The notes under the pieces were generated by a model, which saw only the letters and a list, made by a program, of their open reading frames with translations, was not told where the DNA came from and ran no database searches. The position numbers and the translations under genes are program-made. DNA of 64,000 bases from a bacterium (lineage in GTDB: Bacteria > Actinomycetota > Thermoleophilia > Solirubrobacterales > Solirubrobacteraceae). The stretch spans positions 62,001-126,000 of the forward strand of contig JAJPKQ010000017.1 of the NCBI GenBank assembly GCA_021323635.1. The letters are read 5' to 3'. Shown here piece by piece: positions 1-64,000 of the stretch. Within the stretch, counting starts at the first letter, position 1. Each line of letters opens with the position of its first letter.

Positions 1-372
1 GTCGGCAAGGCGACCTTCCCGACCTCCGTCTTCACGGTCAAGCCGTTCGGCAAGGTCGTCATCTGCGCGGGCACGACCGGCTACAACCTCGACTTCGACG
101 TGCGCTACCTGTGGATGAAGCAGAAGGAGATCATCGGCTCGCACTTCGCCAACGCCTACGAGTGCATGAAGGCCAACGAGCTGATCGAGTCAGGCCAGAT
201 CCGCCCGGTGCTCTGGCGCACGCTGCCCTTCGACGGCGTCGCCGAAGCCCACCAGCTGATGATGGAAAACAAGCACCTGGGCAAGATCGCGATCCTGGTC
301 GGCGCCGAGCGCGAGGGCCTGGGCAAGAGCGCCGAGGGCCCCGGCGCGATCTACGCGGAGGTCGGCGGCTGA
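1..372 (+). CDS. ccr: Crotonyl-CoA carboxylase/reductase, C-terminal part
   Basis: The open frame runs in from the left edge and ends at TGA, so only the last 123 residues are present. It contains the MDR-fold C-terminal segment with VVICAGTTGYNLDFDVRYLW and KEIIGSHFANAYE, which is characteristic of crotonyl-CoA carboxylase/reductases rather than of generic quinone reductases. The enzyme reductively carboxylates crotonyl-CoA to ethylmalonyl-CoA with NADPH and CO2 in the cytoplasm, the committed step of the ethylmalonyl-CoA pathway. The ethylmalonyl-CoA mutase 0.7 kb downstream supports the assignment. The stop overlaps the ATG of the next gene by one base, implying translational coupling. Glu is almost all GAG, as in the other cytosolic genes here. 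Confidence 0.9.
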   Translation, partial: VGKATFPTSVFTVKPFGKVVICAGTTGYNLDFDVRYLWMKQKEIIGSHFANAYECMKANELIESGQIRPVLWRTLPFDGVAEAHQLMMENKHLGKIAILVGAEREGLGKSAEGPGAIYAEVGG

Positions 373-701
373 TGTCAGAGACGATCATCATCCCCTGGTA
401 TGCGACCGGCCTGCGCGCCGACGAGCTGGCGGGGGCGCTGGAGCGACTGGCGCCGACGGCGCTTCGCTACGGCGCCTCCGACTATGCGCTCTACCGCTCG
501 CTCGAGGACCTCTACCGCTTCCAGCAGCTGGCGACGTTCTCGCGTCACGAGGACTTCGATCGCTACTGGGAAGGGCCGGAGATGACCGACTTCCGCACGA
601 TCTACTCAGGCTGCTTCCAGGTGCCCGTGCTCTACGGCCCCTGGCAGCGGACGACCGCAGGGCGCCTCACGCTCGAGCAGGCGACGGTCGCAGAGGGCTA
701 G
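372..701 (+). CDS. Small hypothetical protein coupled to ccr
   Basis: A 109-residue protein whose ATG overlaps the ccr stop codon (TGATG), so it is co-transcribed and probably co-translated with ccr. It is aromatic-rich with no signal peptide or TM segment. The pattern of a beta strand at the N-terminus (ETIIIPWYATG), a central helical part with many Tyr/Arg (LYRSLEDLYRFQQL) and a short strand near the end (VPVLYGPW) is compatible with a dimeric alpha-beta barrel fold of about 100 residues, but I do not recognise a family. The only functional clue is the coupling to ccr. It could be an accessory factor for the reductase, or an unrelated small enzyme. Confidence 0.7.
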   Translation: MSETIIIPWYATGLRADELAGALERLAPTALRYGASDYALYRSLEDLYRFQQLATFSRHEDFDRYWEGPEMTDFRTIYSGCFQVPVLYGPWQRTTAGRLTLEQATVAEG

Positions 702-720
702 CGGCGGGCGCGCCACCGCC

Positions 721-1008
721 TCAGCCCTGCTCGAGCGGCGCCATCGTCAGCCCGGCGCCCTTGAGCTGCTCCCAGTAGTGCTCTGCGACCTCGCGCACGC
801 CGCTGTAGACGATCGCCTGGCCGGTCGTGTGGATGACGTTTGCGATCTGGTGACCGCGCTCGAGCGTGATGCCGGGGATGAAGCGCGCGAGCGTGCGTGC
901 GACGTGGTCAAAGGTGTTGTGGCTGTCGTTCTTGACGATCACATGCCAGGCGCCGCCCAGGTCGCTGCCCGGCCCGCGCCCGCGCACCTTCTCGATCGTT
1001 GCGGGCAT
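721..1008 (-). CDS. clpS: ATP-dependent Clp protease adaptor ClpS
   Basis: A 95-residue protein with the ClpS core: WHVIVKNDSHNTFDHVARTL matches the family pattern of a strand, then N-D-x-x-N/T-x-F/M and a helix, followed by the helix that carries a His (ERGHQIANVIHTTGQAIVYSG), where family members have the Ala-x-x-H-x-x-G core. ClpS delivers N-degron substrates to the ClpA/ClpC unfoldase. The ATG chosen gives normal family length; the frame stays open for another 500 codons upstream only because it is antisense to ecm. It is a single gene on the minus strand, convergent with the ccr operon and divergent from ecm, with 75 bases for the two promoters. Confidence 0.9.
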   Translation of the reverse strand: MPATIEKVRGRGPGSDLGGAWHVIVKNDSHNTFDHVARTLARFIPGITLERGHQIANVIHTTGQAIVYSGVREVAEHYWEQLKGAGLTMAPLEQG

Positions 1009-1071
1009 ACCCCTCAAGGATAGTTCGTGCCGCTGCCCTTGCGCAGGCCCGCTCCGAGCGCCGGGCGGGCG

Positions 1072-1077
1072 TAGAAT
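1072..1077 (+). promoter_or_regulatory. -10 element for leaderless ecm transcript
   Basis: TAGAAT ends six bases before the ecm ATG and no Shine-Dalgarno sequence is visible. This spacing places the transcription start at or next to the A of the start codon, as in leaderless actinobacterial mRNAs. The same geometry recurs at four other starts in the window. There is no sign of a cobalamin riboswitch in the 75-base gap. Confidence 0.5.
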
Positions 1078-1083
1078 CAGCTC

Positions 1084-3132
1084 ATGAGCAACGAGCGCAC
1101 CGTCCGCCTGCCCACGCCCGACCGTCCGTGGGTGATGCGCACCTACGCCGGGCACACCACCGCGAAGGCCTCCAACGAGCTCTACCGGCGCAACCTTGAA
1201 AAGGGGCAGACCGGGCTCTCGGTCGCCTTCGACCTGCCCACCCAGACCGGCTATGACCCCGACCACGAGCTTGCGCGCGGGGAGGTCGGCAAGGTCGGCG
1301 TCTCGATCTGCCACGCGGGCGACATGGCGACGCTGATGGAGGGCATCCCGCTGGGCGAGATGAACACCTCGATGACGATCAACGCCACCGCGATGTGGCT
1401 GCTTGCCCTCTACATCGTCGCCGCCGAGCGCCAAGGGGTCGCGGCGGAGCGCCTGCAGGGGACGACGCAGAACGACATCATCAAGGAGTTCCTCGCGCGC
1501 GGCACCTATGCCTTCCCGCCGGAGCCCTCGATGCGGCTGACAGCCGACCTGATCGCCTACACGGTCGAGCACGTGCCGAAGTGGAACCCGATCAACATCT
1601 GCTCCTACCACCTCCAGGAGGCGGGCGCCACGCCGATCCAGGAGATCGCCTTTGCGATGAGCAACGCGATCGCGGTGCTCGACGGGGTGCGCGAGCGCCT
1701 GGCCCGGGCCGGGCGCACCGAGCAGGAGCTGATCGATCGCGTCTTTGGGCGGATCTCCTTCTTCGTCAACGCGGGGGTGCGCTTCATCGAGGAGCACGCC
1801 AAGCTGCGCGCGATGGGGCAGATCTGGTCGGAGCTCGGGCGCGAGCGCTACGGCGTGCGCGACGAGCGCGCGCTGCGCTTTCGCTACGGCGTGCAGGTCA
1901 ACTCGCTGGGGCTGACCGAGGTGCAGCCGGAGAACAACATCCAGCGCATCGTGCTCGAGGCCCTTGCCGTCAGCCTCGGGCGCGACGCGCGTGCGCGGGC
2001 GATCCAGCTGCCGGCCTGGAACGAGGCGCTCGGCCTCCCCCGCCCCTGGGACCAGCAGTGGTCGCTGCGCATCCAGCAGGTGCTCGCCTACGAGACCGAC
2101 ATCCTCGAGTACCCGGACATCTTCGCCGGCTCGAAGGTGATGGAAGGGCTGACCGAGGAGCTGGTCGCAGGCGCCCGCGCGGAGATGGATCGCATCGCCG
2201 AGCAGGGCGTCGCGGTCGCCGCGGTCCCCTACATGAAGGCGGCGCTGGTGGAGTCCGCGCGCGCGCGCCTGCAGCGCATCGAGTCGGGCGAGCAGGTCGT
2301 GGTAGGGCAGAACCGCTTCATCGAGAGCGAGCAGTCGCCGCTGACCGCAGGGGCCGACGGCGGCATCCTGCACGTGGACCCCGCGGTCGAGCAGGAGCAG
2401 ATCGCCGCGGTCAGGCGCTGGCGGCGCGAGCGTGATCAGGAGGCGGTGCGCGCGGCGCTGGCGGAGCTCGCGCGCGTGGCCGCGGACGCAGATGCACACG
2501 AGAGCCTGATGGAGCCGACGCTTGAGGCGGCGCGGGCGGGCGCCACGACCGGCGAGTGGGCGATGACGCTGCGTGAGGTCTTCGGCTCCTATCGCGCTCC
2601 CACCGGCGTCGCTGAGGCAGCGGCGTCAAACGGCGCCGGCGAGCAGGCGGCGCTGGCGGAGCTGCGCGCTCGCGCCGCCGAGCTCTCCGAGTTGCTCGGG
2701 CGCCGCCCGAAGATCCTCGTCGGCAAGCCCGGCCTTGACGGGCACTCCAACGGCGCAGAGCAGATCGCGGTGCGCGCGCGCGACGCGGGCTTTGACGTCG
2801 TCTACGAGGGCATCCGCCTGACACCGGCGCAGCTGGCCGACTCGGCGCTGCAGGAGGGCGTGCATGTGATCGGCCTCTCGATCCTCTCCGGCTCCCACCG
2901 TGAGCTGATTCCCGAGGTGATGAGCGAGCTGGAGCGCCGCGGCGTCAAGGTGCCGGTGGTCGTCGGCGGGATCATCCCCGAGCGCGACGTCGCCGCGCTG
3001 AAGGAGGCCGGCGTGGCCGCGGTCTACACCCCCAAGGACTTCGACCTGGGGCGGATCATGCGCGAGGTGCTGAGCCTGGTCGAGCGCTCCGCAAACGGCG
3101 CAAACGGCGCGACCGGTGCCGCAGACAGCTAG
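1084..3132 (+). CDS. ecm: Ethylmalonyl-CoA mutase (B12-dependent, single chain)
   Basis: A 682-residue coenzyme B12-dependent acyl-CoA mutase. The TIM-barrel substrate domain (about 1-510) has GLSVAFDLPTQTGYDPDH and the MNTSMTINATAMWLLALY segment, which I recall as typical of ethylmalonyl-CoA mutases; methylmalonyl-CoA mutases have SMTMNGAVxP at this place. The catalytic His lies in SYHLQEAGATP. The C-terminal B12 domain (from about residue 540) has DGHSNG, matching the D-x-H-x-x-G cobalamin motif, then GLSILSGSH and VVVGG. It converts (2R)-ethylmalonyl-CoA to methylsuccinyl-CoA. meaB follows with a 17-base overlap. Glu is overwhelmingly GAG. Methylmalonyl-CoA mutase is the main alternative; the motif and the ccr neighbourhood argue against it. 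Confidence 0.9.
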   Translation: MSNERTVRLPTPDRPWVMRTYAGHTTAKASNELYRRNLEKGQTGLSVAFDLPTQTGYDPDHELARGEVGKVGVSICHAGDMATLMEGIPLGEMNTSMTINATAMWLLALYIVAAERQGVAAERLQGTTQNDIIKEFLARGTYAFPPEPSMRLTADLIAYTVEHVPKWNPINICSYHLQEAGATPIQEIAFAMSNAIAVLDGVRERLARAGRTEQELIDRVFGRISFFVNAGVRFIEEHAKLRAMGQIWSELGRERYGVRDERALRFRYGVQVNSLGLTEVQPENNIQRIVLEALAVSLGRDARARAIQLPAWNEALGLPRPWDQQWSLRIQQVLAYETDILEYPDIFAGSKVMEGLTEELVAGARAEMDRIAEQGVAVAAVPYMKAALVESARARLQRIESGEQVVVGQNRFIESEQSPLTAGADGGILHVDPAVEQEQIAAVRRWRRERDQEAVRAALAELARVAADADAHESLMEPTLEAARAGATTGEWAMTLREVFGSYRAPTGVAEAAASNGAGEQAALAELRARAAELSELLGRRPKILVGKPGLDGHSNGAEQIAVRARDAGFDVVYEGIRLTPAQLADSALQEGVHVIGLSILSGSHRELIPEVMSELERRGVKVPVVVGGIIPERDVAALKEAGVAAVYTPKDFDLGRIMREVLSLVERSANGANGATGAADS

Positions 3133-4153
3133 CGCGCCCACGCAGCGCGGCCCGGGCGTGAGCCTGGCCGAGCGCATCAAGGCAGGTGACCTCGCGGCAG
3201 CGCCGGCGCTGCTGAACCTGCTCGAGAGCGCCGCGTCCCGCGACCGTGATCAGGCGCAGGCGCTGCTTGAGGCGCTCTCGCCGTGCCGGCTGGGCGGCGA
3301 GGCGCAGGGGCAGATCATCGGCCTGACCGGGCCGCCAGGGGCCGGCAAGTCGACGCTGCTGGGGGCGCTGATCGGCCGCCTGCGCGCGGAAGGCGAGCGC
3401 TCGATCGCCGTCCTGGCGGTCGACCCGAGCTCCAAGCGCTCGGGCGGCTCGCTGCTTGGCGACCGCGTGCGCATCGCCCTGCCCACCCCCGACCCGCGCG
3501 TCTTCATCCGCTCCAGCGCAGCGGGTGACCGCCATGGCGGCCTCTCCCGCGCAACGCGCCAGGCGGCCGAAGCGCTCGCGGTCGCATTCGACCTCGTCGT
3601 GATCGAGACGGTGGGCGTCGGCCAGTCGGAGACCGAGGTCGCGGAGGTCGCGGACACGGTCGTGCTGGTCGTGCAGCCCGGCTCTGGCGACACGCTCCAG
3701 TTTCTGAAGGCGGGGATCATGGAGATCCCTGACATCATCGTTGTGACGAAGGCCGATCTGGGGGAGCTTGCGCAGCGCAGCGCCCGAGAGCTTGAGGCGT
3801 CGCTGCGGACGCTCGGCACCGGTCAGGGCGCCGGCGCAACGCCGCCAAGCGTGATCGCGCTCTCGGCGCTTGAGCCACCAAGCGGACTCGAGCAGCTGCT
3901 TGAGGCAATCGACGCGCAGGCCCGCGCGCTCCGCGCCGGCGGCGGGCGTGCGCTTGCCGAGCGCCGTGAGCGCGCCCGGCGCGCGGGGGCGCTGAGCGAC
4001 TTCGAGCGCGAGCACGGCGAGCGGGGGGTGCGCACGCTCGGCGGCCGCCGTCGGGCCGAGGCGATCCTCGCCTCCCAGCCCGCGGGAGCGAGCAGCGCCG
4101 AGCTTGCGCATGCGCTTGAGCTGGCTCTGGCGGCCTCGCAAGCAGAGCAATAG
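3116..4153 (+). CDS. meaB: MeaB/ArgK-type GTPase, mutase chaperone
   Basis: A 345-residue G3E-family P-loop GTPase. GPPGAGKST (about residues 71-79) is the Walker A motif; AVDPSSKRSGGSLLGDRVR and SSAAGDRHGGLSRAT are the switch and base regions diagnostic of MeaB/ArgK; ETVGVGQSE is the Walker B/switch segment; VVTKADLGE supplies the NKxD-like guanine motif. The family gates adenosylcobalamin loading and protects acyl-CoA mutases. Translation starts at a GTG inside the last codons of ecm, giving a 17-base overlap and coupling to the mutase it serves. The older name arginine/ornithine transport ATPase is a misnomer here. Confidence 0.93.
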   Translation: MPQTASAPTQRGPGVSLAERIKAGDLAAAPALLNLLESAASRDRDQAQALLEALSPCRLGGEAQGQIIGLTGPPGAGKSTLLGALIGRLRAEGERSIAVLAVDPSSKRSGGSLLGDRVRIALPTPDPRVFIRSSAAGDRHGGLSRATRQAAEALAVAFDLVVIETVGVGQSETEVAEVADTVVLVVQPGSGDTLQFLKAGIMEIPDIIVVTKADLGELAQRSARELEASLRTLGTGQGAGATPPSVIALSALEPPSGLEQLLEAIDAQARALRAGGGRALAERRERARRAGALSDFEREHGERGVRTLGGRRRAEAILASQPAGASSAELAHALELALAASQAEQ

Positions 4154-4176
4154 GGCCAGAAACGCAAGCGGAGCAC

Positions 4177-4509
4177 ATGTGCGACGCTCGATGCACGCCC
4201 AGGACGATCAATCAGCGCCAGCTTCGCAATCAAAGCGGCGCCGTGATGCGCGCGCTCGATTCCGGGGAGAGCCTTGTGGTCACCCGCAATGGCGTTGCGG
4301 TCGCCTGAGCTCAAGCCGCTCGAGCGCCGCCGATTTGTGCCGCGCGAGGCGCTCGCGGAAGCGTTTGCCGGCGCTGTGCCGCTGCAGCCGAGGCGCTTTG
4401 CATGGATCTTGTCAGCATCGTGGATCAGGATCCGACGCCCCGTGGCCGAGAGCGCGGAGAGCCGCGGGCTCGTCGACACATCGGCCCTGGTCGCGCTGGA
4501 TCAGATTGA
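4177..4509 (+). pseudogene. Broken VapB/Phd-type antitoxin
   Basis: In one frame an ATG opens a Phd-like N-terminus: TINQRQLRNQSGAVMRALDS, then GESLVVTRNGVAVA, and stops at TGA (4306-4308). The expected continuation, ELKPLERRRFVPREALAEAF, is in the next frame right after the stop, and the C-terminal tail MDLVSIVDQDPTPRG returns to the first frame near 4402. One extra base near 4306 and one missing base near 4400 would explain it. Intact, it would be an antitoxin of about 110 residues overlapping vapC by some 70 bases, the usual arrangement. Either the antitoxin is disabled or the assembly has two small indels. No functional antitoxin for the adjacent toxin is otherwise visible. Confidence 0.75.
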
Positions 4510-4864
4510 TGCTTCACTGCTGCCGGCGCAGGTGGCGATCTCCGCAATCAGCCTCGCGGAGCTTGCCGCCGGTCTCCATGCCAGCGCTGACTCGCTGGAG
4601 CGGGCACGGCGCCTGCAGCGTCTGCAGCTCAGCGAGGCGAGCTTTGACGCGATGCCCTTCGACGGAGCCTGCGCAAGAGCGTACGGACGTCTCTATGCCC
4701 AGTTGCTCTCTGCCGGCCGCAAGGCGCGCGGTCGCCGCGCTCTCGATCTCCTGATCGCCGCAACCGCTGCGGCAGCGGGGCTGCCGCTGTGCACGGCAAA
4801 CCCCGCCGACTTCGCCGGGCTCGGCAAGGCGGTCAAGGTGACCTCTGTCGGCGCGCGACCGTAG
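4442..4864 (+). CDS. vapC: VapC-family PIN-domain ribonuclease toxin
   Basis: A 140-residue PIN-domain protein starting at GTG. The acidic residues of the PIN active site are all present: Asp in GLVDTSALVAL, Glu in ISLAELAAGL, Asp in RALDLLIAATA and Asp in NPADFAGL. The family cuts tRNA or rRNA until neutralised by its VapB partner. The open frame extends further upstream, but that extension encodes the out-of-frame antitoxin tail, and the PIN fold begins at GLVDTS, so the GTG start is preferred. The antitoxin upstream is frameshifted, so this is an intact toxin frame without an evident intact partner. Confidence 0.82.
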   Translation: MAESAESRGLVDTSALVALDQIDASLLPAQVAISAISLAELAAGLHASADSLERARRLQRLQLSEASFDAMPFDGACARAYGRLYAQLLSAGRKARGRRALDLLIAATAAAAGLPLCTANPADFAGLGKAVKVTSVGARP

Positions 4865-4880
4865 CGGCGCTGCCGAAAGC

Positions 4881-4915
4881 GCGCGGTTGCCGCGCAACGC
4901 GAGCCGGGCGGGCTC
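4881..4915 (+). terminator. Possible hairpins between vapC and the oxidoreductase gene
   Basis: Two short stems follow each other: GCGCGG-TTG-CCGCGC and GAGCC-N5-GGCTC, both just after the vapC stop and before the -10 of the next gene. There is no U-tract. They may form a weak intrinsic terminator of the kind seen in GC-rich actinobacteria. Confidence 0.3.
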
Positions 4916-4932
4916 ACGGGCGCTGAAGCGCG

Positions 4933-4938
4933 TATGCT
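4933..4938 (+). promoter_or_regulatory. -10 element for leaderless LLM oxidoreductase transcript
   Basis: TATGCT lies exactly six bases before the ATG, with no Shine-Dalgarno sequence between. The identical hexamer and spacing occur before the small gene that starts at 40426 on the minus strand. Confidence 0.5.
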
Positions 4939-4944
4939 GCCCGC

Positions 4945-5922
4945 ATGGCGGTGGGCGCCTTCATCACGCCAGGGCGATCGATCGAGCGCGCGATCGAGCA
5001 TGTGCGCCTGGCCGAGTCGCTCGGCTACGACGCGCTCTACACCACCCACATCGCGGGCTTTGAGTCGCTGACCGTGCTTGCCGCCTACGCGACCGCGACC
5101 GAGCGCATCCGCCTGGGAACGGGCGTGGTGCCGATCTACACCCGCACGCCGGCGACGATGGCGCAGACTGCGCTCACGCTGGATGCGATCTCGGGCGGGC
5201 GGCTGAACCTCGGGCTGGGTGTCTCGCACCGCGTCGTCGTCGAGCACTGGCACGGGCAGTCGATCGACCGTCCGGTCGCGGAGATGCGCGAGTACATCGC
5301 GATCGTGCGCGCGATTCTCGCCGGCGAGGACCCGCCGGCGGGGGAGAAATGGCGCACCGCATTCCACCTGATGGGCGTCGAGCCGCGCCCGCAGCTGCCG
5401 ATCTACGTCGCGGCCCTCTCCCCTGCGATGCTGCGCGCCGCCGGCGAGATCGCAGATGGCGTGCTGCTTTGGCTCTGCGTGCCCGAGTACATCGCCTCGG
5501 TTGTGATCCCCGCGGTGCGCGAGGGACGGGAGCGCGCGGGCAAGGATCTCGAGGGCTTTGACATCGTGCCGGCGGTGCCCTGTGCGGTGCCCGCCGCGGG
5601 CAAGCAGTCCGCCGATGTGCTCGACGGGCTCCGCGGCGAGCTGCTCACCTACTTCGGGCTGCCCTTCTACCGCGCGATGATCGAGCGCGCGGGCTTTGCG
5701 CAGGAGATCGCCGCCTTCGACCAGGCCGCCGGAGCAGGCGACTCCGCTGCGATGCGCGCGGCGATCTCCGATCGCTTTCTCTCTGCGCTGGCGGGGATCG
5801 GCGAGCAGGGCGACGTGCGCGCGGCGATCGAGCGCTACCGCGCCGCCGGCGCGACCACACCATGCGTAGGCCCGGCGCCGCACGGTGACCTTGAGGCGAC
5901 TCTGCGCGCCGCTATCTCCTGA
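4945..5922 (+). CDS. LLM-class F420/flavin-dependent oxidoreductase
   Basis: A 325-residue luciferase-like monooxygenase/F420 reductase fold. The N-terminal barrel has EHVRLAESLGYDALYTTH and ERIRLGTGVVPIYTRTP, followed by LDAISGGRLNLGLGVSH, the strands that line the deazaflavin or FMN pocket; RPQLPIYVAALSPAML and ADGVLLWL follow in the second half. Family members reduce or oxygenate small organic substrates; the substrate cannot be told from sequence. The length is normal. All Glu codons I could find (more than 20) are GAG, in sharp contrast to the exported gene that follows. It is probably monocistronic, because the next gene has its own promoter right after this stop. Confidence 0.85.
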   Translation: MAVGAFITPGRSIERAIEHVRLAESLGYDALYTTHIAGFESLTVLAAYATATERIRLGTGVVPIYTRTPATMAQTALTLDAISGGRLNLGLGVSHRVVVEHWHGQSIDRPVAEMREYIAIVRAILAGEDPPAGEKWRTAFHLMGVEPRPQLPIYVAALSPAMLRAAGEIADGVLLWLCVPEYIASVVIPAVREGRERAGKDLEGFDIVPAVPCAVPAAGKQSADVLDGLRGELLTYFGLPFYRAMIERAGFAQEIAAFDQAAGAGDSAAMRAAISDRFLSALAGIGEQGDVRAAIERYRAAGATTPCVGPAPHGDLEATLRAAIS

Positions 5923-5925
5923 GCC

Positions 5926-5954
5926 TTGACAGGTCGCTGCCGATGCAGTAGGGT
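5926..5954 (+). promoter_or_regulatory. Strong sigma70-type promoter for the secreted Ig-like protein
   Basis: TTGACA, a 17-base spacer and TAGGGT form the best consensus promoter seen in the window. It begins three bases after the preceding stop codon and leaves an untranslated leader of roughly 145 bases before the ATG at 6109. Confidence 0.7.
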
Positions 5955-6025
5955 GCCGCGCAAGGTCGGCATCGGCGCACCTGCGCTGGGCGCTGGCTTG
6001 GAGGCAAGACAGTTGCAGGTCAAAG

Positions 6026-6045
6026 ATCAGGGTATAAACCCTGAT
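6026..6045. promoter_or_regulatory. Perfect 20-bp inverted repeat in the leader
   Basis: ATCAGGGT-ATAA-ACCCTGAT is a perfect palindrome with 8-base arms and a 4-base centre, about 70 bases downstream of the predicted transcription start and 63 bases before the start codon. It could be an operator, or a leader hairpin that affects message stability. The central TATAAA could also act as a secondary -10. Confidence 0.5.
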
Positions 6046-6108
6046 GCGAACGGCCGTATCGTGCGCCAGCCTCTCCGAACCAGCAAGCGATCCAACCACG
6101 AAAGGAGT

Positions 6109-7914
6109 ATGCAGTTGTCAGAGCATAAAAGTGGAGCAGCGCTGCGCAGACCGCCTGTGGGGAAGCGTCTTATTGCTCTCTACACCACCATGCTTGCGCT
6201 CTTGCTCACCGGCGCCGCGCCGGCGGCGGCCGAAGAACCGACCACAGCGGTGACGATCCCAGGCACGCCGCTGACCGTCTATGTCGGTCCGCTCGGCCAG
6301 TGCCAGTCGAGCTACGCAAACCTTGAATTCAACTTCTTCAGCCCCTCAGTTCAGATCGGCGACTGCGGGCTCTTCCTCGCCTTCCCGCCGACAGCGAGCC
6401 GCAGCGGGCAGCCTGCTGCGCTGGCCGAAAAGACCTACGGCTTCTCTGGCTCGGCCGGCCCCAACCTCCCATCGCATTATCAGTTCGTCGAAAGGTCGGC
6501 GGTCAGCGGGACCGGCAGCGAAGCCAGCCCCTACACCCAGACGACGGTCTTCAAGGTCGTCGCCGGCGTGAGCGAAGGCGAAACGGAAAAGGAAGTCGAA
6601 TTCGCGCGCGTCAGCGACACCACCACCTACATCAACGGCCAGCCCCAGTTTACGTCAAGCTACACCGTTGAAAACACGTCCGGCGGCCCGCTCTACTTCC
6701 GCGCGATCTACGCCGGCGACCTCTATGTCGCCGGATCGGACTACGGCGTCGGGCTCTTCCTCGGCGGACCGCCGCGGTTCGTCGGCGGGCAGAACCCGAG
6801 CGTCGGCGTGATCGGCGGCTTCATCGAAGCCCCAGCGCCCGCGCCGCCGTGGTCTGCCTTTGAGGAGGGCTGCTGGAACGCAACGCCCGAAGGGCGCTGC
6901 GAAGGCGCAGCGACGACGGATGCGGGCATCTGGCACCTCGTTCGCGAAGCGGCCACGCTGAGCGTCGGTAGCGAAGGCGAACAGCACCTCTTCAACAACA
7001 CCATCGATCCCGCCTTAATCGACAACGGGGTCGGCGTCGAGTGGGACGAACACCTCAACACGGCGCTTGCAAAGGGCGGCAAGGTCACCTACACGATCAT
7101 CAACCGCACCCAGGTTCCCGGCACCCTGCAGATCGCGCCCGCCAACCAGACGCTCGTGCAGGGACAGACGGCCGCCATCAACGTGACCTCGCTCGACACC
7201 GCCGGTCAGCCCTACGCCGGCAAGGTGCTGCGCTACACGATCTCCGGCGCCAACCCGCAGAGCGGCGCGGTGACGCTGAACGCCTCCGGCCAGGCGCAGA
7301 TCGCCTACGTCGGCAACAACGCCGGCATCGACACGATCCAGATGTATGTCGACCTTGCCGGCAACGGAACGCAGCAGAGCTCCGATCCCGCGGGCACAGC
7401 AAGCGTCACCTTCACCCCGCGCCCGCCGACGCCGAACAGCTCCTACACCGTGCAGGCGATTCACGCCAACGCCAACGGCACGATCACGATCACCTTCGTG
7501 CCCACGCAATCCGGTCAGGCGACGCTTGAAGTCACCGTCCCGACCGGCACGATCGCGCGTCGCGATGCGCTGTTGGCGCGCATCTCGCGCCACCGCGCCA
7601 AGCAAGGCAGAGGCCACCATCTCAAGCGCTGCTCGGCGGGCAAGATCAAGATCAAGCGCCGCTGCCTGCCGCGCACGACGGTCGTCGGCAAGACAAGCGC
7701 AAATGGCACCGCGGGCCAGCCGCTGACGATATCTGTCCACCTGGCCGGCAAGGCCCTCAGCGCGCTGAGGAAGGGCAAGACGATCCACGCGCTTGCCACC
7801 CTCACCTACCGCTCAGCGCTAGGCGGCACTCCGACGGTCAGCACCTACCACCTGACGATCAAGCCCAAGCGCTCCGCGCGCAGGGGGCATCGCGGAGGCA
7901 AGCATCGGCATTGA
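6109..7914 (+). CDS. Secreted Ig-like domain protein with basic C-terminal module
   Basis: A 601-residue exported protein. The ATG chosen has GAAAGGAG four bases upstream; the open frame extends further but has no ribosome site. A signal peptide is clear: basic start, hydrophobic LIALYTTMLALLLTGAAP, cleavage near AAAEE. Residues 45-330 form an unrecognised domain with several Cys; about 345-440 resembles a bacterial Ig-like (Big_1-type) domain (VQGQTAAINVTSLDTAGQP); the C-terminus has a Cys-bearing basic segment (KRCSAGKIKIKRRCLP), a strand-rich module with KTSANGTAGQPLTISVHLAG, and a Lys/Arg/His-rich tail. I recall this tail type from secreted proteins of Solirubrobacterales. Glu codons are 20 GAA to 4 GAG, opposite to neighbouring cytosolic genes. 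Function unknown; surface-exposed. Confidence 0.8.
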   Translation: MQLSEHKSGAALRRPPVGKRLIALYTTMLALLLTGAAPAAAEEPTTAVTIPGTPLTVYVGPLGQCQSSYANLEFNFFSPSVQIGDCGLFLAFPPTASRSGQPAALAEKTYGFSGSAGPNLPSHYQFVERSAVSGTGSEASPYTQTTVFKVVAGVSEGETEKEVEFARVSDTTTYINGQPQFTSSYTVENTSGGPLYFRAIYAGDLYVAGSDYGVGLFLGGPPRFVGGQNPSVGVIGGFIEAPAPAPPWSAFEEGCWNATPEGRCEGAATTDAGIWHLVREAATLSVGSEGEQHLFNNTIDPALIDNGVGVEWDEHLNTALAKGGKVTYTIINRTQVPGTLQIAPANQTLVQGQTAAINVTSLDTAGQPYAGKVLRYTISGANPQSGAVTLNASGQAQIAYVGNNAGIDTIQMYVDLAGNGTQQSSDPAGTASVTFTPRPPTPNSSYTVQAIHANANGTITITFVPTQSGQATLEVTVPTGTIARRDALLARISRHRAKQGRGHHLKRCSAGKIKIKRRCLPRTTVVGKTSANGTAGQPLTISVHLAGKALSALRKGKTIHALATLTYRSALGGTPTVSTYHLTIKPKRSARRGHRGGKHRH

Positions 7915-7950
7915 GCCGCGCCCTGGGCGGGCAGGGTGGCGCGCTGACCC

Positions 7951-7990
7951 CAGCGAGCCCCGGCCGGTGATCTCCGGCCGGGGCTCGCTG
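7951..7990 (+). terminator. 17-bp perfect stem-loop terminator
   Basis: CAGCGAGCCCCGGCCGG, the loop TGATCT and the exact complement form a 17-bp GC-rich stem 36 bases after the stop of the secreted-protein gene. There is no T-run, which is usual for GC-rich actinobacterial terminators. Confidence 0.7.
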
Positions 7991-8001
7991 CTCACCCTGC
8001 A

Positions 8002-8430
8002 ATGGCCGCTTGCAGGCTCGCGCTGCCACCTGGCACAGGACTCAGCGACCATGAGCTCGCCGTGCTCGAGCACATCGTCGAGGCGCTCAAGCTCGAGCTC
8101 GCCGGCCGGCTCGTGGCGGTCTGGCTATTCGGGTCGCGCGCACGCGGGCCGGCCACCGATCCGGACTCTGACATCGACCTGCTCGTGCCGGTCGGGCTCC
8201 TGCGCCCTTCTGACCCGTTGCGTGCGATCGCCGCGGCAGACGCTGCAGCTGAGTCGCTCGGGGCAGACCCACTGCGCTGCGACGTGCGCACCTAAGATCT
8301 GCCGTGGCTGCGGCCCCGCTGTGAGCTGCGCTTGCTCTTCATCGGCGAGGTTGACCGCGATCGGGTCGTGCTGCACGGCACCGCGCCGGAACAGCATCCG
8401 AGCGAAAGCCGCGGGAGCGGTCGACCGTGA
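8002..8430 (+). pseudogene. MNT nucleotidyltransferase antitoxin, nonsense-interrupted
   Basis: The first 97 codons encode a minimal nucleotidyltransferase with VAVWLFGSRARGPATDPDSD and IDLLVP, the G-S-x10-D-x-D signature. A TAA at 8293-8295 stops it, but the frame continues in register with DLPWLRPRCELRLLFIGEVD and RDRVVLHG, the expected C-terminal part, to a TGA that overlaps a GTG. A single TAC/TAT to TAA change would account for the break. The partner HEPN gene downstream is also damaged, so the module is dead as a unit. A functional truncated antitoxin is unlikely because the missing part normally completes the fold. Confidence 0.7.
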
Positions 8431-8800
8431 TCCCGCGCTCGAGCGAGCTCATCGAGCACGCCCGGGATCGCCTGGCGAGCGCGGAGCTGCCCGCAAGCGC
8501 CGGCCATCGCTCGGCGGCGGTCAGCGCCCCCTGCTGCTCGATGCCCTACACCGCGCGTGCGGCGCTGTAGAGGTCGGTGAGAGCGCCCGCTCACACCGTG
8601 GCCTCTGGTCGCTCTTCCGCAAGCGCTTCGTGCTCGGCGGGCGATTTGAGCGCGAGCTCTTTCGCTTGGACCAACAAGCCCAGCACAGGCGCGAGGGCGG
8701 CGACTGCGCGGCGCTCACGCCAAGCATCGAGGAGAGGCGCGAGATAATTGCGGGCGCGGGCGCGTTTCTCTCAGCAGCCGAAGCGCTCTCGACGCCCGAG
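8427..8800 (+). pseudogene. HEPN-domain toxin remnant
   Basis: A GTG overlapping the MNT stop (GTGA) opens a HEPN-like frame: ELIEHARDRLASAELPASAG, HRSAAVSAPCCSMPYTARAA, then TAG at 8568-8570. The continuation, HRGLWSLFRKRFVLGGRFER and later IEERREIIAGAGAFLSAAEA, lies in another frame, so there is at least one frameshift near 8555-8575. The order MNT then HEPN is the standard toxin-antitoxin layout. The region up to the next gene holds nothing else recognisable. Confidence 0.6.
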
Positions 8801-8831
8801 CGATGCAATGGAGCGCACATCGCTGCGCACC

Positions 8832-8837
8832 TAGAAT
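8832..8837 (+). promoter_or_regulatory. -10 element deciding the start of the CxxC protein
   Basis: TAGAAT is followed by seven bases and an ATG (8845). An alternative in-frame ATG (8836) would lie inside this hexamer. The leaderless geometry seen elsewhere favours 8845. Confidence 0.45.
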
Positions 8838-8844
8838 GAAGGTG

Positions 8845-9432
8845 ATGGACGGACCCGCCCCCCAGATCACGGCCAAGAGCTGGCTGCGCTGCTACCGCTG
8901 CTGGTCGCAGAACCTCGAGGTCCAGGTCCACTACGAGGGCGTGCATAAGATCGACCCCGAGAGCGGCGAGCGCACTGAGGTCGTCGACGAGCTGCAGGAG
9001 GCAGTGATCCAGTGCATGGACTGCATGCACGACCAGCCCCATCTGGGCTTCCGCGACGGTCGCGTCGAGCCGATCGAGGACCGCTGGGAGCGGATGGTCG
9101 CTGGCACCCCCTGGGTTGCCTCCTGCACGGTGCGGGTGGATGGCGAGGAGGTGGAGACCTGCTCAGGACCGGAAGCAGGTGACGCCCTCTCCTTTGCCGC
9201 CTTCGGCGACCACGGCGTGCGCGAGTTCTTCACCCACGTGCGCTTTCACAAGCACGAGCCCGACGAGTCGATCACCGTGCACCTGCTCGTCGAGCTCTAC
9301 GCGCGCTCGCTGGAGGAGGCAACGGAGGTGCTTGAAGGAGCCGCCCGCGGCGAGCTCACGATCACCTCGCTGGCCGAGGAGTCGCGTCCGCCGGCGGCAG
9401 CGGGCGAGACGCACGAGCACGGCGAGAGCTAG
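8845..9432 (+). CDS. Hypothetical protein with two CxxC motifs
   Basis: A 195-residue soluble protein I do not recognise. It has CYRC and CMDC near the N-terminus, about 40 residues apart, which could bind one zinc ion or an iron-sulfur cluster; otherwise it is acidic and mixed alpha/beta, ending in a low-complexity tail. No signal peptide or TM segment. The first in-frame ATG at 8836 overlaps a -10-like TAGAAT, so the ATG at 8845 is chosen as a leaderless start. It is convergent with pckG and separated from it by only 45 bases. Codon use is ordinary for the region (Glu mostly GAG). Confidence 0.75.
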   Translation: MDGPAPQITAKSWLRCYRCWSQNLEVQVHYEGVHKIDPESGERTEVVDELQEAVIQCMDCMHDQPHLGFRDGRVEPIEDRWERMVAGTPWVASCTVRVDGEEVETCSGPEAGDALSFAAFGDHGVREFFTHVRFHKHEPDESITVHLLVELYARSLEEATEVLEGAARGELTITSLAEESRPPAAAGETHEHGES

Positions 9433-9477
9433 CCACCCGGCGGCGTTGGGCAGCGAGCGCGCAGCGGCCGCGCCCGC

Positions 9478-11310
9478 TCAGGCTTCCTTCAACCGCTGCT
9501 CAAGGCGCGCGAGCTGGTCGCGGAGCTGCTGTGGCAGCCTGGCGCCAAAGCGCGCGAAGTGCTGATGGATCGCCGGCAGCTCCTTGCTCCAGGCCTGCGG
9601 ATCGACCGCCAGGAGCTGCTCGAGCTGCTCGCGATCTATGCTCAAGCCCTCGGTGTTCAGCGCCTCGACCGTCGGCACAAGCCCGATCGGCGTCTCGCGG
9701 GCGTCGGCCTCATCGTCGCAGCGGCGGCAGATCCACTCCAGCACGCGGCTGTTCTCGCCGTAGCCAGGCCACAGGAAGCGGCCCTCGGCATCCTTGCGGA
9801 ACCAGTTGACGTAGTAGATGCGGGGCAGCTTCGCGGCGTCGGTCGCTCCGCCGATCTCAAGCCAGTGCGCGAAGTAGTCGGCCATGTGGTAGCCACAGAA
9901 GGGCAGCATCGCAAAGGGGTCGTGGCGCAGCTTGCCGACCGCACCCGCCGCTGCGGCAGTCGTCTCGGAGGACATGATCGAGCCCAGGAAGACGCCGTGC
10001 TCCCAGTCGAAGGCCTCGCGCACCAGCGGCACCACCCCCTCACGCCGCCCACCGAAGAGGATCGCGTCGATCGGCACCCCGCGCGGGTCCTGCCACTCGG
10101 GGGCGGCCGCCGGGTTCTGAGCCGCGCTGACCGTGAAGCGGGCGTTGGGATGCGCCGCCGGTACATCGGAGCCCGGGGTCCAGTCGTTGCCGTGCCAGTC
10201 GATCAGATGCGCGGGCGGCTGCTCGGTCATTCCCTCCCACCACACATCGCCGTCGTCCGTCAAGGCACAGTTGGTGAAGATCGTCTGATCGCGCAGCGTC
10301 TTCATCGCGTTGGGGTTGGTGCGCTCGTTGGTGCCCGGCGCAACGCCGAAGAAGCCCGCCTCGGGGTTGATCGCGTAGAGGCGGCCGTCCTCGCCGAACT
10401 TCATCCAGGCGATGTCGTCGCCGATCGTCTCCACCTTCCAGCCCGGCAGCGTCGGCACAAGCATCGCCAGGTTCGTCTTGCCGCACGCTGATGGGAAGGC
10501 GCCGGTCACGTACTTGACCTTGCCCTCCGGCGAGGTCAGCTTGAGGATCAGCATGTGCTCCGCAAGCCAGCCTTCCTCGCGCGCCATCACCGAGGCGATG
10601 CGCAGCGCAAAGCACTTCTTGCCAAGCAGCGCATTGCCGCCGTAGCCGGAGCCATACGACCAGATCTCGCGGCTGGCCGGGAAGTGCACGATCCACTTGT
10701 TGTCGGCGTCGCAGGGCCAGGAGACGTCCTCCTGCCCGTCTGCGAGCGGCGCGCCGACCGAGTGCAGGCACGGCACGAAGGCGTCGCGGCGCTCGATCTC
10801 CGCCAGCGCCTGGCTGCCCATGCGCGTCATGATCCGCATCGAGGCCGCGACGTAGGGCGAGTCGGTCAGCTGCACCCCCAGATGACTCTTGTCGGAGCCG
10901 ATCGGGCCCATCGAGAAGGGCACAACGTACATCGTCCGCCCCGCCATCGAGCCGGTGAAGAGCTCGGTCAGCGTCGCGCGCATCTCAGCCGGGTCGCGCC
11001 AGTTGTTGGTCGGGCCTGCTTCATCCTCGCGCTCGGAGCAGATGAACGTGCGGTCCTCCACACGCGCGACGTCGGAGGGGTCAGAGCGCGCGAGGAAGGA
11101 GCCCGGGCGGCGCTCGGGGGAGAGCGGCGTGAACGTCCCGCTCTCAACGAGCTCCGCGCAGATCCGCTCGTACTCTTCGCTGGAGCCGTCGCACCAGTGG
11201 ACAGCCGCCGGCTCGGTCATCGCGGCGACGTCCGACACCCATTTTGCAAGCGCCTTGCAGCTGGTCGGCGCCGCGCTCTGCTTGCTGCCTGTGGCTTCGG
11301 TCGTGTGCAT
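9478..11310 (-). CDS. pckG: Phosphoenolpyruvate carboxykinase (GTP)
   Basis: A 610-residue GTP-dependent PEPCK of normal length. [12 protein letters not shown] (about residues 266-277) is the kinase-1a P-loop with the reactive Cys of GTP enzymes; [15 protein letters not shown] is kinase-2; [20 protein letters not shown] and [20 protein letters not shown] are substrate and Mn2+ sites; [20 protein letters not shown] closes the active site. It interconverts oxaloacetate + GTP and PEP + GDP + CO2. Beside an ethylmalonyl-CoA cluster it would channel C4 acids to gluconeogenesis during growth on C2 or fatty substrates. Two inverted repeats just upstream of the start suggest operator control. Confidence 0.97.
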
Positions 11311-11322
11311 TGGACAAAAAAG

Positions 11323-11357
11323 GGCTAAGCAGCCTAGCCAGGATACTCACCGTATCC
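11323..11357 (-). promoter_or_regulatory. Two inverted repeats upstream of pckG
   Basis: Within 50 bases of the pckG start lie GGCTA-N7-TAGCC (11323-11339) and the perfect GGATAC-TCACC-GTATCC (11341-11357). The second contains TATCC on the pckG strand, so a repressor bound here could block the promoter. The regulator is not identifiable. Confidence 0.45.
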
Positions 11358-11403
11358 GCTTATAAAACCAGCATACCGGATCGCGCGATCGCGCGCGCCG
11401 CGC

Positions 11404-11919
11404 TCAGGCGCCAGGCTCGCGCTTGGGCACCAGCACGACGCGCTTGAACTCCGCCACCAGCACGCCGTCCTGGTTGTAGACGCGGGTGTGGACCTTGACC
11501 GTTCCGCGATCGGGCTTGGAGCGCGAGGGCTTCTTCTCGAGCACCTCCGACTCGCAGAAGAGCGTGTCGCCGTGGAAGACCGGCGCCGGGTGGCTGAGCT
11601 CCTCGGTGGCCAGGTTTGCGATCGCCTTGCCTGAGACGTCGCTCACGGACATGCCCAGCGCCAGCGAGTAGACCAGCGGCCCGACGACGACGTTGCGCCC
11701 CTGCTGGGAGGCGGCGGCGTAGACGTCGTTGATGTGCAGCGGGTGGTGGTTCATCGTGAGCAGGCAGAAGAGGTGGTCATCGCCCTCGGTCACCGTCTTC
11801 GCGGGCCAGTGCTTGTAGATGTCGCCCACCTCGAACTCCTCGAAGTAGCGGCCGTAGGGGTGCGCGCCGGAGGCCTCCCGCGCGGCCTGATCGGTCTCGA
11901 TCGCGCTCTGCTTGCTCAT
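11404..11919 (-). CDS. mch: MaoC-type mesaconyl-CoA (2-methylfumaryl-CoA) hydratase
   Basis: A 171-residue hotdog protein of the MaoC dehydratase family: FEEFEVGDIYKHWPAKTVTE, DDHLFCLLTMNHHPLHIND, and later the LGMSVSDVSGKAIANL and EELSHPAPVFHGDTL segments. In this gene neighbourhood the best fit is mesaconyl-CoA hydratase of the ethylmalonyl-CoA pathway, forming beta-methylmalyl-CoA for the lyase encoded divergently 195 bases away. A canonical AGGAG lies 15 bases before this ATG but about five before an in-frame TTG at 11931, so the true start may add four residues (LITE). A generic MaoC enoyl-CoA hydratase is the alternative. Confidence 0.78.
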   Translation of the reverse strand: MSKQSAIETDQAAREASGAHPYGRYFEEFEVGDIYKHWPAKTVTEGDDHLFCLLTMNHHPLHINDVYAAASQQGRNVVVGPLVYSLALGMSVSDVSGKAIANLATEELSHPAPVFHGDTLFCESEVLEKKPSRSKPDRGTVKVHTRVYNQDGVLVAEFKRVVLVPKREPGA

Positions 11920-11968
11920 TTCGGTGATCAACCTGCTCCTTTCTGCGTGCCTGATCGCCGCCTCCCCG

Positions 11969-12005
11969 GGGTCGCGGGACCGCGACCCGCGGGAAACTCT
12001 AGAGT
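11969..12005. promoter_or_regulatory. Divergent promoter region between mch and mcl
   Basis: The 195-base space between the divergent genes holds a perfect hairpin GGGTCGCGG-GA-CCGCGACCC (11969-11988) and the perfect palindrome ACTCTAGAGT (11996-12005), which reads TAGAGT on both strands and could serve as -10 for both directions. Shared control of hydratase and lyase would make metabolic sense; the assignment is inference. Confidence 0.4.
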
Positions 12006-12114
12006 GTCTTGGGCGCACGCGCCCGCCGGCCGCGCCGCAGGTGCCCGGCGGGCGGGCTGAGCGTGGCCTGCGATGGGCCTCAGCAAAAGCAAGGAACGAA
12101 GAGGAGCAGCTCAG

Positions 12115-13182
12115 GTGCACAACCCCCGCCATTTCGAACGGCCGCTGGCGATCGGCGCCCCACAGCCGCCCAGCGAGATACCGGTCAAACCCTCACGGAT
12201 GATCCACTTCCTGGACTTCTCGAACGAGCGCATGGTCGCCAAGGTCCCGGACATCGCCCCACAGGTCGACATCCTGCTCGGCAACCTCGAGGACGCCGTT
12301 CCGGTCGACAAGAAGGAGGCCGCGCGCGAGGGCCTGATCACGGTCGGGCGCGAGATGGAGCTCGGCGACACAGCGCTCTGGACGCGCGTCAACGCGCTCG
12401 AGTCCCCCTGGGTGCTCGACGACATCACCCGCGTCGTGACGGAGATCGGCGAGCGGCTCGAGGTGATGATGATCCCGAAGGTCGAGGGCCCCTGGGACAT
12501 CCACTACGTCGATCGCCTGCTCGCCCAGCTGGAGGCCAAGGCCTCGCTGCAGCGCCCGATCCTGATCCACGCGATCCTCGAGACCTCGCTGGGAGTGGCA
12601 AACCTCGAGGCGATCGCAGCCGCAAGCCCGCGCATCCAGGGGATGAGCTTCGGCCCCGCCGACCTGGCGGCCTCGCGGCGGATGAAGACCACGCGCGTGG
12701 GCGGCGGCCATCCCGGCTACCGCACGATCGCCGACCCTGACCCGGAGGCGCCCGATGCGCCCCGCCCCAGCTACCAGCAGGATCCCTGGCACTACTCGAT
12801 CGCGCGCATGGTCGACGCCTGCACCGCCGTCGGCGCGCTGCCCTTCTACGGACCTTATGGCGACATCCGCGACGAGGAGGGCTGCGAGACGCAGTTCCGG
12901 GCGGCCTTCCTGCTCGGCTGCGTCGGCGCCTGGTCGCTGCACCCCGCCCAGATCGCGATCGCCAAGCGCGTCTTCTCGCCCGAGCCCGAGGAGGTCCTCT
13001 TCGCCAAGAAGGTGATCGAGGCGATACCCGATGGTCGCGGCGTTCACATGATCGACGGCAAGATGCAGGACGACGCGACCTGGAAGCAGTGCCAGGTGAT
13101 GGTCAAGCTTGCGGAGATGCTCGCCCGCAAGGAACCCGAGCTCGCAGAGCGCTACGGTTTCGCCCAGCATGCGCTTCTTTGA
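12115..13182 (+). CDS. mcl1: L-malyl-CoA / beta-methylmalyl-CoA lyase
   Basis: A 355-residue HpcH/HpaI (CitE-like) aldolase. The [11 protein letters not shown] start and RMIHFLDF, then [20 protein letters not shown] with the Glu-Asp metal/acid pair, [12 protein letters not shown], and [11 protein letters not shown] match malyl-CoA/methylmalyl-CoA lyases; [18 protein letters not shown] is the C-terminal lid region. It cleaves beta-methylmalyl-CoA to propionyl-CoA and glyoxylate, and condenses or cleaves malyl-CoA. The GTG start has AGGAG eight bases upstream; an ATG 14 codons earlier has no ribosome site. The SucC-like gene starts 14 bases inside its end, so the three genes downstream form one operon with it. 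Confidence 0.88.
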
Positions 13183-14392
13183 GTACGAGGCGCGCGAGAT
13201 CGTAAGGCGCGCAGGCATCCCAGTCACCGACTTCGGCTTTGCCAAGACGCCCGCGGAGGCGCGGGAGATCGCCCAGCGCATCGGCGGCCCGGTGGTGATC
13301 AAGTCGCAGGTGCTCTCGGGCGGGCGCATGAAGGCGGGCGGCGTGCGCTTTGCCGACTCCCCGGAGGAAGCCGAGGCCCACGCGCAGGCGATCCTCGCGC
13401 TGGAGATCGGCGGCCACATGCCCCGCGGCGTGCTGGTCGACCCCAAGGCCGAGGTGGAGCAGGAGTACTACGCGGGAGTCGTCTGGGACGGGACGCGCAA
13501 GCTGCCGGTGATGATCTTCTCGCCGGTCGGGGGCATCGACATCGAGCAGGTTGCCGCCGAGCAGCCCGAGCAGGTCGGGCGCCGGCACATCTCGACGATT
13601 CTGCCGCTCTCGGACTTCGCAGCCAAGGAGACGATCGCGCGCGCCGGGGTCAGCGGCGGCGAGCTGACGAAGATCGTGCCGATCCTGCGCAGGCTCGCGG
13701 AGCTGTTTCTGCGCTATGACATGACGCTCGCGGAGATCAACCCGCTCGGTCGCCTCCCCGACGGCTCCTTCGTCGCGCTCGACGCGCACATGGAGATCGA
13801 GAACGAGGCGCGCGGCCGTCAGCGCGAGCTGCTCTTAGAGCTTGGCGTTGACCCCACCGAGACGCGCCAGGCGCGAGAGGCCACGCCCTTTGAGATCGCG
13901 GGCGAGGAGGTCGACTCCTCCGACCACCGCGGGGTGGCGGGCAACGTGACCGAGTTCGACGGCAACCTCGGCCTGGTGATCGGCGCGGGCGGCGGCTCGC
14001 TGACGCTCTTTGACGCCGTGCGCGCCCACGGCGGCAGGCCGGCCAACTACTGCGAGATCGGCGGCAACCCCTCTGTGCGCAAGGCGGCCGGGCTCGCGAA
14101 GCTGGTGCTCTCCAAGCCCGGCGTGGAGCGCATCGCGGTGATGATGTCGATCGTCTCCAACACGCGCGTCGACATCGTCGCTCGGGGCGTGATCAAGGCG
14201 TGCCTGGAGCTCGGCTACGACCCCGCCGAGAAGATCGCCTTCTTCCGCATCCCGGGCGCCTGGGAGGAGGAGGGCTTCAAGATCCTTCAGAAGTACGGCA
14301 TCGACTACGCCGACCGCTCGGTCTCGCTGAACGAGGCCGCGCGTCGCGCGGTGGAGAAGATCCAGGGAGCGAACGAGGAGGCTGTGCGATGA
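13169..14392 (+). CDS. SucC-like CoA ligase (ADP-forming) beta subunit, possibly malate-CoA ligase
   Basis: A 407-residue ATP-grasp protein of the succinyl-CoA synthetase beta family: [38 protein letters not shown] (ATP-grasp lysine and Gly loop), [12 protein letters not shown] and the metal-binding [12 protein letters not shown], then the CoA-ligase domain with [17 protein letters not shown] and [12 protein letters not shown]. The ATG overlaps the lyase gene by 14 bases, and the alpha subunit follows with an ATGA overlap. Since the lyase makes or uses malyl-CoA, a malate-CoA ligase (MtkA-like) role is attractive, but the sequence diverges from both classical SucC and the MtkA I can recall, so the acyl substrate is uncertain. 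Confidence 0.75.
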
Positions 14393-15351
14393 GCATCCTG
14401 ATCGATGAGCGGACGACCTTCATCGTCCAGGGCATCACCGGGCGCGAGGCGGTCAACCTCACCCGTGAGTGCCTGGACTACGGCAAGGGCGCGCAGATCG
14501 TCGGCGGCGTGACCCCCGGCCGGCGCGGGCGCGAGGTGCACGGGGTGCCTGTGTTCGACACCGTCGAGCAGGTGGTGGCCCATCACGGCTCCCCGATCGA
14601 CGGCTCCGTCGTCACCGTCCCCCCCGCCTTCACGCGCGATGCGGTCTTCGAGGCGATCGAAGCCGGGATCAAGCTGATCGTGATCGTCACCGAGCGCATC
14701 CCGCGCGGCGACGTCGCCCAGATGGTCGAGCTGGCGACGCTGCGTGGCGCGCGCATCATCGGGCCCAACTGCCTTGGGATCATCGTCCCCGACGTCATCA
14801 AGATGGGCGGTATCGGCGGCCCTGCACGCAACGCCGCGCAGGCCTACACCCCCGGTCCCATCGGCGTGATCTCACGCTCGGGCGGCATGACCACCGAGAT
14901 GTCCTCCACCCTCTCCGCCGCCGGGCTCGGGCAGTCGACGGCGGTCTCGATCGGCGGCGATGCGATCATCGGATCGACCTACGCCGAGCTGATGCCGCTG
15001 TTTGCGGCCGACCCGCAGACGGAGGGCATCGTGATCTACTCGGAGCCGGGCGGGCGCATGGAGGCCCAGCTGGCCGAGTGGGTGGTTGCCAACGGCGACC
15101 CGCTGCCGATCGTGGCCTTCATGGCTGGGCGCTTCATGGACGAGATGCCCGGCATGAGCTTTGGCCACGCAGGCACGATCGTCGAGGGCAAGGAGGACAC
15201 GACGGCGGAGAAGATCGCGCGACTGCAGGCGGCCGGGATCGCGGTCGCAGAGCGCATCGAGGACATACCGGAGATGCTGCGCGAGCTGCTCTCGCAGCGG
15301 CAGCGCAGCGCGCTGGCGGCCGCCGGCTCAAGCACAGAAGGGAGCGCATGA
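14389..15351 (+). CDS. SucD-like CoA ligase (ADP-forming) alpha subunit
   Basis: A 320-residue partner of the SucC-like subunit. The CoA-binding Rossmann domain has TTFIVQGITGREAVN and VGGVTPGRRGREVHGVPVFD; ERIPRGDV, RIIGPNCLGIIVP and GVISRSGGMTTEMSS follow; the phosphorylated His is in MSFGHAGTIVEGKEDTTAEK. E. coli SucD is about 290 residues, so a short C-terminal extension is present. Together the two subunits would couple acyl-CoA cleavage to ATP synthesis or the reverse. Translation is coupled to the beta subunit. The conserved His and subunit order argue that the complex is active. Confidence 0.8.
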   Translation: MSILIDERTTFIVQGITGREAVNLTRECLDYGKGAQIVGGVTPGRRGREVHGVPVFDTVEQVVAHHGSPIDGSVVTVPPAFTRDAVFEAIEAGIKLIVIVTERIPRGDVAQMVELATLRGARIIGPNCLGIIVPDVIKMGGIGGPARNAAQAYTPGPIGVISRSGGMTTEMSSTLSAAGLGQSTAVSIGGDAIIGSTYAELMPLFAADPQTEGIVIYSEPGGRMEAQLAEWVVANGDPLPIVAFMAGRFMDEMPGMSFGHAGTIVEGKEDTTAEKIARLQAAGIAVAERIEDIPEMLRELLSQRQRSALAAAGSSTEGSA

Positions 15352-15620
15352 TGAGGGTCGACGGCACGTTCATCGCGGTCGAGGTCTCCGAGCAGGCCGC
15401 AGCCGACCAGGAGCTCGCCCGCCGTCTGGCGGAGGTCTGCCCGGTCGACATCTTTCGCTTGCGGACAGCGGCTGCGGAGAGCGGCGGCAGCGCCGACGCG
15501 CTCGAGATCGTCGCCGAGAATGTCGACGAGTGCGTCCTCTGTCGCCTCTGCCTCGATACGGCGCCAGCGGGGGCTGTGAAGGTCATCAAGCTCTACGACA
15601 ACGAGGCGCTGCTTGCCTGA
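15348..15620 (+). CDS. FixX-like small ferredoxin
   Basis: A 90-residue protein beginning at the first of two ATGs in ATGATG, with GAAGGGAG upstream, overlapping the SucD-like stop. It has one Cys in EVCPVDIFRLR and three in DECVLCRLCLD; the fourth position of the usual CxxCxxCxxxCP motif is Ala. This arrangement resembles the second half of FixX-type ferredoxins, in which a CP cysteine from the first part completes the cluster, so a single [4Fe-4S] cluster using the four Cys is plausible. It may carry electrons for an acyl-CoA dehydrogenase or ETF-linked step of the pathway. It is the last gene of the lyase/ligase operon. Confidence 0.65.
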   Translation: MMRVDGTFIAVEVSEQAAADQELARRLAEVCPVDIFRLRTAAAESGGSADALEIVAENVDECVLCRLCLDTAPAGAVKVIKLYDNEALLA

Positions 15621-15632
15621 GTCACCCGGCGC

Positions 15633-16652
15633 TCAGCGCGCCAGCAACTCGGCGAGATAGGCAAGGGCAAAGCCGGCAGCGGGGCCGATCAGCCAGCCCC
15701 GCAGGATCCCCGCCAGCTGCGCGCGGTCGACCGTCTGGCGCCCGCGCGCGGCGCCGGTGCCGGCCATCGCCGCCACAAGCGCCTGATTCATCGAGGTGAA
15801 CAGGCCCTGGCTGACAGCGAGGATGACGACCAGCGCCTGCACGCCCTGCGCGGCGCTCGCCATCGCCAGGTCCATCCGGACCACGTCGAACGCCACCCGC
15901 TCGAGGATCCGCCGGCCCCACGTGAGCGCCCCGAGGAAGAGGCCGGCGCCGCCGATCGCACCGGCCGCCTCGGGTGAGACGAGATGCGCAAGCAACAGCG
16001 CACCGGTCGCGTTCGCCACATCGTTTGAGCCCATCGCGAAGGAGGCGCAGACGCCGACTGCAACCAGCGCAACCGGCGCCGCCCGCAGAGCCGCGCCCGC
16101 AAGCGCGGGCCGCTCGGGCTGCCCCTCACCGGGGTGCTCGAGCTGACGGGCAGCCGGCGCCGCCTCCGCCCACGGCGCCAGGACGCGGTCGATCGCGCGC
16201 GTCAGGACGAAGCCCATCAGCGCGGCGGCAAGCGGCGCGCAGAGCCATGCGATCAGAAGCTCTACGAGCGTCATCCAGCGCACCGCAAGCCCCGCCGAGA
16301 CGGCCGCGCCCAGCAGGCAGAAGACAAGTATCTGGATCGTCGAGGTGGGAAGGCGCAGATAGTTGAACGCCATCGTCAGGGCGCAGCCACAGCTGACGAT
16401 GACGATCGCGGTCACGATGCTCACCTCCCGCGCTGCGATCAGGCGCAGGCCGACGGTCGCCTCGACCTTGCCGCTGGCGAAGGTTGCGCCGAGCAGCGAG
16501 AAGATCGCGACGATGGCGAGCGCCGGCCACAGCGAGATCGATCGCGAGGCATACGGCATGCCCATCGTCGCGCCGGTGTAGTGAGCGCCCAGATTCCAGG
16601 CAAAGAGAAGCGCCACGGCAAGCAGAATCGCCTCCTCCGGGCCGCCGCTCAC
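15633..16652 (-). CDS. PiT-family anion permease (sulfate or phosphate)
   Basis: A 339-residue membrane protein with about nine to ten hydrophobic helices. The C-terminal half carries the PiT signature GSNDVANATG; the N-terminal half-repeat, normally G-A-N-D-x-A-N-A-x-G, is degenerate here (NLGAHYTGATMGMPYASRSI). PiT proteins move phosphate; the CysP branch moves sulfate, and in Bacillus that gene stands with APS kinase. As cysC starts divergently 198 bases away, sulfate is the more likely substrate, but phosphate cannot be excluded. Convergent with the ligase operon; the two stops are 12 bases apart. Confidence 0.75.
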   Translation of the reverse strand: MSGGPEEAILLAVALLFAWNLGAHYTGATMGMPYASRSISLWPALAIVAIFSLLGATFASGKVEATVGLRLIAAREVSIVTAIVIVSCGCALTMAFNYLRLPTSTIQILVFCLLGAAVSAGLAVRWMTLVELLIAWLCAPLAAALMGFVLTRAIDRVLAPWAEAAPAARQLEHPGEGQPERPALAGAALRAAPVALVAVGVCASFAMGSNDVANATGALLLAHLVSPEAAGAIGGAGLFLGALTWGRRILERVAFDVVRMDLAMASAAQGVQALVVILAVSQGLFTSMNQALVAAMAGTGAARGRQTVDRAQLAGILRGWLIGPAAGFALAYLAELLAR

Positions 16653-16850
16653 TGCAGGCTCGCCCTGCCCCAGCCGGGCTGCGCCTCGCTCATGCGCGTG
16701 GATATATCAAACCGGGCGATGACGCTGAGGAGGGCGCTGGGACGAGCAGGGCGCGACGCGCAGTCCCGCAACTGGAGGACGCGGGGCGTGTTGCAGCATG
16801 CGGCAGAGCTCTGTTAGGCGCGGCAATGTGTCTCAACAAGGCTCTAACAT

Positions 16851-17702
16851 ATGTCGGGTCGGCAGGCTGCCGGCGCCAATCCCCTCCCAGAGCTCCTCCC
16901 CCGCAACGTGAACATCGGCGAGACCCAAGAGCGCAATGACCCTGCCGAACGCAGCGCGCAGCGCTGCGCGCTGTCGAGCGAGCCGTTGGCGGCAGCGCAG
17001 CTGCAGCGCATCGCTGCAGCGGACAACCGCAATGTCCGCTGGCAGCATTCGGGCCTCTCGCGCTCGGAGCGCTGGCAGGCCCTGGAGTCCCAGGGCGCAA
17101 CCGTCTGGCTGACCGGCCTGCCCTCCTCGGGCAAGTCGACGCTCGGCGCCGCACTCGAGCGCCGGCTGGTCGAGGAAGGCCGCGGCGCCTACCTGCTCGA
17201 CGGCGACAACCTGCGCCACGGCATCTGTGCAGATCTCGGCTTCAGCCGCGAGGACCGCGAACGCAATGTGACGCGGGTGGGCGAGCTTGCCTGCCTCTTT
17301 GCGGACTCCGGCGCGCTCGCGCTGGTGGCGCTCGTCTCGCCCTATGCGAGCGCGCGTGCGGCCGTGCGCGCGCTGCACGAGGCGGCCGGGCTGACCTTCA
17401 TCGAAGTCTTCGTGGACACGCCCCTGCGCACCTGCGTGGAGCGCGACCCCAAGGGCCTCTACGCGCAGGCGCTCGCGGGCGAGATCAAGGAGTTCACGGG
17501 CATCGACGACCCTTATGAGCGCCCGCAGGCCCCCGACCTGGTCCTGCGCCCGCAGACCGCCCTCGAGGACGCGGTCGACCAGGTCCTGGCGCTTCTGCGT
17601 CGCGCGCAGATCGGCGCAGCAGGCCCGCGCGGCCGGCAGGCCATCGGCGCCGCTTACGCCTCGGGCGCGCCAGCGCAGCAGAGGGTAGCGACACTGCGCT
17701 GA
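16851..17702 (+). CDS. cysC: Adenylylsulfate (APS) kinase
   Basis: A 283-residue APS kinase. The core (from about residue 62) has the typical NVRWQHSGLSRSERWQALE, Walker A GLPSSGKST, LLDGDNLRHGICADLGFSRE for APS binding, RERNVTRVGELACLFADSGA, and VFVDTPLRTCVERDPKGLYA. It makes PAPS, the universal sulfuryl donor. About 60 residues precede the core without recognisable motifs; a GTG at 16908 or a later start would shorten them. No ATP sulfurylase or PAPS reductase is next to it; instead two arylsulfotransferase-domain proteins follow, hinting that the local role is sulfation rather than cysteine synthesis. Confidence 0.9.
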   Translation: MSGRQAAGANPLPELLPRNVNIGETQERNDPAERSAQRCALSSEPLAAAQLQRIAAADNRNVRWQHSGLSRSERWQALESQGATVWLTGLPSSGKSTLGAALERRLVEEGRGAYLLDGDNLRHGICADLGFSREDRERNVTRVGELACLFADSGALALVALVSPYASARAAVRALHEAAGLTFIEVFVDTPLRTCVERDPKGLYAQALAGEIKEFTGIDDPYERPQAPDLVLRPQTALEDAVDQVLALLRRAQIGAAGPRGRQAIGAAYASGAPAQQRVATLR

Positions 17703-17796
17703 TGGCTCGCGGGGGCGTGCGCCTGCCCCGGCAGGCCGATCAGCGTGCACGGCGCCGCCAGGGGGCTCGCACGCGGGCGCAGCGGAGGGCGCTTCT

Positions 17797-19674
17797 GTGA
17801 GCGCCCGGCAGGCCTTGCCAGCCGCCGCGCTGCTGGCGCTGGCGATCGTGCTGATCGCGCTTGCAGCCTCCGGCAGCTTCTCCTCCGGCTCAGGCCGCCG
17901 CAGCGCAGCCCGCGCGCCCGCCTGCCTGCCCCAAGCTCCGGTCAAGAGCGCGCAGATCGCCGGTCTGGGGCTCTATGTCTCGCCCGCCCCAGGCTCGGTC
18001 AGCGCAAACCCCGACACGCAGATCAGCTTTCTGGGACTGCCCGCTGCAAGGCTTCGCGACATCACCGTCAGAGGGTCTCAGAGCGGCCTCCACGGAGGCA
18101 CATTGATGCCCTACTCTCAGGGCGACGGGGGCTCCTTCGTGCTGCGCCGAGCGCTTGAGCCCGGCGAGCGCGTTGAAGTCAGCGCGAGCGTCGAAGCCGC
18201 GCAGGGCAGCCGTGCGGTGCGCTTTGACTTCGGCGTCGATCACCCCTACTCGACGGCGGATGTCGGCGAATTCCCCAACCCGCCGGCTCCCCCTGCTGAC
18301 GTGCAGCGCTTCCGCACGCTGCCGGGCGTGGAAGCGCCCGTCATGAGCGTCAGCGTTCCCGACCACGCGCCGGCGGCGGGCGACATCTTCCTCACCAACG
18401 GGCCCGGGCCCGGCCGCTACGGACCGCTGATCTACGCCCCCGACGGCCGCCTGATCTGGTTTGAGCAGCTCCCTGCCGGCCAGACCGCAGAGAACCTCGC
18501 GGTGCAGAGCTACGAAGGTCGGCGCGACCTGACCTTCTGGAAGGGCAAGGTGCTCGATCTGGGCTTCGGCGAGGGCGAAGACGTGATCATGAACGACCAC
18601 TACCAGATCGTGAAGGTCGTGCGCGCGGGCAACGGCCTGCAGGCGGATCTGCACTACTTTGACCTTGCGGGAAGTGGCGTCGCTTATGTGAGCACCTTCA
18701 ACCCGATCCGCTGCAACCTCCAGGCGATCGGCGGCAGCGCGGACGGCGCGATCCTCGACAACGCAATCCAGGAGATCGACCTGCGCACCGGGCTGGTGCG
18801 CTACGAATGGCACGCGCTCGATCACATTCCCGTGCGCGACTCCCACACCGCGCCGCCGAGCAACGGCCAGCCGTGGGACTGGCTGCACGTCAACTCGCTC
18901 GATGTGCAGCCCTCAGGCAACCTCTTCATCTCAGCGCGCAACACCTGGGCCGGCTACGAGCTGCAGGCGGGCAGCGGCAGGATCCTCTGGGAGCTGGGAG
19001 GGGCGCAGAGCTCCTTCAGGCTGGGAGCGGGGGTGCAGACCGCCTGGCAGCATGACGGGCAGATCCTCCCTGGCGGCGAAGTCACCTTCTTCGACGACGG
19101 CGCCAACCCCCCGGTGCACTCGCAGTCGCGCGCCATTCGCATCGCCCTTGACTTTGCGACCATGGAAGCGCGCCTCTCGGCGGTCTACGACCATCCCAGC
19201 CCGCTGCTTGCGGTGAGCCAGGGCAACGCGCAGACGCTTGAAGACGGGAGCGTCGTGGTCGAGTACGGCTCAATTCCACAGATCAGCGAGTATGCGCCTG
19301 GCGGCACGCTGCTGTTCGATGCGCACCTGCCGCTCGACATGACCAGCTACCGCGGCTATCGCTTTCCCTGGAGCGCGCAGCCGGCCGGCCCGCCTGCGGT
19401 GAGCGCAAATGAAAACAGCACCGAGGAAGAGACGATCGTCCACATGAGCTGGAACGGGGCGACCGATGTCGCTGCCTGGGAGATCCTCGCCGGGCAGAGC
19501 AGGGACGCGCTCTCGCGCCAGGAGACGATCCCGGCGGGCGAGGCTTTTGAAGCGGCGACCTCCCTGCCGCGCAAGTTCGCCTACGTTGCCGTCAGCGCGC
19601 TCTCGCGCTCGGGCAGCGTGCTCGGCAGTTCTGAGACGATCCCTGTCGCCCCCTACAGCGCTCTCTATGGCTAG
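17797..19674 (+). CDS. Exported arylsulfotransferase (ASST) family protein
   Basis: A 625-residue protein with an N-terminal signal/anchor (LLALAIVLIALAASG), an N-terminal Ig-like segment, then an ASST beta-propeller (Arylsulfotran_2-like, about 170-530) and a C-terminal Fn3-like module (SWNGATDVAAWEILAG to the end). Residues that align with the E. coli AssT catalytic set as I recall it are present: His364 and Asn366 in WLHVNSLD, Arg381 in SARNTW, His419 in WQHDG. AssT-type enzymes transfer sulfuryl groups between phenols through a sulfo-His outside the cytoplasm. The GTG start has GGAGG eight bases upstream. Glu is often GAA, as in other exported genes. Its stop overlaps the stop of the convergent lipoprotein gene in a CTAG. 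Confidence 0.82.
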   Translation: MSARQALPAAALLALAIVLIALAASGSFSSGSGRRSAARAPACLPQAPVKSAQIAGLGLYVSPAPGSVSANPDTQISFLGLPAARLRDITVRGSQSGLHGGTLMPYSQGDGGSFVLRRALEPGERVEVSASVEAAQGSRAVRFDFGVDHPYSTADVGEFPNPPAPPADVQRFRTLPGVEAPVMSVSVPDHAPAAGDIFLTNGPGPGRYGPLIYAPDGRLIWFEQLPAGQTAENLAVQSYEGRRDLTFWKGKVLDLGFGEGEDVIMNDHYQIVKVVRAGNGLQADLHYFDLAGSGVAYVSTFNPIRCNLQAIGGSADGAILDNAIQEIDLRTGLVRYEWHALDHIPVRDSHTAPPSNGQPWDWLHVNSLDVQPSGNLFISARNTWAGYELQAGSGRILWELGGAQSSFRLGAGVQTAWQHDGQILPGGEVTFFDDGANPPVHSQSRAIRIALDFATMEARLSAVYDHPSPLLAVSQGNAQTLEDGSVVVEYGSIPQISEYAPGGTLLFDAHLPLDMTSYRGYRFPWSAQPAGPPAVSANENSTEEETIVHMSWNGATDVAAWEILAGQSRDALSRQETIPAGEAFEAATSLPRKFAYVAVSALSRSGSVLGSSETIPVAPYSALYG

Positions 19675-19835
19675 TAGGAGGGAGCGTGCGATGGGGCGCG
19701 GTAGAAGGAGCTGCTGCTGTGCGAGGTGGTCGTTGTCACCTGACTTGAGGAGTGCTGCGAGCTGCCGCTCGAGGAGCCGCCGCAGCCGGCGAGCATCCCG
19801 GCCAGCGCCAGCGCCAGCGCCAGCGCGCGCTTCAT
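19671..19835 (-). CDS. 54-residue lipoprotein ending in tyrosine
   Basis: A short lipoprotein: MKRALALALALAGMLAGC gives a signal peptide with lipobox LAGC, followed by a Ser/Thr/Gly-rich stretch of about 25 residues and the end FYRAPSHAPSY. A GGAG eight bases before the ATG supports the start. There is no folded domain, so it would be a lipid-anchored flexible stalk. It lies between the two ASST genes and shares with the next lipoprotein a Cys-Gly-Gly-Ser-Ser mature N-terminus and an Ala-Pro-Ser-rich C-terminus that ends in Tyr. The tyrosines could be acceptors for sulfation; this is inference. Confidence 0.65.
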   Translation of the reverse strand: MKRALALALALAGMLAGCGGSSSGSSQHSSSQVTTTTSHSSSSFYRAPSHAPSY

Positions 19836-19929
19836 CGTTGCTGCTCCGTTGCCGGCTGCATCTGCCACGCCACCCTATCATCGCGCCGCAAAGCAGGGCT
19901 CCCCTGCGCGGCAAGGGCGAGGAGGCGGA

Positions 19930-20370
19930 TCAGTACGCGGGGCTCGGCGCCTTCGCCGATTCGGAGCTTTCGACGCTTTCGCTGCTCACCTGCGCTTCGC
20001 TGTGGGTCTGCTGCGTGCGAGCTTCGCGCGGCGGCGCCTGGCGCTGCCCTGCTTCGCGCGAGGATGAGGCCGCGGGTGTGCTTGCCGCTTGCACTTGCGG
20101 GGTGCTCGTGGCGGGCGCCGCAGGGGGCGTCGAGGAGGGCGGCGCCGAGGCCCTTGCTGCGCCCGCAGGCGCGCCCGCACCGGCACGCTGCCGATGCGAG
20201 AGCGCGCGCGCTCTGCGCGGCGCGACGGTGGTGGCAGGATGGCGCGAGAGCGAGGTCGATGTGATGCGCAGCGAGGTGCTCGGGGAGTGCTCGGCGGAAG
20301 AGCCGCCGCAGGCTGCAAGCGCAGGCGCGCAGAGCGCTGCAGCTGCGAATGTCACCGATATGCGCCTCAT
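19930..20370 (-). CDS. 146-residue low-complexity lipoprotein ending in tyrosine
   Basis: MRRISVTFAAAALCAPALAAC is a lipoprotein signal with lipobox; the mature part starts CGGSSAEHSPSTS and is a disordered Ala/Pro/Ser/Thr/Arg/Gln-rich chain that ends AKAPSPAY. AGGAG four bases before the ATG fixes the start; a GTG seven codons earlier is less likely. It is probably co-transcribed with the smaller lipoprotein downstream, and divergent from the MFS-ASST gene with a 180-base shared promoter region. The only Tyr is the C-terminal residue. No family recognised. Confidence 0.65.
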   Translation of the reverse strand: MRRISVTFAAAALCAPALAACGGSSAEHSPSTSLRITSTSLSRHPATTVAPRRARALSHRQRAGAGAPAGAARASAPPSSTPPAAPATSTPQVQAASTPAASSSREAGQRQAPPREARTQQTHSEAQVSSESVESSESAKAPSPAY

Positions 20371-20520
20371 CTGTCTCCTGGTCGATCCCACGCACAGCCG
20401 CGCGCGCAGGCAGTCAGCCTACCAGCCGCCCCGCCGCGCGCAGGGAGGCGCGGCGAGCCTCAGCCGGCCGCCGGCTTGCCCGCCACGCAGTGCAGGCGCT
20501 GCGCTCCCGCCAGCAACACG

Positions 20521-20550
20521 TATAGTCATCCGATCTCAAAAGGAGTCCCC
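20521..20550 (+). promoter_or_regulatory. -10 and ribosome binding site of the MFS-ASST gene
   Basis: TATAGT (20521-20526) is a good -10, and AAAAGGAG ends five bases before the ATG at 20551. Together they exclude the much longer upstream open frame and show that this gene, unlike many neighbours, has a conventional leader. Confidence 0.6.
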
Positions 20551-23500
20551 ATGCAAGAGAACGATCAGAGCCGCCCGATCGATCCCGCAGGCCCGCTCGC
20601 AGCCGCGAGCGCGGCGATCGAGGCTCCCGCGCCCGCGGCGGGAGAGGCGACCGCTGGGCGGCGCGGGCGCACACGCAGGCTGATCGGACGTCGCGAGCGC
20701 CCTGTCGTCGCGGATGTCGCCTCGCTCCCGCACGCCGGCTGGCTGCTTGCGGTCTGCTGCGTCGCCCAGTTCATGGTCATCCTCGACCTCTCGATCGTCA
20801 ACGTCGCACTGCCCTCGATCCAAGACGCTCTGGGCTTCTCCGCGCCGACCCTGCAGTGGGTGGTCGACGCCTACGCGATCACCTTCGCCTCCTTCCTGAT
20901 GCTCGGCGGGCGCGCCGCCGATCACTTCGGCCAACGCCGCACCTTTGTAATCGCGCTTGCGCTCTTTGCCGCGAGCTCGCTCGCGGGCGGCCTGGCGCCC
21001 GATCAGAGCACGCTGATCGTCGCGCGCGGCCTGCAGGGCTTTGCGGGCGCGCTGATGGCCGCGACCTCGCTTGCGATCATCACCTCCTCATTCCCCGAAG
21101 GCGCCGCACGCAACCGCGCAATCGGCCTGTGGGCCTCGATGAACGGCGCCGGCGGCGCCGCCGGCGTGGTGCTCGGCGGGGTGATCACCGAACAGCTCTC
21201 CTGGCGCTGGGTGCTCCTGATCAACCCGCCGATCGGCATCGTCACCGCCCTGCTGGCGTGGGGCGTCGTCCGCGAGCTGCGGCGCGCGCCCAGCGCGAGC
21301 TTTGATCTGCTTGGCGCGCTGACGCTGACGGCCGGCCAGGTGATCTTGGTCTACGGCGTCGTCGAAGCGGGCCTGAAGGGCTGGAGCTCGGCGGCGGCGC
21401 TGCTGCCGATCATCCTCGGCATCGCGCTGCTGGCGCTCTTTGGCGTGATCGAGGAGCGGGTGGCGTCAAACCCGATCATCCCGCTCGCACGGCTCTCCAA
21501 GCAGCTGCGCATCGCCAACACGATCGTGCTGCTCTTCAGCGCCTCGCTCTTCCCGATGTGGTTTGTCTCCTCCCTCTATCTGCAGCAGGTGCTCGGGCTC
21601 TCGCCCGGCCAGACCGGGCTCACCTTCCTGCCGATGACGGTCGTGATCCTGATCGGCGCGCGCAACGCGGGCAAGCTGGTGGGGCGCTTCGGCGTGCGCG
21701 CGGTGCTGGCCGCGGGGCTCACGCTGATGACGATCGGCTTCCTGCTGCTGGCGCGGATCGGCCCCTCGGGCAGCGCGATCCCGCAGATCCTGATCCCGGG
21801 CATGCTCGTGACCGCCGGCATCGCGCTCTCGATCGTCTCCTCGACGATCGCCGCGACCCAGGGCGCCGCCCCCGGCCAGGCCGGGCTTGCCTCCGGCCTT
21901 GTGAACACCTCGCGCCAGGTCGGCGGCGGTCTGGGGCTGGCGGTGCTGATCACGCTGGCGACCCAGCAGACGACGCACCTGATCGCCCACGGCCACGGCG
22001 TGCCCGTGGCGCTGACCTCGGGCTTCAGGCTCGCCTTCCTGATCGGCGCAGGCCTCTGCGCGGCGGCGGCGCTCGGGACGCTGACGCTGGTGCGCTCGAG
22101 CGCACCGGCAGGCGGCAGAGCGCTGCGGCGCTTTGTCCTCTCCTTCGCGATCGTGCTCGCTGCCTACGCCGGCCTCACGTTTGCCTTCGCGCGCTCGCAC
22201 GGCGCGCCACTGGGGGCCTACGTGCTGCGCAACGCCTACTCCTTCGCCTCGGCGCCGAGCCTGCACCCGCCGAAGATAGCGCTGACCGAAGGGGGCGAAG
22301 GCGGCGCGCAGCTGGCTCCCGGCTACATCTTCACGACCAGCTTCTACAACCTCAGCGAGCCGCCGATCGAGGGCCAGAGCGGCCCGCTGATCCTCGACGA
22401 CAGGCTGCAGCCGGTCTGGTTCCTGCCGGTGCCCGAGCGCTACGTCGCGGCGAACCTCAGCCTCCAGCACTATCACGGCGAAGCGGTGCTCGCCTGGTGG
22501 CAGGGGCTCGTCACCAACACCGGCGCTACCGAAAGGGGCGAATACGTGGTCGCCAATCGCCATTACCAGGTGATCGCGCGCCTGCACGCCGCCGACGGCT
22601 GGGTGCTGACGCTGCACTCCTTCACGATCAGCGGCGAAGACGCCTGGGTGACGGCGAACAAGAACGTTGCTTATGACCTTTCCCCCTTCGGCGGCGCCTA
22701 CAACGGCACGCTGATCGATGTCGCAGTTCAGGAGTACAACCTGCGCACCGGCCGGCTCCTCTACAACTGGGACGCGCTCAAGCACGTCCCGCTGCAGGAC
22801 TCCGAGGCGGCGCTGCCCACCAACGGCTTTCCCTGGGACGCCTACCACATCAACTCGATCGACGTGCTTGGCAATGGGAGGTTCCTGGTCTCGCTGCGCA
22901 ACACCTGGGCGGCCTATCTCGTGCAGATCAAAACCGGCAAGATCCTCTGGGAGCTGGGCGGTCGTCACTCGAGCTTCAGCTTCGGGCCGCAGGCGGACTT
23001 CCAGTGGCAGCACGATGTCGCCCTCGCTGGGTCAAGCACGGTGACGATGTTTGACGACCACTGCTGCCAGCTGACCAGCGGCGGCAAGTACGTCGAACCG
23101 TCGGCTCCTTCGCGTGGGCTGGAGCTGCATCTTGACTTCGCCACGCATACGGCGACGCTGGTTGCGCAGTTCAACCACCATCCCGCGATCGACGCCGCCT
23201 ACATGGGCGACGCCGAGGCGCTCGCCGGCGGCGACACCTTCGTCGGCTGGGGTTCCGAACCGTACTTCACCGAGTACGGGCCCAAGGGCGAAGTGCTGCT
23301 CGAAGGCGAATTCCCTGGCCCTGATCTGAGCTATCGAACGATGCTCGAGCCTTGGGTGGGCGAGCCGCTCAGCAAACCGGCGGGGGCGGCGCGCAACAGC
23401 GCGGGTGCGACGACCGTCTTCGCCAGCTGGAACGGCGCCACACAGGTTGTCGCCTGGCGTGTGCTCGGCGCGCGCGCCGGCGCGCCGCTTGCGCCGATCG

Positions 23501-23628
23501 CAACAGCGAGCAGGAGCGGCTTCGAGACCGCGATCGCAGTGCCCGGCGGCGAGCAGAGCTTCCAGGTGCAGGCGCTCAGCGCGGGCGGCAAGGTGCTGGG
23601 GAGCTCCAACGTCTTCAGTGCGCGGTGA
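20551..23628 (+). CDS. MFS (DHA2-type) exporter fused to an arylsulfotransferase domain
   Basis: A 1025-residue fusion. About 50 cytosolic residues precede a 14-TM DHA2/EmrB-type MFS exporter (about 60-520) with VAQFMVILDLSIVNVALPSI, RGLQGFAGALMAATSLAII and motif-C-like glycines (GAGGAAGVVLGGVI). After TM14 comes an extra helix, RRFVLSFAIVLAAYAGLTFA (about 528-548), then an ASST propeller (about 575-935) and a C-terminal Fn3-like module. With an even number of MFS helices the extra helix should put the ASST domain outside the cell. His766/Asn768 (YHINSID), Arg783 (SLRNTW) and His821 (WQHDV) keep exactly the spacing of the separate ASST (17 and 38 residues). I know of no described protein of this architecture. 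Likely role: export plus sulfation of an aromatic product. Confidence 0.88.
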   Translation: MQENDQSRPIDPAGPLAAASAAIEAPAPAAGEATAGRRGRTRRLIGRRERPVVADVASLPHAGWLLAVCCVAQFMVILDLSIVNVALPSIQDALGFSAPTLQWVVDAYAITFASFLMLGGRAADHFGQRRTFVIALALFAASSLAGGLAPDQSTLIVARGLQGFAGALMAATSLAIITSSFPEGAARNRAIGLWASMNGAGGAAGVVLGGVITEQLSWRWVLLINPPIGIVTALLAWGVVRELRRAPSASFDLLGALTLTAGQVILVYGVVEAGLKGWSSAAALLPIILGIALLALFGVIEERVASNPIIPLARLSKQLRIANTIVLLFSASLFPMWFVSSLYLQQVLGLSPGQTGLTFLPMTVVILIGARNAGKLVGRFGVRAVLAAGLTLMTIGFLLLARIGPSGSAIPQILIPGMLVTAGIALSIVSSTIAATQGAAPGQAGLASGLVNTSRQVGGGLGLAVLITLATQQTTHLIAHGHGVPVALTSGFRLAFLIGAGLCAAAALGTLTLVRSSAPAGGRALRRFVLSFAIVLAAYAGLTFAFARSHGAPLGAYVLRNAYSFASAPSLHPPKIALTEGGEGGAQLAPGYIFTTSFYNLSEPPIEGQSGPLILDDRLQPVWFLPVPERYVAANLSLQHYHGEAVLAWWQGLVTNTGATERGEYVVANRHYQVIARLHAADGWVLTLHSFTISGEDAWVTANKNVAYDLSPFGGAYNGTLIDVAVQEYNLRTGRLLYNWDALKHVPLQDSEAALPTNGFPWDAYHINSIDVLGNGRFLVSLRNTWAAYLVQIKTGKILWELGGRHSSFSFGPQADFQWQHDVALAGSSTVTMFDDHCCQLTSGGKYVEPSAPSRGLELHLDFATHTATLVAQFNHHPAIDAAYMGDAEALAGGDTFVGWGSEPYFTEYGPKGEVLLEGEFPGPDLSYRTMLEPWVGEPLSKPAGAARNSAGATTVFASWNGATQVVAWRVLGARAGAPLAPIATASRSGFETAIAVPGGEQSFQVQALSAGGKVLGSSNVFSAR

Positions 23629-23641
23629 TAGCCTGGGCGTG

Positions 23642-23731
23642 ATGCGCGAAAACCTCTCGCTGATCGTGATGTGCTTCTTCCTGGTGATCTCGCTGGCCTT
23701 CCTGGCCGACCAGTTCGCCACCTACCACTGA
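23642..23731 (+). CDS. 29-residue single-TM small protein
   Basis: A short frame 13 bases after the MFS-ASST stop: MRENLSLIVMCFFLVISLAF, then LADQFATYH and a stop. It forms one plausible TM helix with a polar C-terminal tail, and again a Tyr near the C-terminus. No convincing ribosome site is visible, though the short distance would allow translational coupling. It could be a small subunit of the exporter or chance; conservation would decide. Confidence 0.4.
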   Translation: MRENLSLIVMCFFLVISLAFLADQFATYH

Positions 23732-23808
23732 GCAGCCCAGGATCCCGGGCTCCCGAGGCGAGCATGAGCCGTGGCACAGCCGCCAGCCCGTGAGGCGCAC
23801 CGCAGCGC

Positions 23809-24192
23809 TCAGGGCTGCTCGGCACGTCGGCGGCGCACGCGCGCGCGCTGACGTTCGATCGCACGATCGACGACGGTCGCGATCAGCTTGAGGATCTGGC
23901 TGGGTCCGGTGGCGGTCGCGCGACCGTAGGTGAAGGCTTCGATCCAGTCGGGCAGCTTTCCTTCCGCGGCCATCACGTTGAAGAACTCCCGGCGCATCGA
24001 GACCGAGACGCGTGCGTCGCTTGCAAGCTCGCGGGTCACCGCGAGCTCAGGCAGCGCAAGGCGGAAGTGCTGGACGTCGCCGTGACCGCGCAGCTCCACC
24101 GAGACGACCAGCTTGATCGGCTTGAGCGCGGGCACTTCCTCGAGAAAGCGCCGGACGGCGACCTCGAGCAGCGCCTTGGCGTCGTCCGCCAT
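23809..24192 (-). CDS. SCP2-like hypothetical protein
   Basis: A 127-residue soluble protein starting nine bases after the acyl-CoA dehydrogenase stop, hence the second gene of that operon. The pattern strand-rich N-half (IKLVVSVELRGHG), ARVSVSMRREFFNVMAAEGK, then WIEAFTYGRATATG and a C-terminal helix with basic residues resembles SCP2 sterol-carrier-type folds, which bind lipids or acyl-CoA. That fits its neighbour, but the match is by pattern only. Confidence 0.6.
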   Translation of the reverse strand: MADDAKALLEVAVRRFLEEVPALKPIKLVVSVELRGHGDVQHFRLALPELAVTRELASDARVSVSMRREFFNVMAAEGKLPDWIEAFTYGRATATGPSQILKLIATVVDRAIERQRARVRRRRAEQP

Positions 24193-24201
24193 CGTCGTGC
24201 C

Positions 24202-25416
24202 TTAGATCCGGTTGCGCTCCAGCAGCTTGCGCCCGATCACCATCCGCTGGATCTCCGAGGTCCCCTCGCCGATCAGCAGCAGCGGCGCGTCGCGATAGAG
24301 GCGCTCGATCTCATACTCCTTGGAGTAGCCGTAGCCGCCATGGATGCGCAGGCACTCCTCTACGCAGAAGCGCCCGGTCTCGGAGGCGAACAGCTTTGCC
24401 ATGCCGGCCTCCATGTCAGAGCGCTCGCCGGCATCCTTCATGCGCGCCGCGCGCAGCGTCATCAGCCGCGCAGCCTGCACCTGGGTGCCCATGTCGGCAA
24501 GCTTGAAGAGGATCGCCTGATGCTCTGCGATCGGCTTGCCGAAGCTCTTGCGCTCCTGTGCGTAGCGCAGCGCCAGCTCGAGCGCGCGCTGGGCGATCCC
24601 GACGCCGCGCGCAGCGACGTTCACGCGGCCGACCTCGAGCGCGTCCATCATCTGCGCGAAGCCGCGATTCAAGCCTTGCTCCTCTCCGCCGAGGATGTTC
24701 TCCGCCGGGCAGCGATAGCCCTCGAAGACGAGCTCCGTGGACTCGACGCCCTTATAGCCCATCTTCTTGATCTTGGGCGGCACCTTGAGCCCCGCATAGG
24801 GGCCGGTGTTCTCCTGGGCGCCCGCCTCCTTCTCGACGATGAAGCAGGTGAAGCCGCGGTGGCGCGGCTGGGCCTGCGGATCGGTCTTGACAAGCACAAA
24901 GACAAGCGAGGACATCAGGCCGTTGGTCACCCACATCTTCTGGCCGTTGATCTCGTAGCTGCCGTCGGCCTGCTTGGTCGCGGAGGTCTTGATCGCCTGC
25001 ACGTCCGAGCCCAGCTCCGGCTCCGACAGCGAGAAGGCCGCGCGGATCTCGCCCGTGGCCATGCGCGGCAGGTACTTGCGGCGCTGCTCGTCGCTGCCGA
25101 ACCGCATCAGCAGGTAGGAGCCGATGAAGTGGGTGTTGATCACCCCTGAGATCGAGATCCATCCGCGCGAGAGCTCCTCGACGATCATCGCGTAGGTGGT
25201 CAGGTCGAGCCCCATGCCGCCGTACTCCTCGGGTATCGTCACGCCGAAGAGCCCAAGCTCCTTCATCTGCTCGACGATCGGCTCCGGGTAGAGGTCCTCG
25301 TGGTCGTAGTGCTCCGCGTTGGGGATGATCTGCTCCTCGGCAAACTGGCGCACCATCTCCGTGATCGCCCGCTGCTCGTCTGTCTTCTCGCTGTAGATGT
25401 CTGATGCCACTGCCAT
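24202..25416 (-). CDS. Acyl-CoA dehydrogenase
   Basis: A 404-residue FAD acyl-CoA dehydrogenase. EYGGMGLDLTTYAMIVEELS and ISGVINTHFIGSYLLMRFG lie in the N-terminal helical domain; AAFSLSEPELGSDVQAIKTS and KMWVTNG are the FAD/substrate beta domain; ARGVGIAQRALELALRYAQE and RIHGGYGYSKEYEIERLYRD hold the C-terminal domain with the catalytic Glu of the EY-x-x-ER motif. It forms trans-2-enoyl-CoA and passes electrons to ETF. The frame is open for 185 more codons upstream, but the ATG chosen gives the family start. Methylsuccinyl-CoA dehydrogenase of the ethylmalonyl pathway is normally longer (about 550 residues), so a straight- or branched-chain enzyme is more likely. Confidence 0.92.
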   Translation of the reverse strand: MAVASDIYSEKTDEQRAITEMVRQFAEEQIIPNAEHYDHEDLYPEPIVEQMKELGLFGVTIPEEYGGMGLDLTTYAMIVEELSRGWISISGVINTHFIGSYLLMRFGSDEQRRKYLPRMATGEIRAAFSLSEPELGSDVQAIKTSATKQADGSYEINGQKMWVTNGLMSSLVFVLVKTDPQAQPRHRGFTCFIVEKEAGAQENTGPYAGLKVPPKIKKMGYKGVESTELVFEGYRCPAENILGGEEQGLNRGFAQMMDALEVGRVNVAARGVGIAQRALELALRYAQERKSFGKPIAEHQAILFKLADMGTQVQAARLMTLRAARMKDAGERSDMEAGMAKLFASETGRFCVEECLRIHGGYGYSKEYEIERLYRDAPLLLIGEGTSEIQRMVIGRKLLERNRI

Positions 25417-25536
25417 GCTCCGCGCTCCCGTTGTTGCTGATTGCCGCCTCTGCTCGCCTGCAGGATACGCCATGCGGCCCTGCGCGCGCCACCGCGGGGC
25501 GAGGGCGGCGGCAAAGCTGGCAGACTGCAGCTCGCA

Positions 25537-26052
25537 ATGGCAGCGGGCGCTCCGGCAGCTAGGGGTCACAACGACGCGATCACAGTCGCGGCAAGCAAAG
25601 CGGCGCTGGCGGGAACCTTCCCCGGCTACCTGGGGATCGAGCTGATCGAGATTTCGGGAGCGCTCGTGCGCGGGCGCATGGCGGTAGACCGCCGCCACCT
25701 GCATCCGGGCGGCTACGTCCACGGCGGCTGCTGGGTGGCCTTCGCCGACACGGTCGCAGCCTGGGGCACGATGCGAAACCTCCCGCCCGAGCGTGGCTTC
25801 ACGACCGCCGAGCTGAAGATGAACGTGCTTGGCGCCGGCCGCAGCGGCGACCTGCTTGAGGGCATCGGCGAGCTGCTGCACGCAGGCTCGCGCACGCAGG
25901 TCTGGGAGGTCCGGGTCTACAAGATCGGCTCCGGGCAGGCAGAAGCGCAGCCTGCGGCTGCAGGCGCGCAAGAGCGGGCACCAGGCCCGCCAAAGAGGCC
26001 GGCGGACGGTCGTCTGGTCGCGAACTTCATCTGCACCCAGATGGTCCTCTGA
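25537..26052 (+). CDS. PaaI-type hotdog thioesterase
   Basis: A 171-residue hotdog protein of the PaaI/YbgC-like group: FPGYLGIELIEISGALVRGR, HPGGYVHGGCWVAFADTVAA with the helix-capping GG and conserved Asp, and TTAELKMNVLGAGRSGDLLE. It hydrolyses aromatic or medium-chain acyl-CoA. A low-complexity insertion (about 130-158) precedes the last strand. Start by the first ATG that keeps the fold; an earlier ATG adds only low-complexity residues. It is followed nine bases later by an acyl-CoA ligase. Confidence 0.78.
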   Translation: MAAGAPAARGHNDAITVAASKAALAGTFPGYLGIELIEISGALVRGRMAVDRRHLHPGGYVHGGCWVAFADTVAAWGTMRNLPPERGFTTAELKMNVLGAGRSGDLLEGIGELLHAGSRTQVWEVRVYKIGSGQAEAQPAAAGAQERAPGPPKRPADGRLVANFICTQMVL

Positions 26053-26061
26053 GCGAGGCCC

Positions 26062-27582
26062 GTGGTGGCTGCCTCCTTCTTCGAGCAGGCGGTGCTGGGC
26101 GCCGACCCCCAGGCGCTGGCGCTGGTCGAGCGCTCGCGCAGCGGCGAGCGGCGCGAGTGGCGCTTCGGCGAGATCGCCCGCGCGGTCCTAGGCCTTGCGG
26201 CGCGAATGCCGGAGCTTGGCGTAAGGCGCGGCGATGTCGTGATGACGCTGATCGGCAACCGACCGGAGTGGGTGATCACGCTGCTCGCCTGCTGGCGGCA
26301 GGGATATGTCGCGCTGCCCTGCAACGAGCAGCTGCGCGCGAAGGATCTGCGCGCGCGCATCGAGGTCGCGCAGCCGAGCCTGATCGTCGCCGACGAGCGC
26401 AATCGCTCAGAGCTCGAGCGTGCTGCGCCGTCCTGTCCGGTGGCGCTGATTCCTGACGCGGCGCTCTTTGCGGGCGCCGACGATCGCGCGATCCCGCCGG
26501 CGGTGCCCTGCGCGCCGGACGAGCCGGCGCTGATCACCTTCACGAGCGGAACCGCGGGCGCGCCCAAGGCGGTCGTGCACGGCCACCGCTACCTGACCGG
26601 CCAGCGGCTGCAGGCCGAGCACTGGCTTGCGCCGCGCGCGGGCGAGCTGGTCTGGTGCACGGCCGCATCGGGCTGGTCGAAGTCGGCGCGCAACGCCTTC
26701 ATCGCTCCCTGGCTTGCCGGCGCCTCGGCGCTGCTGCACGATGCTCGCTTTGACCCCTCTGAGCGCCTCGAGCTGCTGGCGGCAGAGGGCGTGAACGTGC
26801 TCTGCATGGCGCCGACCGAGTACCGCGTGATCGCGCGGCGCGCCGAGCCCTCGGCGCCGAGCGCCCTGCGACACCTCGTCTGCGCCGGGGAGGCGCTGAA
26901 CCCCGAGGTGCTGCACTGCTGGCAGGAGGCAACGGGGCTTGTGATCTGCGACGGCTACGGGCAGACAGAGACCGGGCAGCTGACCGCCGTGCGCGACGAT
27001 GGCCGCCTCCACGCGGGCTCGATGGGCCGGCCGCTGCCGGGGGTGCGCGCCTGGGTCGAGGATGGCGAGCTGCTCTGCGACCCGCGCAGCGTGCCGACCT
27101 TCTGCCTCGGCTACATCGGCGAAGAGGTGAGGCGTGCGGATGGGGGGCGCGTGCAGGCTGCCGCGGGCGGCTGGCAGGTTGCGGACGCCGGCCGGCGCTC
27201 GCTGTGGCGCACCGGCGATCGTGTGCGCGAAGACGAGGAGGGGTTCCTCCACTTCGAGGGGCGCGCCGACGACGTGATCATCTCCGCCGGCTACCGGATC
27301 GGCCCCTTCGAGGTCGAGTCGGCGCTGCTCAGCCACCCGGCGGTCGCGGAGGCGGCGGCGGTTGCGGCGCCCGACCCCGAGCGCGGCTCGGTCGTGCGCG
27401 CCGTTGTTGTGCTGCGCGAGGGGTTTGCGCCCTCCGAGGAGCTTGCCCGCGCGCTGCAGGATCACGTCAAGGGCGAGACGGCCCCCTACAAGTACCCGCG
27501 CATCGTCGATTTTGCCCCGGCGCTGCCGAAGACCGCCTCGGGGAAGGTGATCCGCGCCGCCCTGCGCCAGAGCGATCGCTGA
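26062..27582 (+). CDS. AMP-forming acyl-CoA ligase
   Basis: A 506-residue ANL-superfamily ligase starting at GTG. ALITFTSGTAGAPKAVVHGH is the A3 P-loop; WCTAASGWSKSARNAFIAPW resembles medium-chain (Acs/MACS-type) ligases; GYGQTETG is A5; WRTGDRVREDEEGFLHFEGR and DDVIISAGYRIGPFEVE are A7-A8; PKTASGKVIRAALR holds the C-terminal catalytic Lys. It activates a carboxylic acid to the CoA ester with ATP. The hotdog thioesterase just upstream and the dehydrogenase divergent from it make a small fatty-acid degradation locus. The exact substrate is not readable. Confidence 0.88.
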   Translation: MVAASFFEQAVLGADPQALALVERSRSGERREWRFGEIARAVLGLAARMPELGVRRGDVVMTLIGNRPEWVITLLACWRQGYVALPCNEQLRAKDLRARIEVAQPSLIVADERNRSELERAAPSCPVALIPDAALFAGADDRAIPPAVPCAPDEPALITFTSGTAGAPKAVVHGHRYLTGQRLQAEHWLAPRAGELVWCTAASGWSKSARNAFIAPWLAGASALLHDARFDPSERLELLAAEGVNVLCMAPTEYRVIARRAEPSAPSALRHLVCAGEALNPEVLHCWQEATGLVICDGYGQTETGQLTAVRDDGRLHAGSMGRPLPGVRAWVEDGELLCDPRSVPTFCLGYIGEEVRRADGGRVQAAAGGWQVADAGRRSLWRTGDRVREDEEGFLHFEGRADDVIISAGYRIGPFEVESALLSHPAVAEAAAVAAPDPERGSVVRAVVVLREGFAPSEELARALQDHVKGETAPYKYPRIVDFAPALPKTASGKVIRAALRQSDR

Positions 27583-27588
27583 GCGCCC

Positions 27589-27972
27589 CTATGCCGGCAG
27601 AATCGCGTCGATCTCGACCAGCGCGCCCAGCGGCAGCGCGGCGACGCCGACCGTCACGCGCGCCGGCGGCTCCGCGGCGAAGAACTTGGCATAGGCCTCG
27701 TTGATCTGCGCGAACTGCTCAAGCGCGGTGGTGTAGACGGTGAGGCGCAGGGCACGCGCGAGCTCTGAGCCGGCGGCCTCCGCGACCGCCTGCAGGTTCT
27801 CAAGGCAGCGCTGCGTCTGCGCGCCGGCGCCAGCGCCGGCTATCTGCCCGCTTGCGGGGTCGATCGGCAGCTGCCCGGAGCAGAAGATCAGCTCCCCTGA
27901 GCGCACCGCATGGCTGTAGGGGCCGACCGCCGCCGGAGCGCCGGCGGCGGTGATCGTCGCACGCCTGCTCAT
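27589..27972 (-). CDS. ridA: RidA family protein
   Basis: A 127-residue RidA/YjgF-type protein: APAAVGPYSHAVRSGELIFC, SGQLPIDPASG, CLENLQAVAEAAGSELARAL, and RVTVGVAALPLGALVEIDAI. The Arg of the family's P-P-A-R-x-x-x-x-V motif is present (PPARVTVGV), indicating an active 2-aminoacrylate/enamine deaminase. The ATG has no ribosome site; TAGGGT ends ten bases before it. Convergent with the acyl-CoA ligase (stops seven bases apart) and divergent from the secreted hydrolase. Confidence 0.93.
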   Translation of the reverse strand: MSRRATITAAGAPAAVGPYSHAVRSGELIFCSGQLPIDPASGQIAGAGAGAQTQRCLENLQAVAEAAGSELARALRLTVYTTALEQFAQINEAYAKFFAAEPPARVTVGVAALPLGALVEIDAILPA

Positions 27973-27982
27973 CGGAGCTGCA

Positions 27983-28016
27983 ACCCTACCGGACTGCGGC
28001 TTGCAGCGGCTAGTGT
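27983..28016. promoter_or_regulatory. Divergent -10 elements, ridA and secreted hydrolase
   Basis: The 53-base space between the divergent starts holds TAGGGT on the minus strand (27983-27988, ten bases before ridA) and TAGTGT on the plus strand (28011-28016, nine bases before the hydrolase). Both imply very short or absent leaders. Confidence 0.4.
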
Positions 28017-28025
28017 TGGCGCTCG

Positions 28026-30083
28026 ATGCGCCACCCCCGCCACCTGCGCGATCACCCGTTGCGCGCGCCGCGCGGCGCGGCGACCGCCATCCTGTGCGCG
28101 CTCGCGCTGACGCTGCTCTGCTCAGCGCCCCCCGCCACCGCCGCACTCCCCGTCACCTTCTCCACGTGCGGGCGGATCAGCGGCTTTGAATGCGCCACGC
28201 TGGCCGTTGCGCTCTCCCGAGCCGGTCTTGCGAGCGGCACCATCGCGCTCCACATCGCGCGCCTGCGCAGCTCTGGCGCACCAGCGAGCAGCGCGGTGCT
28301 CGCGCTGGCCGGCGGCCCCGGCCAGCCGGCGCTGCCGTTCGCGGACGTCTTCGCCCAGGAGATGGCGCCGGCGCTCTCCGGGCGTGACCTGATCACCTTC
28401 GATCAGCGCGGCACCGGCGAATCGGGCCCGCTCTCCTGCGCATCCCTCGGCGCCCAGATCTCGACGATCGCCGCCCTCCAGCAGGCGCTGCTTGATTGCG
28501 CCAACGCGCTCGGCCCCAGCCGCGGGGCGTTCACCACAGCAGAATCGGTCGCCGACATCGAGGCGATCCGCGAAGCGCTCGGCTACGAAAAGCTGGTGCT
28601 CTTCGGCACCTCCTACGGCACCAAGGTCGCGCTCGAGTACGCCGAACGCTACCCGCAGCACGTGGAAGCGCTGGTGCTCGACTCAGTCGTGCCCACGGAC
28701 GGGCCGGAACCCTTCGCGCTCGAAAGCTTCAGGGCGCTGAAGCCGGTGCTCGACGAGCTCTGCTCAGGCGGCGCCTGCGATCGCATCGCGCCCGACATCA
28801 TCGGCGAGCTCAGAGCCCTGGTCGCGGCCCTGCGCCGCGCGCCGCTGCGCGGCAGCGTCTACAACGGCGCGGGCGTTCGCGAGCATCTCAGCCTCGATGC
28901 GACCGGCCTCTTCGACCTGCTGCTCGCGGGCGACCTCAACCCCGCGCTGCGCGCGCTCTTCCCGGCTGCGCTGAGCGCGGCGCTGCGCTCACATCCGGCC
29001 CCCCTGCTGCAGCTGGAGGCGATCGCCGAGGGCCTGATCCCCAGCCTGCCGCGCCACCATGTCGAAGTGAGCGAAGAACCGATCGACGAAGCGCTCTACT
29101 GGGCGACCACCTGCGAAGAGGAGCGCTTCCCCTGGCAGCGCAGCGCCTCGCCTGCGAGACGCACGGCCGAAGCCGAGCAGGCGCTGCGGGCGATCCCCGA
29201 ATCAGACTTCGCGCCCTTCTTCAGGCAGGTCGCGCTCCAGGCCGGACCGACGCTCGGCTGCGTGGATTGGCCGAACGTCGATCCGCCGCCGGCTGCGACG
29301 GGCACGCTGCCGAACGTGCCCACGCTGATCCTCTCCGGCGCGCAGGATCTGCGCACGCCGAGCTCCCAGGCGCGCAGGGTTAAAGCTCAGATCCCTGACG
29401 CGCAGCTGCTTGTCGTCCCCTACACCGGCCACTCTGTGCTCGGCAGCGACCTCTCCGGCTGTGCGCAGGGGGCGGTTGCGCTGTTCTTCGCGGGCGCGCC
29501 GGTCGGCAGCTGCCCGGCCTCGCGCAACCCCTTCGCGCCGACGCCGATACCGCCGCAGAGCGTCAACCGCCTGCGCGGCCAGCCCGGAGTCGCGGGGCGA
29601 GCGGGCCAGACCGTGACCGCAGCGCTCGACACCTTCCTCGCGCTTGACCGCATCGTCATCGCGGCGACGCTGCAGGCAGAGCGGTCGCTGCCCAGCGGCG
29701 TGAGCTTCGGCGGCCTCTACGGCGGCTATGCCCGCCTGAGCGCGACCGGCGTGCGCCTTGTGCGCCTCTCCTTCATTCCGGGCGTCACGCTGAGCGGCGA
29801 CCTGCCGGTGCGCGCAGGCAAGCTCCTCGAGCGTCCGCTGCAGGTGGGCGGCGCCGCCGCCGCGCACGGCAGCATCCTGATCAGCGCCAGCGGCAGCGTC
29901 AGCGGCGACCTCGGCGGGCATCGCTTTGACGTCCACATCGCCACCGCCGAGCTGTCCCGCTCGGGGGGGCTGCGCACGCCGCTTGCGCTGCACGACGCAC
30001 GCGCCTGGTCGCAGGCGGCGCTGCTGACGCTTCCGCAGTACGCGCAGCTGCTGCCGGCAGGCCTGCGGCGCGCTGCCCGCTAG
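28026..30083 (+). CDS. Exported alpha/beta hydrolase (TAP-like peptidase/esterase)
   Basis: A 685-residue protein with a signal peptide (TAILCALALTLLCSAPPATA) and an alpha/beta hydrolase fold: AGGPGQPALPF oxyanion strand, LITFDQRGTGESGPLSC, nucleophile Ser in VLFGTSYGTKVALEY (about residue 195), Asp in LSGAQDLRTPS (about 440) and His in YTGHSVLG (about 468). The C-terminal Cys-rich TAP-like lid follows (CAQGAVALFFAGAPVGSC). About 160 further residues form a strand-rich extension not usual in the family. Substrates are peptides or esters outside the cell. GAA is common for Glu, as in other exported genes here. Confidence 0.85.
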   Translation: MRHPRHLRDHPLRAPRGAATAILCALALTLLCSAPPATAALPVTFSTCGRISGFECATLAVALSRAGLASGTIALHIARLRSSGAPASSAVLALAGGPGQPALPFADVFAQEMAPALSGRDLITFDQRGTGESGPLSCASLGAQISTIAALQQALLDCANALGPSRGAFTTAESVADIEAIREALGYEKLVLFGTSYGTKVALEYAERYPQHVEALVLDSVVPTDGPEPFALESFRALKPVLDELCSGGACDRIAPDIIGELRALVAALRRAPLRGSVYNGAGVREHLSLDATGLFDLLLAGDLNPALRALFPAALSAALRSHPAPLLQLEAIAEGLIPSLPRHHVEVSEEPIDEALYWATTCEEERFPWQRSASPARRTAEAEQALRAIPESDFAPFFRQVALQAGPTLGCVDWPNVDPPPAATGTLPNVPTLILSGAQDLRTPSSQARRVKAQIPDAQLLVVPYTGHSVLGSDLSGCAQGAVALFFAGAPVGSCPASRNPFAPTPIPPQSVNRLRGQPGVAGRAGQTVTAALDTFLALDRIVIAATLQAERSLPSGVSFGGLYGGYARLSATGVRLVRLSFIPGVTLSGDLPVRAGKLLERPLQVGGAAAAHGSILISASGSVSGDLGGHRFDVHIATAELSRSGGLRTPLALHDARAWSQAALLTLPQYAQLLPAGLRRAAR

Positions 30084-30205
30084 ACGAGCTGGCGCGAGGG
30101 GAGGACGGAGACGATGAGCCCCCTGCAGCGCACAGCGAGCGGCGCCATCCGGCGGCTGTGGGGCTTGGCGTGAGCGCTGAGCTGCGCTGCGAGGCTGAGC
30201 GTGCA

Positions 30206-30226
30206 CCTTTACTGCCAAGGTAAAGG
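30206..30226. promoter_or_regulatory. Inverted repeat at the AbrB start, likely autoregulatory operator
   Basis: CCTTTAC-N7-GTAAAGG is a perfect 7-base inverted repeat that ends one base before the AbrB ATG and includes its AAAGG ribosome site. AbrB-type antitoxins bind such palindromes to repress their own operon. Confidence 0.55.
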
Positions 30227-30227
30227 C

Positions 30228-30449
30228 ATGCCCAGCATCTCCACCAAGAATCAAGTCACCATCCCGGTACGCTCCCTGCAAGAGGCGGGACTGCATCCCG
30301 GCGATCAGGTGCTCGCCGAGGCAGTCGACGATGGCAAGCTGCGCATCCGTCGTGGCGCTCGCAGCTTCGAGGCGGCCTTCGGCGCCCTGACGACCGTGTA
30401 TCCGCCGGGCTACTTCAAGCGGCTCGACGCCGAAGACGAGCGCCGTTGA
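30228..30449 (+). CDS. AbrB/SpoVT-type antitoxin
   Basis: A 73-residue DNA-binding protein with the swapped-hairpin AbrB fold: MPSISTKNQVTIPVRSLQEA, LHPGDQVLAEAVDDGKLRIR, then a toxin-binding C-terminal helix (GYFKRLDAEDERR). The ATG follows AAAGG and the inverted repeat that probably controls it. The stop overlaps the first codon of a PIN-domain gene (TTGA), the normal antitoxin-toxin layout, but that toxin is broken, so this antitoxin has no functional local target. Confidence 0.8.
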   Translation: MPSISTKNQVTIPVRSLQEAGLHPGDQVLAEAVDDGKLRIRRGARSFEAAFGALTTVYPPGYFKRLDAEDERR

Positions 30450-30841
30450 GTCTCGCGCTCGACGCCGACGTCTTGATCGGCGCGCTCGAGGGCGCGAACG
30501 CGCACCATCGGCAGGCACAGCGGCTGTTAAATCGCCTGGCGCGAGTTGGGAGCCGACACGCTCATGAGCGTTGTCAACCTCTCTGAGATCCTGATAGCGC
30601 CAGCATCAGATCGAGAGCGCCTGCGCACCGCTCCTGAGGCGATCGCCACGCTTGGCGTGAGGATCCATACACCAAACGAGGCGATCGCTGTGGATGCTCC
30701 GCGGCTGGGAGCGCGACATCCCACCAGCCCTCCCCCGACGGCTATCTCCTGGCGACGGCCAAGCACCTGCGTGCGGAGGTCGTCTCCTTTGATCACAAAG
30801 TCTCGCGCGCCGCCAAGGCTGAGGGCATAGCGACGAGGTGA
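30446..30841 (+). pseudogene. VapC-type PIN toxin with two frameshifts
   Basis: TTG overlapping the antitoxin stop opens LALDADVLIGALEGANAHHR (PIN first Asp) until about 30540; the next segment, LMSVVNLSEILIAPASDRER with the conserved Glu, is in another frame to about 30715; the tail DGYLLATAKHLRAEVVSFDH and KVSRAAKAEGIATR returns to the first frame and ends at TGA 30839-30841. All three parts together make one ordinary VapC of about 130 residues, so the gene decayed recently. Two independent indels make an assembly error less likely. Confidence 0.75.
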
Positions 30842-30984
30842 TGCGCCCGCAGCGATGATGGCCTCCACCGGCGCCGCGGATCGTCGTGGAGGCGCGGACC
30901 GCAGTATCGCATGAGGCGCCCTCCCGCGCCCGCTCCTGCTCCTGTACGCACCCTCGCATGCGGCCGCCCGAAGCCCCAACGGGC

Positions 30985-30990
30985 TACGCT
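30985..30990 (+). promoter_or_regulatory. -10-like element for leaderless DUF255 transcript
   Basis: TACGCT ends six bases before the ATG at 30997. GGAG directly abuts the ATG and is too close to act as a ribosome site, so leaderless translation is the simpler reading. It favours this start over an ORF start 111 bases upstream. Confidence 0.4.
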
Positions 30991-30996
30991 GCGGAG

Positions 30997-32814
30997 ATGC
31001 CCAACGCGCTTGCCGCCGAGCGCTCTCCGTACCTGCGCGCGCACGCGGACAACCCGGTCGATTGGCTGCCATACGGCGCCCAGGCGCTCGCTCTGGCGGC
31101 CGAGCGCGACCTCCCGCTGCTGATCTCGATCGGCTACTCCGCCTGCCACTGGTGCCATGTCATGGAGCGGGAGTCCTTCAGCGACCCGGAGGTCGCGGCG
31201 CTGATGAATGCCCACTTTGTCTGCGTCAAGGTCGATCGCGAGGAGCGCCCGGACCTCGACGCGATCTACATGGATGCGATCCAGTCGCTCTCTGGGCACG
31301 GCGGCTGGCCGCTGAACGCCTTCTGCACCCCCACCGGCGCGCCGTTCTTCGCAGGCACCTACTATCCGCCTCAGCGTCGCGGCGCGATGCCCTCCTGGTC
31401 GGAGGTGCTGCGCGCAATCTCAAGCTCCTGGCGGCAGGAGCGCGATGAGCTCGAGTCGCTGGCGGCGCGCCTTGCGCAGGCGCTCTGCGCGAGCGCGCGG
31501 CTGCGGGGATCGCAGGCGGGGCTTGACGAGAGCCTGCTGGCGGGCGCTCAGGAGCGGATCGAGCGCGCCTTTGACTCCGAGCACGGTGGCTTCGGCACCG
31601 GCGCCAAGTTCCCCCAGCCCTGCCTGCTTGAGCTTCTGCTTGAGCGCAGCGCCGTGCAGGGGCCGCACTCTCAGGCCGCAGCGATGGTCACGGCCACGCT
31701 TGATGCGATAGCGCAGGGAGGCATACATGACCTTCTCGGCGGCGGCTTTCACCGCTATGCGGTGGACCGCGCATGGCGCATCCCCCACTTCGAGAAGATG
31801 CTCTACGACAATGCGCTGCTTGCGCGGCTCTACGCGCGAGCCTACCTGCAGCTCGGGCGCGAGCGCTACGCCGAGGTCGCGCACACGACGCTGCAGTGGG
31901 CGCTTGCGCAGATGCGCGGGCCGGAGGGCTGCTTCTACTCCTCGATCGACGCCGACGTGCAGGGGCAGGAGGGCGGCTACTACCTCTGGCAGGCCTCGGA
32001 GCTGCAGGCGCTCTTGGGCGCGCATGCGCAGGACGCCTGCGCCTGGCTTGGCGTGAGCGACGAGGGCAACTTTGCCGACCCCCAAGGCGAGCAGCGGGGC
32101 CAAAACGTGCTGATCCCCACCGGAGCGCGCCCCGAGCCGGCGCTTGAGCGCGAGATTCGATCGCGGCTGGCGGCGGCGCGAGAGCAGCGCGAGCGCCCGG
32201 CGCTCGATCGCAAGCGCATCGCAAGCTGGAACGGGCTGATGATCTCAGCGCTTTCGGAGTGCTCGCAAGCTCTGCGCGAGCCCTCCTACCTGCAGGCGGC
32301 CGAGGCAGCCGCCGAGCACGTCATTGGCGCGATGCGCGCCTCAGACGGCAGCCTCATGCGCACCTACATCGACGGGCACAGCAGCACCCCGGGCTTCCTC
32401 GAGGATCACGCGCACCTGCTCGAGGGGCTGATCGCGCTCTTTGAGGCAGGCTGCCGCGAGCGCTGGCTCCACGCCGCGCAGGAGATCGCGGCTGTGATGA
32501 TCGCCCGCTTCCATGACCCCGAGCACGGCGGCTTCTTCACCGCGCAGGTGCAGCAGCGACAGCTTGCTGCGCGCAAGGACATCGAGGACAACCCCACGCC
32601 CTCCGGAAACGCCTCGGCCGCGCTCGGCCTGCTGCGCCTCTCCCAGCTGTGCGACCACGAGCAGGCCGCCGAGATCGCGCTCGGCACCCTCGCCCTGCTG
32701 CGCGAGCCCGCCGAGCACTTCCCGCTTGCCTTCAGCTACGGCCTGCTTGCGATCCAGCGCGCGCTCTCGCCACCGGCGCCGCTTGCCTGCGCGCTGCCGG
32801 CGGCGCCTGCGTAA
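30997..32814 (+). CDS. DUF255 thioredoxin-fold / glycosidase-like protein (YyaL family)
   Basis: A 605-residue protein of the spermatogenesis-associated-20/YyaL family. The start [27 protein letters not shown] is the conserved family opening, which fixes the start. The thioredoxin-like domain has [14 protein letters not shown] with the Cxx[21 protein letters not shown] and TYYPP follow. From about 190 on is an alpha/alpha-toroid domain with [43 protein letters not shown] and [14 protein letters not shown]. The biochemical role of the family is not settled; redox or sugar epimerase-like functions have been proposed. Length is slightly below the usual 650-700. Confidence 0.88.
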
Positions 32815-32857
32815 GCGGGCCAGCGGGCCCGAGCGAGCGTCGGCCGCGACGGCGCGC

Positions 32858-34324
32858 CTACGAGGTGATGATCAGCGCGCTCTCGGCCGCCAGGCGCACT
32901 TCGATCCTGCCCGCATGGGGCAGCAGCCGCACGCGCTGCGCGCCGGGTCGCTCGCTGTCGAAGACCTCGGCATCCTCCGGCGTGCGCGCATACAGCAGCA
33001 GGCGCTGCGCGTGTTCGTGATCGTCGATGAAGACCAGCTCCTGCCTGCCGCCTGCAAGGTGGATCACCGATGCGATCAGGTTGCGCACCCCGGGCAACGC
33101 CTGCACCGCGCTGCCGATCGGAAGCAGCGCGTTGAGCGCCTCCAGCGCCGGCAGCAGCGGTCGTTCAATCAGCGCCCCTCCGTGCATTACGAAGGGGTCG
33201 TAATAGCCACCACTGGAGTGGAAGCGCACCTCGCGGAAGCCCGACTCCAGCGCGGAGAGCACAAAGCCGATCGCCCATACCGCCGAGGCAGGGGCGTCAG
33301 ATATGCCCGGCGCCCCGCCGCAGGCGGCGGAGTTGGCCTCGGAGATGATCGCCGGCAGGTGCGCGGCCGCGGCGATGCTCGCCACCCAGGCGATCTGCTC
33401 CGGCGCATCGATCGCCTGCGCGGAGAGCAGCTGCGCGATCGTTGGCGAGCTGCTCCCGCAGGCAGAGAGCGGGTAGAGGTGCACCCCGATCGTCTGTGGG
33501 TGCATGGCGGCGATGTAGCGCGGCAGCTGGTGGCGCCAGTCGCTGGCGCGCGCCAGTTCCGGCCCGATCAGGGGGACGGCGCCGATCGCCGGACGGATCG
33601 CCTGCGCCACCTGCAGATAGGTCCCGGCCAGCCCGGCTTCGTTGTACTGGTAGGAGCCAAGCGATGCGAAGTTGGGCAGGTAGTAGAGGTCGGGCTCGTT
33701 GCCGATCGAGAATTCCACACCCGCAGTGGCCGCGGCTGTGGCATCGGCGACCATCGCCTGCGCCCACGGCAGGCCGCCCTGCTTGGCGTTGAGGCCGACC
33801 TCGATGCGGTCCGGGCTGCCGACCAGCAGGCAGTGCAGCGCCGACCAGAAGCTAGCGGGCAGGCTGTAGAGGATGGCGCTTTCCCAGTCGGGCGTCCCGC
33901 TGATCGCCCCCGCCGGCGCGACCATGTCCTGGCTGTTGCCGCCGATGCGAAGCGGCGGCGAGCCGAGGGCGCGCAGCACCGCGCTCAGCGCCGGCGGTGG
34001 GCAGGAGCCCCCGCCGAGGTAGGAGGCGAGCACCGGGTACTCGATCGAGAGCCCGACCGGTGGCATTGTGACCGCAAAGAGCGGGCTGCGGTCGCGCCCG
34101 CGCGGCAGCTGAGCGGGCGGTTCCTGACGCTTGCGCGAGCCCTTGCTGCGATTGCCATGCGCGCCTGCGCCCGGCGCGCTGCCCGTGGCCTGCGGCCCGG
34201 AGGCGCCGCCGCCGGACCGAATGGCAGCGCCAGCGGCTGGCGACTGCGCAATCAGCGCCAGCAGCGCCGCCAGCGCAGGGAGAGCGCGCGCTAGAGCACG
34301 CGCAGGAAGCGCTCGAGCTCCCAC
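32858..34324 (-). CDS. Exported glycoside hydrolase (GH79/clan A-like)
   Basis: A 488-residue protein with a signal peptide (LARALPALAALLALIAQSPA), a low-complexity linker (about 35-75) and a TIM-barrel glycosidase. SIGNEPDLYYLPNF carries the acid/base Glu of clan GH-A (N-E-P) and PAIISEANSAACGG the nucleophile Glu; PLRIGGNSQDMV is the early barrel strand typical of GH79-like beta-glucuronidases. A C-terminal beta domain follows (LVFIDDHEHAQRLLLYART). The GTG start overlaps the end of glnA by 34 bases, so the two may be co-transcribed. Substrate is unknown, probably an extracellular glycan. Confidence 0.75.
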   Translation of the reverse strand: MGARALPARALARALPALAALLALIAQSPAAGAAIRSGGGASGPQATGSAPGAGAHGNRSKGSRKRQEPPAQLPRGRDRSPLFAVTMPPVGLSIEYPVLASYLGGGSCPPPALSAVLRALGSPPLRIGGNSQDMVAPAGAISGTPDWESAILYSLPASFWSALHCLLVGSPDRIEVGLNAKQGGLPWAQAMVADATAAATAGVEFSIGNEPDLYYLPNFASLGSYQYNEAGLAGTYLQVAQAIRPAIGAVPLIGPELARASDWRHQLPRYIAAMHPQTIGVHLYPLSACGSSSPTIAQLLSAQAIDAPEQIAWVASIAAAAHLPAIISEANSAACGGAPGISDAPASAVWAIGFVLSALESGFREVRFHSSGGYYDPFVMHGGALIERPLLPALEALNALLPIGSAVQALPGVRNLIASVIHLAGGRQELVFIDDHEHAQRLLLYARTPEDAEVFDSERPGAQRVRLLPHAGRIEVRLAAESALIITS

Positions 34325-35643
34325 GGCGTCACCTGCACCCGATATTCATCCCATTCACGGCGCTTGAGCGCGATGAAGCGATCGAAGGTGTGCTCGCCGA
34401 GCGTCCGCAGCAACAGCTCTGAGGTCGCCGCGCACTCGACCGCCTCGCCGAGGGACTGCGGCAGCTCGCCGATCTGCAGCGCCGCGCGCTCCTCGGCGCT
34501 CAGGTCATAGAGGTTCTGCTCCATCGGCTCGGGCAGCTCGTAGCGGCGCTCGATCCCCTCCAGTCCCGCCGCCAGCAGCACGGCAAAGGTCAGATAGGGG
34601 TTGCACGCCGGGTCGGGCGCGCGCAGCTCGATGCGGGCGGCCCCTTCCTGGCCGGGATGGTCGAGCGGCACGCGCACCAGCGCTGAGCGGTTGCGGCGCG
34701 ACCATGCCAGGTAGACGGGCGCCTCGTACCCCGGCACCAGGCGCTTGTAGGAGTTGACCCACTGCGCGAAGACGGCGCAGATCTCGCGCGCATGGTGAAG
34801 CTGGCCGGCGATGAAGCCGCGCGCGACCGAGGAGAGGTAGCAGGGGTCCTCGGCATCGAAGAAGGCGTTGCGGCCCGCCGCCAGCAGCGACTGATGGGTG
34901 TGCATGCCCGAGCCGTTCTCACCGGGCAGCGGCTTGGGCATGAAGGTGGCGTGCCAGCCGCTCTTGAGCGCATACTCCTTGACCGTGATCCGATAGGTCA
35001 TGCAGTCGTCGGCCATCTTCAGCGCATCGCCATAGCGCATGTCGATCTCATGCTGGGAGGGCCCGACCTCGTGGTGGGTGAACTCGACGTGGATGCCGAG
35101 GCGCTCAAGCGCGAGCACCGTCTCGCGGCGCACGTCCGAGCCGGCGTCGAGCGTGGTCAGGTCGAAGTAGCCGCCCTCGTCTAAGACCTCCGTCCCGCCG
35201 CGGTCGCGAAAGAGGTAGTACTCGAGCTCCGGGCCGACGTTGAAGGCCTCGAAGCCCATCTGCCGGGCGCGCTCGAGCGCGCGCTTGAGGATGTAGCGCG
35301 GGTCGCCCTCATACGGGCGCCGCTCCGGAGTCAGGATGTCGCAGAACATCCTTGCCACCCCCTGCTCGACCGGGCGCCAGGGCAGCACCGCGAAGGTCTG
35401 GGGGTCAGGCAGCGCGATCATGTCGGACTCCTCGACCGCGTTGAATCCGGTGATCGAGGAGCCGTCAAAGCCGATCCCCTCCGCCAGTGCGCGCTCGAGC
35501 TCCGCTGCATTGATCGCAAAGGACTTCAGCTGCCCGAGGATGTCCGTGAACCAAAGCCGCACGAAGCGGATCCGCCGCTCGCGGACCTGCTCCAGAACCT
35601 CTCGAGCGCTACGCTCGCGCTCCTGCTCGGCGCTCTTGCTCAC
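34291..35643 (-). CDS. glnA: Glutamine synthetase, type I
   Basis: A 450-residue GSI enzyme. FVRLWFTDILGQLKSFAI and AEGIGFDGSSITGF (Asp-50 loop) form the beta-grasp domain; GPELEYYLF, VEFTHHEVGPSQHEIDMRYG, PLPGENGSGMHTHQSL and KRLVPGYEAPVYLAWSRRNR, then RIELRAPDPACNPYLTFAVL are the metal, glutamate and ammonium site motifs. About 440-450 residues suggests the alpha (feedback-inhibited) subdivision, though MEQNLYDLSAEE resembles the segment that carries the adenylylated Tyr in beta enzymes. It starts at GTG with TAGGGT nine bases upstream. Cytosolic ammonia assimilation. Confidence 0.95.
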   Translation of the reverse strand: MSKSAEQERERSAREVLEQVRERRIRFVRLWFTDILGQLKSFAINAAELERALAEGIGFDGSSITGFNAVEESDMIALPDPQTFAVLPWRPVEQGVARMFCDILTPERRPYEGDPRYILKRALERARQMGFEAFNVGPELEYYLFRDRGGTEVLDEGGYFDLTTLDAGSDVRRETVLALERLGIHVEFTHHEVGPSQHEIDMRYGDALKMADDCMTYRITVKEYALKSGWHATFMPKPLPGENGSGMHTHQSLLAAGRNAFFDAEDPCYLSSVARGFIAGQLHHAREICAVFAQWVNSYKRLVPGYEAPVYLAWSRRNRSALVRVPLDHPGQEGAARIELRAPDPACNPYLTFAVLLAAGLEGIERRYELPEPMEQNLYDLSAEERAALQIGELPQSLGEAVECAATSELLLRTLGEHTFDRFIALKRREWDEYRVQVTPWELERFLRVL

Positions 35644-35698
35644 CTCCCGCGGACCCTAGTCGATCGCGCACGCTGCGGGGTCACTGGGGCAACGGGCG

Positions 35699-36103
35699 CT
35701 AGTGCGCGCTGAGCAATCCAGCGATCACAAGCAGGAAGCCGAGCGCGACCGCCCAGGCCGCAAGGCGGTCGGGCTTGGCCGCAAGCCAGTCAGCGCCGCT
35801 GCTAGGCCCGCGCAGCGACCTCGCCGTTCTGCGACTGCCTGGCGAGGCGCTCCTCCGCGCGCGCTCGCGCGGAGCGGGCCAGGATGCGGGAGCGTGCGCC
35901 GCGGGCGCATCGGCGCCGCGACCCTCGATTGCAACGCGGCGGCGCCCTTGGCCGCCCAGCCGCCGCTCGCGTTCGCTCTCCCGGCGCCGCTCGATGCGCT
36001 CGCGCAGCTCGGCCACCTCCAGCCACCACGCGCCCGTGTGAGCCTCGCGCTGCTGCGGCGACTCGACAGCGCTGTCATATATCTCCAGCGTCTCTGTGGT
36101 CAT
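35699..36103 (-). CDS. Tail-anchored hypothetical protein
   Basis: A 134-residue protein supported by a good ribosome site (AAGGAG eight bases before the ATG). The N-terminal half is charged and probably helical or coiled (LEVAELRERIERRRESERER), the middle is Ala/Pro/Arg-rich and disordered, and the C-terminus has one TM helix, LAAWAVALGFLLVIAGLLSA. This looks like a tail-anchored membrane protein with a cytosolic basic domain. No family recognised; upstream of glnA on the same strand, 55 bases away. Confidence 0.65.
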   Translation of the reverse strand: MTTETLEIYDSAVESPQQREAHTGAWWLEVAELRERIERRRESERERRLGGQGRRRVAIEGRGADAPAAHAPASWPAPRERARRSASPGSRRTARSLRGPSSGADWLAAKPDRLAAWAVALGFLLVIAGLLSAH

Positions 36104-36250
36104 TTGCGTCTCTCCTTGCCGCGAGGACCTCTCGGCCGCCGCATCCGCACAGATTGTGATCCGCGAATCGTATGCCTGCGTCCGGACAGACAGCGGCCCG
36201 CCGCTCCTGCGGCGCCGTCAGTCGCTCAGCGGCAGACGGCGGCCGACAGT

Positions 36251-36778
36251 CTACTTGCCTGCGACGGCAGAGACATATTCGGCCACCTCCTGCTCTTCGC
36301 GCCCGCGGTAGATTTCAGCCGGCATCTGCCCGTAGCGCCCGGCGAAGCCCGCATTGATCACGCTTTCGATGAAGGCCTTGCGGGCGGCGATCGTCGAGCC
36401 CACGGTCGGGACGAACACATCGAGATTGGGGCCCGTTCTGCCGACCGCGTTTGAGGCCTTAAGCGTGTGACAGAAGGCACATGTCTGCGCGAAGAGCACG
36501 CGGCCCTTCTGCTCGCTCGCGCTCAGGTGCACGCCGCCGGGCGCGGTCGCCGCCTGGTCTTCACCGTTGAAGACGATGATCACCGCCGGCACCGCCAGCC
36601 CAAAGGCGAAGGCGAGGAAGATCGCCCCCTGCAGCGCCAACCGCGCGGGCAGCGAGCCGGCGAAGAGCGATTCTCGCGTTCGGCGCGGGCCGCCTTGGAA
36701 GAGGATCATCGCGCTCAGCAGGCCCAGCGCGGCCAGGAGGATCACAAGCCCTGCATCAACCATGTCAGCCGGGAACAT
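36251..36778 (-). CDS. Membrane-anchored mono-haem cytochrome c
   Basis: A 175-residue protein with two N-terminal hydrophobic helices (VILLAALGLLSAMILF and AIFLAFAFGLAVPAVIIVF) followed by a class I cytochrome c domain. The haem site is Cys100-Ala-Phe-Cys103-His104, and Met in RYGQMPAEIY is the likely axial ligand; GRTGPNLD is the usual Pro-containing loop. The domain faces outside and could shuttle electrons to a terminal oxidase or nitrogen oxide reductase, none of which is nearby. Alternative start at the Met six codons later. Convergent with nothing; upstream region is shared with the LolA-like gene. Confidence 0.85.
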   Translation of the reverse strand: MFPADMVDAGLVILLAALGLLSAMILFQGGPRRTRESLFAGSLPARLALQGAIFLAFAFGLAVPAVIIVFNGEDQAATAPGGVHLSASEQKGRVLFAQTCAFCHTLKASNAVGRTGPNLDVFVPTVGSTIAARKAFIESVINAGFAGRYGQMPAEIYRGREEQEVAEYVSAVAGK

Positions 36779-36879
36779 ACCCGAAGCGGCGGCTGGCGCG
36801 TCTGCTCGGCGCTACAGTGGCCCTGTCGGAGCTGCACCCGCTGGGTGAGAGCTCCCGGACCTAGCGAGCAGCGGAAACG

Positions 36880-38025
36880 ATGAGCGGAATCCTGCGTCGA
36901 ATATCAACCGCGCGGCTGGTGGCCCTCTGCGCCAGCGTGATCGCGGTGATAGCGCTTGCCGCTGTCGGCGCCGCGGCGCTTGAAGCCGGCCCGGTGCCGG
37001 CGCGCAAGCCGTTGGCGCAAGCGCTCTACGCGATCCTTCACGGCGCGCATCCGCCCGCCCTCAGCGCACGGGTCACCTATTCAGACCACCTCTTCGAAGG
37101 CGCCTCGCTGAGCGAAGGCGGCCAGGGCGGCGGCCTTGCCTCAAGTCCCTTGGTGAAGGGCGCAGGCGGGCGCATCTGGATCTCCGGCGACCATCTGCGC
37201 ATCGACCTTGAATCAAGCCAGGGCGACACCGAGATCGTGCTTGCCGCCCACGAGCTGACGATATACGACGTCGCCGCCAACTCCGTCTACCGCCTCTCCT
37301 TGCCGCAGGGGAAGGCGGAAGGCCCCGCGGAGAGTGAAGCCGGCGGGCACCATGGCGCCGGCGGCAGCGCGCCGACGCTCGCCCAGATCGAAAGCGCGCT
37401 TGCGCGCATCTCCCGTCACGTGCAGCTCTCAGGCGCACAGCCGATCGACGTCTCAGGACGTGCGGCCTACATGGTGCAGGTCGCCCCCAAGGAAGGCGGC
37501 AGCCTGATCGGCGAGCTTCAGCTTGCCTTCGATGCGACCTACGGCACCCCGCTGCGCACCGCGCTGTATGCGACCGGCAACCCGACGCCGGCGCTTGAAC
37601 TGGCGCTCTCGGAAGTCAGCTATGCGCCGATCGCAGAAGCGCTCTTCAAGCTCCCGATACCCTCCGAAGCCAAGGTGGTCGAGCTCAACCGCAGCGGCGC
37701 TGCCACAGGCGCTTCGACGCCGGCAGGTCCCGGGCCGCTGCCACGAGGGTCGGGCAAGGGCTCGGCCGCCGGCCGGCCGACGATCAGCCGGATTGGCTCC
37801 GGCATCACCGCGGTGCTCGAGCTCAAGGCGCCGGCAAAGGCGGGCGCAAGCGGCTCGCAGGCGCACTCGCTGGGCGGGGAAAGGGTGAGCTTCGACGGCG
37901 TCGTCGCCCACCAGCTGGCAACAGAGCTGGGAACGATCCTGACCTTCGAGCGCAACGGCTACGAGTATGTCTTCGCGGGCGCCCTGCAGCCGGCCGCACT
38001 GCAAGCGGCCGCAGCCCACGGCTAG
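36880..38025 (+). CDS. Exported LolA/RseB-like protein
   Basis: A 381-residue protein with an N-terminal membrane helix (LVALCASVIAVIALAAVGAA) and a LolA/LppX-like half-barrel pattern: ARVTYSDHLFEG, GGRIWISGDHLRIDLES, DTEIVLAAHELTIYDVAANS, VYRLSLP, DVSGRAAYMVQVAPKEGGSL and GELQLAFDATYGTPLRTALY. In Gram-positive actinobacteria such proteins often precede a two-gene ABC exporter, as here, and may bind lipids or act as lipoprotein-like sensors. Glu is GAA 14 times and GAG 9 times, against roughly 3 to 18 in the ABC ATPase gene that follows. The N-terminal helix lacks a lipobox. Confidence 0.72.
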   Translation: MSGILRRISTARLVALCASVIAVIALAAVGAAALEAGPVPARKPLAQALYAILHGAHPPALSARVTYSDHLFEGASLSEGGQGGGLASSPLVKGAGGRIWISGDHLRIDLESSQGDTEIVLAAHELTIYDVAANSVYRLSLPQGKAEGPAESEAGGHHGAGGSAPTLAQIESALARISRHVQLSGAQPIDVSGRAAYMVQVAPKEGGSLIGELQLAFDATYGTPLRTALYATGNPTPALELALSEVSYAPIAEALFKLPIPSEAKVVELNRSGAATGASTPAGPGPLPRGSGKGSAAGRPTISRIGSGITAVLELKAPAKAGASGSQAHSLGGERVSFDGVVAHQLATELGTILTFERNGYEYVFAGALQPAALQAAAAHG

Positions 38026-38088
38026 CGGGCCGATGAGCGCAGGGGTGGGCTGCAGTCGCCCTGCCGCCACGGCGACCCGCGCAGAGCG

Positions 38089-39114
38089 ATGAGCCCAGAT
38101 GCGCTGAGCATGGCAGGGGCGCCGCAGCGAGACTTCGACCCGCAGCTGGTGCCGGTGTGCGCGCGCGGACTGACCAAGCGCTACAGCGAGGTGCTGGCGG
38201 TCGACCGCCTGGACCTGACCGTGCCGCCGGGGGCGGTGTTTGGCTTCCTGGGCCCCAACGGCGCCGGCAAGACGACAACCCTGCGCATGCTGCTGGGGCT
38301 GATCATGCCGAGCGCGGGCAGCGCGCTGCTGTTCGGGCGCGACCCGATCCGTGAGGGCGCGCGTGCGCTGGCAGGCGTGGCGGGCTTTGTGGAAGCGCCG
38401 CGCTTCTATCCCTATCTCTCCGGGCGGCGCAACCTCGAGATGATGGCTGCGCTCGACGGAAACACCAGCGCTCGGGCGCGCATCGACGAGCTGCTCGAGC
38501 TGGTGGCGCTGAGCGGCGCGGCAAAGCAGCGCGTGGGCGGCTACTCGCACGGGATGGGACAGCGACTTGGGATCGCAGCGGCGCTGTTGCGCGAGCCGCG
38601 CCTGCTGATCTTGGATGAGCCGACCACCGGCCTTGACCCGGGCGGGATCCGCGACATGCGCGAGCTGATCCTGCGCCTGAGCGCCGAAGGGATCACGATC
38701 CTGCTCTCCTCCCATCAGCTCTCGGAGGTGCAGGAGATCTGCCGCGAAGTCGCGATCATCCGCCGCGGGCGCATCGTCTACACGGGCGCGATCGCACAGC
38801 TGCACGGCGGCCCCGATCGCGCCTATCGTCTCCAGACCTCAGACAACGCTCGGGCGGCCGAGCTGATCGGCGCCCAGGGCGCGGCGCAGCTGCTGGAGAG
38901 CGAGGACGGCGAGCTGCGGATCAGCGCCACCCAGGCGCAGGTGGGCGAGCTCTCGCTAGCGCTCGGGAGCGCTGGGATCGCGCTCTACCTGCTCGCACCG
39001 CTGCAGGCGACCCTCGAGGACCTCTTCTTTTCCCTCACCGAGGACGACGATGATGCGCGCCCCGCCCTCTCGATCGGTGGCGCAGGCGCGGATCAGGGTC
39101 GGGTGGGCCTGTGA
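38089..39114 (+). CDS. ABC transporter ATP-binding protein (BcrA-type)
   Basis: A 341-residue ABC ATPase: ARGLTKRYSEVLAVDRLDL, Walker A GPNGAGKTTT, Q-loop region VAGFVEAPRFYPYLSGRRNL, signature-like YSHGMGQRLGIAAALL, Walker B LLILDEPTTGLDPGG and the H-loop SSHQLSEVQ. The C-terminal 100 residues are the regulatory extension seen in drug/bacitracin exporters. It forms a pair with the permease, whose GTG start overlaps its stop (GTGA). An alternative ATG lies six codons downstream. Likely role: export of a peptide or lipid, possibly with the LolA-like protein 63 bases upstream. Confidence 0.9.
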   Translation: MSPDALSMAGAPQRDFDPQLVPVCARGLTKRYSEVLAVDRLDLTVPPGAVFGFLGPNGAGKTTTLRMLLGLIMPSAGSALLFGRDPIREGARALAGVAGFVEAPRFYPYLSGRRNLEMMAALDGNTSARARIDELLELVALSGAAKQRVGGYSHGMGQRLGIAAALLREPRLLILDEPTTGLDPGGIRDMRELILRLSAEGITILLSSHQLSEVQEICREVAIIRRGRIVYTGAIAQLHGGPDRAYRLQTSDNARAAELIGAQGAAQLLESEDGELRISATQAQVGELSLALGSAGIALYLLAPLQATLEDLFFSLTEDDDDARPALSIGGAGADQGRVGL

Positions 39115-40007
39115 GCACGCTTGGCAGACAGGCGACCGTGGAGCCTGCCACGGCGAGGCCGGCGCCGACAGCTGCGGGCTCCTGGCGCAGCGCGCGCCTG
39201 CGCTCGCTGATCGCCTGGGAGCTGCGCAAGCTGCGCGCCCAGAAGCGCACGTACCTGGGGCTTGGCCTGGCAATCCTGCCGCCCGCGGTGTTCGTGATCT
39301 TTTGGAACCTCCATCAGGGGCCGCACCGCGCGCAGAATGTCTTTGCGCGCGAGATCACCCGCACCGGGCTGGCGATGCCGGTGCTGATGCTGCTCTTTGA
39401 GTCCTTCCTGCTGCTGCCGATCATCGCGGCGCTGGTCGCGGGAGACATCTTTGCCGCCGAGGACGGCAACGGGACGCTGAAGACGATCCTGACCCGCTCG
39501 GCGCAGCGCGGGCAGATCTTCAGCGCCAAGGCGATCACAGCGCTCCTCTACACGATCGCCGCGGTCTATCTGGCCAGCGCGGTGGCGACGGCGGCGGGCG
39601 TCGCCTCCTGGGGCTTCAACAGCGTCAAGACGCTCTCGGGCACCTTCGTCTCCGCCCCGCGTGCGCTGCTGCTGATCGTCGCGGCCGACGCCTGCTACCT
39701 GATACCGCTGCTGGCGCTGGCGGCGATCGGGCTGATGCTCTCGGTTGCAACGCGAAACAGCGCGGCAGCGGTGCTCGCGACCGTGGCGGCGCCGATCGTG
39801 CTGCTGATCGTCGGCCAGATCCCGGGCCTGGAAGGCACCCATCCCTACCTGCTCACCGAACAGTTCCAGGCCTGGCAGGGGCTGATGCGTACGCCCACCG
39901 ACTGGGGACCGGTCGCCCACTCGGCCTGGGTCTGCGCCCTCTATGGCCTCCCCGCGCTGGCGATCGCCTACCTCACCTTCCTGCGCCGGGACGTGGCGGG
40001 CGGCTGA
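39111..40007 (+). CDS. ABC transporter permease (ABC-2 type)
   Basis: A 298-residue ABC-2 permease with a cytosolic N-terminus and six hydrophobic helices: LGLGLAILPPAVFVIFW, LAMPVLMLLFESFLLLPIIA, ALLYTIAAVYLASAVATAAG, LLLIVAADACYLIPLLALAA, VLATVAAPIVLLIVGQ and the final VCALYGLPALAIAYL. GDIFAAEDGNGTLKTILTRS is the coupling-helix-type segment. The GTG start overlaps the ATPase stop by four bases. A gap of 209 bases without a recognisable gene follows. Confidence 0.88.
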   Translation: MSTLGRQATVEPATARPAPTAAGSWRSARLRSLIAWELRKLRAQKRTYLGLGLAILPPAVFVIFWNLHQGPHRAQNVFAREITRTGLAMPVLMLLFESFLLLPIIAALVAGDIFAAEDGNGTLKTILTRSAQRGQIFSAKAITALLYTIAAVYLASAVATAAGVASWGFNSVKTLSGTFVSAPRALLLIVAADACYLIPLLALAAIGLMLSVATRNSAAAVLATVAAPIVLLIVGQIPGLEGTHPYLLTEQFQAWQGLMRTPTDWGPVAHSAWVCALYGLPALAIAYLTFLRRDVAGG

Positions 40008-40216
40008 GCGGGCGGCGGGCGCCGCTTTGCCCGTGAGCTGCGCGGTCGCCCTGCGCCAGCGTGCTCGGCAAGCTCCACTTTGCGTTGTGAGGGCGCGATG
40101 CGCGAGCGGCATCGGAGCGCCGAGCTCTGCATGGGCACGACCGACGGCGAGCTCATCCGTCCGCCTGCGCTGCCAAGCCACGCGAGATTGCTGTCGTCTC
40201 AGAGCCTTGGCGGCGT

Positions 40217-40426
40217 TCACGCGGCCGCCGGAAGCGACTGCAGCTCCTCGGCACGAAGCTCGAACTCAATTCCCTCGCGGTCATCGGGATCCCCGAGATG
40301 CACGCGGACGATGCGATGCCCGTGGAAGACGCCGCGGTCCTCAACCACAACGGCAGGAACGACCCTCCCGCCAAAGCGAACGCCGACCTTTGTGCCGCGG
40401 TGAAATTCTTGCTTCTCCCGCGCCAT
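40217..40426 (-). CDS. 69-residue hypothetical protein
   Basis: A small soluble protein that looks like an SH3-type or small beta-barrel fold: GTKVGVRFGGRVVPAVVVED, HRIVRVHLGD and IEFELRAEELQSLPA. The ATG has TATGCT six bases upstream, the leaderless arrangement seen elsewhere, so it has its own promoter although it lies just 23 bases after the HEPN-like gene on the same strand. Its position makes it a candidate partner of that gene; otherwise function unknown. Confidence 0.6.
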   Translation of the reverse strand: MAREKQEFHRGTKVGVRFGGRVVPAVVVEDRGVFHGHRIVRVHLGDPDDREGIEFELRAEELQSLPAAA

Positions 40427-40432
40427 GGACCG

Positions 40433-40438
40433 AGCATA
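40433..40438 (-). promoter_or_regulatory. -10 element for the 69-residue gene
   Basis: TATGCT on the minus strand, followed by six bases and the ATG. It is identical in sequence and spacing to the element before the LLM oxidoreductase gene. Confidence 0.45.
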
Positions 40439-40449
40439 GCTCACCGCGG

Positions 40450-41028
40450 TCAGCTCTCTGTGATCGCGATTATGCGCGCTGCCACAACTTTGTCGAACGT
40501 TTGGGCCAGCCCGTTGCACGCACCGCGCCAAGCTCGGAAGGACCCAAGCGTGATCGAAGTATCGTCAAGGATCTTGCGCTGCTGCGAGGTGAAAGTGAAA
40601 TCCTGATGTGCGATCGCATTGCGCCAAATCATTAGCTGACTGAGCCGCCGGCGCCTAATTGCGGTCAGACTCCTCGCCGATTCCGATTCGGCCCGGATGT
40701 CTGCGCCGAATCGCGCGAAATCCTGCCTGATCGAGCTGTCGGAGGCGTTCCCCGTGTCGAGTTTGCGCCGTTCGGTCAATGTGATCGCGAGCACCGCTTG
40801 GTAGCCTTTCGGCGCCGCTGCAACGAGGGCGTCGGCCGCCTCCGAATGGAGGTCTCTGCAGAAGAGCTGGAAATGCGCGGCGAGCTGGAGGATCAAGGAT
40901 GCATCGATCTGCTTCGTCGCATAGCGTCGACCCGGTCCGGTCCCCCCGATGCGCCTGTGCGCTTCAAAAAGCTCTTCAAGTCGCTGCGCGCTCTCGCCCT
41001 CCCAGCTCATTAGTGCTCGCGACGACAT
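40450..41028 (-). CDS. HEPN-like hypothetical protein
   Basis: A 192-residue, mainly helical protein. LILQLAAHFQLFCRDLHSEA at the start and QLMIWRNAIAHQDF near the middle match the layout of HEPN/RiboL-PSP-type domains, in which R-N-x-x-x-H is the ribonuclease motif (here Arg-Asn-Ala-Ile-Ala-His). The ATG has AAGG seven bases upstream; a TTG two codons earlier is less likely. Glu and Arg codons are less strictly GC-ending than in neighbours (for example ATT, TTG and AGA-rich stretches), suggesting acquisition by transfer. It could be a toxin or phage-defence effector, with the small downstream gene as partner. Confidence 0.6.
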   Translation of the reverse strand: MSSRALMSWEGESAQRLEELFEAHRRIGGTGPGRRYATKQIDASLILQLAAHFQLFCRDLHSEAADALVAAAPKGYQAVLAITLTERRKLDTGNASDSSIRQDFARFGADIRAESESARSLTAIRRRRLSQLMIWRNAIAHQDFTFTSQQRKILDDTSITLGSFRAWRGACNGLAQTFDKVVAARIIAITES

Positions 41029-41367
41029 GCCCAAACCTTACGCCCCGATGCGCAGGCCGATGGGTGCCGAGTGTCCCAAGGCGTGCTTCGAGTCGCTGGA
41101 TCGGGCGACCGATTCGCAGCAGCGCCTTGACCAGCGGCTCGCCTCCGGCGACGTAGATGACCTCCGCCTCGGACCGCTCCGCACCACTGCGCTCGACGTA
41201 CGGCCCGACGTCCCGCTGACCTACTGGACGGTCACGTCTTTCGCCGACTCCACGACACCTCAGAGGGCGATGCAGTGCCGTAGTCTGCGCTCGACTGCAG
41301 CACGTATGGCCGCGATGGTGGCGGGCAGGCCGGCGCGAGCGAACGCCGGCCGCCAGTGCCTTGGCTC
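41029..41367. other. 339 bases without a supported gene
   Basis: Frames in this stretch are open but lack motifs, ribosome sites or a plausible fold, and codon use is irregular. It probably holds the promoter of the HEPN-like gene and the 3' end region of the exporter gene; a decayed gene is possible. Confidence 0.4.
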
Positions 41368-42828
41368 TCAGTCGACGGTGCCTGACGCCTGCAGCGCCGG
41401 CGCGGATGGTTCAGCGCTCAAGGTGCTTCGCAGAGTCATGCGCGGCAGCACGATCAGGCTCGCCACCGCGCTGCACCCGGCGAGCGCCGCGATCACGATC
41501 CAGCTCGTCCGGAAGGTACCGAGGCCTGCGTGCACGCCGCTTGACCCACCGAGGATCGCCACCACCACGGCCACGCCCACAGCGGTGCCGATCTGGCGCA
41601 GCATGTTGATGACGCCTGCGCCCGTGGCGTAGGACTGCGGCGGCAGCGGCCCGGTTGCGGCGGCGAGGAAGGTCGGCAGCGAGAGGCCGAAGCCCGCGCC
41701 GACCAGCAGCATCCCGCCCAACATCGCCGCTGGATAGTCGGGGTGTGGCCCGATCGCAAGCACCCACCAGAGCACGCCCAGACCAAACACACCGGCGCCG
41801 AGTGCGCTTGCCACGCCGGCGCCAAGGCGAGCGATCGCCCGGCCCACGAGCAACCCCGCGACGATCGGCACCATCAGCGCGCCAGGCGCGATCGCAAGGC
41901 CGGTTGTCAGGGCCGAGTAGTGCCATGCGCCCTCCACCCACAGCACCATCGAGAGCAGCATGCCGCCGAAGGACATCATCAGGATCGTCGCGGCCGCCGC
42001 CACGCCCGAGAAGGCGCGTGAGCGGAACAGCCCCGGCTCCACCAGCGGATTGCGATGGCGCAGGCAGTGCAGCACGAAGCTGGCGAGCGCGAGCGCGGCG
42101 CCGGCAAGCACAGCGACGGTGGCGGTGGACCCCCAGCCCCAGCTGCCGCCCTGGACGATGCCGAGCGTCAGCGCCGCCGCCCCGCCTGTCACAAGCACCG
42201 CGCCGAGGGCATCGGGGCGCGGCCCGGCATCGCGCTTTGAGCCGGGCAGCAAGCGGATGCCGAGCAGCAGCGTGATCAGGCCGATCGGAACATTGATGAA
42301 GAAGATCGCGCGCCAGCTCACGGTGACGAGCAGCCCGCCGATCACCGGCCCGACTGCGGCGCCGACCCCCACCGCAGCTGTCCAGGTGCGCACGGCAGCC
42401 TCCCTGCGATCGGGCGGCGCAAACGCCAGGATCAGCCCGAGCGAGCCCGAGGAGAGGAGCGCCGCGCCGGCGCCCTGGATTACACGGTAGGCGACAAGCG
42501 CAGGCACGCTAGAGGCCGCGCCGCAAGCCGCCGAGGCGGAGACGAAGAGCGCTGCGCCAAGCAGGAAGACCCGCTTGTGCCCTTCATTGTCGGCGAGCCT
42601 GCCGCCGAGCACAAGCAGAGCGGCGTAGACGATGGTGTAGGCGTTGATCACCCAGGAGAGACCCCCCAGCGCACGCGCGCCGAAGTCGCGCGCCATGTAG
42701 GGCAGCGCCACATTGACGACAAAAAGGTCGACGCTGACCAGGAACATGCCCGCGCACAGCAGCGCCAGCACGATGCCCAGGCGCACCTCTGCGTGTCCGA
42801 CTTCAAGCTCTTGAGTGGAGGTCCCCAT
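41368..42828 (-). CDS. MFS exporter (DHA2/EmrB type), end of the PKS operon
   Basis: A 486-residue 14-TM drug:H+ antiporter-type transporter: GMFLVSVDLFVVNVALPYMA, GGRLADNEGHKRVFLLGAAL (motif A), YRVIQGAGAALLSSGSLGLI, and the motif-C stretch GVGAAVGPVIGGLL. The ATG used is 13 bases after the polyketide synthase stop; a longer frame start would overlap the synthase by 32 bases. The tight spacing makes it the second gene of the PKS operon, so export of the polyketide product is the likely job. The ASST fusion partner of the other DHA2 protein is absent here. Confidence 0.88.
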   Translation of the reverse strand: MGTSTQELEVGHAEVRLGIVLALLCAGMFLVSVDLFVVNVALPYMARDFGARALGGLSWVINAYTIVYAALLVLGGRLADNEGHKRVFLLGAALFVSASAACGAASSVPALVAYRVIQGAGAALLSSGSLGLILAFAPPDRREAAVRTWTAAVGVGAAVGPVIGGLLVTVSWRAIFFINVPIGLITLLLGIRLLPGSKRDAGPRPDALGAVLVTGGAAALTLGIVQGGSWGWGSTATVAVLAGAALALASFVLHCLRHRNPLVEPGLFRSRAFSGVAAAATILMMSFGGMLLSMVLWVEGAWHYSALTTGLAIAPGALMVPIVAGLLVGRAIARLGAGVASALGAGVFGLGVLWWVLAIGPHPDYPAAMLGGMLLVGAGFGLSLPTFLAAATGPLPPQSYATGAGVINMLRQIGTAVGVAVVVAILGGSSGVHAGLGTFRTSWIVIAALAGCSAVASLIVLPRMTLRSTLSAEPSAPALQASGTVD

Positions 42829-42841
42829 CGCTGCCGAGCCG

Positions 42842-45800
42842 TTAGAGACCTGACTGTAGCGAGCGCGCGGCAACGGGCGCGCTCGTGCGCGCCGGCGGGC
42901 TGCCGTTGGCGGCTGCGAGTGCCTCGTCGGCGACCGTTCTGCGGATCCAGCTCTCGATCACAGCTGCGCTCTCCGGCGCGTGCTCCTCGATGATCGTGAA
43001 GTGATCGGCGCTCAGCGGCGCATCGCTCGGCGCTGAGCTGAAGGGCGCGCGCAGCAGCTGCGGGCCAGGCAGCGCCGCAAGCGCCTGCGTGGCGCGCAGG
43101 AAGAGCCCCGGCGCGCTGACGATGCCGGGCCGCCATTCGGAGGCAAGGCGCAGATAGGTGCCGAGCGCGATCAGCTCCGCGTCATCGATCTCCTGCGCCT
43201 CGCGGGAGCGATCGATGATCTCGATCAGCATTGCTGCGATCAGCTCCGCGCCATCCTCGCGCACCGCATAGGAGTCGATCATGATCACACCGGCAGGCCC
43301 GCCGCCCTGCGCCTCACAGCGCTCCGCAACCGCATGCGCGAGCGCGCCGCCGCTCGAATAGCCGAGCAGCACGTATGGCTCGCCGCCCGCTGCGGTGCGC
43401 ACCGCTGCGGCCAGGGCATCGACGGCGATCGCCCAGCTCGCGGGGGCGCGCTCCTCGATCAGCCGCCCGGGCAGCGTCAGGACGCTCAGCGGCCGCTGCC
43501 CCTCAAGGCTCCTGGCAAGGCGAGCGAACTGCTGCGCGCCGGAGCCTGGCATGAAGGAGGGAATGCAGATCAGCTGTGGCGCCGCGCCCGCTGAGGTCAG
43601 CTGCAGCGCCCGCTGCGACTCGGCCATTGTCTCGAAGACCGGCCGCAGGCGCGAGACCTCGAGCAGGGTCGAGACCAGCTCCGGCACCCGGCCGGCCTCG
43701 CGAGCGCCATCCAGCAGCGCGCGCAGCGCCGTCACCCGCTTGCTCGCGGCGCTGCGCCGCGGGTGGCCTTCCTCGATCTCAGCGCGCAGGTGGCCCGCAA
43801 GCGCGCGCAGCGGCCGGCCGAAGAAAAGGCGCATCGGCAGCCGCGCCCCGGTGCGCGCCTCCAGTCGATTACGCAGCTCCAGCGCATCGAGCGACTCGCC
43901 GCCCAGCTCGACAAGGTTGCGCTCGGCGCTGATCGCGCCGAAATCGAGGTCCAGAACCCTTGCAACCTCCTCGCTCACCAGCTGCAGGGCGATCTGCTCG
44001 CGGCCCTCCGGCGGCGCGGCAAGCATCCGCCTGCGCAGGGTGCCGGCGCGATCCACGGCTCTGCGCGGCGAAGTGATCAACCCGCGCAGCGGCGGTGCGA
44101 TCGCGTCAACCTGAGCGTTGGCGCGCAGCGCGCTCATGTCAAGGCGGATCGGCATGAGGAAGGGATCTCCCGCCGCCAGTGCCGCGTCAAGCAGGGCGAG
44201 GCCGCGCTCGGGCTCTAGCGCCAGCATCCCCAGACGCACGCGGATCTGCGCCTCCAGCTGTTCAAGGGCGTCCATGCGCGCCGCTTCCTCGGCGCCTTGA
44301 TCGCGCTGCCACAGCCCTGAGTCAACCCTCCAGAGCCCCCAGGCAAGCGACTGAGCGGGCAGCCCGCGAGCGCGCCGTGAGCAGGCAAGCGCATCGAGAA
44401 CGCAGTTGGCGGCAGCGTAGTTAGCCTGCCCGGCGCCGCCCAGGATCCCCACTGCCGAGGAGATCAGCACGAACGCCGACAGATCGCATCCGGCGGTCAG
44501 CCGATCGAGCGCGAGCGCCCCGTCCACCTTCGCGGCAAGCACCCGCTCGAGGCGATCGCGATCCAGCGCCTGGATCAGCGCGTCATCCATCACCCCGGCA
44601 GCGTGGATGACAGCCCTCAGCGGCCTGCTCGCCGGGATCTCCGCAAGGAGGCGCTCAAGCGCCGCCGCATCGCTCACATCACAGGCGACCACATGCGCCT
44701 TGCAGCCGCAGGCGGCAAGCTCGGCCTGAAGCTCCGGGGCCTCCTCTGCCGCCGGCCCGCGGCGACTGGCGAGCAGGAGGTGGCGAACGCCATGCGCACG
44801 CGCCAGGTGGCGGGCGAAGAGCATTCCAAGCTGCCCGGTGCCGCCCGTGATCAGCACGGTGCCGCCGCCGATGTCGGGCGTGGCATCGCCGTCCGGATCG
44901 ATGCGTGGCGCGAGCCGGGGGATGAGCAGCTCGCCGGCGCGAATCGCAAGCTGGGGCTCGTTTATGGCGATCGCCTGCAGCAGCGCGCGCCTGCTGCGCT
45001 CGCTCTCATCGACGTCCACAAGCGCGAAGCGCCCGGGCTGCTCGGATTGGGCGCTGCGGATAACCCCCCAGACGGCGACGCCAGCGAGGCTTGGCGCCTC
45101 CTGCTCGCGCGCTGCCACCGCGCCTCTTGTGAGCAGGAGCAGGCGCAGGCCCTGCAGGCGCTCGTCGGCAAGCCACGACTGCACAAGGGCGAGGGCGCGG
45201 TGGGCGGCCTTGTGTATGCCCGCAGCGGAGCGATCATCGCCCCCGACCTCCACGACCAGCGTCCGCGGCGCCCTGCCGTCGGCAAGCGCCGCCGCGAGAG
45301 CATCCAGGTCGCGATAGACAGATGCGCCAGGGAGGGCGCCCCGCCCCTCGCCCAGCACCCCCACCTCGCCGATCGCCGCTGGGCGCATGGCGGGCTCAGC
45401 CGCCACCCAGCGCAGGCCCAAGAGCAGCTCGCGCTCGGCGGCTCTCGCTGCATCGCGCAGCGCGCCCGCCTTCGGAGGGGCTGTCTCGATGCGCCGCACG
45501 GAGAGCACCGGCGTGTCGTCCTCGCCGCTCAGCGCCAGCGAGAGCGCCTCTCCCTCGCACGCCAGCGTGGCGCGCAGCCGCCCGCTGAGCACCGCATGTA
45601 GCCGCGCCCCGTGGAAGGCAAGCGGAAGGCGCAGCTTCCCGCCCGCGGGCGTTGCAGACTGCATAGAGGCGAGCGCAACGATCGCCTCCAGTAGCGCAGC
45701 ATCAAAGAGCGTGCCAAGCGCTATCTCGCCCTCGCCGGATTCAAGCTCCGCATACACGCTTGCCCCAAGCCGCAAGGCCGACTGCACGCGCTCAAGCGCC

Positions 45801-48800
45801 TCACCGAACGAGGCGCCAAGCTCCTCCAGGCGATCGTGCAGGTAGCCAAGCTCGATCCTCTCCGCTCCCATCGGCGGCCAGGGCGTGATGCCCTCCTGAC
45901 CCGGCGCCAAGCTCTGCCCCGGGAGGATGCTGCCGCCGGCAAGCCGCTTCCACTCCCCTCCCACCTCTCCTGGTCCAGACTCGGGGCGGGCGGCAATCAG
46001 CAGTGAGCGGCGCCCGTGCTTGTCGCGCTCACCGACGCTCACCTGCAGCTCGATCGCACCCTGCTCGGGGATCACCAACGGCGTCTCCAGCGCGAGCTGC
46101 TCGACCTCGGCACAACCCACCTCGCTGGCGGCTTGAAGCGCAATCTCCAGCAATGCGCCCGCCGGCAGCACCGGCACGTCGTGGACGGTGTGATCGGACA
46201 GCCATGGCTGACTCTGCAGCGAGAGGCGACCGGAGAGCAGCCACGCGTCGCGGTCGGCCAGGTTGACGCGTGCGCGAAGCAGCGGATGGGCAGCCCGCAG
46301 AGGGCCGGCCGTCTCCTGCTCGCTCTCCTGGACCGATGCCTCAAGCCAGTGGCGCTCGCGCTCGAAGGGGTAGGTCGGCAGGCCGACCAGCCGCGCCCCG
46401 CGCCCTGCAAACAGTGGCCTCCAATCGACTTCGACGCCCTCCGCAAAGGCCCGCGCAAGAGCGCTCGTGAAGGCTGCCTCGTCGCTCTGGCCGCGGCGCA
46501 GCGACCCGATCACCGCGACCTCCTCGCCAACGGCGCGCTCCTCGATCGTCTCCTGCATCGGCAGCGCGAGCACCGGCTGCGGGCTCATCTCGATCAGGAC
46601 CGAGCAGTGCGCATCGAGCAGCGCACGCGTTGCCTGCGCAAAGCGCACGGGCTCCCGCAGCGAGCGGTACCAATACTCTCCGTCAAGGCGCGCGGTGTCG
46701 ATGATCTGCGCATCGACGCAGGAGATGAAGGGGATCGTGCCCGGGCGCGGACGCAGCGAGGCCAGCGAGCCGATTAGCTGCTCGCGAACGCGCTCCACCG
46801 CAGGCGAGTGCGAGGCGTAGTCGACCGCGATGCGCCGTGCGGCGATCCCTTCGGCGGCACAGTGCGCAAGCAGCTGATCGAGCGCCCCATCCGCGCCGGA
46901 GACGACCGTCGCGCTCGCGCTGTTGATCGCAGCGATCGTGATCGAACCCTGCCAGCGGGCGATCAGCCGCTCGACCGGCTCGCTTCCTGCCGCAAGCGAG
47001 GCCATCCCGCCGCTGCCCGCAAGCGCGCGCAGCGCCTGGCTGCGCACTGCCACCAGGCATGCGGCGTCCTCAAGCGAGAGGCCACCCGCGATCTGGGCTG
47101 CGGCGATCTCGCCCTGCGAGTGACCGACCACAGCGGCAGGCTGGACGCCGTAGGAGCGCCAGAGCTCTGCCAGCGAGACCATCACCGCCCACAGCGCCGG
47201 CTGGACAACATCGACGCGCTCCAGCGGCGGCGCGCCCTCCATGCCGCGCAGGACATCCTCGAGCGACCACTCGACATGCGGCGAGAGCGCCTCCGCGCAG
47301 GCATGCACGTGCTGGGCAAAGATCGCCGAGGTCTCTAGCAGCTGGCGTGCCATTCCCTCCCACTGGCCGCCCTGTCCGCCGAAGACAAAAGCCACCTTCG
47401 CCGACTCGCGAGCGTGGCCGCGGAGAAGCTCGTCGGCGCTGCTCCCGGCGATCAGCGCGTCTAGACCCCGCAGCATCGCCGAGCGCTTGCCGCCGACGAT
47501 CGCAGCGCGGTGGGACATGCGCGCGCGGCCACGTGCGAGCGTGTAGGCCACGTCAAGGCCCTTCAGCCGCGTGTGGCGCTGCAGGTGCGCGCGCAGTCGC
47601 CGCGCCTGCTCTCTGAGCGCCGTCTCGCTCTTTGCGCTGAGCAGCCAGGGCGTTGTCGCCGGCGGCGCGCTGCGCGCACGCTTCTCAGCGCGCGGAGGCT
47701 CCTCCAGGATCACGTGCGCGTTGGTGCCGCTGATGCCAAAGGAGGAGACGCCCGCTCGGCGTACGCGCCGGGTGGCCGGCCACCTGCGCGCGTTGGTGAG
47801 CAGGGCCAGAGCGCCAGCCTGCCAGTCGACATGCGAGGAGGGCTCCTCGGCATGGAGCGTCGCGGGCAGCACCCCGGTCTGCATCGCCATCACCATCTTG
47901 ATCACGCCGGCGACGCCCGCTGCGGCCTGGGTGTGCCCGATGTTGCTCTTCACCGAGCCAACCCAGAGCGGGCGCCTGCGTCCGCGGCCGTAGGCTGAGA
48001 TCAGCGCACGGGCCTCGATCGGGTCGCCGAGCGGCGTGCCTGTGCCGTGCGCCTCGACAGCGTCGACGTCCTGCGGTCGCAGCCCGGCAGCGCTCAGCGC
48101 CGCTGTGATCACCTCAACCTGAGCGCTGCCGCTCGGCGCGCTGAAGCCGTTGCTCTTGCCATCCTGGTTGATCGCGCTGCCGCGCACCAGCGCCAGCACG
48201 CGGTGATCGTTGCGTTCGGCATCGCTCAGGCGCTCGAGCACCAGCAGCCCGACGCCCTCGGCGAAGCCAGCGCCGTCGGCGCTCGCCGCAAAGGGCTTGC
48301 AGCGCCCGTCGGCGGCAAGCGCGCCTTGACGCGAGAAGCCGGTGAAGATCGCCGGCGTTGAGAGGACGGTCACGCCGCCCGCGAGCGCCAGCGAGCAGTC
48401 GCCCGCCTGTAGCGCCCGGCAGGCCTCGTGCAGGGCAACGAGCGATGAGGAGCAGGCTGTGTCGATCGTGACCGCAGCGCCGCGCAGCCCAAGCGTGTAG
48501 GCGACGCGGCCCGAGACGGCGCTGGCGGCGGCACCGGTCAACAGCTGCGCCTCGAGCTCGCGCGCGCGCCGCGCGCCGAGCCTCATCACGTGATCGACCG
48601 AGCTGACGCCGACATACACTGCGCTTGCGCTGCCCGCCAGTGAGGTCGGGTCGATGCCGGCGTCCTCAAGCGCCTCCCAGGCGACTTCAAGCAGCTGCCT
48701 CTGCTGGGGGTCGATGGTGTCCGCCTGGCGCCCGCCGATACCAAAGAAGGCCCCGTCAAACCCGGCCGCATCCGCAAGGAAGCCGCCTTCGCGCGCGCGG

Positions 48801-51064
48801 CTTGCTCCGGCCTGCTCGGCTGCACCGGCAAAGAGGCGCTCAAGGTCCCAGCCCCGATCGCGCGGGAAGCCTGAGATCCCATCGCCGCCGCGCGCGACCA
48901 GGTCCCAGAGGCTCTCGGGAGAGTCCACGCCACCCGGGTAGCGACACGCCATGCCGACGATCGCCAGCGGCTCCGATGCCGATACACCGGCGGCGGAGCT
49001 CACCTGATGTTGATCAGAGGCGGCGCCCTCGAGGCACTCGCGCAGGTGCGCGATGAGGGCCTCAGGCGTTGGATGGTCAAAGCAGAGCGTCTCGGGCAGC
49101 TTGAGCCCGGTCCGCGCACCAAGCCGCACACTGAGCTCCACCGCGGCAGGAGACTCCAGGCCAAGCTCCCTGAAGGTGGTCGCGGTGGCGATCTCCTCCG
49201 CTGAGGGGTGGCCGAGCAGCGCCGCGAGCTCAGCCAGCACGACGCCGCGCAGGTGCTCGCTCGGCGCGCGGGCATGCACAGCCGCCGCCTGCGCGGGGAG
49301 GCGCGAGCGGGCGAGGATCGGCAGCGTCCCCGCCAAGAGCGCTGCGCGGGTCGCGGCGCGGCGGATCTTGCCGCTGCTGGTCTTGAGGATCGCCCCCCGC
49401 TCGATCAGCACAACCTCATCGAGCGCAAGGCCGACCGCCTGCGCAACGCCCGCGCGGACGCGCGCGAAGATCCCATCGCGTGCGCCCTCCTCGATCTCGC
49501 GCGCCAGCTCGGCGACGAGGATCACCTCCTGGCGACCGTCGCGGTCGACTTCGAAAGCTGCCAGGCAGCCTGCACGCAGATGCGAGTCGGCACGCGTCGC
49601 CGCCAGCTCGATGTCCTGCGGGAAGTAGTTGTCACCGCGCACGATGATCATGTCCTTGAGTCGGCCGAGCACATAGAGCTCGCCGTCCCGGAGCACCCCG
49701 AGGTCGCCGGTGCGCAAGAAGCGCATCCCTTCAGGATCATCAGCAAGGGTGGCCTCGAACGTCGCCCTGCTCTTCTCGGGGTTGCCCCAGTAGCCCGCTC
49801 CCACCGAGGGGCCGCTGAACCAGATCTCGCCCTGCTCGCCCTCTGGAAGTGCGCGCCTGGTCTGCGGATCGACGATCAGCAGCGTTGCGTCGGCATCAAC
49901 GGCGCCAACCGACACAGCCTTCTGGTCAGCGCTCTGATCGCGATCGCCTGCCCAGTCGCCGCCCTCGCCGCTGGCGTCCACCGGCGTGGCACGTTCGGAG
50001 AGCCTGCTCGTGCAGACCAGCAGTGTCGCCTCCGCCAGCCCATATGCCGGCATAAACGCTGAGCGCCTGAAGCCTGCGCGAGCAAAGTGGGCCGTGAAAC
50101 GTTCCATCGTCTCCAGGCGAATTGGTTCTGCGCCATTGATCGCGCAGCTCCACGCGGACAGGTCGAGTTCGGCGGCCTCGTCACTGGAGACCTTGCGCAC
50201 GCAGAGGTCATAGGCAAAGTTCGGACCGCCCGAATGCGTGCCGCGATAGTGACTGAGCGCTTCCAGCCACAGCAGCGGCCGCGCCAAAAAGGACAGCGGC
50301 GAAAGCACCGTCGATTCAATGCCGTATACGATGGTCGTGAGGATTGCGCCAGCAAGCCCCATGTCGTGGTAAGGGGGAAGCCAGACCACGCTGCGATCCT
50401 TGCTTCCGATCGAAAAGCGCTCCCTGATCGATGCCACGTTCGCAAGCAGCTGAGCGTGTGTCAGCATCACCCCAGCTGGGTCGCTGGTCGAGCCCGAGGT
50501 ATATTGCAGGAGCGCGAGATCCGCGGGCGCCGGCTCGTGCCGGTTGCGGGTTTCCCCAGCCCGCTTGAGGTCGTCGAGAAGCACCAACCCAGAATCGTTG
50601 TCTGAGCGCACAAGGAGCTCTTGCAGCGGCTCGCAGACCGTTGCCAGCGGAGTCGTGGTCAGGATCGTGCTCGAGCCGCTGTCGGCTATCACTCGGGCAA
50701 GTCGCTCATCGAGGCCGGCGCTGGTGGGCGGGTAGGCCGGCACGGCGATCACGCCCGCCTGGAAGCAGCCGAACAGACCCGCTATGTAGTCAAGTCCCGG
50801 CGGACAGAGCAGCAGCGCCCGCGCGCCGATGCCAGCCCGCTCGGCCAGGACGTCGGCGATCGATTGAGCCCGTTCGTGAAGCTGCGCCGCGGTTAGCGTG
50901 ACTACGGCTGAGTCGGCCAGCGAGCTGCCGCCCGGCTCGATGAAGCGCACAGCAAGCGAGCCTGGCCGCTCCTTGGCATTCCGAGCCAGCGTAGCGGATA
51001 GCGTTGCACCGCTCGGCGGCGTGGTTTGCGCAGCTTCCCTGCTCCCGTAACGTGAACGACTCAT
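42842..51064 (-). CDS. FAAL-ACP-KS-AT-DH-KR-ACP-TE type I polyketide synthase
   Basis: A 2740-residue megasynthase. FAAL (about 20-585; LLQYTSGSTSDPAGVMLTHA, no C-terminal ligase lid chemistry expected); ACP1 (Ser638 in LGLESPAA); KS (about 698-1120; Cys871 in DTACSSS, both His in EAHGTGTP and NIGHTQ); AT (about 1223-1530; GHSQGE Ser1316, with RVDVVQP and YASH, which point to methylmalonyl-CoA); DH (about 1590-1860; HTVHDVPVLP and FDAALLEA, both off-consensus); KR (about 2070-2260; TGGTGQLG, Tyr2216 in GQANYAAAN, MDD suggests a B-type); ACP2 (Ser2391); TE (Ser2570 in GYSSG). No ER. It should activate a fatty acid, extend it once with a methyl branch, reduce and release it. A start 21 codons upstream is possible, but a TATATT lies inside that extension. 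Confidence 0.93.
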   Translation of the reverse strand: MSRSRYGSREAAQTTPPSGATLSATLARNAKERPGSLAVRFIEPGGSSLADSAVVTLTAAQLHERAQSIADVLAERAGIGARALLLCPPGLDYIAGLFGCFQAGVIAVPAYPPTSAGLDERLARVIADSGSSTILTTTPLATVCEPLQELLVRSDNDSGLVLLDDLKRAGETRNRHEPAPADLALLQYTSGSTSDPAGVMLTHAQLLANVASIRERFSIGSKDRSVVWLPPYHDMGLAGAILTTIVYGIESTVLSPLSFLARPLLWLEALSHYRGTHSGGPNFAYDLCVRKVSSDEAAELDLSAWSCAINGAEPIRLETMERFTAHFARAGFRRSAFMPAYGLAEATLLVCTSRLSERATPVDASGEGGDWAGDRDQSADQKAVSVGAVDADATLLIVDPQTRRALPEGEQGEIWFSGPSVGAGYWGNPEKSRATFEATLADDPEGMRFLRTGDLGVLRDGELYVLGRLKDMIIVRGDNYFPQDIELAATRADSHLRAGCLAAFEVDRDGRQEVILVAELAREIEEGARDGIFARVRAGVAQAVGLALDEVVLIERGAILKTSSGKIRRAATRAALLAGTLPILARSRLPAQAAAVHARAPSEHLRGVVLAELAALLGHPSAEEIATATTFRELGLESPAAVELSVRLGARTGLKLPETLCFDHPTPEALIAHLRECLEGAASDQHQVSSAAGVSASEPLAIVGMACRYPGGVDSPESLWDLVARGGDGISGFPRDRGWDLERLFAGAAEQAGASRAREGGFLADAAGFDGAFFGIGGRQADTIDPQQRQLLEVAWEALEDAGIDPTSLAGSASAVYVGVSSVDHVMRLGARRARELEAQLLTGAAASAVSGRVAYTLGLRGAAVTIDTACSSSLVALHEACRALQAGDCSLALAGGVTVLSTPAIFTGFSRQGALAADGRCKPFAASADGAGFAEGVGLLVLERLSDAERNDHRVLALVRGSAINQDGKSNGFSAPSGSAQVEVITAALSAAGLRPQDVDAVEAHGTGTPLGDPIEARALISAYGRGRRRPLWVGSVKSNIGHTQAAAGVAGVIKMVMAMQTGVLPATLHAEEPSSHVDWQAGALALLTNARRWPATRRVRRAGVSSFGISGTNAHVILEEPPRAEKRARSAPPATTPWLLSAKSETALREQARRLRAHLQRHTRLKGLDVAYTLARGRARMSHRAAIVGGKRSAMLRGLDALIAGSSADELLRGHARESAKVAFVFGGQGGQWEGMARQLLETSAIFAQHVHACAEALSPHVEWSLEDVLRGMEGAPPLERVDVVQPALWAVMVSLAELWRSYGVQPAAVVGHSQGEIAAAQIAGGLSLEDAACLVAVRSQALRALAGSGGMASLAAGSEPVERLIARWQGSITIAAINSASATVVSGADGALDQLLAHCAAEGIAARRIAVDYASHSPAVERVREQLIGSLASLRPRPGTIPFISCVDAQIIDTARLDGEYWYRSLREPVRFAQATRALLDAHCSVLIEMSPQPVLALPMQETIEERAVGEEVAVIGSLRRGQSDEAAFTSALARAFAEGVEVDWRPLFAGRGARLVGLPTYPFERERHWLEASVQESEQETAGPLRAAHPLLRARVNLADRDAWLLSGRLSLQSQPWLSDHTVHDVPVLPAGALLEIALQAASEVGCAEVEQLALETPLVIPEQGAIELQVSVGERDKHGRRSLLIAARPESGPGEVGGEWKRLAGGSILPGQSLAPGQEGITPWPPMGAERIELGYLHDRLEELGASFGEALERVQSALRLGASVYAELESGEGEIALGTLFDAALLEAIVALASMQSATPAGGKLRLPLAFHGARLHAVLSGRLRATLACEGEALSLALSGEDDTPVLSVRRIETAPPKAGALRDAARAAERELLLGLRWVAAEPAMRPAAIGEVGVLGEGRGALPGASVYRDLDALAAALADGRAPRTLVVEVGGDDRSAAGIHKAAHRALALVQSWLADERLQGLRLLLLTRGAVAAREQEAPSLAGVAVWGVIRSAQSEQPGRFALVDVDESERSRRALLQAIAINEPQLAIRAGELLIPRLAPRIDPDGDATPDIGGGTVLITGGTGQLGMLFARHLARAHGVRHLLLASRRGPAAEEAPELQAELAACGCKAHVVACDVSDAAALERLLAEIPASRPLRAVIHAAGVMDDALIQALDRDRLERVLAAKVDGALALDRLTAGCDLSAFVLISSAVGILGGAGQANYAAANCVLDALACSRRARGLPAQSLAWGLWRVDSGLWQRDQGAEEAARMDALEQLEAQIRVRLGMLALEPERGLALLDAALAAGDPFLMPIRLDMSALRANAQVDAIAPPLRGLITSPRRAVDRAGTLRRRMLAAPPEGREQIALQLVSEEVARVLDLDFGAISAERNLVELGGESLDALELRNRLEARTGARLPMRLFFGRPLRALAGHLRAEIEEGHPRRSAASKRVTALRALLDGAREAGRVPELVSTLLEVSRLRPVFETMAESQRALQLTSAGAAPQLICIPSFMPGSGAQQFARLARSLEGQRPLSVLTLPGRLIEERAPASWAIAVDALAAAVRTAAGGEPYVLLGYSSGGALAHAVAERCEAQGGGPAGVIMIDSYAVREDGAELIAAMLIEIIDRSREAQEIDDAELIALGTYLRLASEWRPGIVSAPGLFLRATQALAALPGPQLLRAPFSSAPSDAPLSADHFTIIEEHAPESAAVIESWIRRTVADEALAAANGSPPARTSAPVAARSLQSGL

Positions 51065-51087
51065 GTGCGCCTGCCAGTACAGCGCTG

Positions 51088-51093
51088 AATATA
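51088..51093 (-). promoter_or_regulatory. Possible -10 of the PKS operon
   Basis: TATATT on the minus strand, 23 bases before the ATG used for the synthase. It is one of the few AT-rich hexamers in the area and would give a leader of about 16 bases. No clear -35 is visible. Confidence 0.35.
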
Positions 51094-51223
51094 CTGCTTG
51101 GCGCCTCGGCCGATCCTCCCGTCGCATCGTCCCAGATGCGGCCCGCGGTGCAAGCTGAGATCTGGTTGCCGGCTTGCGCCGATGGTGAATGTGTCTTTGC
51201 TCGGGCTTGGGGGCTGCCGATTC

Positions 51224-54200
51224 CTACGCCGCGCGGTCGAGCGCGCCGGCGGCAAAGCGCCGATCGAGAAACTCGGTGACCTCTTCGACCGGCATCGGGT
51301 GGCAGAGCAGGTAGCCCTGTGCATGGTCGCAGCCGAGCTTCTGCAGCTCGCGCAGCTGGGCATCCGTCTCAACGCCCTCGCCCACGACGGAGAACCCGAG
51401 CGCCCGGCACATCTCGACGATCGCTCGCATGATCGCTGCGTCCTGCGTATTTGTGCCAAGACCGTCGATGAACGAGCGGTCGACCTTCACGGCGCTCAGC
51501 GGAAAGCGCCGCAGATAGCTGAGCGATGAGTAGCCGGTGCCGAAGTCGTCCAGCACCAGCGGCAGCCCGTGCGCATCGAGCTCGCGCAGCACATCGAGCG
51601 AGGACTTCGTTCCGTCGATGAGCACGCTCTCGGTGACCTCAAGCCCAAGCGTGTTCGGCAGCAGACGACTGCGTCTGGCTATCTCCACCGCCTGCGCGGG
51701 AAACTTGATGTCAGCCAGCTGCGCACCTGAGACGTTGACGTAGATCCGCAGTGGCGTAGCGTAGCGCTGCTGCCAGAGCGCACACTGCGCAGAAGCCTGC
51801 TCGAGCACGTGCAGCCCGAGCTCCCCGATCAAGCCGGTCTCCTCAGCGATCGGAATGAACTCGAGCGGAGGCACCAGCCCGTGCTCAGGATGGCGCCAGC
51901 GCACGAGCGCCTCGGCCGCGACCGGGATGCCACTTGCCGTATCTATGATCGGCTGGTAGTGGACCTCGAGCTGTCCGCGGTCGAGCGCATGGCGCAGCTC
52001 GTTCTCGGTGCGCAGCCGCGTGACAAGCTGATCACGAATGGTCGCATCGAAGAGCTCATAGCGACCACGTCCGGCTTCCTTGGCCCGATGCACCGCAGCG
52101 TCTGCGTCACGGAGCAGCGAGGCAGCCGTGTCGTCGCCGCCGTCGGCAACGGCGATGCCGATGCTTGCGCTCAGCTGGTGCTCCGCCTCGCCAAGCGGCA
52201 GTGGGCGCCGGATCGCGCTGCCGAGGCGTTCAGCAAGCTCAACCGCGTTGCGCGGCCCGTCTTCGCTTTCACTGACGACAAGGAATTCATCGCCGCCGAG
52301 GCGTGCGATCGTGTCGCTGGGTCGAAGCGTCTCATCGAGACGGGCGGCCAGCGCGACGAGCACCTGGTCGCCGGCGCCGTGCCCAAGCGAGTCGTTGATG
52401 AGCTTGAAGCGATCGATGTCAAGGAGCAGCACGGTGACGTCTATGCCGTCGCGACGACGGCGCGCCAGTGCGCGATCGATGCGGTCGAGCGCAAGCGTTC
52501 GATTTGGAAAGCCGGTGAGGTTGTCATGCAGCGCCGCGTGCTTGGCAGAGTCCTCCTTGCGCTCACGCTCCGCCGCCGCAGAGATCACGTTGGCGATGGC
52601 GACCATGAAATTGATGTCGTCCCGGCTGAAGCTGCGCCGGCGGCTTGAATGTGCGCTCAAGATGCCGAAGGGCTGCTCAGGGCCCTCGATGATCGCCGTG
52701 ATGCCGCTGAGCATTCCCTGTTCAAGCAGCAGCGTCGGGTCAAAGCGTGTCTCGCTGCGAAGATCCGCGACCGCGACGGCTGATCGCATGTTCAAGGTGT
52801 ACCCGGCCTGCGTGCGCGCCCCGGCAGGTACCACGCTGGGGCCATGGCTGTAGCCGACGCTTGCGATCATGTCAAGGGCCTGCCCGTTGTCACGCAGGCG
52901 CAGCACCGTGCATAGCTCGACATCAAGAGACTTGGCGACAGCTGCGACCGCCTCGTCGAGCAGCACGCCCTGATCGTGCTCACGGAGCGCAAGCTGCCCA
53001 AGCTGGGCGACGGCGTCGTGCTGGCGCGCGTGCTGGCTGAGCCGTCTGTCGATCTCACGCGCATCGGGCGCCGCGCTCGCGACAATCTCGATCCGGCCGC
53101 GCGCCCGACGACTCCCTCGATATCCGCTGCGGCGCATCGCACGCTCCAGAGCCCTGATCACCCCCCGCCGCCCGGCAGCTTGCTCCCAGCATGAGACGAC
53201 GTCGGCTCCCTGGCGCCGCTTGGAGGCGGCCATGGCATTGCGAGCACGCTTCACCGCCTCCTTCGCCGAGAGCGACTCGCCGTCAAAGAACGCGAGGCCT
53301 AAGCTTGCTCGCGGCGTGACGCTGCCGCCGAGGAGCTCAGCCTTCACGCCCAGGGAGGACGCGATGCGCCGCGCCACGCCTTCAGCGGCCGCCGGCGTGC
53401 CTGCGTCCGGCAGCAGCACGAGAAAGTCGTCCCCACCGAGACGCCCGATCACATCCTGCTCGCGCGCGGCGTTGCGCAGGCGCTCTGCTGTCAGCGCCAG
53501 CAGCTCGTCGCCCGCGCTGTGCCCAAGCGCTTCGTTGACCGAGCGCAGGTCGTCAACGTCAACGTAGATGAGGGCGGTGCAGCTGGAGTCCCTGCGCTCG
53601 AGCTCGCGTTGCAGCTCAGCGAGGATCGAATCCCGCGGCTGGCAGCGCGTGAGCGGGTCAAGGCTCGGGCGCGGCTCGGGCGTACTCGCCGAGCGGCGTG
53701 CGCCGCCGCCGTCAAAGAAGCTGATGATGGCTCCGCTCACCTCGCGGGCGCCGTCGCGAAGCACCCTGATTTCCGTCTGTGCTCGACGCCAGCCACCGGT
53801 GCGCACGCCCACGTCAACCTCGGCCGTGAGGTCTTCGCCTCCGCCCAGCGCGCGCTCGAGCGTCTCCTCAAAGGACTTGATCGACTCCTCGCTCAGCGAG
53901 CCGAGAAGCTCACGAAGGGAGCTGCCATGCTTGCTTTGGGCGGTGACCGACGGCACGCTGCGGCTTGCCGTGCTGCCCGCGCCGACGCTGAGCCCGCCGT
54001 TGAGCATCTCCAGCAGCTGGCTGTTGTAGTAGACGACATTGCGCTCTCGATCCACTTGCAGGAGCCCGTCAGGGCTGCCCTCGACGACGCGGCGCAGCAG
54101 CTCGCTCTTTGCCTGCAGCTCCTCGATCGCCGCCATCTCGGCTGATACGTCGACCATTTCAAGCAGCACATGCTGGCGTTCGGGATTGTTGAGGTGATTG

Positions 54201-54862
54201 TGCAGGGTAATCTCAAGCCAGACGTACTGTCCGTCCTTGCGCCTGCGCCGAGAGCGAAATCGCTGAGGGCGATGAGTGGAGAGCATCGCGATCCAATACT
54301 CGACGGTGATCGTCTGATCGTCGGGGTGGACCTGATCGAGGATGGGCTTGCCGATCACATCCTCGGGGCCGTAGCCCAACATGTCCGTGAAGGCGTCGTC
54401 AATGTCGAGCACGATGCCATCCCCCGCCTCCGTGATCCAGCAAGACCGCGGCACGAGCTTCTCGAAGTCACCAGGCTGCTCATCCGTCCCGTTCGCTGCC
54501 TCGACAGTGTCGGGCAGCAGGCCGGCCAACACGATGCCGTGGACCTCGCGGATGTCGATGAAGTACAGCGTCGCCCAGTGCGAGGGCTTTGAGAGAAGGC
54601 GCACCCTCGCCTCTGCGGTACCAACATCCAGAACGCGTCGCCAAGCCTCAACGACCGTCAATCGATCTTCGGCGAGCACGACGTCGGTGACGGATCTTCC
54701 CTCGATGGCTCCCTGGCCCCAAAGTCCCACCGACTGCGGCACTGGCACAATCAGACCGTCGCTCTGAAGGCCGCACACCAGCGCGTCGGGATGCTCGCGC
54801 AGAAATGCTTCCATCGCGCGTTCGACGTTTTGGACGTTGTGCTTAGAGCGCGCTGACATCAT
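51224..54862 (-). CDS. PAS-GGDEF-GAF-GGDEF-EAL cyclic-di-GMP protein
   Basis: A 1212-residue cytosolic sensor. PAS domains lie at about 135-245 (CWITEAGDGIVLDIDDAFTD, DQVHPDD) and 255-385; a first GGDEF domain at about 405-565 has GGDDF (476-480) in place of GGDEF; a GAF domain spans about 620-770 (LCTVLRLRDNGQALDMIASV); a second GGDEF domain (about 775-935) keeps RLGGDEF (856-860) with DIDRFKLINDSLGHGAGDQV; the EAL domain (about 945-1200) has EALVRWRHPEHG, NVSGAQL, DDFGTGYSSLSYL and GEGVET, so phosphodiesterase residues are intact. Two cyclase modules in one chain are rare; the first is probably regulatory. No TM segments. Divergent from another c-di-GMP gene. Confidence 0.93.
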   Translation of the reverse strand: MMSARSKHNVQNVERAMEAFLREHPDALVCGLQSDGLIVPVPQSVGLWGQGAIEGRSVTDVVLAEDRLTVVEAWRRVLDVGTAEARVRLLSKPSHWATLYFIDIREVHGIVLAGLLPDTVEAANGTDEQPGDFEKLVPRSCWITEAGDGIVLDIDDAFTDMLGYGPEDVIGKPILDQVHPDDQTITVEYWIAMLSTHRPQRFRSRRRRKDGQYVWLEITLHNHLNNPERQHVLLEMVDVSAEMAAIEELQAKSELLRRVVEGSPDGLLQVDRERNVVYYNSQLLEMLNGGLSVGAGSTASRSVPSVTAQSKHGSSLRELLGSLSEESIKSFEETLERALGGGEDLTAEVDVGVRTGGWRRAQTEIRVLRDGAREVSGAIISFFDGGGARRSASTPEPRPSLDPLTRCQPRDSILAELQRELERRDSSCTALIYVDVDDLRSVNEALGHSAGDELLALTAERLRNAAREQDVIGRLGGDDFLVLLPDAGTPAAAEGVARRIASSLGVKAELLGGSVTPRASLGLAFFDGESLSAKEAVKRARNAMAASKRRQGADVVSCWEQAAGRRGVIRALERAMRRSGYRGSRRARGRIEIVASAAPDAREIDRRLSQHARQHDAVAQLGQLALREHDQGVLLDEAVAAVAKSLDVELCTVLRLRDNGQALDMIASVGYSHGPSVVPAGARTQAGYTLNMRSAVAVADLRSETRFDPTLLLEQGMLSGITAIIEGPEQPFGILSAHSSRRRSFSRDDINFMVAIANVISAAAERERKEDSAKHAALHDNLTGFPNRTLALDRIDRALARRRRDGIDVTVLLLDIDRFKLINDSLGHGAGDQVLVALAARLDETLRPSDTIARLGGDEFLVVSESEDGPRNAVELAERLGSAIRRPLPLGEAEHQLSASIGIAVADGGDDTAASLLRDADAAVHRAKEAGRGRYELFDATIRDQLVTRLRTENELRHALDRGQLEVHYQPIIDTASGIPVAAEALVRWRHPEHGLVPPLEFIPIAEETGLIGELGLHVLEQASAQCALWQQRYATPLRIYVNVSGAQLADIKFPAQAVEIARRSRLLPNTLGLEVTESVLIDGTKSSLDVLRELDAHGLPLVLDDFGTGYSSLSYLRRFPLSAVKVDRSFIDGLGTNTQDAAIMRAIVEMCRALGFSVVGEGVETDAQLRELQKLGCDHAQGYLLCHPMPVEEVTEFLDRRFAAGALDRAA

Positions 54863-55243
54863 TTGGCAGATGGGGCCCTGTCAGAGCGCTCAGCGTGCCT
54901 CCAACACGTAGCAGGAGGCGAGAGCGCAGCGAATGGCGGGGATGTAAATGCTCCGTTCATAACCTCGAGACCTCGCAGGGGTTGATCGTCACGTTCTGTA
55001 GCGCCCATGAACACGATTGCGCCCACTAGACGGACGTTGTGTCGCGCGCGGGTCTGTATCGGCGTTGCCAAATCACGCTTGAGCGCCCGCCCACTTCGTT
55101 GCTCAGAACATGTGGCCATCGTCATCCAGCCGGCCGATTGCGCCCCTCATACGTTCGTCCACTCAGGCGGCTGTCGGTGCTAGCGCGGCGCTCACTGCGC
55201 CGAGGCACGACGTGATGCATAGTGAAGCTCGGGAGCATCGTCG
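54863..55243. other. 381-base divergent regulatory region, no gene
   Basis: Between the two divergent c-di-GMP genes. Short frames exist on both strands but lack ribosome sites and plausible protein features. GGGAG eight bases before the ATG at 55244 is the only clear signal. Promoters for both genes must lie here; I could not define them. Confidence 0.5.
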
Positions 55244-57010
55244 ATGACGCCGAGGGCGCATGATCGCAGCGCGATGCGAGGCCTCATACGGCGGCTGCCG
55301 CTGATCGTTGCGCTGCTGCTTGCGGCGACCGGAGCCATCGTCGTCGTTGATCTCTCGGCGCGTGCGGACTCCAGCCGGCGGGCACAGCTGGCGCTGGCGC
55401 GCATTCAGGACACCTTCAACGGCGTGGAGGCCGGCGCGGTCAGCGCCGCAACGGGCTTCTCGCAGAGCGTCGGTGCAGCCTCGATTACAAATCGCTACAC
55501 GCAGGCGGTCGAGAGCGGCCTGACATCCTTGAGACCGGCGAGCTCACAGCTGCGGGCGCTGCCACACGTCAGCGGCATCAGCGCGCTGGCGCGCGGCATC
55601 CGCGAGTACGTCGCGGCCGAGGAAGCTGGGCTGCAGAACCTGAGGCTGCATCCCACATCGCTTGAAGAAGCCGTCGACGGCCACCCCTCGACCACCGCGG
55701 TTGAAATCGCGCAGCGGCTTGCAGTGGCCGGCTCGGCTGCCCAGGAAGGCTTCGCGCAGGTGAACCGCGCATACGGCTCACGCGCCGAGACCGCCAGGGG
55801 CGAGGAGATCGCGGGCGCCAGCGCCGTGATCGCGCTGCTGCTGCTTGCCTTCGCCTTCTACTTCCGGCGCTCGCAAAGGCTCCACGAGCGCGTCGAGGGG
55901 CTGCTTGCCAAGAGCCGCCAGGAAGCGGTGACCGACCATCTGACAGCACTCGGCAATCGGCGCGCTTTGGATTGTGATCTCGAGGCGAAGCTGGCAGGGC
56001 TGCAGGATGGCGACAGCCTGCTGGTCGCCCTCTATGACCTCGACGGCTTCAAAAGCTACAACGACACCTTCGGCCACCAGGCCGGCGATGCCCTGCTCAT
56101 GAGGCTCGGCGCCAATCTGCGTCGGGCGGCGGAGGGCATCGGCACCGTCTACCGCATGGGAGGCGACGAGTTCTGCCTGCTTGCCGCGTGCGACGAGAGC
56201 CGCGCAGAGGAGGTGGCCCAGCGCGTCGCGACAGCGCTTGCGGAGGCCGGCGAGCGCTTCACGATCGCAGCGTCATTTGGCTGCTGCTGTCTGCCTGCGG
56301 AGGCAAGCACGACAACCGACGCCTTGCGTCTTGCCGATCAGCGCCTATACCGACAGAAGGGCAGCAAGCGCGCGACGGTGGTTGGCGAGCTCACCGCTGC
56401 GCTTGCAGCGGCGATGGCGGAGCACGAAGCCGATCCGCAGCAGCAGACCACCGAGATATGCGAGCTTGCGCGTCGAACTGCCGAGGAGCTCGAACTCGAC
56501 AGCGCCGAGGTGGCACGGATCGGCGTTGCCGCCAGGCTCTACAACATCGGCAAGCTCGGCATCCCTGACTCGGTGCTTGCGAAGCCCGCGCAGCAGCTCG
56601 AGGAGGACGAGCGCGCTTTCATTCGCCGCCACCCCTTGATCGGCGCCCGCATCGTCAGCTCCGCTCCGTCGCTCTCGGATCTGGCGCCGATCGTGCGCAG
56701 CAGCTACGAGCGCTACGACGGCAGCGGCTACCCGGAGGGCTTGAGCGGCGAGCAGATCCCGATGGGCGCGCGCATCATCGCTGTCTGTGAGGCCTACTTC
56801 AGCTTCGCCCGAGATGGCGGGGACGGCTCTTGCACTCCCGGCGCAGCGAGCGCGCTCGCCGCGATCGAAGGCCAGACCGGCGCATGGTTTGATCCCGGAG
56901 TCGTGCGCGCGTTTGCGAGCGCGCTGCGCGCCGAGTCGACGCGGGCAAACGCCAGCGACCGAGACGCCGCCGCCCGCAATGGGAGCCTCGCTCCGACTTC
57001 GTCCCGCTGA
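55244..57010 (+). CDS. Membrane GGDEF protein with degenerate HD-GYP domain
   Basis: A 588-residue protein with GGGAG eight bases before its ATG. Two TM helices (LPLIVALLLAATGAIVVVDL and ASAVIALLLLAFAFYF) enclose an extracytoplasmic region of about 155 residues. GGDEF (306-310) follows with TDHLTALGNRRALD and DLDGFKSYND, so it should be an active diguanylate cyclase. The C-terminal HD-GYP-like domain keeps IGKLGIPDSVLAKP and ERYDGSGYPEGL, but the HD pair is Tyr433-Asn434 and the HHE motif is Ser-Tyr-Glu, so metal binding and phosphodiesterase activity are probably lost. It is likely a sensor or allosteric domain. Confidence 0.88.
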   Translation: MTPRAHDRSAMRGLIRRLPLIVALLLAATGAIVVVDLSARADSSRRAQLALARIQDTFNGVEAGAVSAATGFSQSVGAASITNRYTQAVESGLTSLRPASSQLRALPHVSGISALARGIREYVAAEEAGLQNLRLHPTSLEEAVDGHPSTTAVEIAQRLAVAGSAAQEGFAQVNRAYGSRAETARGEEIAGASAVIALLLLAFAFYFRRSQRLHERVEGLLAKSRQEAVTDHLTALGNRRALDCDLEAKLAGLQDGDSLLVALYDLDGFKSYNDTFGHQAGDALLMRLGANLRRAAEGIGTVYRMGGDEFCLLAACDESRAEEVAQRVATALAEAGERFTIAASFGCCCLPAEASTTTDALRLADQRLYRQKGSKRATVVGELTAALAAAMAEHEADPQQQTTEICELARRTAEELELDSAEVARIGVAARLYNIGKLGIPDSVLAKPAQQLEEDERAFIRRHPLIGARIVSSAPSLSDLAPIVRSSYERYDGSGYPEGLSGEQIPMGARIIAVCEAYFSFARDGGDGSCTPGAASALAAIEGQTGAWFDPGVVRAFASALRAESTRANASDRDAAARNGSLAPTSSR

Positions 57011-57413
57011 GCATCAGGGCAGCTGCGCCAGGCGCGCACCGCTAGCGTCTGACCTCCCGCTGAACCGCAACAAGGAGCGCAGGCTGCCAACAGTCCGAGT
57101 CGCGACGGGTCAGGCGGCTGTCTGGGCCCCGAGCGCTGCAACGACGACTCGGGCGATGTCATGGTCTTCGATCAGCTCGGCGACGCGGTCAACCGCGGCG
57201 AGCGGCGCCGGGCGCGATCCGGTGCGAGGCGACGAGGTCGACGCTGCAGATGACGGCGCTCTGCCCAGGCTATGACGCAACCGGCTGCTGAGCGGAGTGC
57301 GACTCCGTTGGATCGGCGGCAGAGCCTGCGGGCGCCCAGCGCGTCCCCCCGAGGGTGCGGCGCGACGCTCGCGGTGTAGCACACAGCAGTGGGCTGGTGT
57401 TACACATTCTGCT
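57011..57413. other. 403 bases without a supported gene
   Basis: No frame here has convincing features. On the minus strand a short segment, AAVDRVAELIEDHDIARVVV, looks protein-like but is isolated. The region belongs to the decayed stretch that follows and ends in the inverted repeat before the vapB remnant. Confidence 0.4.
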
Positions 57414-57416
57414 GTG
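57382..57416. promoter_or_regulatory. Inverted repeat over the vapB start
   Basis: CACAGCAG (57382-57389) and CTGCTGTG (57409-57416) flank a 19-base spacer that itself holds GTGTTACAC. The right arm overlaps the GTG start codon. This is the expected position for an antitoxin autoregulatory operator and has survived although the genes are broken. Confidence 0.45.
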
Positions 57417-57766
57417 CCTACTCGCTACCGACATTTCGGTGTGCCGCTCGATCCGGAGCTTGACGATGCCTTGAAGCTGGCCGCGTCCGATCTGCGCGGC
57501 ACCTCTCAGGCAGCGAGGCTGCGCTAGCTCACGTTGCTCGGCGCCAACTCGATCGGAGCGCCGAGTGGGCGCCTGCGCCGAGCAAGCGCGGCGCTCGATC
57601 AGCTTGGCGCGACTCCGGCTCGGGCGGATCTACTTGCCACATCACGCCGGCTGCTACGCCGCCGCGGACCTTCCGCCGGCCGCGAAAGCGCAAGCGAGAG
57701 CCTGCGGTGGGCACGCGGCCCGCGCCGATCGCAAGCTCTGCGCGCAGCGGCCCACTCGCCAGGGCG
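57414..57766 (+). pseudogene. VapB-type antitoxin with internal amber codon
   Basis: GTG opens PTRYRHFGVPLDPELDDALK, LAASDLRGTSQAARLR, then TAG (57525-57527). The same frame continues as LTLLGANSIGAP and ALDQLGATPARADLLATSRR, the expected rest of this antitoxin type, so a single CAG to TAG change would explain the break. The toxin that follows is also damaged. Confidence 0.65.
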
Positions 57767-58155
57767 ACCATCTATCTGGATGGTTCAGCGGCGGTCAAGC
57801 CGCTGATCGCCGAGCAGGAGAGCGAAGCGTTGCTGTCGTTCCCTTCGAGCTGGCCGCTGCGCGTCTCAAGCGCAGTGCCGCGCATTGAGCCACATGCGTC
57901 TGCCACCGGCAGGGCATTCCCGCGCTCGAGGCCGATGAGCCGCTTGCCGGCATCCGCCCGCTGCCGACGGCGCCGGACGTGCTGCGCAGCGCGCGCCACG
58001 CGTTCTCTCCACCCAATCGAGCGCTCGTCGCGCTGCACTTGGCAGCGGCGGAGCAGGCGAAAAACAAAATCGGCTGCTTTGTCTCTTACGACACCACAAG
58101 GTGCGCGTCCGCAGCGGCGCTCGGTTGGCGGGTAGCTGCGCTGGCAGCGCCGTAG
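57767..58155 (+). pseudogene. VapC-type PIN toxin with a frameshift
   Basis: TIYLDGSAAVKPLIAEQESE (first PIN Asp) and LRVSSAVPRIE are in one frame up to about 57890; the rest, ADEPLAGIRPLPTAPDVLRS, PPNRALVALHLAAAEQ and GCFVSYDTTRCASAAALGWR, is in another frame and ends at TAG 58153-58155. The second segment has lost the usual Asp in the S-L-D-A-L-H motif (here NRALVALH), so it has decayed beyond the frameshift. Confidence 0.65.
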
Positions 58156-58689
58156 GGGCAGCTTGGCAATAGCAGCAGGAGAGCGGCGCGGCGCGGAGTT
58201 CGGGGCGCCCCCCGGCAGCGACGCGCGCTGTCGTAGAGCCGGTGATGTCCGCACAGCACGGCGAGCGCCATGCCCAGGCTGCCTCGACAATGGCCCGCAT
58301 TGGACTTCGGACAAGAGAGTCCCCGCACTCCGATAGCGGTGGTGCGGTCATCGTGGTGATCTCCTCTGCTTGGTTTCTTGATCTACGAAGGACCCGGCGG
58401 TGGCCGCACTACGTGCTGGCCCATTCAGCGAGGTCGGGGCTTACACCACGTCCGTGGGCGCAACACCAAGCGTTTCCGTAGGCGAGCGCAGAGATCCACG
58501 CTACGCCTTGAGGCCGGCATGATCGCAAGGCCGTCTTGCGTAGCTACCTCGACTTCGAGATAATCAGAAAGTTACGCGCTGCGGCTGGTCGACTCATGAG
58601 ACTAACGCGCCGTGTCGACCGGCATCCCTCCGACCACGCTTCACCGGACGGAAGGGCTCTGCTCCCCTCCCCCACCGAAGGAGGCCAAC
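58156..58689. other. 534 bases of decayed or non-coding DNA
   Basis: No intact gene. On the minus strand an AGGAG followed by ATG near 58352 looks like a start site, but the frame behind it encodes nothing recognisable and is soon out of register; this may be the left end of a lost insertion sequence. The plus strand carries the strong ribosome site of the Rieske gene at the end. Confidence 0.4.
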
Positions 58690-59076
58690 GTGGCCGAGAC
58701 GGTCGTCAAGATCCCCATCAAGCCGATCCGCCTGATCGGCGTTGAAGGCCTCGACGAGCGGCAGGTGGCTGCTGTCGAGACGCCTTATGGAACACTAGCT
58801 GTCGGAATCAGCGCGGGCAAGCCGTTTGCTGAGTCCAACCGCTGCCGACACTTGTTTGCCAAGCTCGACGATGGCCGTATCGCCGAGGATGGCTGCCTGG
58901 AGTGCCCTTGGCACGCCGCGCGCTTTGACACCAGGACCGGCAAGATGACGCGCGGTCCCCGGGGTATTTTCAAGCCGTGGGGCGGCCTTGTCAAGCGGAC
59001 GACCGGCTCACGTCCGCTCAAAACCTTCCCCGTTGAGCTGCGCGAAGGGGCAATCTGGCTTCAGCCGGGAGCGTAA
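58690..59076 (+). CDS. Rieske [2Fe-2S] protein, single domain
   Basis: A 128-residue ferredoxin-like Rieske protein. Cys52-Arg-His54 and Cys72-Pro-Trp-His75 are the two ligand pairs (C-x-H and C-x-x-H), within AESNRCRHLFAKL and CLECPWHAARFD. It has no signal peptide or TM helix, so it is a soluble electron carrier or a component of an oxygenase or nitrite reductase small subunit. GAAGGAGG lies five bases before the GTG, one of the strongest ribosome sites in the window, and fixes the start against a GTG 26 codons earlier. It stands alone between degraded mobile genes, with no oxygenase partner. Confidence 0.88.
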   Translation: MAETVVKIPIKPIRLIGVEGLDERQVAAVETPYGTLAVGISAGKPFAESNRCRHLFAKLDDGRIAEDGCLECPWHAARFDTRTGKMTRGPRGIFKPWGGLVKRTTGSRPLKTFPVELREGAIWLQPGA

Positions 59077-59182
59077 TGCCTGAGGGAGCTGCTCGGCGCA
59101 TCGGAGAGTCCAAGTTGCAGCGTTCTGTACGGTGCGCCCGATTACGACACCAGCCGTTTGACAACGTTTATGCTGCCGGATT

Positions 59183-60373
59183 CTAGCTTTCGCCGAAGGC
59201 GCTCAGCGGATGGTTCTCGCGTAGGTACTCGGCGAACAGCGGCACAGTGAAGTCGAGTCGTCCCCGGCGTGGTGCCCAGATAATGCCCTTCTGAATCAGT
59301 GCGTCACGGAGGATGGAAACGCCGCGCTGGTCTCTGGCGCCGTAGGCGCGGGCGACCTCGCCGGTCGCGTATGGCGGTTCGCCGAGCGAGGCCATCGCGG
59401 CGAGATAGCGTTGCTCGGCGTCGGTAGCGAGTTGGAAGCGGGTGCCGAAGAAGTTACGCGCCAGCGAGTCGGTCACGATCTCGCGCACGGCATCGACGTC
59501 TGAGGTCGTGATCGGCGAGGTTTCGGCGTGGTTCCAGAGCTCCAAGCCGTACTCCTGCAGAAAGTAGGGGTAGCCGGCCGACTCGTGCAACACCGCCTGG
59601 GCTGCCTGCTCCTCCAACTCGACGCCACGAGCCGCGGCGGGCTGTATCAGCGCCGCTCGCGCGGCAGCGTCGCTGAGGCGGCCCAGTTCGTGGTACTCAA
59701 ATAGCCGATCGGCATATGGCTTGGCGGACATCAAACGGACTTGGAGGTCGGGTAGCCCGGCGCCTACGAGCGCAACGGGCAGTCCGCGCCGGCTGACGGC
59801 CTGGAACGCGATGCAGATCGCCGCCAGCGATGCGGAGTCGAGATTGTGCATCTCGTCAATCAGGAACAGGGCCCCAGCGCTTGTCGCCTGCGCAACCTCG
59901 CCGATCTCTTGCACCAGGTCCGAAAGGTCCTGCTCGGGATCGCCCGAGTCAGCGACCCCGGAGGCGGCGTCCACGTCGAGCTTGAACTGGACGCCTGCCG
60001 GGGCGACGATGCTAAACGCCTTGACGACGCTCAGCGCCCGGTCCACGCGCTCCTTGATCCGGTGTGGGCGGCTCATCTCGCGCAGCAGCCGTGCGGCCAT
60101 CCGCGCGAACGTCACGCGGAAGTCCGGCTGGGAGCCGACCTCCTGAACGTCGGTGCTCGCCCAGCCGGCCTCGCTGGCGAGCACGTCCAGCTCCATCAGC
60201 AAGACCGTTTTGCCAACGCCGCGCAGCCCCGAGTAGATCAGGCTGCGCTCGTATCTTCCCGCTGTCAGCCGCTCGATCAGGCCTTGGAAGTTCTCGAGGT
60301 CCCCGTCACGCCCGGCGAGCATCGGCGGCTTACGGCCCGCGCCGGGCGTATAGGGATTCTCGCGCTTCTGCAC
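59183..60373 (-). CDS. AAA/STAND-like ATPase
   Basis: A 396-residue ATPase of the archaeal-ATPase-like AAA group. Walker A is GLRGVGKT (49-56), Walker B ALFLIDEMHNLD (about 167-178), sensor-type GLPVALVGAGLP follows, and the C-terminal 120 residues form winged-helix-like elements (RYLAAMASLGEPPYATGEVA, LIQKGIIWAPRRGRLDFTVP). N-terminal residues RENPYTPGAGRKPPMLAGRD are typical of a family common in actinobacteria next to mobile elements. The function of the group is not settled; some relatives act in defence or plasmid maintenance. No partner gene is adjacent. Confidence 0.8.
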   Translation of the reverse strand: MQKRENPYTPGAGRKPPMLAGRDGDLENFQGLIERLTAGRYERSLIYSGLRGVGKTVLLMELDVLASEAGWASTDVQEVGSQPDFRVTFARMAARLLREMSRPHRIKERVDRALSVVKAFSIVAPAGVQFKLDVDAASGVADSGDPEQDLSDLVQEIGEVAQATSAGALFLIDEMHNLDSASLAAICIAFQAVSRRGLPVALVGAGLPDLQVRLMSAKPYADRLFEYHELGRLSDAAARAALIQPAAARGVELEEQAAQAVLHESAGYPYFLQEYGLELWNHAETSPITTSDVDAVREIVTDSLARNFFGTRFQLATDAEQRYLAAMASLGEPPYATGEVARAYGARDQRGVSILRDALIQKGIIWAPRRGRLDFTVPLFAEYLRENHPLSAFGES

Positions 60374-60461
60374 GCCCGTCTTTCTAGCACTTTCTATCGA
60401 GAGAACTTGCTGCGATAGAAATCCCTAGAAACCGCGGTGAGGAGCGCGGAGCGGCGCATCA

Positions 60462-60892
60462 GGGCGCCCGCCTGGCGGCGACGCGCACCTCCAGAGCGGC
60501 GCGCACGTGGGCCGCCGCGGAAAGGGGCGAATGGAGCGCGTCACGCCGCTGACCAAGACTACGGGCGCGGTCCTGCGCGCCTGGCTCGCCGAGCGCCAAG
60601 GCGAGCCGCGCGAGCCGCTGTTCCCCAACAGCCGCGGCAGGCGGCTGAGCCGCGACGGGCTGGAGCGCCGTCTCGCCAAGCATCTCGCCACTGCCGGCGA
60701 TCGCTGCCCGGCCCTCAAGACCAAGCACGTGACGCTGCACGCGCTCCGACACACCGCCGCGATGCAGCTCTTGAACGCCAGCGTCGAGACTACCGTGATC
60801 GCGTTGTGGCTCGGCCACGAGCGGGTGGACACCACCCAGATCTACCCGCACGCCGACCTCGCGCTCAAGGAGCGCGCGCTGGCGAGAACGGA
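60462..60892 (+). pseudogene. Tyrosine recombinase, C-terminal catalytic fragment
   Basis: GDAHLQSGAHVGRRGKGRME, RVTPL leads into a recombinase catalytic domain with HALRHTAAMQLLNASVETTV, IALWLGHERVDTTQIYPHAD: the HxxR, the second His and the nucleophile Tyr are all there. The N-terminal core-binding domain and the first catalytic Arg region are missing, and the frame runs on into an insertion sequence instead of ending normally. This is a truncated integrase, not an active enzyme. Confidence 0.75.
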
Positions 60893-61476
60893 GGGTGCTT
60901 CGCACCCCTTGGTGGTGAGCTCGTCATCGCGGCAGCTTGATCGTGATGCCCGCACAGCAGAGGTAGACGAGGGCGATCACGGGGCCGGCGGAGTGAAAGC
61001 CGAAGCTGCGGTGGGAGATCAGGCGGATGCGGCTGTTGAGTCCCTCCAGGCGTCCGTTGATCAGGCCGAGGGCGATCGCGGCGAGGATGCCGTGACGGTG
61101 CAGTCGGATGGCGCGCGCAAGCTTGACGAACGGGTCGAGCTTGGATCGGGATGCCCAGGCCAACCAGGCATCGAGATGCTCGGGCGCCGATCGGGAATCC
61201 TCGAGCTGGTAGAGCAGCCGCAGCTCCTCCTTCAGCAGGAAGGCGCGGTAGAGAGAGCGGTTGGCCTGCTGGACTGAGGCCAAGAGCGCCCGCTGTTTGG
61301 CGGTCTACTTTTCGGTCCGCTTCAGCGGCGACCAGCGCGTGCCCTTGATCCACTTCCCGCTCTTGGTGTGCGAGCGATCGCGTGCGCTGCACTCATCGCG
61401 GCGCATCTGATCGACGGCGCGCTGGGCGAGCCTGATCACGTGGAAGGGGTCGAAGCAGACTGGCCCGCTCAACCCC
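60893..61476 (-). mobile_element. ISL3-type transposase remnant inserted beside the integrase
   Basis: On the minus strand VCFDPFHVIRLAQRAVDQMR, SGKWIKGTRWSPLKRTEK, then TAG (61305-61307), then in the same frame AKQRALLASVQQANRSLYRA and, near the end, LEGLNSRIRLISHRSFGFHS and LVYLCCAGITIKLP. These are the DDE domain and C-terminus of ISL3-family transposases; the N-terminal half is gone and an amber codon interrupts the rest. GGGTGC-TTC-GCACCC (60893-60907) at the downstream edge may be the surviving end of the element. Confidence 0.7.
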
Positions 61477-61477
61477 C

Positions 61478-61620
61478 TCTTTGGTCCCGCTCGTCCTCGA
61501 CTACGTGGCGGTGCGTGGCAGCGACGCGCTCGGGACGCTGTTCGTCGCTGTGCGGGGCCGGCGACTCACACAGACAATCATGACCACGACCATTGTCCGA
61601 TACGCCGAGGCGGCAGGGCG
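61478..61620 (+). pseudogene. Second tyrosine recombinase fragment
   Basis: VPLVLDYVAVRGSDALGTLF, VAVRGRRLTQTIMTTTIVRY and AEAAG match the segment of phage-type integrases just before the HxxR box. It is cut off on both sides. It lies on the other flank of the ISL3 remnant; it is a different integrase or a different part of the same lineage, since it does not continue the fragment at 60462 directly. Confidence 0.5.
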
Positions 61621-61689
61621 GCTGCGCTCGAATAGGATGCCACGGACGGCCAGTTATCCACCGCGGCCGACGCGCCTAATATGCTGTCC

Positions 61690-61989
61690 ATGGAGTCGGC
61701 AATCGAAAAAGTGCTGTCGAGCGCCAGCTCGCGGGAGGAGATCGCCGGGATCGCATCGCGCCACGGTGCGCGCAATGTCCGGGTTTTTGGCTCGGCGGGT
61801 CGGGGAGAGGTCGAGGCGGGCGACCTCGACATCCTCGTCAAGATGGCCGCCGGGCGAAGCCTGCTTGATCTGATCGCCGTGACTAACGAGCTGCGCGAGG
61901 CCCTGGGCGTTGACGTCGACGTCGTCAGCGAGGATGGGCTCTCGCCATATCTGCGCGAGCGCATTCTCGCCGAGGCGGTGACGCTCTGA
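61690..61989 (+). CDS. mntA: MNT-type nucleotidyltransferase antitoxin
   Basis: A 99-residue minimal nucleotidyltransferase: VRVFGSAGRGEVEAGDLDIL matches G-S-x-x-R/G-G-E with the D-L-D metal pair, then LLDLIAVTNELREALGVDVD and VVSEDGLSPYLRERILAEAV. MntA proteins AMPylate and silence the HEPN toxin encoded next. The ATG used follows TAATAT by seven bases, a leaderless arrangement; an ATG three codons earlier lies within that hexamer. Its stop overlaps the toxin reading frame. Unlike the other MNT gene in the window it is intact. Confidence 0.85.
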   Translation: MESAIEKVLSSASSREEIAGIASRHGARNVRVFGSAGRGEVEAGDLDILVKMAAGRSLLDLIAVTNELREALGVDVDVVSEDGLSPYLRERILAEAVTL

Positions 61990-62348
61990 AGGACGAGCGC
62001 GTCTACATCCTCCACATGCGCGACGCGATCGATCGCGTGCTGCAGTACACGGACCCTGGCCGCGACGCCTTTTTCGCCGATCCGATGATGCAGGACGCGG
62101 TCGTACGCAACCTCGAGATCGTCGGTGAGGCGGCAAAGCGTGTCTCGCCGTCGCTGCAGGCGCAGGCACCCAACGTGCCCTGGCGTGAGATGGCGGGCAT
62201 GCGCGAGAAGCTCGTGCATGACTACTTCGGCGTAGACCTCGCGCTGGTGTGGAATGTCGTTGAGGGCGAGCTGCCCAAGGCTCGTGCGCATATCAACGCG
62301 ATCCTGAGCGACCCGGCGCGCGGAGTCGGCGACGACGCCGCTGACTGA
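61986..62348 (+). CDS. hepT: HEPN-domain toxin HepT (DUF86)
   Basis: A 120-residue HEPN ribonuclease. The R-x4-H-x-Y active motif is in MREKLVHDYFGVD, and VRNLEIVGEAAKRVSPSLQA is the conserved preceding helix. The first ATG is at 62016, but the conserved family N-terminus (KDERVYILHMRDAIDRVLQY) begins upstream of it, preceded only by a CTG that overlaps the mntA stop (CTGA). I therefore extend the gene to that CTG; translation coupled to mntA would permit such a weak start. If the ATG is used, the protein loses ten residues. Confidence 0.82.
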   Translation: MKDERVYILHMRDAIDRVLQYTDPGRDAFFADPMMQDAVVRNLEIVGEAAKRVSPSLQAQAPNVPWREMAGMREKLVHDYFGVDLALVWNVVEGELPKARAHINAILSDPARGVGDDAAD

Positions 62349-62454
62349 GCCGGGGATGTGAGCTGAGGGGTCGCCGGCGTCGGATCGAGTTCCATGATGG
62401 CTGGCCCGCGGGCGGGGAGATCGAGGATGTCCCGATCGCAGTAGAGGCTCGGTG

Positions 62455-62672
62455 ACGTTCCGGAAGGTGATCTCGATGCAACTTGAAAGCTGTCGGCCTC
62501 CTGCGTTGAGCTGTCAGCGCGCAGCTCCCGCTGGATCGCTGCGTGTAGCGCTGGCAGGTCGCGGAAGCCTTCGACGCGGTTGAAGTGCGCCGCCGCTTCG
62601 TTCATCCGGGCGGCGGTCCGGCGCAAGCGCATGGCCCCGTCGCGCCAGTGCTTGACGTTGCACTGGGAATTA
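62455..62672 (-). mobile_element. IS256-type transposase C-terminal remnant
   Basis: On the minus strand CNVKHWRDGAMRLRRTAARM, NEAAAHFNRVEGFRDLPALH and AAIQRELR match the last part of IS256-family (Mutator-type) transposases, where W-R-x-x-x-M-x-L-R-W-x-A and F-R-R-V-x-G-Y are conserved. Everything upstream is absent. The following 290 bases up to the rnpB terminator contain no recognisable gene. Confidence 0.6.
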
Positions 62673-62965
62673 CCGAGAGTGTCGAATGAACCTCCCCAAA
62701 AGCCCTGGACGGTTGCATAACAGGATACGCGGCGGGCCCGCCACCGCGTTTTGGTCTCTCAAAGCGCCAGCGCCGTGCCCGGCAAGATTGCGCCCGCGCA
62801 ACCTTGTGATCTGTACCCCAACTGCCTGACCAATGAATGGGGTCCGTTGACACGGATAGCTGCCGGATGCGGCCTCTGGGCATCCGCGCCGAGCGATTTC
62901 ATAGAGAACGCCCCCGAGAAGCCGGCAACGTCTGCCCAGTCGATAGCTCCGCGACTGGATCCATA

Positions 62966-62993
62966 GAGAAGCCCCGCCTTCGCGGGGCTTCTC
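62966..62993 (-). terminator. Intrinsic terminator of rnpB
   Basis: GAGAAGCCCCGC-CTTC-GCGGGGCTTCTC is a perfect 12-bp stem with a tetraloop, four bases beyond the RNase P RNA 3' end. On the minus strand it is followed by TATGG, without a clear T-run. Confidence 0.75.
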
Positions 62994-62996
62994 CTT

Positions 62997-63325
62997 AGCA
63001 GGTCTGTAAGCCGGATTCTGTCTTGAGCAGCCATCCATCTCTGCGGCCCACCTGGACCTCGGCGGGCAACCTGGTTGCGGTCCTGCTTGGCCTTGCATCG
63101 GGTGGGGTTTGCCCAGCCGCCGCGTCACCGCGACGCTGGTGCGCTCTTACCGCACCATTTCACCCTTGCCTGCGCGCCGTTCACGTGGGACGGCGCGCAT
63201 CGGCGGTATGTTTCTGTGGCACTTTCCCGCGGGTTTCCCCGGGTCGATCACTCGACCACCCTGCCCTGCGATGTCCGGACTTTCCTCGACAGCGCTCGCG
63301 CGCCGCCGCGACTGCTCGACCTGCT
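62997..63325 (-). ncRNA. rnpB: RNase P RNA (bacterial type A)
   Basis: The 329-base minus-strand segment has the universal elements: GAGGAAAGTCCGGAC near the 5' end, CAGGGCAGGGTG, CCACAGAAACATACC, AAGGGTGAAATGGTGCGGTA with AGAGCGCACC, and AGACAGAATCCGGCTTACAG near the 3' end. The ends are set by the P1 helix, in which AGCAGGTC at the 5' end pairs with GACCTGCT at the 3' end. It is the catalytic RNA that matures tRNA 5' ends. Confidence 0.95.
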
Positions 63326-63407
63326 CCTCAAGGGTAGCGCAGCGCGGTGCGCCGCTCGCATCGGCCGCCAGTGGCGCGCAGCGGTATGGCTTACGCGCAG
63401 CAGCCGC

Positions 63408-64000
63408 TCAGCGCATGCTGCGCAGCAGGCCGACGACGCGCCCAACCACGCGCACATCGCGCGTGATGATCGGCTCCATCGCGGCGTTCGCCGGCTGCAG
63501 CCGCACGTGGCCATCCTCGCGGAAGAAGCGCTTGATCGTCGCCTCCTCGCCGAGCAGCGCCACGACAATGTCGCCGTTGCGAGCGCTCTCCTGCTCGCGC
63601 ACGACCACAATGTCGTCGTCGAGGATGCCCGCTTCGACCATCGACTCGCCGCGCACGCGGAGCAGGTAGTGGCCGTCTTCGCCGCCGATCGACTTGGGCA
63701 CGGGCACATACTCCTCGATGTTCTCCTCGGCGAGGATCGGCGCGCCAGCGGCCACGGCCCCCACCAGTGGCAGTGCTCGCTGCTCGACGCTCGCCCCCAG
63801 CGCGCCATCCGCGCGGTCACGCAGCTCGATCGCGCGCGGCTTGGAGGGATCGCGCCGCAGCAGGCCGAGCCGCTCAAGATTGGCGAGGTGAGTGTGGACC
63901 GTCGAGGAGGAGGCAAGCCCGACGGCGGTACCGATGTCGCGCACCGTCGGCGGGTAGCCGTGCTTCTGCAAGTAGCCGCGGATGAAGTCGAAAATCTCGC
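63408..64000 (-). CDS. lexA: LexA repressor, 5' end outside the window
   Basis: The last 197 residues of LexA; the frame runs off the right edge. The winged-helix DNA-binding part has GYPPTVRDIGTAVGLASSST and HTHLANLERLGLLRRDPSKP; the autocleavage domain has the Ala-Gly site in AVAAGAPILAEENIEEYVPV, Ser in LRVRGESMVEAGILDDD and Lys in EEATIKRFFRE, the Ser-Lys dyad. It represses SOS genes until RecA-stimulated self-cleavage. The reverse-strand neighbour downstream is rnpB. Only the first few N-terminal residues should be missing. Confidence 0.95.
   Translation of the reverse strand, partial: EIFDFIRGYLQKHGYPPTVRDIGTAVGLASSSTVHTHLANLERLGLLRRDPSKPRAIELRDRADGALGASVEQRALPLVGAVAAGAPILAEENIEEYVPVPKSIGGEDGHYLLRVRGESMVEAGILDDDIVVVREQESARNGDIVVALLGEEATIKRFFREDGHVRLQPANAAMEPIITRDVRVVGRVVGLLRSMR

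What the first reader, a model, noticed from the sequence alone, without database searches (positions are those of the whole stretch)
20551..23628. MFS exporter fused to an arylsulfotransferase
One continuous frame joins a 14-TM DHA2-type exporter to a full ASST propeller through an additional TM helix (about residues 528-548). That 15th helix would place the ASST domain outside, exactly where a sulfotransferase acting on an exported phenolic compound is needed. The predicted catalytic His/Asn/Arg/His set is intact. I know of no described protein with this architecture; export and sulfation may be coupled in one chain.
Basis: partly seen in the sequence, partly recalled or inferred. Interest (0 to 1): 0.85.

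Follow-up and report, generated by a model that had tools for sequence, protein, structure and literature searches.

The report
Exporter fused to external sulfate-transfer enzyme
A soil actinobacterium carries a real, conserved protein in which a 14-helix exporter is joined, through a 15th membrane helix, to a sulfate-transferring enzyme on the outside of the cell; neighbouring genes suggest the cell makes its own sulfate-carrying phenol, pumps it out and uses it there.

Summary
ATG 20551 to stop 23628, behind a good ribosome-binding site, encodes one 1025-residue chain: a DHA2-type 14-TM exporter, TM15 (about residues 522-547), then a complete ASST propeller with the His/His/Asn/Arg/His set of E. 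coli AssT. It is not an artefact: 32 full-length homologues (54-68% identity) were aligned from named MAGs, mostly Solirubrobacterales, also Acidimicrobiales and other actinomycetes. Fused MFS domains form one clade; same-genus unfused exporters end after TM14 and lack TM15. Hydropathy and charge averaged over 33 sequences give 15 TMs, N-in and C-out, so the ASST lies outside. So I think the exporter carries the aryl-sulfate DONOR out and the ASST domain passes sulfate to an outside acceptor. Architecture and topology are strong; the donor-shuttle mechanism is inference (about 0.55). Donor scaffold and acceptor are unknown.

The parts
20551..23628 (+). MFS-ASST fusion gene, 1025 aa
   Evidence: 33-member full-length alignment; AF2 model
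20538..20545 (+). ribosome-binding site AAAAGGAG ahead of ATG 20551
   Evidence: read in sequence
20725..22089 (+). 14-TM DHA2-type exporter domain, residues 59-513
   Evidence: MFS_1 E 8e-47; EfpA 8ufd_A Z 41.4 over residues 58-518; 14 hydropathy peaks
22114..22191 (+). TM15, residues 522-547, crosses to the outside
   Evidence: mean KD 2.36 over 33 sequences with K/R-rich loop before and few K/R after; helix 522-547; absent from unfused same-genus exporters
22231..23625 (+). ASST beta-propeller ectodomain, residues 561-1025
   Evidence: Arylsulfotran_2 E 4.7e-39; Cpz4 9kf6 Z 41.5, rmsd 2.6, 445 residues aligned
22615..22617 (+). H689, equivalent of AssT H252
22846..22854 (+). H766 and N768, equivalents of AssT H356 and N358
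22897..22899 (+). R783, equivalent of AssT R374
23011..23013 (+). H821, equivalent of AssT H436 (the histidine that is transiently sulfated)
   Evidence: AssT role from PMC13426309
17797..19674 (+). separate ASST gene with hydrophobic N-terminus (signal or anchor), neighbour of the fusion
   Evidence: PF14269 E 6.7e-41; same position upstream of the fusion in most Solirubrobacterales loci; own clade, not the parent of the fused domain
16851..17702 (+). CysC, APS kinase that makes PAPS; only one in the genome
   Evidence: PF01583 E 9.8e-63; single genome hit
15633..16652 (-). PHO4/PiT-family permease beside CysC; possible sulfate or phosphate uptake, membership in the island uncertain
   Evidence: PF01384 E 8.5e-39

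Best explanation
A vectorial two-step sulfation device. Inside the cell APS kinase (CysC) makes PAPS and a Sulfotransfer_4 enzyme puts sulfate on a small phenolic or pyrone carrier (in Solirubrobacterales probably a type III PKS product). The 14-TM DHA2 domain exports this aryl sulfate. The propeller, held at the outer face by TM15, takes the sulfate onto H821 and passes it to an acceptor outside the cell, by the ping-pong chemistry of AssT and Cpz4. Other secreted ASSTs encoded beside it could draw on the same donor for other acceptors. SHOWN here by sequence or model: one chain, 15 TMs, outside location, intact active site, kinship with Cpz4, co-location and co-occurrence with the sulfotransferase, APS kinase and PKS. 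INFERRED: the exported cargo, the carrier's structure, the direct handover and the acceptor.
For: Closest solved structure of the ectodomain is Cpz4 (9kf4/9kf6: phmmer E 3e-77; Foldseek rank 1 and 2, 34-35% identity; Z 41.5). In caprazamycin biosynthesis Cpz4 acts with the type III PKS Cpz6 and with Cpz8 (PMC12142624; Tang 2013 cited in PMC6560455). Fusion neighbours: PF17784 sulfotransferase within 6.5 kb in 14 of 37 loci (chance about 0.9% per locus), directly upstream on the same strand in nine of the non-Solirubrobacterales-type loci and overlapping the fusion start in several; CysC in 5; type III PKS in 4. L040 holds ASST, fusion, CysC, sulfotransferase and a sulfotransferase-PKS fusion protein in a row. 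The window's genome has one type III PKS, itself fused behind a sulfotransferase domain, with a second divergent sulfotransferase next to it. In 201 genomes of the order, fusion and sulfotransferase co-occur in 20 of 22 fusion genomes against 26 of 179 others; fusion and PKS overlap in 15 where 2.5 are expected. The genome's CysH carries the CC..CxxC motif of APS reductases, so PAPS is not needed for sulfur assimilation and the single CysC is free for sulfation. Topology: 15 TMs, positive-inside N-in and C-out; unfused exporters lack TM15.
Against: The window's PKS and its two linked sulfotransferases are on another contig, not beside the fusion. Eight of nine Acidimicrobiales-type fusion genomes tested show no PKS match and the ninth only a remote one (28% identity), so the PKS product cannot be the universal carrier. 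DHA2 exporters are often broad multidrug pumps and nothing here identifies the cargo. All fusion-bearing records are MAGs. The counts do not correct for shared ancestry; within the own genus alone the PKS association is weak (12, 3, 1, 3; p 0.07).
Confidence: 0.55

Rival explanations
1. One reading: the exporter carries out the ACCEPTOR (a phenolic metabolite), which the ASST domain sulfates as it emerges, using aryl sulfates already outside. This would be export with modification or detoxification.
For: ASSTs sulfate many phenols (PMC13426309); the fusion places the enzyme at the exporter's exit.
Against: It leaves the outside donor unexplained in soil bacteria. The linked PAPS-dependent sulfotransferase and APS kinase make a donor inside, and if the cargo were sulfated inside there would be no need for an outer enzyme on the same molecule.
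Confidence: 0.2
2. The exporter removes the finished sulfated product or xenobiotic aryl sulfates made inside, and the outer ASST domain serves the opposite direction: it strips the sulfate onto a sink and frees the phenol (signal, siderophore or quinone release).
For: ASST chemistry is reversible in principle; sulfatase genes adjoin four fusion loci (L039, L047, L052, L073).
Against: Sulfatases alone would do this. The several ASST paralogues (six PF14269 genes in the genome) fit one donor with many acceptors better.
Confidence: 0.12
3. The fusion is only an anchoring or co-expression device: exporter and ASST work independently, with no shared substrate.
For: Unfused forms exist in the same genus (L119-L121), and solo ASSTs nest within the fused clade (L050, L130, L131), so fusion is not essential.
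Against: The unfused versions still sit beside ASST genes, and in L119 beside sulfotransferase and PKS, so the association is kept without the fusion. The fusion has persisted across several orders with the catalytic set and transporter residues invariant.
Confidence: 0.13

Closest known systems
Cpz4 / LpmB, ASST of caprazamycin and liposidomycin biosynthesis (PDB 9kf4, 9kf6)
   Same: Same PF14269 family and fold over the whole ectodomain (34-35% identity, Z 41.5); same active-site residues; in both cases a type III PKS and a PAPS-dependent sulfotransferase are encoded in the same genome.
   Different: The solved Cpz4 chain has no transporter domain. Here the enzyme is held outside by TM15 of a 14-TM exporter, and the PKS is not always present.
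Proteobacterial periplasmic AssT (E. coli CFT073, 3ELQ)
   Same: Propeller with H252/H356/N358/R374/H436 equivalents.
   Different: Sequence similarity is very weak (profile E 0.55); AssT is a soluble periplasmic dimer whose donors are thought to come from the host (PMC13426309).
DHA2 14-TM exporters EfpA, QacA, EmrB
   Same: 14-TM MFS fold, EfpA Z 41.4 over residues 58-518, 30% identity.
   Different: These end after TM14; none has a TM15 and enzyme domain.
adp sulfation cassette of Streptomyces davaonensis (type III PKS + AdpST + PAPS genes, PMC12135136)
   Same: Type III PKS, PAPS-dependent sulfotransferase and APS kinase encoded together.
   Different: It has no ASST or exporter fusion; the sulfated polyketide is the product there, not a proposed carrier.
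LplT-Aas transporter-enzyme fusions (from memory, not tested)
   Same: MFS transporter joined to an enzyme that acts on its cargo.
   Different: There the enzyme is cytosolic and the transporter imports; here it is outside and the transporter presumably exports.

Membership tests
DHA2 family (14-TM MFS drug:H+ antiporters) | MFS_1 domain with 14 TM helices | tested here: met
DHA2 family (14-TM MFS drug:H+ antiporters) | Closest relatives are DHA2 members | tested here: met
   EfpA, QacA and EmrB lead the MFS hits
DHA2 family (14-TM MFS drug:H+ antiporters) | Proton-coupled export activity | not testable with these tools
   needs transport assay
PAPS-independent arylsulfate sulfotransferases (PF14269, Cpz4 type) | ASST propeller fold and Pfam membership | tested here: met
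PAPS-independent arylsulfate sulfotransferases (PF14269, Cpz4 type) | Catalytic His/His/Asn/Arg/His set | tested here: met
PAPS-independent arylsulfate sulfotransferases (PF14269, Cpz4 type) | Aryl-sulfate donor ping-pong activity | not testable with these tools
   needs enzyme assay
PAPS-independent arylsulfate sulfotransferases (PF14269, Cpz4 type) | Extracytoplasmic location, as known for AssT | tested here: met
   by prediction only: 15 TMs and positive-inside rule, AF2 helix 522-547
Caprazamycin-type two-step sulfation (type III PKS + PAPS sulfotransferase + ASST) | All three enzyme types encoded in the genome | tested here: met
   own genome; 15 of 22 fusion genomes carry the PKS
Caprazamycin-type two-step sulfation (type III PKS + PAPS sulfotransferase + ASST) | Type III PKS present in all fusion genomes | tested here: not met
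   no PKS match in 8 of 9 Acidimicrobiales-type fusion genomes, so the whole family is not filed as that pathway
Caprazamycin-type two-step sulfation (type III PKS + PAPS sulfotransferase + ASST) | Sulfated polyketide is the donor used by the ASST | not testable with these tools
   needs chemistry

The most novel reading that the evidence does not exclude
A trans-envelope sulfuryl relay in one chain: the exporter hands its aryl-sulfate cargo directly to the fused propeller, so transport and sulfate transfer are coupled and PAPS-derived sulfate is delivered to outside acceptors (envelope glycans, exported metabolites or soil phenolics) through a diffusible phenolic carrier. It would give a natural, self-made donor for extracellular ASSTs in a large actinobacterial group.
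Probability: 0.35. Interest if true: 0.85.

Novelty: new variant of a known kind. Interest (0 to 1): 0.72.

Why it matters
The natural donors, acceptors and physiological roles of bacterial ASSTs are described as poorly understood in a 2026 review (PMC13426309). An exporter fused to a Cpz4-type ASST, encoded with the enzymes that make a sulfate donor inside, turns the donor question into a testable one: which molecule does the exporter carry? It would also be a rare case of an efflux pump with an enzyme fixed at its exit, and a possible general route by which PAPS-bound sulfate crosses a bacterial membrane.

Tried and rejected
Sequencing-error or assembly-chimaera explanation: rejected by more than 30 independent full-length homologues. 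Fused domain as a copy of the upstream ASST: rejected, they lie in different supported clades. Several independent fusions: not needed, the 36 fused MFS domains form one clade, 100/99, with the unfused same-genus exporters as nearest outside branch. Type III PKS as a universal partner: rejected. A paper on an ASST-MFS fusion: none found (the library lacks most subscription journals). A profile search over 400 genomes of the phylum failed; a single-sequence search at a strict cutoff found only the own genome among 396, so the architecture is rare at phylum scale, but that sample held few of the fusion-bearing groups. Model coordinates and inter-domain error were not available, so the domain arrangement between exporter exit and active site was not judged.

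Full report
The gene. ATG 20551 is preceded by AAAAGGAG and the frame runs to the stop at 23626-23628; the longer ORF from 20089 listed mechanically is an upstream extension without support. Pfam finds MFS_1 (residues 70-462, E 8e-47) and Arylsulfotran_2 (639-920, E 4.7e-39) in the same chain.

Not an artefact. A search of 201 genomes of the order found full-length matches in 19 other genomes at 56-69% identity, and contig-edge fragments in two more. A scan of named genome contigs returned 42 loci, of which 34 hold long fusion frames; 32 full-length ones were aligned with the window protein (54-68% identity, 33 rows). They come from MAGs labelled Solirubrobacterales or Solirubrobacteraceae (peat, permafrost and other soils judging by isolate names), Acidimicrobiales or Acidimicrobiaceae, Nocardiopsaceae and other Actinomycetes. 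At phylum scale the architecture is rare in a sparse sample (1 of 396 genomes at a strict cutoff).

Topology. Averaging Kyte-Doolittle values over the 33 rows gives exactly 15 peaks, the last at 528-546. Loops that should be inside carry 1.8-3.6 Lys/Arg on average and loops that should be outside 0-1.5, and the loop before TM15 carries 3.2 against 0.8 after it. This is N-in, C-out, with the propeller outside. The AlphaFold2 model (mean pLDDT 77, pTM 0.71) has 14 TM helices in residues 59-513, helix 522-547 and an all-beta domain after 577. VIA-align gives EfpA Z 41.4 on residues 58-518 and Cpz4 Z 41.5 on 561-1025; TM15 belongs to neither template. Unfused exporters of the same genus (L119, L120, L121; 57-59% identity) stop after TM14 with Pro/Ala-rich tails and have no TM15, so TM15 goes with the ectodomain.

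Active site. A profile of nine diverse ASST domains aligns to E. coli AssT 3ELQ in three collinear pieces that put H689, H766, N768, R783 and H821 on H252, H356, N358, R374 and H436. The overall score is weak (E 0.55), but the five residues coincide exactly with the published set (PMC13426309) and are invariant in both alignments. The closest solved relative is 9kf4/9kf6 (E 3e-77), which Foldseek's library names as Streptomyces Cpz4.

Neighbourhood. Gene maps of 37 fusion loci show solo ASST genes near 27 of them, usually one directly upstream, as in the window (17797-19674). Fourteen have a PF17784 sulfotransferase within 6.5 kb; in L056, L059, L062, L063 and L067 the called sulfotransferase and fusion frames overlap, which suggests one operon. 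Five have CysC and four a type III PKS (Chal_sti_synt_C, FAE1_CUT1_RppA). L040 carries nearly the whole set in a row, including a sulfotransferase-PKS fusion protein. By chance a sulfotransferase would lie that near in about 0.9% of loci. This is not corrected for common ancestry.

Own genome. It holds six PF14269 genes, a single APS kinase, which is the window gene 16851-17702, and a single type III PKS, on contig 26, fused behind a sulfotransferase domain in one 631-residue frame with a second, divergent sulfotransferase beside it. The sulfur assimilation operon on contig 3 has CysD, CysN, sulfite reductase-like and a CysH with the CC..CxxC motif of APS reductases. From general knowledge of that motif PAPS is not needed for assimilation, so CysC probably serves sulfation.

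Co-occurrence. In the 201-genome sample, 20 of 22 fusion genomes have the sulfotransferase against 26 of 179 others (Fisher p 5e-13), and 15 of 22 have the PKS where 2.5 are expected (p 4e-12). Relatedness inflates both; within the own genus the PKS association alone is weak (p 0.07). In Acidimicrobiales-type fusion genomes the PKS is missing in eight of nine tested and only remotely matched in the ninth, while the sulfotransferase sits directly upstream of the fusion. So the constant partner is the PAPS-dependent sulfotransferase, and the carrier scaffold probably differs between lineages.

Evolution. Fused MFS domains form one clade (100/99) whose nearest outside branch is the unfused same-genus exporters. 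Fused ASST domains fall in one 39-row clade (100/100) that also holds a few solo ASSTs (L050, L130, L131; L068 is cut by its contig end), and they are separate from the upstream ASST clade. One old fusion with later splits or losses, and transfer between orders, would explain this; the direction was not tested.

Mechanism. ASSTs transfer sulfate from an aryl sulfate to an acceptor through a sulfo-histidine, without PAPS (PMC13426309). A soil bacterium with its ASST outside needs a donor outside. In caprazamycin biosynthesis the type III PKS Cpz6 and Cpz8 act together with Cpz4 (PMC12142624; Tang 2013 cited in PMC6560455; the original paper was not readable here, and that Cpz8 is the PAPS-dependent step is from memory). 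The same set of enzyme types occurs here, with the addition of an exporter fused to the Cpz4-type domain. The simplest reading is that the exporter carries the aryl sulfate out and the propeller spends it. Cargo, carrier and acceptor remain to be shown.

Verdict. A real and, as far as I could find, undescribed architecture: a new variant built from known parts, with a testable mechanism.

Noticed in passing
L083:8633-10528 (own genome contig 26) and L040:8895-10583: Sulfotransfer_4 domain fused to a type III PKS in one frame (631 and 562 aa), with a second divergent sulfotransferase next door; sulfotransferase-PKS pairs also occur without the exporter fusion in other genera (L123-L125, L128).
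   Followed up: partly
window 23062-23067 (residues C838-C839): A vicinal Cys pair, invariant in all 33 fusions and the only cysteines of the window protein's ectodomain; absent from Cpz4 and from the upstream ASST.
   Followed up: no
L119, L120, L121: Same-genus loci with the exporter unfused but flanked by ASST genes; L119 also has sulfotransferase and type III PKS beside it.
   Followed up: yes
L039, L047, L052, L073: Sulfatase gene (PF00884) close to the ASST island, possibly recycling sulfate esters.
   Followed up: no
window 41368-51127 (-): 2761-aa AMP-binding plus type I PKS module (KS-AT-DH-KR-ACP-TE) with an MFS gene directly beside it; a separate small biosynthetic locus.
   Followed up: no
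window 51224-54862 (-): 1212-aa PAS/GAF/GGDEF/EAL cyclic-di-GMP protein.
   Followed up: no
window 15633-16652 (-): PHO4/PiT-family permease next to CysC; could be sulfate uptake, as for some PiT relatives, or phosphate.
   Followed up: no
L050, L130, L131: Solo ASSTs that nest inside the fused ASST clade, so the domain has probably been split off or freed again.
   Followed up: partly
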